This document shows positions 1 through 41,243 of a stretch of 41,243 nucleotides of DNA, piece by piece. A model generated the notes under the pieces. That model searched no databases and had not been told where the DNA came from. It was given only the letters and a program-made list of their open reading frames with translations. The stretch's first letter is position 1, and each line of letters begins with the position of its first letter. The position numbers and the translations under genes were made by a program. This DNA is from a virus: positions 1-41,243 of the IMG/VR virus record IMGVR_UViG_3300020411_000820. One strand, written 5' to 3'.

Positions 1-77
1 ATGCTTGGTATACTTCTGGTCTGGCAACTACTTTATATTCAGCTGATGCCTGTAAAACAGGATTTATTATAGAGGAG
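1..77. repeat. 77-bp direct repeat, left copy
   Basis: The first 77 bases are identical to 41099-41175. Both copies encode the C-terminal end of the same tail-protein type. After base 77 the sequences diverge (gtagcaaca then TGA here; atatcaacc then TAA at the right copy) and different genes follow. This fits a circular or concatemeric map cut at a variable site, or a second gene copy. The repeat begins exactly at base 1 and its length equals a common assembly k-mer, so the cut point is probably set by the assembly. Confidence 0.95.
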
Positions 78-89
78 GTAGCAACATGA
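3..89 (+). CDS. Tail protein, C-terminal fragment
   Basis: This is the last 28 codons of a gene entering from the left edge. It matches the end of the tail protein at 40534-41187 at every residue except two (ending EEVAT here, EEIST there). Its TGA stop overlaps the next ATG (ATGA), so the two are translationally coupled. The codons for the final Glu-Glu-Val double as the Shine-Dalgarno GAGGAGG for the next gene. If the map is circular, this is an alternative allele of the end of the 40534 gene. Confidence 0.8.
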   Translation, partial: AWYTSGLATTLYSADACKTGFIIEEVAT

Positions 90-1237
90 GTCAGTTAAAG
101 GTCAACGCAATCAGGTCAGCTAACGGTACAGGTGATGCCATAACATTAGCTGCTGCTAGTAATACAGCTACAGCAAATCTCACACAAATAAATAGCATAC
201 CATTTCCTGGTGATGGCAATATAAGTCATAGAAATTTAATGCATAATGGGGCTATGCAAATAGCTCAAAGACCAGAATTAACAACATCAGACGCTGGTTA
301 TGGTTCTGTAGATCGTTGGTATTTTTATAATGAAGGTGATGGTAGAGCAACAATTACTCAATCTACTGATGTTCCATCAACAAAAGAGTTTAAATATAGT
401 TATAAGCTTGATGTCACAACCGCTGATACCGCAGGGGCAGGTAGTAGAGGTCATGTAGGTCAATGGTTAGAAGCCAGAGATTCAGGAGTAACATTAAAAG
501 GAACTTCAGCCGCTAAACAAATTACTGTTCAATTTTGGGTTAAGTCGCCTAAAACTGGAACTCACATAGTTGCTCTCTCTGATAATGGCGCAACAGATCA
601 TTCATCCTCAAGATTTATAAATGCAACTTATACAGTATCAACCGCAAATACTTGGGAGAAGAAAACAGTTACTTTTGCTGGGGATACTACAGGCGTTTTC
701 AATACAACAACGGGCAGAGGTTTCCATGTTGGTTTCCGTTTAGTGCAAGGTAGTAATTCAACTAGTGGTGCATTAGCAACAAGTTGGGCTGACTATGCTC
801 TTGCTAATGAAGGCGCAGGACAAGTAAATGTTTTAGATAATACCTCTAATGATTTTTATCTAACAGGTGTTCAGGTAGAAATTGGAGATCAGGCAACTGA
901 CTTTGAACATTTAAGTTATCAAGATGATTTACTTAAATGCCAAAGATATTATCAAAAAATAGATTTCTATAAATACACTGGTTCTACAACTACTTATTCC
1001 TATTGGTGCGACACAGTACAGTTAAGACCTTCAATGAGAGCAACTCCAACTCTACTCAAAACTACTGATATAAATGTTGATACTGGGACTGGTTCTTTCA
1101 AGATTAGTAATGGAACTGTTGCAACAGATGGAGCAGTTATAGATAGAGCATCAACAGAATGTGTAATCTTTAAACAGAAAGATGGTTATAACTGGTCTTG
1201 GAATACTATCCGTATGCACTTCATTTCTGAATTATGA
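86..1237 (+). CDS. Tail-associated receptor-binding-like protein
   Basis: A 383-residue protein. The first ~45 residues are a short Ala/Thr-rich segment like the N-termini of neighbouring tail proteins. Residues ~50-270 look like a beta-sandwich carbohydrate-binding module of a kind common in marine phage tails: they begin with a NLMHNGAMQIAQR motif and include a DRWYF motif, an FWVKSPKTG strand and a VQVEIGDQATDFEH strand. A CQRYYQK motif follows. Function in host-surface binding is inferred from this architecture and its place among fibre genes. The ATG follows GAGGAGG by 8 bases and overlaps the previous stop. Confidence 0.75.
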   Translation: MSQLKVNAIRSANGTGDAITLAAASNTATANLTQINSIPFPGDGNISHRNLMHNGAMQIAQRPELTTSDAGYGSVDRWYFYNEGDGRATITQSTDVPSTKEFKYSYKLDVTTADTAGAGSRGHVGQWLEARDSGVTLKGTSAAKQITVQFWVKSPKTGTHIVALSDNGATDHSSSRFINATYTVSTANTWEKKTVTFAGDTTGVFNTTTGRGFHVGFRLVQGSNSTSGALATSWADYALANEGAGQVNVLDNTSNDFYLTGVQVEIGDQATDFEHLSYQDDLLKCQRYYQKIDFYKYTGSTTTYSYWCDTVQLRPSMRATPTLLKTTDINVDTGTGSFKISNGTVATDGAVIDRASTECVIFKQKDGYNWSWNTIRMHFISEL

Positions 1238-1401
1238 GCTACAAAAAAATCAAAGAAACGGAGGGTGCGCCTTTCCCAACTCAATCTATTATACGCAAAG
1301 CCGATGGAGCGTGTATTCCTTTTGATGAAGAGAATACTGATTATATGAAATACAAAGCCTGGTTAGATGCAGGTAATACACCAGAGGAGGCAGCAAGCTA
1401 A
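1234..1401 (+). CDS. Small tail-assembly protein
   Basis: A 55-residue ORF that starts on ATGA (sharing bases with the preceding stop) and ends on TAATG (sharing a base with the next start). The C-terminal part, with PFDEENTDYMKYKAWLDAGN followed by TPEE, matches a widespread small phage tail motif (IPFDxxNxDYxxYxxWxxxGNTPxxA) that occurs next to or fused to fibre genes. It is probably a chaperone or assembly factor for the adjacent fibres. The family resemblance is from memory and the exact role is unknown. Confidence 0.75.
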   Translation: MSYKKIKETEGAPFPTQSIIRKADGACIPFDEENTDYMKYKAWLDAGNTPEEAAS

Positions 1402-1856
1402 TGGCATTAACACAAATCACAGGTGGAGATGGAGTTAAAGATGGCTCTATCAAAGAGGCCGATCTAGACATTACCAATGCTGGATCTGATGGTCAGTTCT
1501 TAAAGAAAGCTGGTACTCAATTCACTTGGGATACAGTCGATACTTCTATTGCAGATGATTCCATTGTTGAAGCAAAGCTAGATATAAGTAATGCACCAAC
1601 AAATGATTATGTATTAACTGCTGATTCTAGTCAGGGTGGTGGACTCAAGTGGGCTGAAGCAGCAGCAGGTGCTAATGGTAACGGGCCAGATAAGATCTTC
1701 TGGGAGAATGATAAGGAACTAACTTACAGCTATACTATTACCAACAACCAAAATGCTATGGTCGCTGGCCCTCTCGAAATTGCAGCAACAGGCAATGGAG
1801 ACAGTAGTGCAGTAGTCTTAACCGTTGGTGACGGTGAAACTCTTACTATCGTATAG
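1401..1856 (+). CDS. Short tail-fibre-like protein
   Basis: 151 residues. It contains two copies of a fibre repeat (DLDITNAGSDGQFLKKAG and KLDISNAPTNDYVL, each followed by a Trp-containing strand). The same unit occurs in the large fibre near 38805-38890. The C-terminal ~55 residues (FWENDKELTYSYTI through VGDGETLTIV) look like a beta-rich trimerising end, as at the C-terminus of the 36876 fibre. The start overlaps the upstream stop (TAATG) and follows GGAGG. It is probably an accessory fibre or fibre tip. Confidence 0.7.
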   Translation: MALTQITGGDGVKDGSIKEADLDITNAGSDGQFLKKAGTQFTWDTVDTSIADDSIVEAKLDISNAPTNDYVLTADSSQGGGLKWAEAAAGANGNGPDKIFWENDKELTYSYTITNNQNAMVAGPLEIAATGNGDSSAVVLTVGDGETLTIV

Positions 1857-1858
1857 CC

Positions 1859-2452
1859 ATGCCAATAACTATTAATGGAAACGGTACTATCACAGGTCTC
1901 TCTGTAGGCGGTTTACCAGACGGAAGTGTTGATCGAGATACCTTAGCGGTAAATGCAAAAGGTTCAATACTACAAGTTAAATCATCAGTTAAAACTGATA
2001 CTTGGGACTCTGGGAGTAGTACTTCGTGGCAAGATATATCAGGTACTGATGAAGCAGGGAGTGGATCAGTTTGGGAAGTAAATATCACTCCGACATCTGC
2101 TTCTAGTAAAATCTTAGTTAATTGGAATCTAAATTTAGGACCAAGTGCTGGTCATCAGACTATAAAACTTGTGAGAGATAGTACTGATATTCTTCTTGGC
2201 GATTCACTGAATACTTATACAAGAGGATCACATCATACATATATGACTGCAACTGATCAGTATGACATCCAAAACTTTTCTGGTCAGTACTTAGATTCCC
2301 CTAGTACTACAAGTGCTACTACTTATAAATTACAAATTATTCAAACTAGTAGCAGTTATCAAATATATGTTAATAGACCAGCAAATACTACTGACGCTAC
2401 TTGGAATGGTACTGCTGCATCAACGATTACAGTACAAGAGGTAGCGCAATGA
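1859..2452 (+). CDS. Tail-fibre-associated protein
   Basis: 197 residues. The N-terminus (NGNGTITGLSVGGLPDGSV) closely parallels the protein at 39585 (ANTIGGLAAGGLPDASV), followed in both by GxILQVKS/GTILQIKS, an ITP strand and an S/GxYLDxP motif. The two are paralogues located on either side of the window junction. The C-terminus ITVQEVAQ carries the Shine-Dalgarno (GAGGTAG) of the next gene. It is probably a fibre decoration or receptor-contact domain; exact function unknown. Confidence 0.65.
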   Translation: MPITINGNGTITGLSVGGLPDGSVDRDTLAVNAKGSILQVKSSVKTDTWDSGSSTSWQDISGTDEAGSGSVWEVNITPTSASSKILVNWNLNLGPSAGHQTIKLVRDSTDILLGDSLNTYTRGSHHTYMTATDQYDIQNFSGQYLDSPSTTSATTYKLQIIQTSSSYQIYVNRPANTTDATWNGTAASTITVQEVAQ

Positions 2453-3114
2453 CATTAAAATTAAACGGCTCCACATCAGGGAGCGTATCAATAGATGCTC
2501 CTGCTAGTACTGCTGGTGGTGCTGCTAGAACACTTAGTTTACCTGATGATTCAGGAAATGGTGTAATAAAAACAAGTACTTATCCTTCTTCAATTCAAAT
2601 ATTAGAACAGTTCTACACTCCTTGCGATGGATCAACTATTGCTACAAGCCAAGGTAATATTACTGTTCCAAACGTGACAGCAGCATTAGATGTCGGAGAA
2701 AGTTGGACAGATGTGACTGGATCAGCTATTACTTATACACCACCAACCGGTACGACTCAAGTTATTTATCACTTTCACTTTGTTTATATAGGAGTTGGTA
2801 GTAATGGTTTCACCAGTATGAGACTTATGCTTGCAGGAACTGAAGTAACAGATGCTAGAAGGCATGAAAATGGTGTGCAGGATTACGCCCATACAGTTAA
2901 CCATCAATGGGGTTTTAATATAGGAGGTACTGCTAACGCAGCAACAGGTCGTGTTGCTAGTTGGTCTTCTGGAAAAGAAATTAAAATTCAAGCGCACGAT
3001 TACGGTAGTAGTAATAATGGTTATCTACATCAACTTAATTATTGGGAGTCTTCAAACGTAACGGATTTTCCTGTTAAACCCTGTATAGGTATCACTGCAA
3101 TAGGAGCAGCATAA
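2449..3114 (+). CDS. Tail-fibre-associated protein, tandem paralogue 1
   Basis: 221 residues from an ATG that overlaps the previous TGA. An in-frame start 48 bases upstream would lie inside the previous gene and is not needed. The N-terminal ~40 residues (NGSTSGSVSIDAPAS, ARTLSLPDDSG) are a typical marine-phage fibre attachment segment. The remainder shares ILEQFYTPCDGS, YTPPTGTTQVIY, WGFNIGGTA and GRVASW with the next gene. The stop overlaps the next start (TAATG). Likely a beta-sandwich tip protein. Confidence 0.65.
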   Translation: MTLKLNGSTSGSVSIDAPASTAGGAARTLSLPDDSGNGVIKTSTYPSSIQILEQFYTPCDGSTIATSQGNITVPNVTAALDVGESWTDVTGSAITYTPPTGTTQVIYHFHFVYIGVGSNGFTSMRLMLAGTEVTDARRHENGVQDYAHTVNHQWGFNIGGTANAATGRVASWSSGKEIKIQAHDYGSSNNGYLHQLNYWESSNVTDFPVKPCIGITAIGAA

Positions 3115-3740
3115 TGAGTACATTAAAAGCCACAAACCTAGTCCACCCTACATCTAGCAGTAACAATATTGTTTTAGATAACAGTGGAAATGTAGAAGCA
3201 AGAAAGGTTAATGGTTGTCAACGAATAATATTAGAACAGTTCTATACTCCTTGTGATGGTTCAGTTATTGCTTTACAAGATGGCAATCATACATTATCTG
3301 GCCCTTCTGCTTACTATGAAGTAACTGATACTTTTACTGATATAGCAGGGTCAAGTTTCACTTACACACCTCCTACAGGCACAACACAAGTTATATATGA
3401 TTTTATGTTTGCAGAACGGAATAATGGTGGAAGTGGTCCAATTATTAGTTATAAGTTATTACTTGATAGTGATGAAGTAACTAAAGGTAGAACAGTCTCT
3501 AGAGAAAGTTCAAGTTATGAAGGTAAGGTTCAAATCAAATGGGGCTTTAATATTGGTGGAACTGCTGACACAACCGTTGGAAGAGTAGCAAGTTGGACTA
3601 GTAATAAAACTATCAAGATACAATGTGCTAGATATAGCTCTACTTTCCCTGCTTTACTGCATGAAACTTCTCATTGGGGTGCGGGTGGTTCTGATGATAG
3701 TTTTGTGTTACCCACTTTAGGTATTACAGCAATCGGATGA
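3114..3740 (+). CDS. Tail-fibre-associated protein, tandem paralogue 2
   Basis: 208 residues and a tandem paralogue of the gene before it: the same core motifs appear in the same order (ILEQFYTPCDGS, YTPPTGTTQVIY, WGFNIGGTA, GRVASW) and the C-termini are similar (GITAIG). The N-terminal anchor differs (STLKATNLVHPTSSSNNIV), as expected if anchors and tips recombine as modules. No enzyme motif is seen. Confidence 0.65.
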   Translation: MSTLKATNLVHPTSSSNNIVLDNSGNVEARKVNGCQRIILEQFYTPCDGSVIALQDGNHTLSGPSAYYEVTDTFTDIAGSSFTYTPPTGTTQVIYDFMFAERNNGGSGPIISYKLLLDSDEVTKGRTVSRESSSYEGKVQIKWGFNIGGTADTTVGRVASWTSNKTIKIQCARYSSTFPALLHETSHWGAGGSDDSFVLPTLGITAIG

Positions 3741-3744
3741 ACCC

Positions 3745-3963
3745 ATGAGAAAAATCATTGACATTATTGCAGTTGCTTCAGGCGTTGGTGTCTTAGCTAT
3801 TGCTGGTGGCGGGGTGTATGGCTTCTTATGGTTCCAAGGGAACAAGGATGCCTTAATGGAGAAAGCTGTTCAGCAAGTAACCAAGTCAATTAAGTTACCT
3901 GAGCTATCAAGCCCAGCCCTACCAACAGCAGCACCTAAAGGAATGAGTATTCCTAAGTTCTAA
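3745..3963 (+). CDS. Small single-pass membrane protein
   Basis: 72 residues. Residues ~5-30 form one hydrophobic span (IIAVASGVGVLAIAGGGVYG), followed by an amphipathic segment (MEKAVQQVTKSIKLPEL) and a Pro-rich tail ending SIPKF. The start is the second of two close ATGs; the first, at 3737, closes after three codons. The TAA overlaps the next ATG. It sits between tail genes and the convergent junction. I recall similar small membrane proteins in marine cyanophage tail regions; a holin-like role is possible but unproven. Confidence 0.6.
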   Translation: MRKIIDIIAVASGVGVLAIAGGGVYGFLWFQGNKDALMEKAVQQVTKSIKLPELSSPALPTAAPKGMSIPKF

Positions 3964-4148
3964 TGGGATTGCTGAATGCAATAGGATCTCTATTCGTTTA
4001 TAGAAGTCCTGATCCTGTTGATAGTTATCGTTCTTATTTAAGTACTAAATCTAATAGAGAGTTAAGAGAACTAGCCCATACTCCTAGTCATTACAGTAAG
4101 ACTATGCTTATCAATATGATTATTGATGGAGAAGATTCCAAAGATTGA
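3963..4148 (+). CDS. Small hypothetical protein
   Basis: 61 residues starting on TAATG. The core (SYRSYLSTKSNRELRELA, then HYSKTMLINMII) looks like a compact two-helix protein. I recall this short family from marine cyanophages, where it lies beside similar membrane and Pro-rich proteins. Function unknown. It overlaps the next gene by 23 bases. Confidence 0.55.
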   Translation: MGLLNAIGSLFVYRSPDPVDSYRSYLSTKSNRELRELAHTPSHYSKTMLINMIIDGEDSKD

Positions 4149-4833
4149 GACTCCAGTTATTAGAGTTTGGCAGATACAGCCACCTCAATCTTTAAATATC
4201 CAAGCACCAATAACAGTTGAATTAGGTTTCCCTGTTATAGATATGCCTGGATGTGTTGAAGCAAGAAAGAATAATAGGGAGAATAGTGCATTACTAACTA
4301 ACGACCCAAAAGGAAATGTTGTCTTATGCCAAGCGGAGTATCCAAGCTACAACGCAATGGATTACACGCCAGAAGAACTTGTATATCCACCAGAGAACGA
4401 GGAACAAAGATATCCACAACCACCCATCCCAGCAGCGGACACACCTCCCCCCAAGGAAATCGAGGATTGCCCGCCACCTGGAGCAGCGGAAGTTGGAACT
4501 AAAATCGAGGATGGCAGGAAAGAAATAACTGGATATCAATTAATAGGTAACCGTTGTGTTACTCAGTACAAGAAACTAACAACGACACAACAAATTATTG
4601 ATGCTATACCCACTGCTCCTCAGGTTGTTAGCACTACTGGTATTACTCTCATTGCCACTTCTGCCGCTTTGGCAACCCCAATTCTTCTTAAGGTAGTAAA
4701 GCCAATAGTTAAACAGATAATTAATAAGATTAAAAAGAAACTTGGTAAGCCTGTTAGAGCATTAACTGCATCAGAAAAAAGAGCTAACGCTTATCGAGAG
4801 AAGAAGGGTTTACCAGCATTAAAAATAAGGTAG
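4126..4833 (+). CDS. Pro-rich protein with C-terminal membrane segment
   Basis: 235 residues from ATG 4126 (a TTG one codon upstream is a weaker option). The N-terminal part has a segment IETPVIRVWQIQPPQSLNIQ and a GCVEARKNN motif. The middle is Pro/Glu-rich (YPPENEEQRYPQPPIP). Residues ~165-190 are hydrophobic (TGITLIATSAALATPILLKV), followed by a strongly basic end (KQIINKIKKKLGK). It is the last plus-strand gene before the convergent junction. It may be a virion or envelope-associated protein shared with marine cyanomyoviruses (from memory). Function unknown. Confidence 0.6.
   Translation: MEKIPKIETPVIRVWQIQPPQSLNIQAPITVELGFPVIDMPGCVEARKNNRENSALLTNDPKGNVVLCQAEYPSYNAMDYTPEELVYPPENEEQRYPQPPIPAADTPPPKEIEDCPPPGAAEVGTKIEDGRKEITGYQLIGNRCVTQYKKLTTTQQIIDAIPTAPQVVSTTGITLIATSAALATPILLKVVKPIVKQIINKIKKKLGKPVRALTASEKRANAYREKKGLPALKIR
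4799..4815. repeat. 17-bp direct repeat, left copy
   Basis: agaagaagggtttacca occurs here, in the 3' end of the plus-strand gene, and again at 4940-4956 in the 3' end of the convergent minus-strand gene. The two copies bracket the structured junction element. The two genes use the repeat in different frames and on different strands, so shared protein sequence does not explain it. Confidence 0.85.
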
Positions 4834-4844
4834 AATAAATTACA

Positions 4845-4930
4845 GAGAAGGGAGCTGGCCCCGTAAACGCTCCGTGAAAGTCGGAGTCCGTAATCCTCGG
4901 GATCGATCAGCTTATAAATAATCCCTTCTC
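4845..4930. ncRNA. Closed structured element at convergent junction
   Basis: A 9-bp perfect stem (gagaaggga 4845-4853 with tcccttctc 4922-4930) closes an 86-base unit. Nested pairings are visible: gctg 4854-4857 with cagc 4908-4911, cccg 4860-4863 with cggg 4898-4901, and hairpin ctccg 4870-4874 with cggag 4882-4886. It lies between convergent genes. It could be a bidirectional terminator, but there is no U-run directly after the stem and the architecture is far richer than a terminator. It could also be a stable RNA or ribozyme-like element. I do not recognise a known class. Confidence 0.5.
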
Positions 4931-4933
4931 GAT

Positions 4934-5710
4934 CTATTTAGAAGAAGGGTTTACCACCTCTAAAGGTTTAAGTGTGTGTCGATGAGGTAATACTTGCCCC
5001 ATCTTTGCTTTTACTTCTACATCTTCACAAATTTTTCTATAAGGACTATCTGCTGTGAATTGTATTCCTGCAAGAATGAGTTCACCACAGTTCTTAAGCC
5101 TTGTAATCTCGAAGTCTAGTCTCTTATAATTTACTAATTCTTGTTGTAAAGCAAGCTGCTTATCTACTGCTTGTTTACATCTTCTTTGAAGTGAATTGTC
5201 TAATGGAATTGAGAAATTAGCAGACACTCCCAAGTTCAAAGCGAAGTTATCTTTCTGCCCTGTACGTGTAGCAACATGGTGGCTTAAAGTCCCATCATCA
5301 TTGTAACTAGGGTTGTCATACCAATATTCTCTAGGCGTACTATATGTATGTGAGTCGGTAACAAATGGAGAGATAGTCAGCATCGGGCCTTGGCAAATAA
5401 TATTACCTCCGTAATGATTAGTAACACTATTGCCTGGTAGATTTTGGATTCCCATATTGGTTACACTTCCACTACTGTTAGCTACGGGAGCTGCTGTAGA
5501 GCTGGTCTGTGCTACAGCACTCCCTCCATATAGAAGAGCTACTGCGCAAATACTGAGGTAGTTTCTGTAACGCTTTCTATATTTGTTGTTCTGTTTATTG
5601 TTGTCATGTTGGATAGACCTGGCCCTCGATACGTCTCTACGTATTGGAAGGGCTGAGAGGTATTCGTGATTGTCACGTTTGGTTTTGTAGAAAGGTCTAA
5701 ACCAGTCCAT
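4934..5710 (-). CDS. Probable secreted or membrane protein, start uncertain
   Basis: The open frame runs from an ATG at 5710, giving 258 residues and a 172-base overlap with the upstream gene. The recognisable protein starts much later: a signal-peptide-like stretch NYLSICAVALLYGGSAVAQ (cleavage after AVA), then STAAPVANSSGSVTN, a tyrosine-rich middle (REYWYDNPSYNDDGTL, TRTGQKDNFALNLG) and a helical C-terminus with conserved cysteines (RRCKQAVDKQ, LKNCGELILAGI). I recall cyanophage homologues with a conventional signal peptide here. No ATG/GTG/TTG lies in frame just upstream of the signal sequence, so translation may use a rare start, a frameshift from the upstream gene, or the long form. Confidence 0.55.
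   Translation of the reverse strand: MDWFRPFYKTKRDNHEYLSALPIRRDVSRARSIQHDNNKQNNKYRKRYRNYLSICAVALLYGGSAVAQTSSTAAPVANSSGSVTNMGIQNLPGNSVTNHYGGNIICQGPMLTISPFVTDSHTYSTPREYWYDNPSYNDDGTLSHHVATRTGQKDNFALNLGVSANFSIPLDNSLQRRCKQAVDKQLALQQELVNYKRLDFEITRLKNCGELILAGIQFTADSPYRKICEDVEVKAKMGQVLPHRHTLKPLEVVNPSSK
4940..4956. repeat. 17-bp direct repeat, right copy
   Basis: Second copy of the repeat described at 4799-4815, lying just outside the right arm of the structured junction element. Confidence 0.85.
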
Positions 5711-5964
5711 GATTGTGATTGTCCATTGATAGTTCCAGTTACATTGCTACTGTCAGGTGAAATTGTTGATCCACTTATCGTTAAGTTAGATCCGTTAATT
5801 GAATATTGATGGCCTGTATTGTAATCGTGAGAGACAATACTTTCTGTCACTACTGATGTAGTTCTCGTGGTGGATTGCATAGTCCCTTGAGTGAAATTTG
5901 GAACTACGGGTACACTATAAGCAGGAGAACTTATAAGTAATAACAGTGGCAGAAGCCGCTTCAT
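5539..5964 (-). CDS. Secreted beta-rich protein with signal peptide
   Basis: 141 residues from ATG 5964, which shares a base with the preceding TGA (TGATG); a GTG one codon upstream is possible. MKRLLPLLLLISSPAYS is a textbook Sec signal peptide. The mature part is Ser/Thr/Asn-rich (SINGSNLTISGSTISPDSS, TYRGPGLSNMTTINRTT) and ends TSVFAQ. No enzyme motif. It is part of a four-gene overlapping operon. Export to the periplasm or host surface is inferred; I recall relatives in marine T4-like cyanophages. Confidence 0.65.
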   Translation of the reverse strand: MKRLLPLLLLISSPAYSVPVVPNFTQGTMQSTTRTTSVVTESIVSHDYNTGHQYSINGSNLTISGSTISPDSSNVTGTINGQSQSWTGLDLSTKPNVTITNTSQPFQYVETYRGPGLSNMTTINRTTNIESVTETTSVFAQ

Positions 5965-6443
5965 CACTTAATAGTTAAAGCACTCTCCATGCTGCCAATT
6001 GCCGAAGTCCCAGCACCTCCGGCTGTTATGGTCATGATACCCTGGCTGGTAATAGTTGCTGCCAAAGTATCTTTTGTACCTGCGGCAGTGGAAGTTACAT
6101 CACTAAAATTGCCCACTGCGCCTACCGCTGGAGCTGAAGTAGGGACTGCATCCGCCTGAGTATAACTTTGGGAATACGAGAAGGCGGCTCCTGGGTTATC
6201 TTGTGTGACAGCAATCGTTCCAGGCGAATAAACGCCACTCGTAATTGTCCCTGCCGAGACGGTGTTCGCAGTTGTGCCATCAGTTGTGTCTACATTTAGG
6301 CCAGAAGCTGAAAAACTCGACCCGATTCTTTGGGCCTGTGTTGCTGCCGCATTAACTGTGAGCTGGGTGCTCGTTGTTATAGCGTGGTGAATATCTGCCT
6401 GAGCAGGAGCTGCTAGGAATAAAAGGAAAAGTAATCTCTTCAT
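5964..6443 (-). CDS. Secreted Ala/Thr/Ser-rich protein
   Basis: 159 residues. MKRLLFLLFLAAPAQA is a clear Sec signal peptide with cleavage before DIHHAITT. The mature region is low in charge and rich in Ala, Thr, Ser and Gly with alternating beta-like strands (FSASGLNVDTTDG, SAGTITSGVYSPGTIAVTQ). The start overlaps the upstream stop (ATGA). It belongs to the same exported module as its neighbours. Function unknown; I recall this family from marine cyanophages, where it is annotated as hypothetical. Confidence 0.65.
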   Translation of the reverse strand: MKRLLFLLFLAAPAQADIHHAITTSTQLTVNAAATQAQRIGSSFSASGLNVDTTDGTTANTVSAGTITSGVYSPGTIAVTQDNPGAAFSYSQSYTQADAVPTSAPAVGAVGNFSDVTSTAAGTKDTLAATITSQGIMTITAGGAGTSAIGSMESALTIK

Positions 6444-6892
6444 GCGTCTTTAGTTGGTGGTGTTGCAGGAGGTTGGACTATCTGTTGAATCTCTCCTCCA
6501 TCAGGAGACTGTAGTTTAATAGGAGTTTGAACACGGATGATTTGCTCACCAGCACCAGCTTGATTAGCAGCCATCATCTTCTGCATATCTTCCTTGCTTA
6601 TACCACCACCACCTTTTTTAGATGCGGCCTGAACGCCAAAGGTAGTGAGAGTCGATGTAAAAATACTTGCAATAAAGGTCGGGTCGAAGGTCTGCTTAGG
6701 GAAACCAGGTAAATCTATGTATGCCAATGTGAGACAGAAGCCTGACCACACTACGATTCCTAATCTGACCGCTACTCCAATGATTGCTATTTGTTCTTCT
6801 TTATCAGGAGTCATCTCCTGAAGTTTATTCATTACACCTTTTTTCTTTTCTTCCTTCTTGTCTGAAGGAGGGACGGTCTGTTGGTCTGCCAT
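6440..6892 (-). CDS. Membrane protein heading the secreted module
   Basis: 150 residues. A charged N-terminus (residues 1-35, KKEEKKKGVMNKLQEMTP) is followed by two hydrophobic segments (IAIIGVAVRLGIVVWSGFCL and a weaker FIASIFTSTLTTFGVQAA). The C-terminal tail is acidic and Pro/Gln-rich (IIRVQTPIKLQSPDGGEIQQ). It is the first gene of the 4934-6892 unit, and there is no clear Shine-Dalgarno before its ATG. Its promoter must lie in 6893-6951 or further upstream. It could anchor or help export the two signal-peptide proteins downstream; function unknown. Confidence 0.65.
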   Translation of the reverse strand: MADQQTVPPSDKKEEKKKGVMNKLQEMTPDKEEQIAIIGVAVRLGIVVWSGFCLTLAYIDLPGFPKQTFDPTFIASIFTSTLTTFGVQAASKKGGGGISKEDMQKMMAANQAGAGEQIIRVQTPIKLQSPDGGEIQQIVQPPATPPTKDA

Positions 6893-6918
6893 AAATAAAA
6901 AGAAACATAAGCTAACAT

Positions 6919-6952
6919 TAGCGTTAAACTAAAGAAAATACATTTAACGCTA
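6919..6952. promoter_or_regulatory. Perfect 10-bp palindrome between divergent genes
   Basis: tagcgttaaa (6919-6928) and tttaacgcta (6943-6952) are perfect reverse complements with a 14-base spacer. The right arm ends on the A of the ATG at 6952. A competing small hairpin (gcta 6911-6914 with tagc 6919-6922) shares the left arm. Sitting in the 59-base gap between divergent genes, it could be an operator for both directions or an RNA hairpin that hides the plus-strand start. Confidence 0.6.
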
Positions 6953-7125
6953 TGTGTTCAGCTGGTGCAGCTCAAGCTGGAGAATATACAGGATCATATT
7001 CCAACAGATCTCTTGGTCCTGATGGGACTCATGGTTATTGGAAAGAAGGTGATGTTGTAAACACTGGTGGATTCGATGGAAAAGATATGATTTTTACAGG
7101 TGGTTCATGGATTCCTAAACTATGA
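6952..7125 (+). CDS. Small hypothetical protein, first of a plus-strand pair
   Basis: A 57-residue ORF with aromatic and Gly-rich composition (GEYTGSYSNRSLGPDGTHGY, then KEGDVVNTGGFDGKDMIF). It opens Met-Cys-Ser-Ala-Gly-Ala, like the Met-Cys-Gly protein at 18502. It runs opposite to the surrounding genes, its ATG is inside a perfect palindrome, and its TGA overlaps the next start (ATGA). No Shine-Dalgarno is seen. Function unknown. Coupling to a second tiny ORF and sensible composition argue that it is real. Confidence 0.55.
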   Translation: MCSAGAAQAGEYTGSYSNRSLGPDGTHGYWKEGDVVNTGGFDGKDMIFTGGSWIPKL

Positions 7126-7286
7126 CTGAAGTATGGGCTGCTCTTATTGGTGTTGCTGCTACAACTGTGGTCGTTGCCATAAGTAATAACAGCTCACGGA
7201 AAGAGAGAGATATCCGTGAACTGTTTCATAGAGTTAATGCACTTGAGAAACAAGTGGCGACACTAAAACCTAGAAGGTTCCCATAA
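7122..7286 (+). CDS. Small holin-like membrane protein
   Basis: 54 residues. Residues ~5-21 form one membrane span (WAALIGVAATTVVVAIS), followed by a charged amphipathic helix (SRKERDIRELFHRVNALEKQ) with heptad-like spacing and a basic end (KPRRFP). The size and topology fit small one-span phage membrane proteins such as class III holins, antiholins or tail-anchored coiled coils. It is coupled to the 57-residue gene. Its last 24 bases overlap the 3' end of the convergent exonuclease gene. The lysis role is only a suggestion. Confidence 0.55.
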   Translation: MTEVWAALIGVAATTVVVAISNNSSRKERDIRELFHRVNALEKQVATLKPRRFP

Positions 7287-7997
7287 CTTTACTTCTCCTG
7301 TTACATGGTCATACTCTCCATCTCTAAGGATGCGAGTTAAACGTGCAGTTAATACAGCATCAGCATAAGTTTTCTTCTTCTTAACATAGGCAGCGTGAAC
7401 CTTAGCCCACATTTCTTCAAGGGTTTCAGAATCACCTAATAGTTTTCCTGCTGTTACTGGCCCCACTCCTACTAATCCTTCTACATTATCTGTCTTGTCA
7501 CCACTCAAAGTTTGAATCATCCAGTGTCTATCAGCTTTCTTACGAGTAACTAATTCAAGATCATCATTAGCCAAGAGGGTACAAGGTACACCTCGCATGT
7601 CCTTATCAGGTGAAACAATTACTGGATCATCGTACTTCTGTCCTGTTGCAAGCAGCCCCATAACATCATCACCTTCCAAGCCATCGAAACTAATGGAGTG
7701 AAATTCTTTTGCGACTCTCTCTCTTATATTCTTAAGGCCAAGAGGCTTACGTTTACCTAGTCGATTAGCTTTGTAGTCTTGATAGATTCCATGTCTGAAG
7801 GTGGGATAATCAGAGAAGCACATGATTGCTTGACCTGGGCTGATGATCTGATACTGAGCAACACGATCTTCAATCAGTTGCATTGCATCACGTTCATCTA
7901 AGTGAAGAGTATGAAGGTGTTCATCCCATCTGACATCACATTCACATGCACAACAGGAGGAATAAATCAGCCAGTCAGCATCAATTAATAAAGTCAT
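7263..7997 (-). CDS. T7 gp6-like 5'-3' exonuclease
   Basis: 244 residues (T7 gp6 is 300). Flap/5'-nuclease metal-binding motifs are present in order: LLIDADWLIY at the N-terminus, FRHGIYQDYKANR, GLEGDDVMGLLAT, VIVSPDKDMRG, then a helix-hairpin-helix-type segment GDKTDNVEGLVGVGPVTAGK. It should remove RNA primers and degrade host DNA to recycle nucleotides. The start overlaps the primase-helicase stop by 4 bases; in T7 the DNA polymerase gene lies between these two. Confidence 0.92.
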   Translation of the reverse strand: MTLLIDADWLIYSSCCACECDVRWDEHLHTLHLDERDAMQLIEDRVAQYQIISPGQAIMCFSDYPTFRHGIYQDYKANRLGKRKPLGLKNIRERVAKEFHSISFDGLEGDDVMGLLATGQKYDDPVIVSPDKDMRGVPCTLLANDDLELVTRKKADRHWMIQTLSGDKTDNVEGLVGVGPVTAGKLLGDSETLEEMWAKVHAAYVKKKKTYADAVLTARLTRILRDGEYDHVTGEVKLWEPSRF

Positions 7998-9607
7998 AGT
8001 GCGAATAGAGGTAGTTTTAATCGACCTGTTTGCTGGTCGTAGAGCAGCTTATCCATAGGGCCAGTAACCCCACTAAAGCGATTTTTTAATAGGCGCAACT
8101 GGAGTTCTGATCTCTCAGCTGGGTCGCCTTGTTGGTTTCTTTCAGCAGCTAGAACCAAGTCAGATAACTGAGCCACGGAATGTGATGAGCGCAGGTGGGA
8201 GAGAGAAACCTGAGTTCCTTCTTCATGTCCTTTGCCTTCAGGTCGTCTCAAGTGTGAGACAACTATGAGTCCAACGCCTGTATTTTCTACTACTTGTCGC
8301 AGCTTGGTACAGGTAACATCAAGTGCTCGTCTCTCATCTAGATCACTGATACCAGAAATAACTATGGTCAAGTGGTCAAGGATGACAACATCAACACCTT
8401 CAGCTGTAGCTAGATATTGAATCTGTTCAACTAAACGATCAGGATCTATTGAACCAAAGTGGTCATATAAAAAGAGACGACCAGTACCAAGCAATCGGTC
8501 AAAGGCCATCTTTAATTCTTCATCTTCAGCAAGGTTATCCTCAAAGTGAAGAGGTCTTGATAACTCAACTCCGATTATTCCTTGCAGTGTTCTTTGAATA
8601 CTTTCTTCGAGTGCTATGTACCCCACTTTCATTTGATTCCTTAGAAAGTGATGAGCTAATTCTCTGCACATAGAACTCTTACCTGTTCCTGATCCTGCGC
8701 AGACAGTTACCATCTCACCCTTGCGGTATCCTTTCGTTGCATCGTTCAACTTAGGCCAAGGGTATTCACAAACTGAGGCAGCCCCTGGTTTTATCAGTGC
8801 CTCCCACTGGTCAGCGGCTTGTATGATTGAATCAGGTCTTGCAGGTGTTGCTTTCCAAAGCAAGTCCCTAAGGTCATCCCCCTCTCCTGCGAGGAGCATT
8901 TCATTAGCATCTTTTCTTGGTAATCGACAGATAGCTGCTTTACCAAGAGGTAAGACTTCAAGTGCTTTCTCGGCAGCAGCCATGCCAGGCTCATCCGAAT
9001 CCAAGCAAAGAACAATCCGAACAAATGTGTTTAACCATTTCTGTACTTCAGGAGTGGATAAATACTTTTTAACTGATTGCGCTCCGTTTGGCAGTGACAC
9101 AACAGGGAACTTGTTACCTTGTACTTGAGAGACTGACATTGCATCTATCTCTCCTTCAGTAATAACAACAAAAGTATTACCTTGGTTTGTCTGTCTCCAT
9201 GTGTGCTGAGAGAAGAGCATCATCTTGCTGGTATCACCTAGCCAAATGAATTTCTTATCTTTAAATCTCACATGTTGAGCACATGGTCTGCCTAAATGAT
9301 CGAAGTAATTAGCAACTTGAACAGGTTGATTGTGATACTCAGCTATGCCATAGGGAAAACGACAAACAGTTTCTTCTGTGATGCCACGCTTCTTTAGTGC
9401 AGCTGGTTTGATGAACTTGATTAGTGGTGATGTCTGTCTTGGTGGTGATGCTGTTGTCATTGGTCTTGGTTTTTTTTCTTTTGATGGTTGGTATTGGTAG
9501 TCGCATCCAAAGCAATGAGCATGTCCGTCATCAAAGACTGCAAGGTTATCCTTACTGCCACATTCAGGGCAAGGCTCATGCCTTAGGTACTTGCTTTTGC
9601 TTTTCAT
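7994..9607 (-). CDS. T7 gp4-like primase-helicase
   Basis: 537 residues (T7 gp4 is 566). Zinc-ribbon cysteines are at 13, 16, 32 and 35 (CPEC, CFGC), the TOPRIM motif TEGEIDAMS starts at about residue 150, and a RecA-type helicase domain has Walker A GSGTGKS with K310 and Walker B VVILDHLT. It unwinds the fork and lays primers. GGGAG stands upstream of the ATG. The protein ends in a neutral, hydrophobic GRLKLPLFAL and lacks the acidic, Phe-ended tail with which T7 gp4 docks on its DNA polymerase. That agrees with the absence of a phage polymerase gene. Confidence 0.95.
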   Translation of the reverse strand: MKSKSKYLRHEPCPECGSKDNLAVFDDGHAHCFGCDYQYQPSKEKKPRPMTTASPPRQTSPLIKFIKPAALKKRGITEETVCRFPYGIAEYHNQPVQVANYFDHLGRPCAQHVRFKDKKFIWLGDTSKMMLFSQHTWRQTNQGNTFVVITEGEIDAMSVSQVQGNKFPVVSLPNGAQSVKKYLSTPEVQKWLNTFVRIVLCLDSDEPGMAAAEKALEVLPLGKAAICRLPRKDANEMLLAGEGDDLRDLLWKATPARPDSIIQAADQWEALIKPGAASVCEYPWPKLNDATKGYRKGEMVTVCAGSGTGKSSMCRELAHHFLRNQMKVGYIALEESIQRTLQGIIGVELSRPLHFEDNLAEDEELKMAFDRLLGTGRLFLYDHFGSIDPDRLVEQIQYLATAEGVDVVILDHLTIVISGISDLDERRALDVTCTKLRQVVENTGVGLIVVSHLRRPEGKGHEEGTQVSLSHLRSSHSVAQLSDLVLAAERNQQGDPAERSELQLRLLKNRFSGVTGPMDKLLYDQQTGRLKLPLFAL

Positions 9608-9686
9608 TTTTCTCCCAGTGTTTAATGAGGAGTTCTAGTTCCTTGATTCTTTTGGTTGCATAGTCAATGCGTTCAGTAACGTTCAT
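9576..9686 (-). CDS. Tiny coiled-coil-like ORF between replication genes
   Basis: 36 residues, mostly one charged helix (ERIDYATKRIKELELLIKHW). It bridges two genes: its ATG lies 14 bases inside the end of the 9673-9978 gene behind GGAGAAGAG, and its end overlaps the first 32 bases of primase-helicase. The strong ribosome-binding site and staircase overlap support translation. It could be a coupling peptide or a small partner of the helicase; no family recognised. Confidence 0.5.
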   Translation of the reverse strand: MNVTERIDYATKRIKELELLIKHWEKNEKQKQVPKA

Positions 9687-9978
9687 CTCTTCTCCAAGGT
9701 TTAGGCTCGTGACTATCAATCACAAGGCACTTCCATTCAGGATGTTCTGCCTTCACTTTCTCAACTGCCTTAGTAGCTGTTGATGCACGTTGGAAAACGA
9801 GACTAGATTTATTATCTTTATCAGGGTCGATGACCTTGATAGTAAACACTTTGATTTGATTAGCAGATAGGAAATGACTTTCCTCTTCTGCTATTACTCG
9901 TTGTCTTTTAGTCATACCAAGATGAGGGGATAGTGCCGCTAGACCATTTAAATCCATGTCTTGTAGCCCATTGGCCAT
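9673..9978 (-). CDS. Hypothetical protein in replication operon
   Basis: 101 residues from ATG 9978, overlapping the endonuclease I end by 71 bases. The N-terminus (NGLQDMDLNGLAALSPHLGM) is followed by a small alpha/beta domain (FTIKVIDPDKDNKSSLVFQR, KAVEKVKAEHPEWKCLVIDS). No catalytic motif. Its location between endonuclease I and primase-helicase suggests an accessory role in DNA metabolism; function unknown. Confidence 0.65.
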   Translation of the reverse strand: MANGLQDMDLNGLAALSPHLGMTKRQRVIAEEESHFLSANQIKVFTIKVIDPDKDNKSSLVFQRASTATKAVEKVKAEHPEWKCLVIDSHEPKPWRRDERY

Positions 9979-10360
9979 AAGTAATAGATCGTTTGGCTCG
10001 ACTGATCTTGTCCTTTGCGTTTTGAAAACACAAACGAATATCTAAATCAGGGTGTTGCTTCTGAACAGCAAGCATCTTGCGTCTGTCCTGAGGGGAAAAG
10101 AATCCTTTCGTCTCTACGACAACACCATTTTCAAGAATAAAATCTGGGCGATAGACTGCCTCAATAATGTAAGGCAAGGTCATATCTTCATAGGTAAACC
10201 CAACTTTATTTTGAGTGAGAGCCGCTGCTACACGACTCTCGAATTTACTTCTGTACTTAGAACTCGTCCCCTGATGAGACTGCTGGTGCTGCACATGCGA
10301 CTGGTTCCTCCGCTTGTGTCTCGAACCCGTAGCTCGTTGCGCTTTTTGAGTATTCGACAT
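9908..10360 (-). CDS. T7 gp3-like endonuclease I (Holliday-junction resolvase)
   Basis: 150 residues from ATG 10360 (T7 gp3 is 149); a longer frame to 10408 would extend further into the SSB gene. The catalytic set of the family is visible: E41 (KFESRV), D73 (RPDFILENG), E83 and K85 (VVVETKG), then HPDLDIRLCFQNAKDK as in T7 (HPELDIRIVF). It cuts branched DNA and degrades host chromosome. The residues before ~33 are a Gln/His/Arg-rich extension absent from T7; its coding overlaps the SSB 3' end by 104 bases. Confidence 0.9.
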   Translation of the reverse strand: MSNTQKAQRATGSRHKRRNQSHVQHQQSHQGTSSKYRSKFESRVAAALTQNKVGFTYEDMTLPYIIEAVYRPDFILENGVVVETKGFFSPQDRRKMLAVQKQHPDLDIRLCFQNAKDKISRAKRSITYGQWATRHGFKWSSGTIPSSWYD

Positions 10361-10865
10361 GCTTATGAATGATGGCAGCTTCAGGTTGGATCTTGATACC
10401 AACTCCAAAGTTTCCTGAGTAACCAGAACAACGTAAAAAGACTTGGCCTTCTGTACCTGGCCCCATCTTATTCACTGCTTGCTTCTCTTCCTCAGTCATC
10501 GGTTGACCTTGAGCATTCTGTAGAACAGGAGGTCTGTTAGTCCATTGCTTTCCTTGCTGGTTAATACCTCCGACTTTCATCTTGGTCTTAACTGCAAAAA
10601 CTGGCTTACCATCACGCTCTTCATATGACCATGGTAGAGCTGCAAGTTTGAACTTCTTATCAGGTTCAGCTGCTTTGAGTTGAGCTTTCCATCTATCTAA
10701 CAGTCCAGTTAATTGCTCTTCAATTTGTGTTGCCTTATCAGCTGGGATTAGGCATGTAACTTTCCATACCCCTGGCGTTTCAAATTTAGTATCTGCCTCA
10801 ACTAACCAGGCAAATTCAAATTCGCATCGAGGTGTTGTGACGTTTAGGATTTCTGATTTAATCAT
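10257..10865 (-). CDS. T7 gp2.5-like single-stranded DNA-binding protein
   Basis: 202 residues (T7 gp2.5 is 232). The OB-fold-like body includes RCEFEFAWLVEADTKFETPG, VWKVTCLIP, VFAVKTKMKVGGIN and GVGIKIQPEAAII. The tail (QAEEPVACAAPAVSSGDEF) is mildly acidic and ends in Phe, like T7 gp2.5, whose terminal Phe contacts the replication enzymes. It lies between RNA polymerase and endonuclease I as in T7, coupled to the polymerase gene through ATGA. Confidence 0.88.
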   Translation of the reverse strand: MIKSEILNVTTPRCEFEFAWLVEADTKFETPGVWKVTCLIPADKATQIEEQLTGLLDRWKAQLKAAEPDKKFKLAALPWSYEERDGKPVFAVKTKMKVGGINQQGKQWTNRPPVLQNAQGQPMTEEEKQAVNKMGPGTEGQVFLRCSGYSGNFGVGIKIQPEAAIIHKHVEYSKSATSYGFETQAEEPVACAAPAVSSGDEF

Positions 10866-13231
10866 GTGATGAAATAGGTTGATGATTTTGTGATTGTTGG
10901 ATCTAACTCACCGAGTTCAGGCTCAGGAGGTAGATCCTTTTTGTCTTGGATTTGTGATTCGAGCCTTGATTTAATTTGTGATAGCCAGTCTGTTGAATAC
11001 AGATCAGCAAAGCTATGCCTAACAGAATCCCTTAGCTTGCTCATGCTTGCAGGATCGGTGGCAAAGCAATCATGTACACCTCCTATGTTTATGGTGGGTT
11101 CTCTCTTTCTAGCATGGACAATTGCCATTGAGTAGTGAGATGAATCAAAACTGTGAAGGATATTTGCAGTCAAACCATTTGCCATCCGAGTCTTGTCTAG
11201 GCCTACGGTTTCAACTTCTGTCCGTATATCAAGAGAGACATCTGAGAGATATCTAAGACGAATCCTAGATTCTCTTTGATTTTGGTAGCGCTGTTCTACG
11301 AGTAACCCACTAGGGGATCTCCATTGCAGCGGCTTGTTCTCTTTACCAGCTCTTAGACCTATAGCTTTGAAATAATTCATAGCATTTACAGCTGGTGCAA
11401 TTACCTTGACTGATTCCTTATGCAAGATGTTTGCCATGAAGTGCATGGTTGTCATGCATCCCTTCTGAACAGTCCATGATCCATTCCCATACATATCCTT
11501 AGCCCTCTTCTGTGCCCAGTCATAAGCGTAGTAATAGAACGCTGTTCGACTGGCTGCATAGGGCGTGGTCATTACGCAAGGCTTGGCTAGTGACCGATCA
11601 GGTTGCAGCATCAGCCACTTCCTAGCTCGTTCATCAGTGCAATCTCTTAGATGTTCATTGACTTTGGTAATGACAGTCGCATAGATATCTTGAGGTCTAT
11701 CACTTGGATAAAGATTAACTTCAGATGCAAGTGATTTGCTCCTTAATATTGCTGCGAAATGTTGGATACCTGAGCACGTGCAGTCCAGCATTATGGGCAG
11801 GGCACATTCATACTCCCATCCATGTCTTTGGAAGTTGGAATACTCACGACAAAAAGCTAAGAAACTCCAAGGTTTATCAGCTCTCATCCAGAACTCAGCA
11901 TTAATCCAAGGATCATTCCCAGCTCCACAGATGAGCTGTTCTCTTTCCTTTACCCAGTCAATGCGAGTCTGCCAGTCTGACTTAAGACCATAGAGATTAG
12001 CTCCATGTATTCTTAGCCAGTCAACATGACTTTCTTCAGTGATCGGCTTTGCATTTGCAAATAGAAGCAACGACCTAGATACATCATTGCCTTGTGGATT
12101 TAGATAGGGAGGTCGGTAATAAAATCTCCCTCGGAAATCCATAGAGGTAGGAAAGAATATCTCTTCCTCCTCTTGGAACCTACGAGCAACCCAAAGAATC
12201 TTTGCGTTTGCTATGCGTGTGTTCCTAGTTCGATCATTCTTTTCATGGAGAATCTTTGCAGTCTTTCTCCACTTGAGTACACCTAAGTCTTCCTCATCCA
12301 AGTGTTTAGGGTAAGGAGGAATAGGCCATCCATCTCTAGGTAAGAGGCAGCCAACTTCTATGTTGTTGTCATAGGCATGTGTTACCTGTTCCAACATCCA
12401 TGTGTTTACTTTCCAAGCAACAGACTGATGTATGTTTGCTGCCTTATAGAAAAGTTCATCACCATTTGAGTCGGCTTTAATGATCTCGTTATTACTCTTG
12501 AATAATTTCAAGGGTGTCTTTGTGTAATAACCTCCGTTACTTGGTGAAGACCAAGGCTTAGGAGGTATCACCATAGGCAAGTAGTTAGGTGTCATTAACT
12601 CTTGCTGTTCTTTAACCTCATTGATCCATGCCATGCACTCATCAGTTGCTTTAACAACACGCTGCTTTTTGTGAGGTAGATCTTCTCTAACTATTTGAAT
12701 GAGTCCAGTCTCTTTAGCGATGAGATTGACTAGGAATAAACCTGATGCAATCTTCTCTCTTGAAGTCCAGATCTCTGTTTGCTGCATCCTTCTGATGGCA
12801 GCCATCTTATGAGCCTGACGACTACGACCCTTCTTAAACCTGAATAACTCTTGAGTAGTAGCTCTATCCAACATCGTTTCAATCCATAGCTTGTCAGCTA
12901 CATCCATTGAAATACTGTGAAGAGTGGGACAAGCAGATAGAGAATCTATTACAGTTCTTATGCTTGCTGCTGCTACCTGCTGAGGTGGCAAGTGGGTGAT
13001 GGGTAGTAGTTGGGCAAAGCTAACACCTGCTTTGCCTGACTCAATCCTTTTTCTTACTGCCCTTAGGTGGACAACGATTTGGTCTACACCATAGGCAGAT
13101 AAAGCCTCTCCCCATTTAGAGAGAGACTCCATCTTTTTCTTTTGCTGGTTGTGTGTGATGAGTCGAACTCTGTCGCACCCCAGCGTTAGCATCTCTCTTT
13201 CGAGTGCTAATTGCTTGGCAAGTTTGTTCAT
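10862..13231 (-). CDS. T7-like single-subunit RNA polymerase
   Basis: 789 residues from ATG 13231; a TTG at 13261 would add ten. It is shorter than T7 RNAP (883). Catalytic landmarks by T7 comparison: motif A DCTCSGIQHF with D483 (T7 D537), motif B with R546, K550 and Y558 (T7 R627, K631, Y639; the Gly after Tyr is Ala here), motif C VHDCFAT with D721 (T7 D812). The specificity-loop region (RESRIRLRYLSDVSLDIR) differs from T7, so promoters will differ. The C-terminus ends STYFIT. It should transcribe the late plus-strand genes. It follows the small early genes and is probably made from the host-driven early mRNA. Confidence 0.97.
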   Translation of the reverse strand: MNKLAKQLALEREMLTLGCDRVRLITHNQQKKKMESLSKWGEALSAYGVDQIVVHLRAVRKRIESGKAGVSFAQLLPITHLPPQQVAAASIRTVIDSLSACPTLHSISMDVADKLWIETMLDRATTQELFRFKKGRSRQAHKMAAIRRMQQTEIWTSREKIASGLFLVNLIAKETGLIQIVREDLPHKKQRVVKATDECMAWINEVKEQQELMTPNYLPMVIPPKPWSSPSNGGYYTKTPLKLFKSNNEIIKADSNGDELFYKAANIHQSVAWKVNTWMLEQVTHAYDNNIEVGCLLPRDGWPIPPYPKHLDEEDLGVLKWRKTAKILHEKNDRTRNTRIANAKILWVARRFQEEEEIFFPTSMDFRGRFYYRPPYLNPQGNDVSRSLLLFANAKPITEESHVDWLRIHGANLYGLKSDWQTRIDWVKEREQLICGAGNDPWINAEFWMRADKPWSFLAFCREYSNFQRHGWEYECALPIMLDCTCSGIQHFAAILRSKSLASEVNLYPSDRPQDIYATVITKVNEHLRDCTDERARKWLMLQPDRSLAKPCVMTTPYAASRTAFYYYAYDWAQKRAKDMYGNGSWTVQKGCMTTMHFMANILHKESVKVIAPAVNAMNYFKAIGLRAGKENKPLQWRSPSGLLVEQRYQNQRESRIRLRYLSDVSLDIRTEVETVGLDKTRMANGLTANILHSFDSSHYSMAIVHARKREPTINIGGVHDCFATDPASMSKLRDSVRHSFADLYSTDWLSQIKSRLESQIQDKKDLPPEPELGELDPTITKSSTYFIT

Positions 13232-13264
13232 CTGAATACCAGAGTCTTTCTCTGAACTCAAGAT

Positions 13265-13486
13265 TCAATTCACTTGCTCCCAGAAATTCATCTTGTCCTC
13301 GTAGTTATTTTCAAACCACTCAGTCAGGATTCTTCTGGCGAGGTCAGCTTTAGTTACTCCCTGTTCTTCAGCTAGATAGTTAAGCCTAGTCATTAGCTGT
13401 TGAGGTAAGACAACTTGAAGCTTGTTTTCTTTTGCATCTGCTATTGGTTTGTTTACCAACTCATCTGCTAGTGCAGCTTCATTCAT
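13265..13486 (-). CDS. Ribbon-helix-helix DNA-binding protein
   Basis: 73 residues. The core (KLQVVLPQQLMTRLNYLAEE, then GVTKADLARRILTEWF) has the beta-strand/helix/helix pattern of Arc/CopG-type ribbon-helix-helix repressors. It starts by overlapping the preceding stop (ATGA) and ends 33 bases before the RNA polymerase ATG. It could repress early transcription or autoregulate; the target is unknown. The palindromes near 15961-15980 or 16044-16084 are conceivable operators (inference only). Confidence 0.7.
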   Translation of the reverse strand: MNEAALADELVNKPIADAKENKLQVVLPQQLMTRLNYLAEEQGVTKADLARRILTEWFENNYEDKMNFWEQVN

Positions 13487-13797
13487 AATGTTTTACCTCT
13501 AAAGAAAAACTTTTTAAGAACTGGTTCGATCAAGACATTTGAAACTATTGGATCAGGAAATTCATCCTTTAATAGTTTCTCAAATTCTTTTTCTAATAGT
13601 TCTTTCTCTGTTGGAGCTGGCTCAGGTGGATCAGGCAACATCATCCAATGAGTTGCATCATTAGGTGGATAGCTCCAATGTCCTTGCATAAATCCAAGAA
13701 CCTGCACGTAATAAAGAACGTGACCATTCCTATTAGAGTGAGCCTCGTTAGGTTTCTTATCAGTCAGTAAATAGAACTGATCTAATTGTTCAATCAT
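13483..13797 (-). CDS. DUF551-like small early protein
   Basis: 104 residues. The GHVLYYVQVLGFMQGHWSYP and THWMMLPDPPEP motifs match the DUF551 signature (a hydrophobic strand, then T-H-W-M-P-L-P-x-P-P), a domain common in phage small proteins of unknown role. A charged C-terminal helix (EKELLEKEFEKLLKDEF) follows. The ATG lies directly after ACCCACCAC and AAAGAG (leader copy A). Confidence 0.65.
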   Translation of the reverse strand: MIEQLDQFYLLTDKKPNEAHSNRNGHVLYYVQVLGFMQGHWSYPPNDATHWMMLPDPPEPAPTEKELLEKEFEKLLKDEFPDPIVSNVLIEPVLKKFFFRGKTL

Positions 13798-13963
13798 CTC
13801 TTTGTGGTGGGTTTTCTAATAAGTAAGAACCAAACTCACAACAAACAATGATCTGTTGTGAGCTGGGTTCTGTCTTGAAGTAAGAGCGATGCCAGTTACG
13901 GTATAACTCATAGAGTTTTTTATCTCTAGTGAATTTGCTAGAGATGTACTCTTCATTCTTCAT
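13790..13963 (-). CDS. Small early protein
   Basis: 57 residues from the ATG at 13963, which overlaps the end of the preceding gene by 11 bases; longer in-frame starts lie within that gene. It is rich in Lys, Arg, Tyr and Trp (FTRDKKLYELYRNWHRSYFK) and ends EFGSYLLENPPQRDD. Its last codons contain leader copy A, so the Pro-Pro-Gln-Arg residues are encoded by ACCCACCACAAAGAG. No family recognised. Confidence 0.55.
   Translation of the reverse strand: MKNEEYISSKFTRDKKLYELYRNWHRSYFKTEPSSQQIIVCCEFGSYLLENPPQRDD
13804..13871 (-). promoter_or_regulatory. Early leader element, copy A
   Basis: On the minus strand: a two-tier hairpin (outer agaacc 13826-13831 with ggttct 13866-13871, inner ctcacaaca 13835-13843 with tgttgtgag 13854-13862), then ACCCACCAC (complement of 13804-13812), then AAAGAG and ATG at 13797. 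It lies wholly inside the upstream coding sequence. It shares the stem, ACCCACCAC, ribosome site, start layout with copies B-D. Confidence 0.7.
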
Positions 13964-14201
13964 AGTCGTTAAACAACCAGTCATCTTGACGTTTGCCTTT
14001 GATTCCTGCGATGAGGTCATGTGCAGATAGTCTGCACTCTTCCACAATATGCTGAGGTAACTCTGCTCGCAATCTTTCTACAATCTTTGACATCTTCTCA
14101 CGTGTCTCAGGGCTGCGACTAGTTTCCATGCGTGACCAGCACTCAACTAGCAAAGCCTTGTTACTTTCGAGAACATGTTGATGGTGTTTCATTGCTCCCA
14201 T
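13953..14201 (-). CDS. Small helical early protein
   Basis: 82 residues from ATG 14201; a second ATG at 14192 sits on the upstream stop (ATGA) behind GGGAG and would give 79. It is mostly helical and charged (SRSPETREKMSKIVERLRAE, HIVEECRLSAHDLIAGIKGK) and ends in an acidic DDWLFNDYEE. No family recognised. It is one of a run of overlapping minus-strand early genes. Confidence 0.6.
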   Translation of the reverse strand: MGAMKHHQHVLESNKALLVECWSRMETSRSPETREKMSKIVERLRAELPQHIVEECRLSAHDLIAGIKGKRQDDWLFNDYEE

Positions 14202-14335
14202 TGTTTCTCCATGTTTAAACGTCTTTGAATAAGAGTCTCACCTATTGGTGAGTTCTTGATCCCATTGGATAAGGAAGAAAAAACCCAGCACCCCGCTAAT
14301 AAAGCGAGGGCCGAGTAAATAAGTAAACGATTCAT
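14189..14335 (-). CDS. 48-residue membrane protein or lipoprotein
   Basis: Starts on ATGA overlapping the previous stop and ends overlapping the next gene. The N-terminus (MNRLLIYSALALLAGCWVFS) is a signal anchor with a lipobox-like Leu-Ala-Gly-Cys (Cys16), followed by a short polar segment (IQRRLNMEKQWEQ). Size and lipobox recall small outer-membrane spanin lipoproteins, though an early position is unusual for lysis genes. It may instead be an early membrane protein acting on the host. Confidence 0.55.
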   Translation of the reverse strand: MNRLLIYSALALLAGCWVFSSLSNGIKNSPIGETLIQRRLNMEKQWEQ

Positions 14336-14580
14336 TTGTTAGTAGGTACAAGAGATAGAACTTCTTGCTTAGCTTGGCCAAAGAATTTAATCAATTCGGC
14401 CCAGTATTGAGGGCAGTCAATCATATAAAGATTGTGCCACTCATCAGCATGTAAAGCCCAGCGATTAGCCCAGTCTCTTTGATAGGTAGCCCAGCTGATT
14501 AGCTCGCTATCTCTATCTTCAAGAGCTTTCTTTAGTTCCCTGTTTTCTTCTAGCAATTGAGCGTTTGTTTTTCTTGTCAT
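14332..14580 (-). CDS. Coiled-coil small early protein
   Basis: 82 residues. The N-terminal half is a charged coiled coil (NAQLLEENRELKKALEDRDS), the C-terminal half aromatic (YQRDWANRWALHADEWHNLY, YWAELIKFFGQAKQ). The ATG is preceded by leader copy B (ACCCACCAC, then AAAGGAAC). Its TGA overlaps the start of the 48-residue gene. Function unknown; it could be a host-takeover protein. Confidence 0.6.
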   Translation of the reverse strand: MTRKTNAQLLEENRELKKALEDRDSELISWATYQRDWANRWALHADEWHNLYMIDCPQYWAELIKFFGQAKQEVLSLVPTNK

Positions 14581-14593
14581 TTGATGTTCCTTT

Positions 14594-14739
14594 GTGGTGG
14601 GTTGGTAGGCTTCAAGGTTGCAACTTCCATTAGACCTAAAAGGAATTGCATGAGATCACCCATGCTGGAGTTTTAAAGTTCGTACGCTTGAAGCCAGTGA
14701 GGGATTGAGTCCCTCAGTCTGCCCAATAGTCAGGGCAGA
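14594..14739 (-). promoter_or_regulatory. Early leader element, copy B, with upstream hairpins
   Basis: On the minus strand: hairpin tctgccc/gggcaga (14718-14724 with 14733-14739), hairpin tgaggga/tccctca (14698-14704 with 14710-14716), a 9-bp long-range pairing ggcttcaag/cttgaagcc (14608-14616 with 14687-14695), ACCCACCAC (complement of 14594-14602), AAAGGAAC, then ATG 14580. I see no convincing gene between 14581 and 14748. Confidence 0.65.
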
Positions 14740-14748
14740 GAGAGAAAG

Positions 14749-14868
14749 TCATAGACTGTCATAAATTCTTTGTGGGCAATTAGTCCACGTTCTTTTTATG
14801 ACCGTCCATCCAAGTTCTAATAAAACTGGGATAAGTTTTGGATCATCAATGTAAGTTGAATAATTCAT
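14749..14868 (-). CDS. 39-residue early peptide
   Basis: A short ORF starting on TAATG, sharing a base with the stop of the 55-residue gene. Sequence character: STYIDDPKLIPVLLELGWTV, then a basic, aromatic end with one Cys (KRTWTNCPQRIY). It is coupled to the gene before it and followed by tandem hairpins. Only the coupling and reasonable composition support it. Function unknown. Confidence 0.45.
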   Translation of the reverse strand: MNYSTYIDDPKLIPVLLELGWTVIKRTWTNCPQRIYDSL

Positions 14869-15035
14869 TAGTTTTTAACTATGTTGATAGGCTTTGACTT
14901 ATCAAGTTTTAAATCTTCTAAGTCTTTCTTTGTTATTACTTCCTTCATATTAGAAGTAACATCATCAACAGAATTAATCTCTTTGAGATCTACTTCCTTG
15001 GAAGAATCTCCAAAAGCAAAAACTACTGAAGGCAT
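14868..15035 (-). CDS. 55-residue early protein
   Basis: Starts at ATG 15035 after leader copy C (ACCCACCAC, then ATAGGAAA). Acidic and Ser/Val-rich N-terminal half (PSVVFAFGDSSKEVDLKEIN), Lys-rich helix near the end (KEVITKKDLEDLKLDKSK). No family recognised. A strong leader and coupling to a second small ORF make it likely to be translated. Small acidic early proteins of phages often bind host enzymes, but no target can be named. Confidence 0.6.
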   Translation of the reverse strand: MPSVVFAFGDSSKEVDLKEINSVDDVTSNMKEVITKKDLEDLKLDKSKPINIVKN

Positions 15036-15049
15036 AATTAATTTCCTAT

Positions 15050-15107
15050 GTGGTGGGTTAGTCCCTCAGTTAAGAGGGAAGAGCTAGGTCAGGGTTTGCA
15101 CCTGACC
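15050..15107 (-). promoter_or_regulatory. Early leader element, copy C, with tandem hairpins
   Basis: On the minus strand: stem ggtcagg/cctgacc (15087-15093 with 15101-15107, 7-base loop), stem tccctc/gaggga (15062-15067 with 15074-15079, 6-base loop), then ACCCACCAC (complement of 15050-15058), AGGA and ATG 15035. It occupies the whole gap between the 201-residue and 55-residue genes, so it could also act as a processing or partial termination site. Confidence 0.7.
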
Positions 15108-15115
15108 CCCCGCTT

Positions 15116-15721
15116 TTACGGATTAGCTAATAGGAGATTATAAGACGCATAATTGAACATTCTTCTTTTAAATTCTTTTTGTTCTTTGTTCCATTCAGGC
15201 AAATGATTCAGAACATGACTCCAAGAATCTCTAAATGTTTTCTTACATGCCTTGCACCTAACAATGGGAACCATCTCCCCAAATTCTTTATCCTTTGCTT
15301 GATATTTAACCATGCAAAGCTCAAACATATGGGGATCTTTTCCATTGAAAAATGCTTTTCCTTCTCCCATTTCAGGAAGTTTCAAGCCGTGGTAACAGGG
15401 AACATTGATTAATAATCCTGTGTCATGCCTTAATTGGATTAGACCTGGATGTTCTTCTGTTCCCTTGTATTCGTATGGTTCCCTAATGTTTTCATCTTCA
15501 GGATCTACATAGTCATGTAGTGGTGCAGACCTGTCGTAGTCGTCATAGCTGCCAACCTGCAAATGATCTTCATCAGGGAAAGGCAAACGAAACCACATAT
15601 TCTTGAAACTGTCTTCATAGTCAACCTTGAAGCGATCTTCAAAGCGTAAGTAGTAGCAACTTTCACAGGTTCCAATTTTGATTTGTTCCCCTGTGCTCTT
15701 TAATCGTGCATACTCTCCCAT
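15116..15721 (-). CDS. First early gene: Cys-rich protein
   Basis: 201 residues. Two CxxC pairs (TCESCYYLRF at ~18-27 and VRCKACKKTF at ~155-164) could bind zinc. Between them is an acidic, aromatic region (SYDDYDRSAPLHDYVDPEDE); the C-terminus is helical and charged (EWNKEQKEFKRRMFNYASYN). It is the promoter-proximal gene of the leftward early unit, preceded by leader copy D and a sigma70 promoter, so it should be made first after infection. Host takeover is a reasonable inference. No family recognised beyond a vague memory of cyanophage hypothetical proteins. Confidence 0.7.
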   Translation of the reverse strand: MGEYARLKSTGEQIKIGTCESCYYLRFEDRFKVDYEDSFKNMWFRLPFPDEDHLQVGSYDDYDRSAPLHDYVDPEDENIREPYEYKGTEEHPGLIQLRHDTGLLINVPCYHGLKLPEMGEGKAFFNGKDPHMFELCMVKYQAKDKEFGEMVPIVRCKACKKTFRDSWSHVLNHLPEWNKEQKEFKRRMFNYASYNLLLANP

Positions 15722-15733
15722 GATTGTCTCCTA

Positions 15734-15769
15734 GTGGTGGGTAGTATCGGAGAATATTCCCCCGATACT
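15734..15769 (-). promoter_or_regulatory. Early leader element, copy D, with 5' stem-loop
   Basis: On the minus strand: a perfect 8-bp stem (agtatcgg/ccgatact, 15743-15750 with 15762-15769, 11-base loop), then immediately ACCCACCAC (complement of 15734-15742), TAGGAG and ATG 15721. The stem begins within a few bases of the predicted transcript start, so it should cap the early mRNA. Confidence 0.75.
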
Positions 15770-15772
15770 TCT

Positions 15773-15801
15773 ATGATAGTCCATTCAGATTCTTTTGACA
15801 A
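15773..15801 (-). promoter_or_regulatory. Host sigma70-type early promoter
   Basis: Reading leftward: -35 TTGTCA (complement of 15796-15801), a 17-base spacer and -10 TATCAT (complement of 15773-15778), each one or two bases from consensus. The predicted start is about 15766. It would drive the minus-strand early genes up to and including RNA polymerase by host RNA polymerase, as in T7. Confidence 0.65.
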
Positions 15802-16138
15802 TGGGCGACTAAAAAGAAACATTCAAAGAGCAGTCCCTGACTATCAATATTCATCACAGATTGAAGGGGGTGGCCCCTGTGTAATTAATTAAGGATAGGC
15901 ATGGGGGGTGCAGCCTCATTCCCTAATAGCGTATAAGCCCCTCAGATTTTTTCGGTAAAAATCTAAGAATTATCTTAGATAGGGCGGTGGGATATCTCTC
16001 TTCATATATGGACAGACAGTGAGGGACTGTTATCTTTCGTTTATTGATGCTCTAATTACTCCCCATCACCCGTTAGAGTATCAAAGAAGGGAGTTCTCCT
16101 GTGGTGGGTAGGGCTCCCGCACCAATTGCATAAGGATT
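15802..16138. other. Divergent intergenic control region
   Basis: No gene is supported in these ~340 bases. Contents: an 8-bp perfect palindrome atctaaga/tcttagat (15961-15968 with 15973-15980); a 5-bp hairpin acagt/actgt (16016-16020 with 16026-16030); a 12-bp stem with one G-U pair, ttgatgctctaa/ttagagtatcaa (16044-16055 with 16073-16084), whose loop holds CACCCGTTA; an oligo-T stretch at 15947-15952; and an orphan ACCCACCAC leader motif. It separates leftward early genes from rightward late genes and is the best place for late promoters and possibly a replication origin. Confidence 0.6.
16101..16109 (-). promoter_or_regulatory. Orphan copy E of the ACCCACCAC leader motif
   Basis: On the minus strand ACCCACCAC is followed by AGGAG, as in copy D, but no ATG-led gene follows. 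The nearest frames (a TTG ORF of three codons and an ATG ORF of four) are trivial. It may mark a lost gene, or act in another role just before the packaging genes. A 5-bp inverted repeat gggag/ctccc (16089-16093 with 16114-16118) encloses it. Confidence 0.5.
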
Positions 16139-16366
16139 ATGAAATCGACAGATGTATTAGCGGATGTACATGAGTTATTAGCACAATGGTGCTTAGAGAA
16201 ATTGAAGGAAGGGAATGTAAATGCAGCAGATCTGAATATTATTAGGCAGTTTCTGAAAGATAATCAGATCAGTGCGCAACCAGTAGAGGAAACAAGCTTT
16301 GGGGAGTTGGCTAAAGCATTACCTGAGATAGAAAATGTAGTGCAGTTACAGAAGAAGAGAGCATAA
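16139..16366 (+). CDS. Small terminase subunit (gp18-like)
   Basis: 75 residues, a helical acidic protein (DVHELLAQWCLEKLKEGN, ADLNIIRQFLKDNQI) ending in a basic LQKKRA. Position directly before the large terminase, with no spacing, and size (T7 gp18 is 89 residues) identify it. It should recognise concatemeric DNA for packaging. AAGGA lies just before the ATG. It is the first gene of the rightward late unit. Confidence 0.8.
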   Translation: MKSTDVLADVHELLAQWCLEKLKEGNVNAADLNIIRQFLKDNQISAQPVEETSFGELAKALPEIENVVQLQKKRA

Positions 16367-18103
16367 ATGAAAGGAAAGTGGGAACCATTACCTGAACCCT
16401 TCAGTAATGACTTCAGATATTTCCTGGTAGTGGTGTGGAAACACCTTCAATTACCAAAACCAACACCAATACAGTTGGATATTGCAGAATATATGCAGGA
16501 TGGGCCTAAAAGAAGGATCATTGAAGCGTTTAGAGGAGTAGGAAAGAGCTGGATGGCAGCAGCTTATGTACTTTGGCTGCTAAGAAACGATCCACAGAAG
16601 AAAATTATGGTGGTGTCGGCTAGTAAAACAAGGGCTGATGACTTTGCACAGTTCTGTTTAAGGTTAATTAGAGAGATGAATATACTGAAATGCTTAGATC
16701 CTGATAGAGATGAGCAAAGAAGTGCAAGTAATAGGTTTGATGTAAGACCATCTATCCCAGATCAGAGTCCTTCTGTGAAATCAGTGGGTATTTTTGGGCA
16801 ATTAACTGGATCTAGGGCAGATTTAATACTTGCTGATGACGTTGAGGTTCCTAATACTGCTTGGACAGTAGGAATGAGAGAGAAATTATTACACTCAGTC
16901 GGAGAATTTAATGCAATCTTGAAACCTGGTGGGGAGATTATGTTCTTAGGAACGCCCCAAACAGAAGAAAGTATCTATAACAAGCTGAGAACTAAAAGTT
17001 ATCAATGTCGTATTTGGCCTTCACGTTATCCAAAAAATCCCGATAAATATGGAGATGCTCTCGCTCCAGTAATCCTGGATAGATGCGTCGATAGAAAGAA
17101 TATGCCGACAGATCCTGATCGCTTTTCGGAGATGGACCTAGTTGAGAGAGAAGCCAGTTACGGACGATCACAATTTACCCTCCAGTTTCAACTTGATACT
17201 ACTCTTTCTGACCTACAAAGATTCCCTCTTCGCTTAAGTGATTTAATTGTGATGGAGGTAGATCAGAATGCACCAGAGAAATTGGTCTGGTCTTCTGGTG
17301 CTGAATACAGAATTAATGATTTACCGACTGTCGGCTTTAGTGGAGATTATTACCACCGACCTGCTTTTATTCATGGTGATTGGATTGAGTTTCAAGGATG
17401 CGTAATGTTTGTTGACCCTTCAGGTCGAGGTATGGATGAAACTGCTTATGCAATAGTCGCTCAATTAAATGGAAATTTATTTGTATTAGAGGTCGGTGCT
17501 TTTAGAGAAGGTTATACAGAGCCAGTTTTAGAAGGTCTAGCCCAAGCAGCAAAACGACAGAAAGTAAAACTGATTCTTCTTGAAGACCAGTTTGGACAAG
17601 GAATGTTACAAAGTTTGCTCCAGCCTTATTTGAGAAATATTTATCCATGCACTATTGAACCAGTTAGAAGCAATATGCAAAAGGAAAGAAGAATAATCAA
17701 TGCTCTTGAACCAGTTTTAAATCAACATAGATTAATAATTAATAGATCAGTCGTAGAAAAAGATTCACAACCTAGAGATGATGATCCCATAGAAACAGCC
17801 TTGGCATATCAGCTGTTTCACCAGATGACACACTTAACTGTCGATAAGAATTGTTTACAACATGATGATAGATTAGACGCATTAGCTGGTGCTATTGAAT
17901 ACTGGAATGAGTCTCTTGCTATAGATGAGAATAGAGCTATTAAAGAACGTGAAGCAGAACTCTGGGATCTTGAATTGGCTGCGCACAAGGGAGATATTGA
18001 AGGGGCTCTCGACGCAAAAGTACTTGGGATTCCTCTTGCATCGCTCCCACAAAGTCGAGGAAAAGAAATCTGGATGCCTGATAGAGAAAAAGTCGGACGT
18101 TAA
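16367..18103 (+). CDS. Large terminase subunit (gp19-like)
   Basis: 578 residues (T7 gp19 is 586). The ATPase domain has Walker A FRGVGKS with K60 and Walker B ADLILADDVE. The RNase-H-like nuclease has D350 (FVDPSGRGMDE), ILLEDQFGQGM and a C-terminal HDDRLDALAG (D500/D501/D504). It pumps DNA into the prohead and cuts concatemers. It follows small terminase directly and precedes small genes and the portal, the T7-like cyanophage order. Confidence 0.96.
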   Translation: MKGKWEPLPEPFSNDFRYFLVVVWKHLQLPKPTPIQLDIAEYMQDGPKRRIIEAFRGVGKSWMAAAYVLWLLRNDPQKKIMVVSASKTRADDFAQFCLRLIREMNILKCLDPDRDEQRSASNRFDVRPSIPDQSPSVKSVGIFGQLTGSRADLILADDVEVPNTAWTVGMREKLLHSVGEFNAILKPGGEIMFLGTPQTEESIYNKLRTKSYQCRIWPSRYPKNPDKYGDALAPVILDRCVDRKNMPTDPDRFSEMDLVEREASYGRSQFTLQFQLDTTLSDLQRFPLRLSDLIVMEVDQNAPEKLVWSSGAEYRINDLPTVGFSGDYYHRPAFIHGDWIEFQGCVMFVDPSGRGMDETAYAIVAQLNGNLFVLEVGAFREGYTEPVLEGLAQAAKRQKVKLILLEDQFGQGMLQSLLQPYLRNIYPCTIEPVRSNMQKERRIINALEPVLNQHRLIINRSVVEKDSQPRDDDPIETALAYQLFHQMTHLTVDKNCLQHDDRLDALAGAIEYWNESLAIDENRAIKEREAELWDLELAAHKGDIEGALDAKVLGIPLASLPQSRGKEIWMPDREKVGR

Positions 18104-18149
18104 AATTAAAAGGCCAAGAGCTTTTGTTATTCGTATCCCTGGTGTTTTT

Positions 18150-18311
18150 ATGGGGATGTCGTCTGAATATTGTGGAGGATTTCAAACTGTGGTGATGGCA
18201 GCAACCATGGATCAAGCATGGGAAGTTGCTACTGACACAGATGAATGGGAGCTACTAGATTTTGAAGTATCTAAAGTTATGATATTTCCTAAAGATCCTA
18301 CACAGTTATGA
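18150..18311 (+). CDS. Small protein, start uncertain
   Basis: 53 residues from the first usable ATG (MGMSSEYCGGFQTVVMAATM, then QAWEVATDTDEWELLDFEV). The coding look extends upstream in frame (KIKRPRAFVIRIPGVF) to the terminase stop, where no ATG/GTG/TTG is available. A TTG or ATG further up would overlap terminase by ~60-180 bases. The end overlaps the next ATG (ATGA). No family recognised. Confidence 0.5.
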   Translation: MGMSSEYCGGFQTVVMAATMDQAWEVATDTDEWELLDFEVSKVMIFPKDPTQL

Positions 18312-18499
18312 ATGATGATGAAATGCTTTGGCCTCCGATAGATGAAATGCTCATCCGTCGTTTGAAAGAAATTTATCCAGATAAATGTCCTTCTATTGAA
18401 ACTCCTGATAGAGAGATATGGAGATACTTAGGTCAAGTTGAATTGGTAAGAATGCTCGAATCCGTCTACACTGAACAAAACAAGCTTAACGAGGATTGA
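18308..18499 (+). CDS. Small acidic protein
   Basis: 63 residues, coupled to the upstream ORF by ATGA. Acidic and helical (NDDEMLWPPIDEMLIRRLKE, IYPDKCPSIETPDREIWRYL). It lies between large terminase and portal, where cyanophage podoviruses often have small uncharacterised genes. Function unknown. Confidence 0.6.
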   Translation: MNDDEMLWPPIDEMLIRRLKEIYPDKCPSIETPDREIWRYLGQVELVRMLESVYTEQNKLNED

Positions 18500-18501
18500 T
18501 T

Positions 18502-18801
18502 ATGTGCGGAAGCGGAGGCGGAGGCGGAGGAAGTAATGCAGCAAGCCTTGCTCTCCAAAGACAATCTCTAGCTTTATCTAGGGAACAATTTGAAGAAAGT
18601 AAAAGGCAATGGGGGAAGCAGATGGAATGGCAGAAACAAAAATCGGATGAACAGAAAAGAGCTGCTGAAGCTAGACCAGGTAAAGGCCCCGTTAGAACTG
18701 CTGATTATGCAGCGCCTGCTTTAGGTGATCGTTCTGGTTTAGGTTTTGGAAAAGATAGACTGAAAAGACAGGTTCAAGGTACAGGTCTAGGTATCACTTA
18801 A
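18502..18801 (+). CDS. Gly-rich small protein before portal
   Basis: 99 residues from ATG 18502 (GAGG upstream). It opens MCGSGGGGGGSN, then a Gln/Lys/Arg-rich helix (LSREQFEESKRQWGKQMEWQ, KQKSDEQKRAAEARPG), then RSGLGFGKDRLKRQ and a GTGLGIT end. I recall similar Met-Cys-Gly proteins next to the portal in marine podoviruses. Virion component or head-completion role is a guess. Confidence 0.6.
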   Translation: MCGSGGGGGGSNAASLALQRQSLALSREQFEESKRQWGKQMEWQKQKSDEQKRAAEARPGKGPVRTADYAAPALGDRSGLGFGKDRLKRQVQGTGLGIT

Positions 18802-18804
18802 ATC

Positions 18805-20553
18805 ATGGAATTAAACATCACCACTAATGTTGATGCTCAACCAGGCAAATCACCTTCTAAAGCAAAGGAAGGTACTGTTGCTTCTCGGTATGAACAATTA
18901 AAAACTAATCGCAATCCGTATGAAGATCGAGCTGTTGATTCAGCAAAAGTAACAATTCCTTCTCTCTTTACCAATGAAGTACATGGAGATCAAGGTCGTT
19001 TAAAAACTCCATATCAATCAACAGGAGCTAGAGGTTTATTACATTTAGCCAATAAGCTTGGGTTAAGTTTATTCCCACCTAATACTCCTTTCTTTAAATT
19101 AGAAATAGATAATCTTGCTCTGAATGTAGAAGAAGCTGGCCCAGAAATAAAGACTGAACTTGATACTGCATTGGTCAAAGTTGAACAAGCAGTAATGACA
19201 ATGCTTGAAACTATGTCAGCTAGAGCTTCTCTCCATGAAGCTTTTAAACAGTTACTAGTTTCTGGAAATGTATTACTTTATGTAAACCCAGAAGGAATAC
19301 GAGTTATTCATCTTCAGAACTATTGTGTCCAACGTGATCCGATGGGTAAGATCACAGAGATTATTGTCGAAGAAGAAGTATATCCAGAAGCCTTACCTAA
19401 AGGATTTCTCGCAGATAAATTAGAAGATGATAAAACTACTGGGCCTGTAAAGAAAACAGTTAAGGTTTATACCTGCGTTAAGTTTGATAAAGGAGTCGCT
19501 ACTTGGTATCAGGAAGCTAAAGGAGAAGAAGTTCCAAATACATATGGTATGTGTCCAGAAGGATGTAGTCCTTGGATTTGTCTCAGATTTAATCGACTCT
19601 CAGATGAAGAATATGGACGTTCATTTATTGAACAGTTCTATGGTGATTTACTTTCTCTTGAGTCGTTATATCAAAGTGTTCTTGAAGGTAGTGCAGCCGC
19701 TGCAAAGATTCTCTTTTTAGTTAATCCAAATGGAACTACTAGACCAAGAACAATCGCTAATGCCGCAAATGGTTCAATAATTCAGGGGAATGCGGCTGAT
19801 GTCACTGTCATTCAAAGTCAGAAAGCTCAAGATCTAGGAATAGCTCAACAAACAATTGAAAGAATTGAAGGCAGATTACAGTTTGCTTTCTTACTTAACA
19901 CAGCAATTCAAAGGCCTGGTGAAAGAGTTACCGCAGAAGAAATTAGATTTATGGCACAGGAACTCGAAGCATCCATTGGAGGATTGTATTCAATACTGAC
20001 GCAAGAACTACAGCTGCCACTAGTGCATAGACTTATCTACATCTTGCAAAGACAGAAGAAATTACCTAACTTCCCTAATAGCGAACAAACAGGCGAACCA
20101 TTAGTTAATCCGAAACCTGTTACAGGTTTAGAAGCTATTGGTCGTGGAGATGATCGCAACAAACTTGTTGAGTTTATCTCTATCGCTAACCAAGCTCTTG
20201 GCCCTGAGGTCATGGCTCAGTATCTAAACATGGGAGAAGCTTTAAGGCGTTTAGCTGCAAGTGGTTCCATTGATACTACTAATCTAGTCAAGACTCCAGA
20301 GCAATTACAACAAGAGCAAATTCAAGCGCAAACTGAACAACAGCAAATGCAGGAACAACAAATGATGTTATCTGCAATGCAGTCAGGCGCAGCTGCGAAA
20401 GTAGCTGACAATTACACCAAAGAAGGAGCACCTTATGGCCCCCAGTTCACCGAAGGAGGAGGCACAGCAAACGCCCTCCCCCAACCAGTCCAAGACCCAG
20501 GAATCCCCAGCGGCCCCACAGGAGGTCAAGCCCAAGGCCAAGCCGAAGGCTAA
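18805..20553 (+). CDS. Portal (head-tail connector, gp8-like)
   Basis: 582 residues (T7 gp8 is 536). The first ~490 residues resemble T7-type connectors (SRYEQLKTNRNPYEDRAVD, STGARGLLHLANKLGLSLFP, then PPNTPFFKLEI; the long helical region FLLNTAIQRPGERVTAEEIR). The tail is Gln-rich (QQEQIQAQTEQQQMQEQQ) then Gly/Pro-rich. It forms the dodecameric ring for DNA entry and tail attachment. The last 119 bases also encode part of a second protein in another frame. Confidence 0.95.
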   Translation: MELNITTNVDAQPGKSPSKAKEGTVASRYEQLKTNRNPYEDRAVDSAKVTIPSLFTNEVHGDQGRLKTPYQSTGARGLLHLANKLGLSLFPPNTPFFKLEIDNLALNVEEAGPEIKTELDTALVKVEQAVMTMLETMSARASLHEAFKQLLVSGNVLLYVNPEGIRVIHLQNYCVQRDPMGKITEIIVEEEVYPEALPKGFLADKLEDDKTTGPVKKTVKVYTCVKFDKGVATWYQEAKGEEVPNTYGMCPEGCSPWICLRFNRLSDEEYGRSFIEQFYGDLLSLESLYQSVLEGSAAAAKILFLVNPNGTTRPRTIANAANGSIIQGNAADVTVIQSQKAQDLGIAQQTIERIEGRLQFAFLLNTAIQRPGERVTAEEIRFMAQELEASIGGLYSILTQELQLPLVHRLIYILQRQKKLPNFPNSEQTGEPLVNPKPVTGLEAIGRGDDRNKLVEFISIANQALGPEVMAQYLNMGEALRRLAASGSIDTTNLVKTPEQLQQEQIQAQTEQQQMQEQQMMLSAMQSGAAAKVADNYTKEGAPYGPQFTEGGGTANALPQPVQDPGIPSGPTGGQAQGQAEG

Positions 20554-20605
20554 AGTTGAGCCTGGTGTAACTCAGGACAACGATCAACATTACACAATTC
20601 GCTAG
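20435..20605 (+). CDS. Overlapping 56-residue gene in the portal 3' end
   Basis: A +1-frame ORF begins at ATG 20435 behind a strong Shine-Dalgarno (AAGGAG, 7 bases upstream) and passes the portal stop by 52 bases, ending 8 bases before the scaffold ATG. It is Pro/Lys/Glu-rich (SSPKEEEx-type start, then EVKPKAKPKAKVEPGVTQDN) and ends DQHYTIR. The local rise in C and G fits selection on two frames. It may be a small head-assembly or decoration protein; I have a faint memory of similar Lys/Pro proteins here in marine podoviruses. Confidence 0.65.
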   Translation: MAPSSPKEEAQQTPSPNQSKTQESPAAPQEVKPKAKPKAKVEPGVTQDNDQHYTIR

Positions 20606-20613
20606 TACCCACC

Positions 20614-21402
20614 ATGCCAGAAGCACTCACTATTAAAGACGCTCCAACACCAGCAGTCGCACCAGAAGAATCAACCGAAACCACAGAAGAATCTGGGCTG
20701 CTTGCTGGTAAGTACAAATCGCAGGAGGAGTTGGAGAAAGGTTATCTCGAACTCCAAAAGCAATTAGGAAAAGGAGAACCCGCAGAAGGTTCTGAAATTA
20801 CTGATTCAGAACCAGAAGAAACTTCTGAACCTTCTAGTGCAACAGAGATTTATGGTGAATATATAGGTAGCAAGTTTGATGAGGCTGGTATTGATTACGA
20901 AGGGATGAATACCAGATGGCAAGAATCAGGTCAATTAACAGATGATGATTACAAGGAATTAGGAGACGCAGGTTTTAGCCGTGAGATGGTCGAGGCTTAT
21001 CTTCAGGGTATTCAATTTAATGCTCAAAGAGATACTGAGTTACAGCAAGGACAAGTTAAAGAGATTCAAGATATGTATGGAGGCGAAGCTGCTTATGGAG
21101 AAATGATTGGTTGGGCAGCTGGAGTCTTAACAGATAGTGAAAAAGCTGCCTTTGATATGGCCATCAAAAATCCAAATTATGACATGGTAAAACTTGCTGT
21201 AGCTGGGTTACATGCTCGTTATATGGCAGAAGGGAATAAGGAGCCAAAGCTAGTCAGTGGAAGGACTAACAGAAGATCAACTAAAGCTAAGTTTGAATCA
21301 ATGGCTCAGGTCGTTGCTGCTATGAATGATCCTCTTTATGCTTCAGATCCTGCATTTAGAAAACAAGTGGAAGAGAAACTTTCTAGGTCAAATGTCATTT
21401 AA
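20614..21402 (+). CDS. Scaffolding protein (gp9-like)
   Basis: 262 residues (T7 gp9 is 307). Very acidic, helical and low in aromatics at the N-terminus (APEESTETTEESGLLAGKY, KSQEELEKGYLELQKQLGKG), with a basic C-terminus (SGRTNRRSTKAKFESM, then DPAFRKQVEEKLSRS), as expected for an internal scaffold whose basic end contacts the capsid. It lies between portal and capsid. The ATG directly follows ACCCACC (20607-20613), and no Shine-Dalgarno is visible. Confidence 0.92.
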   Translation: MPEALTIKDAPTPAVAPEESTETTEESGLLAGKYKSQEELEKGYLELQKQLGKGEPAEGSEITDSEPEETSEPSSATEIYGEYIGSKFDEAGIDYEGMNTRWQESGQLTDDDYKELGDAGFSREMVEAYLQGIQFNAQRDTELQQGQVKEIQDMYGGEAAYGEMIGWAAGVLTDSEKAAFDMAIKNPNYDMVKLAVAGLHARYMAEGNKEPKLVSGRTNRRSTKAKFESMAQVVAAMNDPLYASDPAFRKQVEEKLSRSNVI

Positions 21403-21412
21403 GAGTTATTAT

Positions 21413-21517
21413 TTAGATACCTAGACCTATTGACTGAAACTCTGGCCCGTTGCGACGGATACCCTTAGTGGAAGGAAGTGAGGTCAGGAAACCTTCTTTC
21501 TTTTTCTAGGTATTTAA
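21413..21517 (+). promoter_or_regulatory. Closed structured leader of the capsid gene
   Basis: A 13-bp stem with one G-U pair (21413-21425 with 21505-21517; core atacctaga/tctaggtat) encloses 79 bases and ends 3 bases before the capsid ATG. Inside: ccgt/acgg hairpin (21446-21449 with 21454-21457), gacct/aggtc (21424-21428 with 21481-21485, competing with the outer stem) and gaagg/ccttc (21471-21475 with 21492-21496). This is where T7 has its strongest late promoter and leader. It may stabilise or process the capsid mRNA. Confidence 0.6.
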
Positions 21518-21520
21518 TTT

Positions 21521-22486
21521 ATGTCGAACATGACCGTATCCAGGCTGGGCCTGGTTAACAATACGGGTAGTTCTTATGACGCTTTATTTTTAAAGGTCTT
21601 CTCTGGTGAGGTATTATCTGCCTTCCGTAAAGCTACCGTATTTGAGTCTCTGCACAATGTGAGGACAATCTCCTCAGGTAAGTCAGCACAATTCCCCATA
21701 ATTGGACTTAGCTCAACTTCCTATCACACTCCAGGAACACAGCTAACAGGTGCTGCCATCAAGCATGCTGAGGCTACCGTCAATATTGATGACAAGCTTG
21801 TTAGTCAGGTCTTTCTGGCTGACATTGACGAGGCTAAGAATCATTATGACGTGCGCTCTCAGTATTCAACTGAGATGGGTAACGCTCTGGCATACAAATT
21901 TGACCAGAACGTAGCTGCAACTATTGCACAAGCTGCAAGAACTTCAACTAACTTCAACACTGATCTTCCTGGTGGTACTCGTATCAAGATCGTTGCTGCA
22001 AACAAAGCAGCTGTAACAGGTGCAAACCTAGTTACTGCGCTATGGACAGCAGCCGAGAAGATGGATATCAACAATGTCCCTGAAGACAATCGTTATGTTG
22101 TTCTTGGCCCAACTGAATATTACAAGTTGGCTCAAACTACTGACGTACTCAACAGAGACTGGGGTGGATCTGGAGCATACGCAGATGGAACAGTCTTGAA
22201 GGTTGCTGGTATCAGTATCATCAAGTCCAACCATCTACCAACAACAAACAGATCAGCAGTAACAGGTGAGAACAACACTTATCACGCTGACTACACTGAC
22301 AACGTAGGTCTTGTCTTCAACAAGCAAGCAGTTGGTACTGTGAAGTTAATGGATCTGAAGATGGAGCAAACTGGTTCTGATGTTCATGCTTTATGGCAGG
22401 GAACATTCATGGTGGGTTCAATGGCTCACGGTACTGGCGTTCTACGTCCTGACTGTGCAGTTGAGATCTACTGGGCTACTAGCTAA
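21521..22486 (+). CDS. Major capsid protein (gp10-like)
   Basis: 321 residues (T7 gp10A is 345). HK97-fold T7-type capsid motifs: YDALFLKVFSGEVLSAFRKA, VRTISSGKSAQFPIIG, TVNIDDKLVSQVFLADIDEA, then VVLGPTEYYKLAQ and a C-terminal GTFMVGSMAHGTGVLRPDCA. It builds the icosahedral shell. The gene uses more C-ending codons (AAC, TTC, GAC, ATC) than its neighbours, typical of a very highly expressed gene. A strong terminator follows. I see no obvious slippery site for a T7-style gp10B. Confidence 0.96.
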   Translation: MSNMTVSRLGLVNNTGSSYDALFLKVFSGEVLSAFRKATVFESLHNVRTISSGKSAQFPIIGLSSTSYHTPGTQLTGAAIKHAEATVNIDDKLVSQVFLADIDEAKNHYDVRSQYSTEMGNALAYKFDQNVAATIAQAARTSTNFNTDLPGGTRIKIVAANKAAVTGANLVTALWTAAEKMDINNVPEDNRYVVLGPTEYYKLAQTTDVLNRDWGGSGAYADGTVLKVAGISIIKSNHLPTTNRSAVTGENNTYHADYTDNVGLVFNKQAVGTVKLMDLKMEQTGSDVHALWQGTFMVGSMAHGTGVLRPDCAVEIYWATS

Positions 22487-22497
22487 TCTTTAACTAT

Positions 22498-22528
22498 GGG
22501 GGGCTTGAGTATTGCCCCCCTCTTTCTT
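22498..22528 (+). terminator. Rho-independent terminator after capsid
   Basis: A perfect 7-bp GC stem (ggggggc 22498-22504 with gcccccc 22514-22520), 9-base loop and T-rich tail tctttctt. It matches the position of T7 T-phi after gene 10 and should reduce transcription of the tail and internal protein genes relative to capsid. Confidence 0.9.
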
Positions 22529-22535
22529 ATTCGTC

Positions 22536-23141
22536 ATGCCTTTAACTCTTACAACTGAATTAGAAGCAGTAAATAAAATCCTTCAGATGACAGGTGAGGC
22601 TCCTGTTAACAGCTTGGTTGGTCAAGTAGGAATTGCTAAGCAAGCACAAGATTCTTTAAATGGTTCAATGCGAGAAGTTCAATCAGAAGGTTGGACTTTT
22701 AATACTGATTATGAGAAGAAGTTAGTAAGGAATACTGATAATGAAATAGAGGTAGGCGTCTCTACAACTCGTGTATATATTGATCCTTATCTTTATCCTG
22801 AATATGACATCATCATTAGAAATGGAAAGCTCTATGACAGGAAGACTCATAGCTTTACATTCACAGAAGATTTAAAAGCAGATGTAACAACGATTCTTGA
22901 TTGGTTAGAACTGCCTGAACATGCAAGAAGATATATTATGGTTAGAGCTGGAAGGCAGTTACAAGAAGCTGTAGTAGGTAGTGAAGATTATGCCAAGATA
23001 AATTTGACAGCAGAGTTAGAAGCAAGAAGTCATTTCTTAGAAGAAGAAACAACAAGAGATGAGCACAGTATGCTTCGAGGAAATACAAATCAAACTGGAC
23101 ATTTCTCTACTTACAGACCTCATCGTGCGCTTATTAGGTAG
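22536..23141 (+). CDS. Tail tubular protein A (gp11-like)
   Basis: 201 residues from ATG 22536 (T7 gp11 is 196); an upstream TTG frame would start inside the terminator. Typical features: TTELEAVNKILQMTGEAPVN at the N-terminus, AQDSLNGSMREVQSEGWTFN and a C-terminal RYIMVRAGRQLQEAVVGSED. It forms the adaptor ring between portal and nozzle. Confidence 0.93.
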   Translation: MPLTLTTELEAVNKILQMTGEAPVNSLVGQVGIAKQAQDSLNGSMREVQSEGWTFNTDYEKKLVRNTDNEIEVGVSTTRVYIDPYLYPEYDIIIRNGKLYDRKTHSFTFTEDLKADVTTILDWLELPEHARRYIMVRAGRQLQEAVVGSEDYAKINLTAELEARSHFLEEETTRDEHSMLRGNTNQTGHFSTYRPHRALIR

Positions 23142-23143
23142 CC

Positions 23144-25858
23144 ATGCCATTAGTTACAAAATCAATTCCTAATCTTATTAATGGTGTAAGTCAGCAACCA
23201 TCTGCTTTGAGGCTTGCATCCCAAGCAGAGAAAGTTGTTAATTGTATTCCTAGTTCTGTTGAAGGCTTAAAGAAACGCCCTCCTTTTTATCATCAAGCAA
23301 GAATGTTTACTGGTACAGCAGGAAGTACCAGACCATTTACTCATATTGTTGACCGTGATGGAAGTGTTCAGTATTTGGTTTATATCTCTGATGGAGATTT
23401 AAAAGTATTTAGTTTGACTGGAGTTGAACAAACAGTTAGTTTTCCAGACGGAAAAACTTATCTTGACATAACAAATACATCAGAACCTGCAAACTCTTTT
23501 CGGTTAGCAAGTATTGCAGATCATACTTTTATTACAAATAAAGAAAAAGAAATAGAGATGGAGACTACAACTTCTCCAGTTTTCTCTGCTAGTACTGGGG
23601 TAGTATTTATTAGACAAGCTGAATATAATACAACTTATTCAGTAACATTAAATGCTGACGATCATACTGAAACTAAAAAAGAATTTACTACACCAGTTAT
23701 AGGATCAGGTGCATCTTCTAATGCTCCTAGTAATAAACTTGTATGCGATGGATTGAGAGATTTAATTAATGCTGACAGTACATTAGGCTCAGAATATACA
23801 GCTACTACTATTGATGATTATCTTCTTAAAATAGTTAAGGATGATGGAGGAACATTCACAATCGCTGTTAGTGACACGATTGCGGATATGTTTATTGTAG
23901 GAATAAAAGATGAAATAGAAGCAATTCAGCAACTCCCACTTAAAGGAATCAACGGTCAAATACTTAAAATCATAGGATCAAGTTCTACACAAGCTGATGA
24001 TTATTATGTGAAATTTGAGACGACTGATGGAGGAACAAGTGGTAAAGGTATTTGGAGAGAAACAGTCGCACCAAATATTATTTATCAGTTAAAGGCAACA
24101 ACAATGCCTCATACTTTGATTAGAAATGATAATGGTACTTTTACATTTCAGAAACATACTTGGACACATAGAATTGCAGGAGATACAGCTAGCGCTCCTA
24201 ATCCTCCTTTTGTGGGAGAGAAAATCAAAAATATTAATGTCTTTAGAAATAGATTAGTCTTCTTATCTGATGAATACGCTTGTCTATCAGCTGCTGATGA
24301 TTACAAAAGATTTTGGCCTGAAACTGTTCAAACAGTTGTAGATAGTGATCCCATCTTTGTAAGTACAGGTGGTACTGATATTAACTTCCTTACTTCAAGT
24401 ATGGCATTTGCTAATACTTTACTTTTGTTTAGTCCTCATGGTCAGTTCAGATTAGATACAGGTGCGTCAGGGTTAGGTGCTCCATTGACTCCTAGAACTG
24501 CAACAATTACAGCAATGACAAAATATGATTCGGTTGATTTAATTGATCCAATAGGTGTAGGTCGTACTGTTTTCTTCCCTATTAACAAGGGTGATTTCAC
24601 TGGATTACGTGAGTTTTATCTGCCTGATGTTACAGGTTCAACTCCTATTTCAGCAGAAGTTACAGCTTCAGTTCCTAGATATATTCCTAAAAATTTAGTT
24701 GCGATAGCTGCTTCTGTTTCAGAAGAAACAATTGTATTGGTTAGCAAGGATGAACCAACACGATTATATATTTATAAGTTCTTATTTCAAGATGAAACTA
24801 AACTCCAATCTGCTTGGTCTTATTGGGAGATGAAAGGTAGTAAATCTATTCTCTCAGCTATTATTTTAGATAATGATCTTTATATTGTTACTGAATATGC
24901 TGATGGCGTTTACTTAGAGAAAGCTTCATTACGTCCTGAAACTGTTGATACAGGAACAGAGTTAGAGATTCTTTTAGATAGGAAAACAACAGAGGCAGAT
25001 TGTACTTTCAGTGTTACAAATGCAGGTGGTTTAAATGCTCAAACAACAATTACATTGCCATATCCATTAGCGAATACTGGAGTAACAAAAGTAGTAGGCA
25101 GACCTTTAAGAGTAGGAGGAACAAATTATGCAGATATTAATAGCTTCCCAACTTCTCAACCTTCTACTAATGCAGTTATTACAATCGTAAATGCAGAAGG
25201 ATTAGTTATTAGCAGTACAGGAGGATCAACTACAGCTAAGACTACAGGTAATGCGACTGTTACAATCAGTGATTTCCCTTCTTATCTATTCAGTAAAACA
25301 ATTCAAGCTAATGAAGCTATATCATTTACGAAGCAAGCTGCATCTAATACATATAAATTTAAAGCAGTAATCAAATTAAAGCATGGACAAGTTTTAACTC
25401 CTACAGCAGAAACAGTAGGAGATGCTTCTAATAATGGAACAATAACTGTTAATGGTGATGTTAGTACTTCTGCTTTTTATATAGGAGAAGCATATGACAT
25501 GACTTATGAATTTAGTACGCCATATTTAAAACAACAAGATGAGTCTGGAACTATTTCTGTTGCAACTAGTCCTTATTTGCAATTAAGAAAATGGTCAGTT
25601 GTCTTTGATAAAACTTCTGCATTTGAATTAAAAATAACTCCAGCGGGAAGAGATACATCTACATATCCCTATAATGGGATAGAAGTTGGAGAGAATGTAA
25701 TAGGTCAAGTTGGCATTCCAAAAGAGAGTTTTAGAGTTCCTGTTATGACTAGGAATATTGATGCAAAGATTGAATTAGTAAGTAGTAGTCCTTTACCTTG
25801 TATTTTCCAATCAGCTGAGTGGGAAGGTTGGTTACAACAACGGGCAAGGAGAATATAA
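23144..25858 (+). CDS. Tail tubular protein B (gp12-like nozzle)
   Basis: 904 residues (T7 gp12 is 794). The N-terminus SIPNLINGVSQQPSALRLAS is the hallmark of the family, followed by RPFTHIVDRDGSVQYLV, VFRNRLVFLSDEYACLSAAD and a C-terminal IFQSAEWEGWLQQRARRI. It forms the hexameric nozzle at the tail tip. It starts 3 bases after gp11. Confidence 0.95.
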   Translation: MPLVTKSIPNLINGVSQQPSALRLASQAEKVVNCIPSSVEGLKKRPPFYHQARMFTGTAGSTRPFTHIVDRDGSVQYLVYISDGDLKVFSLTGVEQTVSFPDGKTYLDITNTSEPANSFRLASIADHTFITNKEKEIEMETTTSPVFSASTGVVFIRQAEYNTTYSVTLNADDHTETKKEFTTPVIGSGASSNAPSNKLVCDGLRDLINADSTLGSEYTATTIDDYLLKIVKDDGGTFTIAVSDTIADMFIVGIKDEIEAIQQLPLKGINGQILKIIGSSSTQADDYYVKFETTDGGTSGKGIWRETVAPNIIYQLKATTMPHTLIRNDNGTFTFQKHTWTHRIAGDTASAPNPPFVGEKIKNINVFRNRLVFLSDEYACLSAADDYKRFWPETVQTVVDSDPIFVSTGGTDINFLTSSMAFANTLLLFSPHGQFRLDTGASGLGAPLTPRTATITAMTKYDSVDLIDPIGVGRTVFFPINKGDFTGLREFYLPDVTGSTPISAEVTASVPRYIPKNLVAIAASVSEETIVLVSKDEPTRLYIYKFLFQDETKLQSAWSYWEMKGSKSILSAIILDNDLYIVTEYADGVYLEKASLRPETVDTGTELEILLDRKTTEADCTFSVTNAGGLNAQTTITLPYPLANTGVTKVVGRPLRVGGTNYADINSFPTSQPSTNAVITIVNAEGLVISSTGGSTTAKTTGNATVTISDFPSYLFSKTIQANEAISFTKQAASNTYKFKAVIKLKHGQVLTPTAETVGDASNNGTITVNGDVSTSAFYIGEAYDMTYEFSTPYLKQQDESGTISVATSPYLQLRKWSVVFDKTSAFELKITPAGRDTSTYPYNGIEVGENVIGQVGIPKESFRVPVMTRNIDAKIELVSSSPLPCIFQSAEWEGWLQQRARRI

Positions 25859-25860
25859 GG

Positions 25861-26322
25861 ATGGCAATTGTACGACCTTCAAAGCTAACAGATGTTGCAA
25901 TAGTTGCTGAGAATATGAGGAAGGAAGATATTGCAGAGGTAAAAGCCCAGAATGGTGGTTGTCCTAAAGGCAGCTTGCTCTATGCTTATTTTATGAGTAA
26001 GCCATGTCTAACAGTTGTAAGTCGTCATGGTCATTTGATGGCGATGGGTGGTGTTGTTCCTGAAGGAAAGAAGACAGGACGTATCTGGTTGTTAGGATGT
26101 CAATCAATGGTCGATGACTCTATTGATAGAAGATGGTTTCTCAGAAAATCAAAGGAGAAATTAGCTGATATGCAATCTTTATACCCTCTTCTTTTCAATG
26201 TTGTTGATGCAAGGAATGAAGTACATGTAAAATGGATATCATGGTTAGGCTTTACCTTTGTCAAAAAACATCTAAATTGGGGACCAGAGAGCCGAATGTT
26301 TTATGAATTTGTGAGGATCTAA
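25861..26322 (+). CDS. gp13-like protein with GNAT-type fold
   Basis: 153 residues from ATG 25861 (GGAGA upstream). It resembles the T7 gp13/DUF2833 group, with an acetyltransferase-like pattern (VRPSKLTDVAIVAENMRKED, HLMAMGGVVPEGKKTGRIWL, then NVVDARNEVHVKWISWLGF). In T7, gp13 is needed for assembly of the internal virion core. Whether this one binds acetyl-CoA is uncertain. Confidence 0.8.
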   Translation: MAIVRPSKLTDVAIVAENMRKEDIAEVKAQNGGCPKGSLLYAYFMSKPCLTVVSRHGHLMAMGGVVPEGKKTGRIWLLGCQSMVDDSIDRRWFLRKSKEKLADMQSLYPLLFNVVDARNEVHVKWISWLGFTFVKKHLNWGPESRMFYEFVRI

Positions 26323-26324
26323 TT

Positions 26325-27029
26325 ATGTGTGTTCCTCCAATTATTATTGGTGTTCTGTCAGCTGGTCTGGGCTTTATGCAGTACCAGTCGCAGATTGCAG
26401 CGCAGAATAAAGCAATAGAAAATGCTAATAACAATGCAATAGCTCAATTTAATCAACAGAAACTTCAGTCTGAAGCTAATAATTTCAGAGAACAACAACA
26501 GAAAGCGAGTACAGAATTAGCAAATGAAACAAGTGAATTTTTGGCAAATAGAGCAGCAGAACAGGAAATAGCAGCAATAAATCTTCAAGCAACTCAAGCA
26601 CAAGAAGAAGCAGCAATTAAAAAACGAGAAAAGAAATTAGAAACATTATCAGCACAAGGAGAGATTCTTGCAACAGGTAAGGGGGGATTAAATATAGCTA
26701 ATTTATTAGCAGATGTTGATGCACAATATGGACAATTTGATTGGAATACAAATAGAAATTTAGCCTTTACTGGTGTTCAATCAGGTATGGATAAACGTAG
26801 TGCAAATATTAGATTAGCAAGTAGAAAATCTACTTTAAATCCATATATTGAACGTGTGGATTATGGGCCAGCTCGACCAATACTTCAAGATAAAGTTAAA
26901 GGTAATACCTTCTTAGCATTAGCAAGTGCAGGATTACAAGGTGCTAGTGCAGGAATGAATTGGCATTCAGGAATGCTAAAGGCAGATTATAAATATTCAG
27001 GAGGACTCTTTGGTAAATACACCAAATAG
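26325..27029 (+). CDS. Internal virion protein (gp14-like)
   Basis: 234 residues. The N-terminal hydrophobic stretch (IIIGVLSAGLGFMQYQ) is followed by a long Gln/Asn/Ala-rich helix (QNKAIENANNNAIAQFNQQK to EAAIKKREKKLETLSAQ), the usual layout of gp14-type ejection proteins, and a Gly-rich LATGKGGLNIANLLADVDAQ. It should insert in the outer membrane on DNA ejection. Confidence 0.85.
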   Translation: MCVPPIIIGVLSAGLGFMQYQSQIAAQNKAIENANNNAIAQFNQQKLQSEANNFREQQQKASTELANETSEFLANRAAEQEIAAINLQATQAQEEAAIKKREKKLETLSAQGEILATGKGGLNIANLLADVDAQYGQFDWNTNRNLAFTGVQSGMDKRSANIRLASRKSTLNPYIERVDYGPARPILQDKVKGNTFLALASAGLQGASAGMNWHSGMLKADYKYSGGLFGKYTK

Positions 27030-27038
27030 TAATTAATT

Positions 27039-30000
27039 ATGGCAATCGGTAAGTATTCATCAGGTAAAAGCACAGGAACTTCTGATCGTAAGAGTTCTGG
27101 AAGACTCTCATCGCCTGGTGGTGCAACTGGTAGTCCAATAAAAAAGTTTAAATTAGAAGGAACAACAACCCCAACTAATAAATTAAGAATTAGTCAAAGT
27201 GATTATTTTCAAGCTCAACCTTTAAGTTTTCCTGCTGCTCCTCAGATATCTAAAGCACCTGAAGCACCAGCAAATAATCAAAATTTAAAAAATTTAGCGA
27301 CTGCTTTTGGTGATGTAAATACCAAACTTCAAGCATTTACTACTGACTTCTGGGATTTTCAGTTAACAATGGATAAAGCTGCTAGGAAAAGAGCAGAGGA
27401 AAAAGCTGAAGGAGAGGATTCAAATACTAAATTAAATGCAGCAAAGAATGCGTTAGAGAAAAAAGCCGAGACAGATCAGAATGCTGCTAATTCCTATGGA
27501 GTATTTGCTTCAATGGATCAGAGAGTTGAAAGAGAATATGTGATCGTAAAGGCGAAACGAAATGGGATGGATGTTATAACAGGTTTTGAAGATGCTATGA
27601 GTGAGATATATCAAGAGAGTTTTCTAGATGAAAGTAGAAGAGATATAGAGTCAGGAAAGATTGTTCCTCTTAATCCTTCTTCGCCAGAATATACACAAAT
27701 AGCAACTGCATATTTTGCAGAAAAGATTCCAAATACTAAAGCAAGACTGGAGCTTCAGCCTCAAATTCAGGCAGTTATTTATTCGTCAAGAAAATCTCTT
27801 AGTGCTGAACATAAAAAATATAAAGATAATACAGCTATTGAAGGAAAAAATAATGCAATTGGAACAACAATATTAGATGCTTCTACAGTCTCACAAGAAA
27901 CATTAACAGGAAGTTTTACCTCTACAGAATGGACAACTGACCAAGATGTTCATGATCCAGGTAAGGTGACGGAATATGGGCCAATGAGTCTTACACAGAC
28001 TTATACCGACTTCAATCAGAAGTCAGGGGTATCAATGAAAAGTTATAATGCTCAAACTCAATCTGGTGTGATTTTAACTGATGTTGCTAATCAAGTGATT
28101 GCTGTTTCTAATAAACCATCAGAAGTTAGAAAAAATTCAGATGTCGCTTTAACTCTATTAATGAATACAAAAATAGGTACTGCGAAATTAGTTGATATGG
28201 TTGGAGGAGAAAAGAAATTAAAAAAATTATGGCAATTAGCTATAGGAGAAAAGAGAAATGAAGCATCAAGAATATTAGATACAGCAGCTATTAATAATGC
28301 AAATCAAGTGGCAGAATTTGATTTTGGAACTATTAACGATCAAGATGCAAATTTAGATACACCAGAGATTGTTGATCCCATTGTTGTAAATGGAATGAGA
28401 ACTGTAACAGTTAAAAATCCTGATGGAACCACGACAGATTATCAAATTCCTTCTCAAGGTGGAGTAAATATCACAGGTGTTATTGGTAAGATAAATCGTT
28501 TACAATTTGATGCCTATAATAAATTTGCCACAGTACAAGAAGCACAAGCATATATAAAAAAACTTGAGCAATTAAAAACAGGATTCTTAGATAGTCGTAC
28601 ATCTGAACAAAGAGAAGAAAACTATCAGTGGTTATTAGAAACTACAAGTAAAAGTCCTGACCAAGCTGTTAGGAATAAACAACTTATTGGTTATTTCTAT
28701 AGAACAAATAGAATAGATCAGGCTCAATATCAATTACTACTTGACGGTGTTAATCCAAATTACACACAAGAGAAAGCAAATTACAATATCCTTGTTAATG
28801 GATCAGGAGGAAATGAGGGATTATTTGGAACAGCAGATGGATATATAACAAACCACTATCTAAAGAAAACTGGGATGAGTATTAAGGCATTATCTCGTTG
28901 GAATAAAGAAGATCGGGATGCTTATGAAGCAGATAAAGCTGCTTTCAGAACAAAAGCTAATATTATATTTAATAAGAATATTCCATACTCACAAAGAGTT
29001 GCAGAGCTAAACCAATTACTAACTGATACAAAAGCAGATTATCAAGATAGAAACATAGAACTAAAAGAAAATCAAACAGGTAAGAGCGATGACAATATTC
29101 AAGTAGGAACAAACAAACCTACAACTCAAATTAATAACAATGAATCTGAGAATCAATCATTCACTTATCAAACTCCAACAGAATTAGTTGCTGGTTTAGA
29201 AGGAGGCTTAAATGGTAGAGGTAATGTTCAACAAAATAGTGCTTTAGTAACAGCAGCCAGAGAAGATACTTTATACTCAACCCCAATACTTGTTCAGCAA
29301 TTAAATCAATTTGAAGACCTAGCATTAGTTATAGAGAAATCAGGGAACAGACCGCCTAATATCTGGGGCTGGATTCAAGGAGTAGAAGCAACAACTGCTG
29401 TTCGTGGGCCAAGAGCTTTAAGTTATACAAAAGAGATGCCAGCTATTCTTGGCAGAATTAATAAAGACATGTCATCTAAAGAGTTTTACTTAAGTCAGAT
29501 GAAGTTACATGGTCTTCCTATTACTCAAAAGCACCATGATATTTTAGATACTATTTTCCCTGATGAACGTAATAGCCAATTCCAATTTGAAGACGTAAAA
29601 AAAAACAATGAACAAGCCTCTTCAATCTTAGATAGAGGAACATTAGTAGCAGGTACAAACTTAGAGGGTGTATTACCTAATCCAAAACAAGAATTAGAAA
29701 CACAGATACTAGATCTCATTCATAGTGGTGAGTCAACAGTTGATGTAACTGGTGGTGGATATGAAGCCTTTAACCAAGGAGGCGCTGAAGAAGGTAAGAA
29801 AGTTCTAGGTTTTAGTGGAACTTATGGAGATCATCCAGCTAATAAGGGTAAGACATTAGTTAATATGACAATCCAAGAAATCTTAGACATACAGGATAGT
29901 GGCTATGACACTAAAACATATCCAATGAATGATGAAGGTTGGAAGAAATGGTTTGCCTCTGGTGGTATTCATGCCGCAGGAAGGTATCAATTTACAAGAG

Positions 30001-30221
30001 AGGGATTGAGAGATGCTATGGAGTTAGCAGGAATTAAACCAACAGAGAAATTTACTCCTGAAGTACAAGATAAATTAGCGATTGCTTTACTTGTTAATCG
30101 TGGGCCAAATTTATGGACAAGCATGAAAGGAAATAAAGAATTGATAAAACTTCTTGAGCAATATAAGAAGCCTAAAAACCAAGATTCCAGTACCATAGGC
30201 GGAAGGTCTAATATTGCGTAG
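27039..30221 (+). CDS. Internal virion protein (gp15-like) with muralytic C-terminus
   Basis: 1060 residues (T7 gp15 is 747). Residues 1-~880 are helical and Lys/Glu/Gln-rich, as in ejection proteins. Residues ~890-1045 resemble the lambda R lytic transglycosylase: catalytic-Glu candidate E898 in HSGES, then YGDHPANKGKTL, then GIHAAGRYQFTREGL (GRYQF 981-985), then FTPEVQDKLAIALLVNRG. Lambda R has SDHPRK, GAGRYQL and KSQDAVAL in the same order. In T7 the transglycosylase is on gp16 instead. It should open peptidoglycan during entry. No separate endolysin is visible. Confidence 0.85.
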   Translation: MAIGKYSSGKSTGTSDRKSSGRLSSPGGATGSPIKKFKLEGTTTPTNKLRISQSDYFQAQPLSFPAAPQISKAPEAPANNQNLKNLATAFGDVNTKLQAFTTDFWDFQLTMDKAARKRAEEKAEGEDSNTKLNAAKNALEKKAETDQNAANSYGVFASMDQRVEREYVIVKAKRNGMDVITGFEDAMSEIYQESFLDESRRDIESGKIVPLNPSSPEYTQIATAYFAEKIPNTKARLELQPQIQAVIYSSRKSLSAEHKKYKDNTAIEGKNNAIGTTILDASTVSQETLTGSFTSTEWTTDQDVHDPGKVTEYGPMSLTQTYTDFNQKSGVSMKSYNAQTQSGVILTDVANQVIAVSNKPSEVRKNSDVALTLLMNTKIGTAKLVDMVGGEKKLKKLWQLAIGEKRNEASRILDTAAINNANQVAEFDFGTINDQDANLDTPEIVDPIVVNGMRTVTVKNPDGTTTDYQIPSQGGVNITGVIGKINRLQFDAYNKFATVQEAQAYIKKLEQLKTGFLDSRTSEQREENYQWLLETTSKSPDQAVRNKQLIGYFYRTNRIDQAQYQLLLDGVNPNYTQEKANYNILVNGSGGNEGLFGTADGYITNHYLKKTGMSIKALSRWNKEDRDAYEADKAAFRTKANIIFNKNIPYSQRVAELNQLLTDTKADYQDRNIELKENQTGKSDDNIQVGTNKPTTQINNNESENQSFTYQTPTELVAGLEGGLNGRGNVQQNSALVTAAREDTLYSTPILVQQLNQFEDLALVIEKSGNRPPNIWGWIQGVEATTAVRGPRALSYTKEMPAILGRINKDMSSKEFYLSQMKLHGLPITQKHHDILDTIFPDERNSQFQFEDVKKNNEQASSILDRGTLVAGTNLEGVLPNPKQELETQILDLIHSGESTVDVTGGGYEAFNQGGAEEGKKVLGFSGTYGDHPANKGKTLVNMTIQEILDIQDSGYDTKTYPMNDEGWKKWFASGGIHAAGRYQFTREGLRDAMELAGIKPTEKFTPEVQDKLAIALLVNRGPNLWTSMKGNKELIKLLEQYKKPKNQDSSTIGGRSNIA

Positions 30222-30226
30222 AGCTA

Positions 30227-33200
30227 ATGTCGTATCAACTTGTTATTGATCCTGAGACTAAGGAAGAAAAATATGAATGGGTAGATAGAACTGAGTCGTC
30301 AGTTGACCAGCAGCGTAGAGAAATCAAGGAACGTAGAGAGAATGCAGAACCTTTTGATCTTAAGGAAGCTGCAATAGGTACAGCAAAAGCTGTTCCTCGT
30401 ATGTTTATCAATGCAGGAATTAATGCTGTTCAGGAAGGTAGCGACACAATTAGAGATATTGCAGCAGCTACTCCTTGGGTTGATGCTTCAGTTGGAACTT
30501 CCTTTGCAGAGCCTGATAAACCAATACTCGGACTAGGTGATTGGAAACCAGAACCACTAGAGAGTAGTGGGATGGCTGAAGATATAGGAACATCAATACT
30601 TCAGTTTGGTCTTGAGTGGGTAATGCTAAGTAAGGCATTACGTATTGCAAATTGGGGATTAAAAGCAACTCCTTTAGCAAAACCACTTGCTTATGCAGGA
30701 GCTAAGTCACAACAATTAAAAGGAGGGATTCTTAAAACAGTAGGAAAATCTCCTGTTGCTCCAAGGACTTTGCAAGATGTTACGAAGTTTGGAATCAAGA
30801 CAGCAACAGCAACGAGTCCTAGAGCAGCATTCATAGATTTTGCTGGATTCGATCAGTATGAAGGTCGTTTATATGACTTAGCCGCTAATAGTGATACTTG
30901 GTTTAATAACGTAAAACATATCCCTCTTGTTAATCAGCTTGCAACTAATCCAGAAGATGAAGGATTAAAAGGTCGTTTAAAGAATGCGTTAGAGGGAGGT
31001 TTTATTGATCTTGGGATTGGTGGAGCTATATCTACAGCATCAGCAGTAAAAGTAATTGATTCAAGAATTAAATTAAATACTTTTCTGAAGACTCCAAAGG
31101 ATAGTCCTAATTATGCACGAATCAAACAAGAAGCAATACAAGCAGGAGCAGCATTAGAGAAGATTCCTGAAATTAAAAAGGCTCTTAGTGATGATAGAAA
31201 AGTTGCAAGAATGGATCGAGCAGCTTTCGATAAGGCGAGGGCTGATCTTCCACCAGCTGAGAGAGATAGAGTTTGGAAAGAGATGCGAACAAGAAGAGGT
31301 TTAGTAGCAGAGAAAAGAGGAGTTAAAACTGTTACTGGTGATCTTGATTCAATTAGACAACAGATTGAAGAGCTAGGCCCAGAACCACCAAAGCCAGGTA
31401 AAGGTCAAAGTATCGTTAATGGAAAACATACTCCAGCGTATAAGCGTTGGAACAAATGGAATAGAACTAATAAGTCTTTACAAGCACGACTACAAGAATT
31501 AGAAAATACTATTGATCCGACAAATGATGCTTATACCCGAGAATTAGCAGAACGGAGAATGAATGATGAGACTTATTCCTATGAACCTGGCGATCCAGAA
31601 TATAGAGATGTAGCATCTCAAAACGCTAAAGAAATGGCTGATGCCATTGAATCAGGAGATGTTCCTTACTGGTGGGGGCCAGGTGATCCTGCTTGGAAAG
31701 CTAAGGATGTTGAGTTTTGGGGAGATACACGTAAAAGAAAAGTAGATGAAAATGTAGCGGCAATGGTAATGGAAGGTAGATCTGTTAGTGAAATTATTGA
31801 AAACTTAAAAGCCAATAGACCTCAGAGAACACCTGGAGAACCAGGGTTTCCGTCAATAGCAGATGCAAAAGGAATTAGTCTTGCAAACTATAGAGGTGTT
31901 GACAAAATAAAAGCTAAGTTAAGAAGTTTAGTTGGACAAGATTTCAAATTTACAAATAAGTTAACAGGAGAAGAATCTATTCATCGTTATACAAGAGATG
32001 ATTATGCACCTGTATATGAATTTATAGAATTAATGGGAGAAGAATTGTTTGATGATGTTGCATTAAGTCTTAAACAAATTGATGCAGAGGGTAGTTTTAA
32101 TTTTGCAAGAAAGCTTATAGAAATACAGAGGAGAACAATTGCAACAGGAGATTTTAGTGATACTATGGTTCACGAATTATGGCATAGTTTATCTCGTTAT
32201 TTACCTGCAAAAGATTTAAAAAGATATGCTAAAGAGTGGAAAAGTGCAAGAGAAAGATATCTCAAAGATATGAGAAAAAAATTGATTAAAGATCCTAAAG
32301 GTAAAGATGGAAAGGTTTTAAGTGCGAAGCAAGTTCGAAGGTTAAGGGATGGACTTGTATTGCGAGGTAAAGAATTAGTAGAAGAAATGAGATTAAAAAT
32401 GAAAGAAGAACTTGGAGCTGAACCAGCGAGAGAAGATGTTCTGGATGCTTTTGTGAAAACTGCTGAAAGCAAAAGAATGCAGAAAACTTTTGAGGAATTT
32501 GCGATTCATCAGGAAGCTCAAGCTATATTAGATGGTTTTAGAAATGGCAAATATACGAATGAAAATTATAAATTTGTTTCGATGGATGAATATTTTGCAG
32601 AGATGTTAAAAGATCAATTCTTCTTACATATAAATAAGAAAGCACGTGCACCTGAAGGAAGTTTTAGAAGACTTCTTCAAGATGTTGGTATTTTCTTTAA
32701 AGAACTTTGGGTGCAAATTCATGCAGCTTTAGGCGGCCCAAATACAGAAAAAATATTTAATGATTATTTGAAAGGAAGGAATAAGAAGAAGTTAAGAAAA
32801 TATTCGATGGAAACTTATTTTGAACCTGGATTTCCAGAAGTAGCAGCTGCAACTGCAATGGTTGATGCTGTAGATATTATTACTGGTGCTAAAAGAATTG
32901 AAGTTGTAGAGAGATCAGCTTTTGACGATATCTTATTTGGAAGTGGAATTAGAACTTCTGTAGATGCTCGAATTAAATATACTCCTGATGAATTAGTAGA
33001 TCTTTCTGATTTCATTAGAAGTTTTGAAGATCCTACTTACGAGAAGGTTTTAAAGAAACTTGATGATTATCTATACCCAGAGAAAGGAGATAAAGCAGCT
33101 CCTTATCCTATTAATGAAAAGGATGCTGAACGAATAGACGATCTATTAGACATCCTTGAGGAACAAGACCCTAGAGCATATAAAGAATGGGATTGGATGA

Positions 33201-36200
33201 GAGATGAACCTAAAGCACGGACTGATGTAGATGATCCACGTGGTTCTTATGAACAAGAAGCAAGAATATATGATGAAGAGAAAGCTAGATTAGGAGAAGA
33301 ACCTGCTGGTGGAAGGAGAACAAAAGAAGAAGTAGAAGGTCTAAGCGAAGATGTTATTGAAGCATTTGAAAAGATTAATTCTGGAGAAGCAGATCTATTA
33401 GATACTCCAGCTGCATGGCAAGATGTAACTACTCTTAGATCTAAGAAAGGGAGAGAATACTATCCAGGTTCAAGTCAAGAAGGGGGAGACTTTGAAGTAA
33501 TCCTTGATGCTATAAGTCATCGGTTCGATAGAATTATGGATACAGGAATGTGGTCAGTAAGTCCAAAAAGAATTGCACAAGAATTAGGATCAGTATTTAA
33601 AGAGCAAGGTATTAATTTAGATAAAATTCTATTTGATAAAAAACTGGTAGATGCAACAGAAGTATTTGCTAACAACGTAGAGAATGTTACCAACTTATTA
33701 AAAATAAGATTTGGATTAAATTTCGCAGGTGAACAAGCAGCAAAATGGGCGAGGTTAGTTTATCAAGCAACAGATAATTCTTCTATTAATAAAGCAGAAG
33801 CAATATCAGAAATGATGCGGCACTTAGAAACAACATTGCAATTTTCTAGGGTTTATCAGACTTGGACTAGAAGTGCAGGTCAATTATTACAGTCGGCTCA
33901 AGCAGAGATAATTACAGATGGGTTGACAGAAGCAACTAAACGAACAGATCTAAATTTCAATAAGATTGCAGCTTTAAGTGAAGCAGCAGAAGTACCAGCA
34001 GAAACAGTTGTCTCTAACCTCCCAGATGAAATTTTAACAGCAATGAGAACAGGAGAATGGACTCCTGAAGCAGAAGGATTCTTCGATCAATTAATTATGT
34101 ATGCGATGAATACAAATACACCAGAAGGTATAAAGACTCTTCAGGATTATATAGGTGCAAATATTAAGTCAAAAGGGATGAGAAATGCACCGACTATTAG
34201 TGACTATGAGAAAATTGGGAAAGGTCTTGCTAACTACTACGTTAATAATATTCTTTCTGGTGCTGGAACATGGGCTGTTCAGTTCTCAGGTATTGGAAGG
34301 ACAGGAGTAGAACCTCTTTTGCAGAGTGTAAATGCACTTGCTCATGGAGATATTCAACATGCAAAGTTAGCTTTAATGCAATATGACTATTTAAGAAGAG
34401 TCTTCTATGGCTCTCTTAAGTTGGGAGCAAAAGCATTTGAACTAGGTCAATCCTTATATGATCCCAAGATTCGTACAGCTGGATTTGCTACAGATCTAGC
34501 TCCAGAGATGAATATCAATTCTGGTTATGCAAGAGATCGTGCTTATCAATTAGCTGATCCTCATCCATCTTTCGATCTAAATACAAGTCCATTTACAAGA
34601 GAAGCAAAGGGGAACCCTGGATTAAATGTTGCCAATGTTTTATGGAGATTAGGAACTTGGAATATAAGAGGGCAATTAGCATTAGATACTTTCACTAAAT
34701 CTCTTGCTGGTAATGCCCTTGCTTTTGTGACTGGAGTTGAACAAGGATTAGAGAAAGGTAGAAGATTAGGCTTAGAAGGAATTGATTTGCAGAACTATGC
34801 AAGGAAATATGCTGATGGAAGGATTGAATTTTATACTTTCGATGCTGTTGTAAATGGTCAGACGATTGCAGATGCTTTGATGAAAGATGAAGCGGCAATA
34901 CAAATAGGAAGGATACTTACTTTTACTGATGAAACAAGAGCAAGGATGCCAGGTAGAAATTATCAATATGGAGAAGAATTAGCAAAAGCAAGAGGGATGA
35001 CTGATGAAAAAGAAATAGCTGAATTTGCTGAGTTATACCAACAAGGTGAAAATTTACAAGGGCTTGAAAAAAGATACAATAACTTCACTCAAGGTAATGT
35101 TTTAAATCAGGCAAAGAATAATAAAAGCCTTCCAGATCCAGGTGATGTAACTCCTGTTATAACTTCTCTATGGTCGCAAATTCCTATGCGTTGGGGAAAA
35201 TTTCAAGCTGGTAAACATGGTTTTTGGGCAAGTTTTATTCAACCATTTAATAGATCACCAGCAGATATAACAAAGCAATGGCTTAGACATACTCCTTTTG
35301 CAATGTCAGTTGATACTTTCTATCGAGATCTCTTTAACGAAAATTACTTCCTTCGTAATAGATGGAAAACAGAACAAGCAGTAGGACTAGCTGCAACAGC
35401 ATGCTTTGCAACGACTGTATTAAATGATGAAGAGTTTCCTATTGAGTTCACAGGGTTTGGACCAAATGATCCAGGTTTAAGGAAAGAATGGACAGATAAT
35501 GAGAGACCTCCTTTGTCTTGGCGATGGAGAGGAAGAGATGCAAATGGTCAACCTAGTTATGGGAAATGGCATAGTTTTAGAGGCTTTGAACCTGCTGCAA
35601 CCTTTATTGGAGGACTAGGAGATTACAAAATGTTATATGCAGATATGTCTGAAGAACAAAGATTTGATTTGGTATCAGGCTTCTCTATGTCGTTAACAGC
35701 TCAAGTAATGTTGGGTAGATTTAGTGCTACTTATTACAAAGGTATTGTTGAATTTATTGATGCAATTGGATTAATGCGTGGGAATCTTCCAGGTAGAAGG
35801 GAGATGGAGCCATCTGAAAGAACAAAACTAGAAAGATATGTTCAAAGATTGCTTGCTAATTTCATTCCCGAAGCAAGTCGTTTAAGAGAAATTAGTAGAG
35901 CTATAGATCCATATAAGAGAGAAATAGATTCAGGCGTTAACCCAATAGAAGCTTTTGAAGAAATTGATAGAGGGCTTGTAACAACAGAAGACAATCAAGG
36001 AAATATTATATATTTAAAACCAACAGATATATCAGGAGAGCAAAGTGCAGGAGATAATTTGATGGATTATATAAGTAGCTTTTTTAGACAACAACTAGAT
36101 GAGATTAAGAATACTATCCCAGGATTTTCTAAAACATTACCTCCAAGAATAAACTGGATTACTGGTTTGCCAATAAGAAATAAAGGATTCTTAGGTAGTG

Positions 36201-36868
36201 ACCAGTTACCAATGGATGATGCTCCTTGGTTATCACAACTTACAAGTGCTTATTTTGGGACAATAAAAGGTGCTGTTAGTAATTTTGGTATTGGAGCTAC
36301 GGGTCATGCTTTTGATCCACGATTAGAAATTCAAAAACAAAAAGGAAAAGCAACTTATGAATATAAAGCTGCAATTGTTAATGATGAATTAATCAAATTA
36401 AATAGAGCTGGAGATATATTTGAACCACCAAGACCTACAGATTTTATGCTTAATAATGTAAGATTAAGTCCTCCTGCATTTAGGCAGTATAAAGAATATA
36501 TCTATACTCTTCCACATCCTAAGTATGGTGGATTAACTTTAACTGAAGCTTTATATCAAAGAATTACATCAAAAGATTATCAAGCTCAAGATTATAAAGT
36601 TCATCCAACTAGCGGAAAAGATCCGTTAGAAGGATTTGATAGATCAGATGAGATACAGGAAATCATCAATGACTATAAGCACAATGCAAAACAGGAGTTT
36701 AGAACTAATCCGAATAATCCTTATAGAATGGAGATTCAAATACCAGAACAACGTATAAAAGATGCAGATATACAAAAAGAAGAACTCAGAAGAAGTGGGC
36801 CACTATACAACCAAGGAGATAGTATGGATCTAAACGCTCAAGACTTTGCAGCCTCAATCAACAGGTAA
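30227..36868 (+). CDS. Giant internal virion protein (gp16-like) with HExxH motif
   Basis: 2213 residues, far longer than T7 gp16 (1318). Its place after gp14- and gp15-like genes and before the fibre makes it the gp16 counterpart. Residues 640-660 contain TMVHELWHSLSRYL, a zincin-type HExxH (H649, E650, H653), followed at 788-796 by EYFAEMLKD, whose E792 could be the third ligand. The central part is highly charged. The last ~900 residues (NNILSGAGTWAVQFSGIGRT, HGDIQHAKLALMQYDYLRRV) resemble the C-terminal region of marine gp16-like proteins as I remember them. It should form the ejection channel; no transglycosylase motif is seen in its N-terminus. Confidence 0.85.
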   Translation: MSYQLVIDPETKEEKYEWVDRTESSVDQQRREIKERRENAEPFDLKEAAIGTAKAVPRMFINAGINAVQEGSDTIRDIAAATPWVDASVGTSFAEPDKPILGLGDWKPEPLESSGMAEDIGTSILQFGLEWVMLSKALRIANWGLKATPLAKPLAYAGAKSQQLKGGILKTVGKSPVAPRTLQDVTKFGIKTATATSPRAAFIDFAGFDQYEGRLYDLAANSDTWFNNVKHIPLVNQLATNPEDEGLKGRLKNALEGGFIDLGIGGAISTASAVKVIDSRIKLNTFLKTPKDSPNYARIKQEAIQAGAALEKIPEIKKALSDDRKVARMDRAAFDKARADLPPAERDRVWKEMRTRRGLVAEKRGVKTVTGDLDSIRQQIEELGPEPPKPGKGQSIVNGKHTPAYKRWNKWNRTNKSLQARLQELENTIDPTNDAYTRELAERRMNDETYSYEPGDPEYRDVASQNAKEMADAIESGDVPYWWGPGDPAWKAKDVEFWGDTRKRKVDENVAAMVMEGRSVSEIIENLKANRPQRTPGEPGFPSIADAKGISLANYRGVDKIKAKLRSLVGQDFKFTNKLTGEESIHRYTRDDYAPVYEFIELMGEELFDDVALSLKQIDAEGSFNFARKLIEIQRRTIATGDFSDTMVHELWHSLSRYLPAKDLKRYAKEWKSARERYLKDMRKKLIKDPKGKDGKVLSAKQVRRLRDGLVLRGKELVEEMRLKMKEELGAEPAREDVLDAFVKTAESKRMQKTFEEFAIHQEAQAILDGFRNGKYTNENYKFVSMDEYFAEMLKDQFFLHINKKARAPEGSFRRLLQDVGIFFKELWVQIHAALGGPNTEKIFNDYLKGRNKKKLRKYSMETYFEPGFPEVAAATAMVDAVDIITGAKRIEVVERSAFDDILFGSGIRTSVDARIKYTPDELVDLSDFIRSFEDPTYEKVLKKLDDYLYPEKGDKAAPYPINEKDAERIDDLLDILEEQDPRAYKEWDWMRDEPKARTDVDDPRGSYEQEARIYDEEKARLGEEPAGGRRTKEEVEGLSEDVIEAFEKINSGEADLLDTPAAWQDVTTLRSKKGREYYPGSSQEGGDFEVILDAISHRFDRIMDTGMWSVSPKRIAQELGSVFKEQGINLDKILFDKKLVDATEVFANNVENVTNLLKIRFGLNFAGEQAAKWARLVYQATDNSSINKAEAISEMMRHLETTLQFSRVYQTWTRSAGQLLQSAQAEIITDGLTEATKRTDLNFNKIAALSEAAEVPAETVVSNLPDEILTAMRTGEWTPEAEGFFDQLIMYAMNTNTPEGIKTLQDYIGANIKSKGMRNAPTISDYEKIGKGLANYYVNNILSGAGTWAVQFSGIGRTGVEPLLQSVNALAHGDIQHAKLALMQYDYLRRVFYGSLKLGAKAFELGQSLYDPKIRTAGFATDLAPEMNINSGYARDRAYQLADPHPSFDLNTSPFTREAKGNPGLNVANVLWRLGTWNIRGQLALDTFTKSLAGNALAFVTGVEQGLEKGRRLGLEGIDLQNYARKYADGRIEFYTFDAVVNGQTIADALMKDEAAIQIGRILTFTDETRARMPGRNYQYGEELAKARGMTDEKEIAEFAELYQQGENLQGLEKRYNNFTQGNVLNQAKNNKSLPDPGDVTPVITSLWSQIPMRWGKFQAGKHGFWASFIQPFNRSPADITKQWLRHTPFAMSVDTFYRDLFNENYFLRNRWKTEQAVGLAATACFATTVLNDEEFPIEFTGFGPNDPGLRKEWTDNERPPLSWRWRGRDANGQPSYGKWHSFRGFEPAATFIGGLGDYKMLYADMSEEQRFDLVSGFSMSLTAQVMLGRFSATYYKGIVEFIDAIGLMRGNLPGRREMEPSERTKLERYVQRLLANFIPEASRLREISRAIDPYKREIDSGVNPIEAFEEIDRGLVTTEDNQGNIIYLKPTDISGEQSAGDNLMDYISSFFRQQLDEIKNTIPGFSKTLPPRINWITGLPIRNKGFLGSDQLPMDDAPWLSQLTSAYFGTIKGAVSNFGIGATGHAFDPRLEIQKQKGKATYEYKAAIVNDELIKLNRAGDIFEPPRPTDFMLNNVRLSPPAFRQYKEYIYTLPHPKYGGLTLTEALYQRITSKDYQAQDYKVHPTSGKDPLEGFDRSDEIQEIINDYKHNAKQEFRTNPNNPYRMEIQIPEQRIKDADIQKEELRRSGPLYNQGDSMDLNAQDFAASINR

Positions 36869-36875
36869 TTAACCT

Positions 36876-39575
36876 ATGGCCTACGCACTCGATACTTATA
36901 CAGGGGATGGGTCACAGACCGATTTCAACATCACCTTTCCTTATATCAATGAGGATCACGTAAAGGTATATGTCAACTTTGTTAATACCTCATTTACGTT
37001 TGAACCCAACAAAGCAACTGCACGTTTAGCCAGTGCCCCTGATAATGGAGTTAAGGTAGAGATTAGAAGGATTACTCCTTTAACAGGAGTGCTTGTTGAT
37101 TATGCAGATGGCTCAACTCTTACAGCAGGAGACTTAGATACCAGTAACTTACAGCATTTATATAATGCTCAAGAGCTAGATGACACACAGAAGCAAGGTA
37201 TATCTATTGATCCTGCTACTGGTCAGCCAACTTTAAATAATCAGCGTTTAACTAATGTTACAGATCCTATTGCAGCACAGGATGCAGCAACAAAGAACTA
37301 TGTAGATACAACAACTCAACCAGTAGATGCAGAGTTAACAGAACTCGCAACAATGAGTTCAGGAACAGCTTCTTCTCTTGCTGACCTGACTGGTACAGAA
37401 GTTCAAATACTAGATGGAGCAACAGTTACTACTGATGAATTAAATAAGTTAGATGGAGTTACTGCAACGACAGCAGAAATTAATTATGTCGATGGTGTTA
37501 CTTCTAATGTTCAAACACAGCTAGATGCAAAGCAGCCTTTAGATGCTGAGTTAACAGAGCTAGCAACTATGAGTTCTGATACAGCCGCTGCATTGGCTGA
37601 TCTAACTCAAGCTGAAGTACAACTTGTTGATGGAGCAACTCTTTCTACTACTGAGCTGAACTATGTAGATGGAGTTACTTCTGCTATTCAGACACAGTTA
37701 GATGGAAAGCAACCACTAGATGCAGATCTAACTTCTCTTTCTAGTTGTCAGTCAGGATCAGCAGTCAACCTTGCATTACTTACATCAGGTGAGGTCGCAG
37801 TTCTTGATGGTGCAACTCTCTCTACTAATGAGCTGAATACCTTAACTGGAATCACTGCAACAACAGCAGAACTAAATAAGTTAGATGGAGTTACTTCTAC
37901 TACTGGAAACTTAAACGTAGTAAGTGGCATGACAAAAGCCACCTCTCTTACTACCAATAGCGATACAGAATTTCCAACATCAAAAGCTGTAGCAGATCAT
38001 GTAAATAATATCGTTAACGCTGTTGGTGGTTTTGTTGCAATCAATGGGCCTACTAATTTCCCTGCCACACAGCCAGCTCAAGGTGTAGTCGTCAGTATTA
38101 AAGATGTTGGATCAGGATTTACGACTAGTTCTAATGAGATAACCATTACAAATGGTGCTGGTACAAATAAGAATGTAAGGATTACAGGCTTTCCTTCAGA
38201 ATATGCAGCAGCGACACTGACAGATGACACAGGTTTACAAGTCACATCTGATATTACAAACAGTACAAGTGGAACACCTGCTGTTCATAGATACGTTTAT
38301 CACAAGCAGCTAGCAAAAGAGAGTGACGTTAAACAATTATCAGATGATATTAATGACTTCAATGCAAGATACAGAGTTGTAGATACGATCACAGGCTTAA
38401 GTGATAACGATGAAGGAGATTTGGTATATGCGAAAGATACAGACAAGATGATGGTATATGACGCAACGACTAGTGCATATAAAGAAGTTCAATCCGTTGG
38501 TAGTTTTAATATCAATACTCTCAGTTCTTATAATGGTACTGGTGGTAATAGTGCTTCATTTGATGGTACTGCTTACAGATTTGTATTAAGTAATCCACCA
38601 ACTCTTGCTCAACAATTAATTTGTTCGGTTAACGGAGTACTTCAAAAACCAAATACAGGTACAGGTCAACCATCAGAAGGATTTGCAATAGATGGAAGTT
38701 CGATTCTTTTCTCTGCTCCACCTGCTAATGGAGCTGATTTCTTTATCATTACTCTTGGTTCAGCAGTTAATGTTGCGACTGTATCTGATGAAGGTATTAG
38801 TGAGGCAAAGCTTCATATAAGTAATGCTGGTACTAATGGACAGTTCTTACAGAAACAGAGTGGAACAAGTGGAGGTCTAACTTGGGCTGATGCAGGTACG
38901 TTCACAACACTCACAGAAGATGGATCAACAGGAGATCTTACTGTTATAGGTACAACGGGTGATAGTAATACAAGGAATATAGTCTGGGATAAATCAGCAC
39001 ATAGCTTAAGTTTTGATGATTGGACTTATCTAAAGTTTAGGCAAACAAACAATAGTGATAGTGGTGCTTCTATAATTTATAGTGTTGGTAGTGCCTTAAG
39101 AATAGAGACTACCGGTATACAGACAGACTTTTGGGGTGAAGGTATTTGGGGTAGAAACTCAATAGGTGGTTGGTCTGGTGATTGGTTTTATATTGGAACA
39201 GATGCCTCTGCTGACGATCAAACTAAATTATATAACGGTAGAAACTCAAAAGTATGGCAAAGTAAAACTTGGGGTGCTGAGTATGTAACTACTGGAGCTG
39301 TAAAAGTTCCTAATGGAACTGAAGCTCAAAGACCTACTGCAACTAAAGGTCAAATACGTTACAACACAGACTCTGATAGCTTCGAGGGATACCAAGGATC
39401 AACAGCAGCATGGTCAGCTTTAGGTGGAGGTGCATCTGCAAATGGCACGATGTATACCAATACCTTGACGATCAGTGATGATGTAACGATAGCTGCTACG
39501 GAAGGAGCCCATTCAGTTGGCCCAATTACAAATAATGCTACCGTTACTGTTGAGGGTCGCTGGGTTATCAGCTAG
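36876..39575 (+). CDS. Tail fibre (gp17-like)
   Basis: 899 residues. The first ~110 (TYTGDGSQTDFNITFPYINE to PLTGVLVDYADGSTLTAGDL) form the T7 gp17-type domain that attaches to the tail. Residues ~145-355 are repeats with LDGATVTTDELNKLDGVTAT, INYVDGVTSNVQTQLDAKQP and AELTELATMSS units, giving a trimeric shaft. Beta-rich regions and a trimerising end (TISDDVTIAATEGAHSVGP) follow. It anchors the many small fibre-associated proteins encoded after it. Confidence 0.92.
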   Translation: MAYALDTYTGDGSQTDFNITFPYINEDHVKVYVNFVNTSFTFEPNKATARLASAPDNGVKVEIRRITPLTGVLVDYADGSTLTAGDLDTSNLQHLYNAQELDDTQKQGISIDPATGQPTLNNQRLTNVTDPIAAQDAATKNYVDTTTQPVDAELTELATMSSGTASSLADLTGTEVQILDGATVTTDELNKLDGVTATTAEINYVDGVTSNVQTQLDAKQPLDAELTELATMSSDTAAALADLTQAEVQLVDGATLSTTELNYVDGVTSAIQTQLDGKQPLDADLTSLSSCQSGSAVNLALLTSGEVAVLDGATLSTNELNTLTGITATTAELNKLDGVTSTTGNLNVVSGMTKATSLTTNSDTEFPTSKAVADHVNNIVNAVGGFVAINGPTNFPATQPAQGVVVSIKDVGSGFTTSSNEITITNGAGTNKNVRITGFPSEYAAATLTDDTGLQVTSDITNSTSGTPAVHRYVYHKQLAKESDVKQLSDDINDFNARYRVVDTITGLSDNDEGDLVYAKDTDKMMVYDATTSAYKEVQSVGSFNINTLSSYNGTGGNSASFDGTAYRFVLSNPPTLAQQLICSVNGVLQKPNTGTGQPSEGFAIDGSSILFSAPPANGADFFIITLGSAVNVATVSDEGISEAKLHISNAGTNGQFLQKQSGTSGGLTWADAGTFTTLTEDGSTGDLTVIGTTGDSNTRNIVWDKSAHSLSFDDWTYLKFRQTNNSDSGASIIYSVGSALRIETTGIQTDFWGEGIWGRNSIGGWSGDWFYIGTDASADDQTKLYNGRNSKVWQSKTWGAEYVTTGAVKVPNGTEAQRPTATKGQIRYNTDSDSFEGYQGSTAAWSALGGGASANGTMYTNTLTISDDVTIAATEGAHSVGPITNNATVTVEGRWVIS

Positions 39576-39584
39576 TATCTGATT

Positions 39585-40250
39585 ATGGCATTAGTTTTCA
39601 ACGGGTCTGCAAATACGATTGGAGGTTTAGCCGCAGGTGGTTTGCCTGATGCTTCTGTAGTGAAAGCAGATTTAGCTGCTGATGTAGCAGGGACACAAGG
39701 TACAATACTTCAAATTAAGTCGGCATCTCAGAAAGATAAACAGTCAACTACAGCAGACACCTCTGATGTCACTGGAGATGATCGCCTCAAGTTTCATACT
39801 TGGGCAACGTTAATAACCGGGTTAAGCCTAACTATAACGCCTGCTGATAATAATAATAAAATTCTTATTATGTATGATGTAGCCTTACATTCTAGTACTA
39901 GATATTCAGGCATAGGAATTAGTAGAACTCCAGCGGGAGGTACAGAAGTTATGACAGCCGCAGGAGATCAAGACGGTTCTATTAGAAGACGGGTTACAAA
40001 AATGTGCCCAGCTAATCCTAATGCTGGCTCATATACAGATTATGAAGGTGGTTTTAGTTTGTCAGGTACTTATTTAGATGATCCTCAATCTTCAGTAGCT
40101 CTTACTTATAAGGTTTATTTTGGCAACATTGCAGAAAACTCCAATGCCCATACAACATATGTGAACACTAATTCACAGCAAACTTCTGGTGATCAAGATT
40201 GGTCTTCTTCTGCCATATCTACTCTAACTATTATGGAGGTAGCAGTATAA
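39585..40250 (+). CDS. Tail-fibre-associated protein
   Basis: 221 residues, paralogous to the 1859-2452 gene (NTIGGLAAGGLPDASV, GTILQIKS, LSLTITPADNNNKILI, SGTYLDDPQSS). The C-terminus LTIMEVAV contains the Shine-Dalgarno ATGGAGGTAG for the next gene, whose ATG overlaps the stop (TAATG). Probable fibre decoration or tip. Confidence 0.68.
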   Translation: MALVFNGSANTIGGLAAGGLPDASVVKADLAADVAGTQGTILQIKSASQKDKQSTTADTSDVTGDDRLKFHTWATLITGLSLTITPADNNNKILIMYDVALHSSTRYSGIGISRTPAGGTEVMTAAGDQDGSIRRRVTKMCPANPNAGSYTDYEGGFSLSGTYLDDPQSSVALTYKVYFGNIAENSNAHTTYVNTNSQQTSGDQDWSSSAISTLTIMEVAV

Positions 40251-40534
40251 TGGCATTAGATCACGAAGCAATTTATAGGGCTTATCCAAAGGCTCATTCT
40301 ATTTCAGAAGAAGGTGCTTTAGATAAGGACAAGAATAAAATCAATTTAGTTCAATCAGAGATAGATGCTGCAAGAACAGCAATAAATAATGAACTAGCTG
40401 CAACTAAATACCAAAGAGATAGAGCAGCCGAATACCCTCCTATTGCTGACCAGTTGGATGACATATACCATAATGGTATTGATGGCTGGAAAGCCAGCAT
40501 TAAGGCCACCAAAGACAAGTATCCGAAACCCTAA
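40250..40534 (+). CDS. Small tail-assembly protein
   Basis: 94 residues from ATG 40250 (TAATG overlap). The second half, RAAEYPPIADQLDDIYHNGI through KATKDKYPKP, is a motif very common in small phage proteins beside fibre genes (AEYPxIxDQLDxxYH, ending KYPKP). It is possibly a fibre chaperone. A predicted helix (LVQSEIDAARTAINNELAAT) precedes it. It ends with TAATG coupling to the next gene. Confidence 0.72.
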   Translation: MALDHEAIYRAYPKAHSISEEGALDKDKNKINLVQSEIDAARTAINNELAATKYQRDRAAEYPPIADQLDDIYHNGIDGWKASIKATKDKYPKP

Positions 40535-41187
40535 TGGCGGAAGTAAAGATTGCAGCAGCACAAAATGGAGGTTCAGCAGCAATAGCTGGGCCACCAAGTA
40601 GCAGTGCTAATACAGTTTTAAAGTTACCCGCTGATACTGGGTCGGCTGGTCAAGCACTCAAGGTTAAGAGTGCTAATCATTCTGCAACAAACGCAGAACT
40701 TGAATGGGCTTCTGATTCAGGTGTTGTTATCAGAAAAACATATCTTGAAATTCCTCGAGCAAGTTTCACTCAATCATATTTTCCTAATGATGATACTGTG
40801 CCACAAATAACTGAAGGTGCAGAAGCATGGAGTGGGAATTATACTCCTAGTACTGCTAGTTGTGATCTTTATATATCTTGCACTTTCACTCAGGCAGAAG
40901 CTTCAAACGTTGGAGATGCAATGACTTCAGCATTATTTGTATCTGGTACAGACGATGCTTTACAAGTAAGAAGTTTTTATAATGTTGGAGCCAGTACTGA
41001 ACATAATAGTCCAGTAACAATGATGTATAAGATGGCATCTTGGGGTACAACTCAGAAAACCTTTTCAATTAGATTTGGTGGAGGTAATTGTATAAATTAT
41101 GCTTGGTATACTTCTGGTCTGGCAACTACTTTATATTCAGCTGATGCCTGTAAAACAGGATTTATTATAGAGGAGATATCAACCTAA
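40534..41187 (+). CDS. Tail-fibre-associated protein, variable-end allele
   Basis: 217 residues. N-terminal anchor SAAIAGPPSSSANTVLKLPA then GQALKVKSAN and LEWASDSG, typical of marine fibre modules; the rest is a beta-rich domain with four Cys residues. Its last 26 codons before the final three lie in the 77-bp repeat also found at the left edge. The C-terminus EEIST is encoded by the sequence that supplies the Shine-Dalgarno for the following gene. Confidence 0.7.
   Translation: MAEVKIAAAQNGGSAAIAGPPSSSANTVLKLPADTGSAGQALKVKSANHSATNAELEWASDSGVVIRKTYLEIPRASFTQSYFPNDDTVPQITEGAEAWSGNYTPSTASCDLYISCTFTQAEASNVGDAMTSALFVSGTDDALQVRSFYNVGASTEHNSPVTMMYKMASWGTTQKTFSIRFGGGNCINYAWYTSGLATTLYSADACKTGFIIEEIST
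41099..41175. repeat. 77-bp direct repeat, right copy
   Basis: Identical to 1-77. After it the sequence reads atatcaacc TAATG and leads into a different gene from the one at 86. Confidence 0.95.
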
Positions 41188-41243
41188 TGGCTCTAACAGA
41201 AGTTGGTACTAAAGGTATCACAAATGCCTCTATTAAATTAGAG
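41187..41243 (+). CDS. Fibre-like protein, N-terminal fragment at edge
   Basis: The first 19 codons (MALTEVGTKGITNASIKLE) of a gene running off the right edge. It starts on TAATG behind GAGGAG. The opening resembles the fibre gene at 1401 (MALTQITGGDGVKDGSI), so it is probably another fibre module. It occupies the position taken by the 86-1237 gene after the left repeat copy. Confidence 0.7.
   Translation, partial: MALTEVGTKGITNASIKLE

Follow-up and report, generated by a model that had tools for sequence, protein, structure and literature searches.

Gene content of the window

The window, i.e. the whole stretch of DNA analysed, is the 41,243-bp IMG/VR record IMGVR_UViG_3300020411_000820, classed by IMG/VR as linear. 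Pfam and PHROG scans revealed the features of the Autographiviridae (T7-like phages), namely a single-subunit RNA polymerase (RNAP) and a T7-like structural set in T7-like order (Table 1). The replication genes lie on the minus strand and follow each other as in T7: RNAP, single-stranded DNA-binding protein (SSB), endonuclease I, primase-helicase and exonuclease. The start of the exonuclease gene and the stop of the primase-helicase gene overlap by 4 bp (7994-7997). The sequence-only reading had described a T7-order block on one strand with this 4-base overlap, and the gene calls and PHROG/Pfam matches are in agreement with it; "on one strand" applies to the replication block, whose strand is opposite to that of the structural genes, unlike in T7.

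The primase-helicase carries a Zn-ribbon motif (CPEC...CFGC) and a Toprim motif (DSDEPG). Endonuclease I has a best PHROG/Pfam match of E 2e-41; its coordinates are taken from the first start codon and the true start is probably further in. The SSB ends in ...SSGDEF, an acidic C-terminus in which the terminal Phe is retained. The two long ORFs left without assignment, of 1060 and 2213 aa, occupy the gp15 and gp16 positions of the structural module, and the 2213-aa one has a match to an internal virion protein family.

No auxiliary metabolic gene (psbA, hli, mazG, rnr, talC or thyX) was detected by Pfam/PHROG scans of the main ORFs, that is all but a few mostly small ones, and motif counting on both strands of the window gave nothing convincing as a repeated phage promoter. 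The sequence QLDQF of the window's DUF551-like early protein was considered as a clamp-binding motif and discarded, as homologues do not conserve it.

Table 1. Features of the window and the matches by which they were assigned.
Feature	Position	Strand	Evidence
Continuation of the right-end array: fibre-type cassettes, small genes	1-4833	+	
Four small conserved phage proteins, no assigned function	4934-6892	-	PHROG 848, 650, 564, 2714
5'-3' exonuclease (T7 gp6-like), 244 aa	7263-7997	-	PHROG 107 E 5e-55; PF02739/PF01367
Primase-helicase (T7 gp4-like), 537 aa	7994-9607	-	PHROG 239 E 3e-166; PF21268, PF13155, PF03796
101-aa protein, no assigned function	9673-9978	-	
Endonuclease I (T7 gp3-like)	within 9908-10408	-	PF05367 E 4e-34
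gp2.5-like SSB, 202 aa	10257-10865	-	PHROG 112 E 5e-17
T7-type single-subunit RNAP	10862-13261 (TTG) or to 13231 (in-frame ATG)	-	PHROG 414 E 7e-183; PF00940
Early region, small proteins, none polymerase-like	13265-15721	-	
RHH/Arc-like early protein	13265-13486	-	
DUF551-like early protein	13483-13797	-	
201-aa orphan, early region	15116-15721	-	
Terminase small subunit	16139-16366	+	PHROG 891
Terminase large subunit (TerL)	16367-18103	+	PF22530; 84% identical to P-SCSP1
Portal, scaffold, MCP, tail tube A/B, gp13-/gp14-like, 1060-aa protein	18805-30221	+	PF12236, PF05396, PF25675, PF11090, PF24072
2213-aa internal virion protein, gp16 position	30227-36868	+	PHROG 6651 E 2e-16
Tail fibre and fibre-type cassettes, reaching the right end	36876-41243	+	PF03906

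Absence of a DNA polymerase gene

A six-frame profile search of the window gave no match to family A DNA polymerase (PF00476) and none at E<=0.1 to DnaE (PF07733), family B (PF00136 and PF03175) or Prim-Pol (PF09250); each of the latter four profiles matched control genomes, PF03175 only weakly. Nor did tblastn give a match in the window with 10 PolA queries from phages, among them the P-SSP7 polymerase, which is split, and Pfam/PHROG scans of the larger window ORFs revealed no polymerase. A weak PHROG overlap of the helicase domain with a "DNA polymerase/primase" family (E 0.003) lies in the ATPase part of that domain. A split or divergent polymerase was rejected, as the window gave no profile or tblastn signal for one. 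It is thus confirmed that the window is a T7-like virus without a recognisable DNA polymerase gene. The earlier statement that no polymerase of any family is encoded passed the six-frame check with PolA, DnaE and family B profiles, and neither of the findings named as fatal to it, a polymerase at the contig junction or a split polymerase, was encountered.

The comparison with related genomes, also proposed by the sequence-only reading, revealed the same absence. PF00476 detected PolA in 0/57 relatives and in 9/9 control phages, the relatives being P-SCSP1u, P-SCSP2, MedDCM-S08-C159 and 54 IMG/VR records, which are mostly fragments (28/54 are >=30 kb). At 99 loci the exonuclease gene comes after the primase-helicase gene and no polymerase is present, whereas at 134 other T7-like loci the primase-helicase gene is followed by a polymerase gene. 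The vacated slot sometimes holds small genes (two kinds methyltransferase-like, one unassigned), never a polymerase. The 101-aa gene of the window occurs at 23 of the 99 polymerase-less loci and at none of the 134 polymerase-bearing ones.

Contig ends

Bases 1-85 repeat 41099-41183 at 98%, after which the continuations diverge. This repeat was considered as a direct terminal repeat and rejected, since it diverges without a clean terminus and reads as a fibre-gene repeat or an assembly branch. In relative L035, the right-end gene is 99.4% identical over 512 bp and is followed by further fibre-type cassettes and then by a gene which, by eye, resembles the window gene 4123-4833. In L036, the homologue of the right-end gene is immediately followed by that of the left-end gene. 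The stretch separating the main tail fibre from gene 3745 contains, in both L120 and L009, only fibre-type genes. With L036 joining the two genes directly and L120, L009 and L035 having nothing but fibre-type genes in the interval, the window junction is located inside a fibre array. A missing segment at the junction is therefore unlikely, closure being drawn from relatives and not from reads; like the window, the majority of these relatives are metagenomic contigs of the linear class.

That a polymerase gene exists in sequence missing from the contig is extremely improbable. The linear record and its imperfectly closing ends would allow it, but the T7 slot for the polymerase, flanked by primase-helicase and exonuclease, lies inside the contig and is sealed by the gene overlap, the relatives hold only fibre genes where both window ends lie, and the complete genomes of the cultured P-SCSP1/2 are also devoid of polymerase.

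Placement in the MPP-C clade

The absence of polymerase is already published for the lineage of the window. Cai et al. (ISME J 2022) isolated 18 Prochlorococcus podoviruses without DNA polymerase, described them as the MPP-C clade (P-SCSP1, P-SCSP2) and reported MPP-C phages as almost half of the cyanopodovirus reads in surface oceans (PMC9860041). Among the papers searched, no further report of polymerase-less Autographiviridae was found. The best matches of the window are the P-SCSP1 phages (TerL 84%, MCP 77%, RNAP 64%, primase-helicase 57%), and the window is a further MPP-C member.

In a midpoint-rooted tree of 79 non-redundant primase-helicases, all 27 polymerase-less sequences fall into a single clade, which has a support of 1.0 and contains zero polymerase-bearing tips; P-SCSP1u, P-SCSP2 and the window are found together within it. 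The exonuclease tree also contains a single polymerase-less clade (support 0.99). The placement is thus based on these two genes, as compared with the nine-gene tree of Cai et al. (PMC9860041). The nearest polymerase-bearing tip, given the midpoint rooting, is L286, whose helicase still has the ending ...TTDAF. With its 41.2 kb, the window does not share the small genome size of the MPP-C isolates (37.3-37.9 kb), a size which describes these isolates rather than being a criterion of descent. The clade relative L016 is 41,227 bp long. The MPP-C isolates infect Prochlorococcus; the window gave no evidence of a host.

Inversions of gene blocks

In the window, the segment 7263-18311, which extends from the exonuclease gene through RNAP and the early genes to terminase, is inverted with respect to P-SCSP1u, L004 and most close relatives, with breakpoints at 7258/7276 and 18307-18309, at gene boundaries. 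Both breakpoints are shared by L001, a 31-kb contig about 90% identical over the region, and the more distant L169 and L172 have the same arrangement as the window. In L015, L016, L019 and L022, it is the capsid-to-fibre block, after the scaffold gene, that is inverted. As read from these assembled metagenomic contigs, the lineage shows repeated block inversions, an observation that goes beyond the main text of PMC9860041.

Loss of the acidic tail of the primase-helicase

In T7, the acidic C-terminal tail of the primase-helicase contacts the polymerase (PMC5997990, PMC12593628). The primase-helicase of the window ends in ...TGRLKLPLFAL, without an acidic Phe-ended tail. Among 101 distinct primase-helicases from polymerase-bearing loci, 93 are Phe-ended, 95 carry a tail of net acidic charge and 87 combine the two features, whereas the corresponding numbers for 75 distinct proteins from polymerase-less loci are 15, 1 and 0. 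The mean number of acidic residues past the conserved TGRL motif is 4.6 with polymerase and 0.46 without. The acidic tail is kept across deep polymerase-bearing branches and absent throughout the polymerase-less clade; the losses of polymerase and tail map to one branch, so that the counts represent one event and not independent trials. The acidic Phe-ended tail of the SSB is kept in both groups and does not discriminate between them.

The compared C-termini show that the polymerase-less primase-helicases lost the acidic Phe-ended tail which serves in T7 to dock the polymerase. The article of Cai et al. does not mention C-termini in its main text (PMC9860041). This joint loss is further support for the polymerase being truly gone, and it suggests that the partner of the helicase has changed. 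The new tails are short and hydrophobic/aromatic (LPLFAL, IPMSSYF, DFFGEKL, QQTNFFQ). They are at most reminiscent of clamp-binding peptides, since most of them lack the usual Gln. It is conceivable, though doubtful, that, as the lineage lost its polymerase, the acidic tail was exchanged for a short peptide docking on a part of the host replisome (for instance the sliding clamp or Pol III), which would result in a hybrid fork where a T7-type helicase-primase drives host Pol III.

Cai et al. named three candidates for the copying enzyme: host Pol I first, host Pol III, and a polymerase that is not recognised as such (PMC9860041). Under the third option, the phage would encode its own DNA polymerase, either novel or so divergent that profiles do not see it. 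Several conserved small proteins and the 1060-aa protein do lack an assigned function and could be candidates, but the 1060-aa and 2213-aa proteins occupy internal virion protein positions, and the unassigned early-region proteins are small (73-201 aa) and patchy, the commonest being present at 40/99 polymerase-less loci at the sensitivity used and the 201-aa one being unique to the window. The loss of the docking tail, too, suggests a changed helicase partner. This option is considered very unlikely.

Probable replication by a host polymerase

The best explanation, to which we give a probability of about 0.8, is that the window covers practically the whole genome of a T7-like marine podovirus (cyanophage-type) of the MPP-C clade, that the MPP-C common ancestor lost the family A polymerase gene once, as the data fit a single loss, and that the phage DNA would be copied by a host polymerase. 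The phage would supply its own RNAP, SSB, primase-helicase, endonuclease I and exonuclease; the host polymerase would work together with the phage primase-helicase and SSB, priming would be ensured by phage RNAP transcripts or by the primase, and the exonuclease and endonuclease I would act as in T7. The suggestion made from the sequence alone, that a T7-type phage keeping its own primase-helicase and SSB presumably uses a host polymerase, is supported. The strategy is not new, however, as it had been described for MPP-C cyanopodoviruses (PMC9860041).

Concerning the copying enzyme, recruitment of host Pol I instead of Pol III is rather unlikely. Pol I is the host family A enzyme, of the same family as T7 gp5, and was the first option of Cai et al.; it is, however, mainly a repair enzyme (PMC9860041), and the acidic tail by which the T7 helicase holds a family A polymerase is absent in the MPP-C clade. 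Host Pol III would be the more likely copying enzyme, on three grounds: it is the replicative polymerase, the tail that would dock an enzyme of the Pol I family has been lost, and there is a precedent for a phage-type helicase-primase associated with Pol III. Indeed, in the satellite phage P4 a phage-type helicase-primase works with host Pol III.

The window confirms that surveys based on polymerase genes miss this lineage. Its added value beyond the published lineage is the co-loss of the helicase tail and the inversions. The co-loss fits the borrowing of a host polymerase and provides a defined peptide with which the present partner of the helicase can be sought.

Comparison with known systems

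P-SCSP1u resembles the window in having no polymerase, the same gene block and the 4-bp overlap, there at 6340-6343. The window exceeds the P-SCSP1 phages (P-SCSP1a-u) by about 3.4 kb and carries a long fibre array; the block formed by its replication and terminase genes is inverted with respect to the structural genes. P-SCSP2 and the uncultured MedDCM-OCT-S08-C159 (Jalkavirus) are polymerase-less members of the same clade with a similar block, and their primase-helicase, MCP and TerL are 51-55% identical to those of the window; P-SCSP2 encodes an integrase, and its terminase genes share a strand with the structural ones. The Roseobacter phage CRP-125, the pelagiphages HTVC031P and HTVC119P, P-SSP7 and T7 share the Autographiviridae order and homologous replication proteins with the window and differ from it in that a family A polymerase gene separates primase-helicase from exonuclease. 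Their helicases are Phe-ended, with the exception of HTVC119P, which ends in EHEEI. The T7 replisome combines a phage family A polymerase with an acidic Phe-ended primase-helicase tail, and the window has neither.

Orientation of gene modules

The replication and terminase block of the window is oriented opposite to that of P-SCSP1u, a cultured polymerase-less Prochlorococcus phage, and of most close relatives, contig L004 among them, and the breakpoints of this inversion coincide with gene boundaries. Both breakpoints are common to the related contig L001 and the same arrangement is present in the distant contigs L169 and L172; module inversions therefore seem to be recurrent in this lineage. 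A second type was found within it in a sub-group of contigs (L015, L016, L019 and L022, as well as L136 and L192), where the capsid-to-tail-fibre block is reversed relative to the scaffold and portal genes.

Features of the window
Feature	Position	Strand	Description
Replication and terminase block	7263-18311		inverted
SSB	10257-10865	minus	acidic, aromatic-ended C-terminus
ORF	15116-15721	minus	201 aa, paired cysteines
Fibre array	36876-41243 and 1-4833		many small fibre-type cassettes

Accessory genes and the SSB tail

The gap between primase-helicase and exonuclease, which is the polymerase position in T7-like phages, has received small genes in five related contigs: a putative methyltransferase-like gene in L009 and L026, another in L254, and an unassigned frame of about 130 aa in L250 and L255. 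The SSB tail is retained in nearly all polymerase-less phages examined, in contrast to the loss of the helicase tail.

In the fibre array, a 512-bp stretch is 99.4% identical to L035, a contig with little DNA similarity to the window elsewhere, suggesting that fibre cassettes were recently exchanged.

The 201-aa ORF matched neither Pfam nor PHROG families, and none of the loci searched yielded a homologue. No lysozyme or endolysin, gp3.5-like lysozyme included, was recognised anywhere in the window, whereas several polymerase-bearing relatives harbor a gp3.5-like lysozyme gene between endonuclease I and primase-helicase.

Follow-up and report, generated by a model that had tools for sequence, protein, structure and literature searches.

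A shared site, through which a single late RNA could silence them together, lies before the early genes of a marine T7-like phage. In the window, the 41,243-nucleotide stretch of viral DNA analysed here (IMG/VR record IMGVR_UViG_3300020411_000820), the nonamer ACCCACCAC precedes four leftward early genes. Comparison with related genomes makes it likely that this motif is the common target of one trans-acting antisense RNA element that switches off early translation. The element would be SL2, a hairpin in the leader of the rightward late operon, whose loop is complementary to the motif. Comparison shows the motif and where it sits, the hairpin, the RNA strand on which the hairpin is selected, and the joint variation of loop and leaders; on these grounds the pairing relationship of loop and leaders is well supported.

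Rightward late transcription from upstream of the terminase genes would yield a 5′ leader that carries SL2. As late RNA builds up, the SL2 loop would pair with the single-stranded motif that adjoins the ribosome site on every leftward early mRNA, and this pairing would block ribosome entry and turn off early protein synthesis. We infer the RNA-RNA contact itself, repression as its outcome, the timing, and the promoter. Two hallmarks of an antisense regulator are present: above-chance complementarity at the ribosome-binding region, and a conserved RNA structure that presents the recognition sequence. A translational operator was among the readings offered in a preliminary description of this DNA; that was essentially right, but it missed the partner, a + strand hairpin with a complementary loop.

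The window represents a T7-like phage. Its terminase genes, including that for the large subunit (TerL), run rightward from 16139, and genes for a T7-type RNA polymerase (10862-13261) and a primase-helicase (7994-9607) run leftward. By terminase and polymerase, the closest isolate is Prochlorococcus phage P-SCSP1u (OM416779), which shares the divergent layout (TerL 84% identical, RNA polymerase 64%). It also has SL2, with loop GTGGTGGGT, and early leaders ATCCACCAGGAG and ACCCACTAC. The OM416779 record annotates no element of the SL2 or leader type, and the accompanying paper, which describes the lineage as cyanopodoviruses without a DNA polymerase gene, does not mention promoters, terminators, or non-coding RNA (PMC9860041). 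For comparison, 80 relatives were identified by TerL, and further scans were pooled to give 131 non-redundant loci; these sequences share descent, so that the p-values below are approximate guides only. A scan of a viral collection for the motif plus a Shine-Dalgarno sequence returned mostly unrelated single matches.

The window has five exact copies of ACCCACCAC, every one on the − strand; chance alone would give 0.14, and in 100 shuffles the count never reached five. Four of them lie 6-14 nt ahead of early ATGs. The preliminary description had listed these four (starts 13797, 14580, 15035, and 15721), and each is indeed exact, with an AGGA/AAGAG purine tract 0-2 nt past the motif. The fifth, at 16101-16109, had been overlooked: no − strand gene follows it, and it lies in the interval that separates the promoter-like site of the leftward early genes (15801-15773) from the terminase genes. 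That promoter-like match is weak by itself, since the promoter scan gave fewer matches than scans of shuffled sequence.

A search of related phages, proposed in the same description, found the motif well represented: the 80 TerL relatives have 123 copies on the − (early) strand against two on the + strand. Most relatives have one copy about 260-390 nt upstream of TerL, within an SL2-type hairpin, and the others directly before early starts; the distance from motif to ATG in leaders ranges from 0 to 17 nt. Most of the targeted genes in relatives have no homologue among the early proteins of the window and are mostly unrelated to each other, which indicates that the site travels with the leader, not with the gene. 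In GC-rich relatives, the targeted genes include those for RNA polymerase and helicase.

Features of the early and late leaders in the window (energies refer to the duplex with the SL2 loop)
Feature	Position	Strand	Details
ACCCACCAC target site	13804-13812	−	exact; 6 nt before ATG 13797 (gene 13797-13483, 104 aa); loop duplex -19.0 kcal/mol
Long hairpin upstream of the 13804 site	13827-13870	−	14-bp and 6-bp helices; MFE -26.7, z -6.9
ACCCACCAC target site	14594-14602	−	exact; 13 nt before ATG 14580 (gene 14580-14332, 82 aa); loop duplex -19.6 kcal/mol
Inverted repeat GGCTTCAAG...CTTGAAGCC	14608-14695	−	9 bp, 70 nt apart; ends 5 nt before the 14594 motif; weak, z -0.8
ACCCACCAC target site	15050-15058	−	exact; 14 nt before ATG 15035 (gene 15035-14868, 55 aa); loop duplex -19.6 kcal/mol
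Hairpin TTCCCTC-TTAAC-TGAGGGA	15062-15080	−	directly before motif; recurs after the tRNA-like element in relatives
tRNA-like element	15082-15128	−	5-bp P1, P2 hairpin, 7-bp T-arm-like P3 with 7-nt loop TGCAAAC; 12 bp (5+7) if stacked; single copy in window
ACCCACCAC target site	15734-15742	−	exact; 12 nt before ATG 15721 (gene 15721-15116, 201 aa); loop duplex -21.1 kcal/mol
Hairpin GTATCGGGGGAATATTCTCCGATAC	15744-15768	−	predicted fold; predicted 5′ end of first early mRNA
Sigma70-like promoter TTGTCA-17-TATCAT, leftward early operon	15773-15801	−	region's best promoter-like match, 10/12; weak alone
Conserved promoter-like element CTCTTCATATATGGACAG	15998-16015	+	candidate late promoter; single copy in most related genomes
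SL1, first late-leader stem-loop	16044-16084	+	predicted fold; stem-loop visible at same place in several relatives
SL2 antisense hairpin GGGAGTTCT(CCTGTGGTGGGT)AGGGCTCCC	16089-16118	+	loop complementary to early leaders; covariation
Fifth ACCCACCAC copy	16101-16109	−	exact; complement of SL2 loop core GTGGTGGGT
Small terminase subunit (DNA_Packaging_2)	16139-16366	+	Pfam PF11123, 5.5e-20; first late-operon gene after SL2

Read as + strand RNA, the fifth copy lies within SL2: a 9-bp stem closing a 12-nt loop, CCUGUGGUGGGU, that is the complement of ACCCACCAC(AGG). The preliminary description had named lack of compensatory change as grounds against its own reading; the SL2 stem does covary. Across 26 distinct hairpins, 98.3% of the stem cells are paired on the + strand, eight of the nine pairs have changed on both sides, and the covariation score is 0.81 (0.38 when shuffled), with all five measures above all 500 shuffles. 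When the same stem is read as − strand RNA, only 80.8% of cells pair and the score falls to 0.58, because the G-U pairs of the + strand turn into A-C mismatches. In an unbiased count that weighted G-U and A-C equally, the first nine pairs of 38 distinct stems contain 60 G-U and 4 A-C combinations; without the two loop-closing pairs, the counts are 21 and 2. This asymmetry indicates that SL2 is selected as RNA of the + (late) strand; in that RNA, its loop is complementary to the early leaders. When the window is folded alone, the SL2 loop is predicted to be partly paired, with only 5 nt open.

SL2 ends 20 nt before the small terminase start in the window and 11-47 nt before the first + strand start in most relatives, where the small terminase gene is usually the first to follow. 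In three relatives (L081, L203, and L205), SL2 instead heads rightward genes with other genes between it and TerL (2-3 kb away in L205 and L081), which suggests that it is the leader of an operon, not of one gene; this separation in L081 and L205 rules out SL2 as part of the terminase small-subunit gene only. Nor is it only a terminator: at least five T residues within the next 10 nt follow just 23 of 67 hairpins. Upstream of SL2 are a conserved element, TTCTTCATATNTGGACAG, present in one copy per genome in most relatives, and the further stem-loop SL1. This candidate late promoter is single, with no further repeats within the genome. An Rfam search of the window and tRNA searches gave no match.

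Loop and leaders change together. The relatives fall into three loop classes, each changing along with its leaders. In L055/L278, the loop (written as its target sequence) and two early leaders all read ACCCGCCAC, and the relative L056 has ACCCACCAC throughout. In a second group (L072, L080, L082, L271-L274, L276, and L277), the loop is ACCCACTAC and the leaders end in ACTAC. Position 7 of the leader is T in 11/13 cases in ACCCACTAC-loop genomes versus 14/140 in ACCCACCAC-loop genomes (Fisher p 1.5e-8, approximate for such related sequences). Each of the two loop changes is of the kind that passage through a G-U intermediate would produce. Leaders with a single change are mostly G-U compatible (36/53), as against 13/33 for similar words elsewhere (p 0.014).

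The match between each loop and its own leaders is specific in position as well. In the 5 kb upstream of the hairpin there are 62 exact own-loop words, and every one precedes a start codon by 9-26 nt (motif start to ATG/GTG); outside leader zones the own-loop match rate is about 24 times lower. With at most one G-U allowed, the leaders of 43 genomes contain 85 matches; loops with permuted positions average 3.4, and no permutation out of 300 gives as many as 85. With duplex energies of -19.0 to -21.1 kcal/mol, the early leaders take the first four places among the window's 37 gene starts as partners of the loop. In the L064-L079 group, hairpin and leader motif are both absent from six of six genomes with long flanks. 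Over all genomes the co-occurrence of hairpin and leader is borderline (p 0.056), partly because the detector misses the P-SCSP1-type stem. A few genomes have a canonical SL2 with no leader match (L013, L019, and L052) or only one (L023 and L025); the loop may thus have host or other targets besides the early leaders.

Strong stems upstream of each of the four copies had been reported in the preliminary description. The 60 nt upstream of the motif bear this out at three sites (z -6.9, -4.0, and -2.7) but not at 14594 (z -0.8), where there is only a 9-bp inverted repeat. Among 57 distinct exact-motif leaders of relatives, the mean upstream z is -2.8, and 77% have z < -1. In 32 of these 57, the motif begins 0-4 nt after the end of the last helix, and the motif itself is mostly unpaired in predicted leader folds (mean 0.80). 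The stems probably define the mRNA 5′ end, protect it, and hold the motif in single-stranded form.

One type of leader contains a tRNA-like element made up of P1 (5 bp), a P2 hairpin, and P3, an arm of 7 bp with a T-loop-like heptamer, TTCAANN or TGCAAAC. Stacking of P1 on P3 would give 12 bp, like the tRNA acceptor plus T stem. After one further nucleotide comes a hairpin, TTCCCTC...GAGGGA, which was not a search criterion. In 117 relatives, 25 such elements are on the early − strand and 2 on the + strand; shuffled sequence gives 3. They were parsed by structure; a MAFFT alignment misaligned P1 and P2. The scan required pairing, so the variety of listed pairs is no independent proof of covariation. 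ARAGORN found no complete cloverleaf tRNA in the window or in nine relatives. Speculatively, host tRNA-processing enzymes may cut at the tRNA-like element in this one leader type.

Computed complementarity fits repression or activation alike, and we infer the direction. Pairing might be real but reversed or positive: the early leaders would act on the late leader, delaying terminase or late translation until early mRNAs decay, or pairing would protect or activate the early mRNAs. The short distance from SL2 to the first + strand start in most relatives (11-47 nt) would suit an action on late translation. Nevertheless, the site of every early leader falls in the ribosome-binding region, and pairing there ordinarily prevents initiation; also, SL2 is not tied to the terminase genes, as the intervening genes in L205 and L081 attest; we therefore regard reversal as rather improbable. 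Alternatively, ACCCACCAC might be bound as RNA by a phage or host protein, a translational repressor or enhancer, the fifth copy being a − strand decoy hairpin. A repeated, position-fixed, mostly unpaired RNA motif suits a protein operator too. However, the strand asymmetry of stem pairing rules out the − strand decoy: G-U pairs are tolerated only in + strand RNA, and in that RNA the loop complements the motif instead of repeating it. In addition, leader variants lean toward G-U-compatible changes, and no early promoter is apparent for − strand transcription of the fifth site, all of which leaves a protein operator distinctly unlikely.

Two further alternatives dispense with an RNA partner. 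Leaders between the early genes of T7 are processed by RNase III, and the preliminary description had suggested leaders of that type here; stems would then be the cut sites and the 9-mer incidental. Stems between early genes of a T7-like phage are common to both. Strong stems directly upstream in most leaders, and tRNA-like elements in about 25 leaders, would suit this reading; in the window, three of the four early genes have such a strong stem. Processing by some enzyme is plausible for the stems, many of which have a T-arm-like element. By itself, however, it does not explain the conserved 9-mer: the conserved part of these leaders, unlike those of T7, is an unpaired sequence with a matching antisense loop, far more conserved than the stems, which vary and are sometimes tRNA-like or, in some motif-bearing leaders, not strong at all. 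Processing or stability as the sole function is accordingly very unlikely. Finally, the motif might be a DNA element, either a T7-type RNA polymerase promoter or a repressor operator. The phage encodes such a polymerase, and ACCCACCACAAAGG slightly resembles the T3 promoter, ACCCTCACTAAAGG. But with a motif-to-ATG distance varying from 0 to 17 nt, transcripts would often start inside the gene, and no exact copy precedes the + strand late genes; these two observations rule out a phage RNA polymerase promoter. The compensatory, G-U-tolerant stem changes are moreover an RNA signature, and a DNA element of any kind is scarcely credible.

Antisense regulation of phage mRNA by phage-encoded RNA, as predicted for SL2, is known from c4 of P1 and P7, sar of P22, and OOP of lambda (reviewed in PMC12197685). 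Both c4 and sar prevent initiation by pairing close to the ribosome site, and the complementary sequences of c4 sit in RNA loops (PMC12197685). These RNAs each act on one main target, ant or cII (PMC12197685), whereas the single SL2 loop matches several unlinked early leaders. SL2 also differs in heading a late operon, and in belonging to T7-like cyanophage relatives. In the literature searched, which lay mostly outside subscription papers, we found no description of a one-to-many early/late antisense switch in T7-like phages, nor of a late-leader RNA aimed at a set of early leaders.

A closer parallel comes from mycobacteriophages of cluster K, in which a 13-bp start-associated sequence, GGGATAGGAGCCC (SAS/ESAS), precedes many gene starts; each of four K1 phages has one reverse SAS copy without a gene start, and its authors did not decide between an RNA and a protein partner (PMC3203893). 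The sequence was described in 2011, and papers of 2024-2025 still call its role unknown. Like ACCCACCAC, SAS is a short repeat at many starts of non-homologous genes, largely in one orientation and often with inverted repeats upstream; in K1 phages its single reverse copy sits in a hairpin loop. Unlike ACCCACCAC, it overlaps the Shine-Dalgarno sequence itself, and its phages are temperate siphoviruses of actinobacteria. No sequence relation was found, and ACCCACCAC, which differs from GGGATAGGAGCCC, is not a member of the SAS family; the two are compared as designs only.

As a design, the likeness noted in the preliminary description proved apt: of the checked genomes, eight have an exact reverse copy, and in all eight it sits in a hairpin loop, namely in Adephagia, CrimD, and Anaya (loop of a hairpin of about 20 bp) and in five further phages. 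In Adephagia the copy falls between genes 92 and 93 (position 58682), the interval to which published RNA-seq assigns the onset of late transcription. In Ekdilam and DarthP, an altered loop would pair via a one-nucleotide bulge; the Ekdilam leaders did not change with it and remain GGGATAGGAG. Neither an exact anti-SAS loop nor an exact reverse copy is present in the examined parts of SirPhilip, Keshu, and Pixie. This suggests convergent use of the same design in cluster K, although the parallel is not uniform. It is quite possible, if short of probable, that unrelated lytic and temperate phages independently evolved a late-leader antisense hairpin that shuts down the early programme, and that cyanophage early mRNAs are also trimmed by host tRNA-processing enzymes at the tRNA-like element.

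The proposed switch would add a layer of control to that of RNA polymerase replacement, and its elements are found in phages related to an abundant Prochlorococcus phage lineage. Moreover, the SL2 model provides a concrete, testable answer to the role of the mycobacteriophage start-associated sequences.

The sole reverse copy of the start-associated sequence (SAS, a short repeat at many gene starts) in the cluster K mycobacteriophages (L306-L323) lies in a hairpin loop within the late-promoter interval. This loop is changed in Ekdilam and DarthP and replaced or lost in SirPhilip; a search of parts of the Keshu and Pixie genomes for the hairpin loop did not find it.

SL2, the hairpin heading the late operon, has a loop complementary to the motif repeated before early genes. 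Three relatives (L019, L014, and L017) retain the SL2 loop, yet have few ACCCACCAC leaders; a distinct repeated sequence, AGGTNCTACCRACATG, occurs in their early leaders. The L064-L079 group has neither SL2 nor the leader motif; the late promoter-like element is conserved there. Another long stem, AAGCCATTAT...ATAATGGCTT, lies upstream of the small terminase gene in this group.

Features outside SL2
Feature	Genome	Position	Strand	Remark
tRNA T-arm-like three-helix element	window	15082-15128	−	precedes early leader
ACCCACCAT	window	20607-20615	+	overlaps start codon (20614) of head assembly/scaffold gene
Major capsid gene leader	window	21416-21521	+	complementary ends, inner hairpin
Major capsid gene leader	L202	10345-10438		complementary ends, inner hairpin

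The T-arm-like element also precedes early leaders in about 24 relatives; the window's copy had no Rfam match and was not called by a tRNA search. The major capsid gene leader, arranged alike in Prochlorococcus phage P-SCSP1u, is probably a structured 5' UTR: its complementary ends, ACCTAGA and TCTAGGT, lie far apart and enclose the hairpin. Finally, the SL2 loop is predicted to pair with ACCCACCAT at -15.8 kcal/mol, and the scaffold gene start may be an additional SL2 target, or a chance match.
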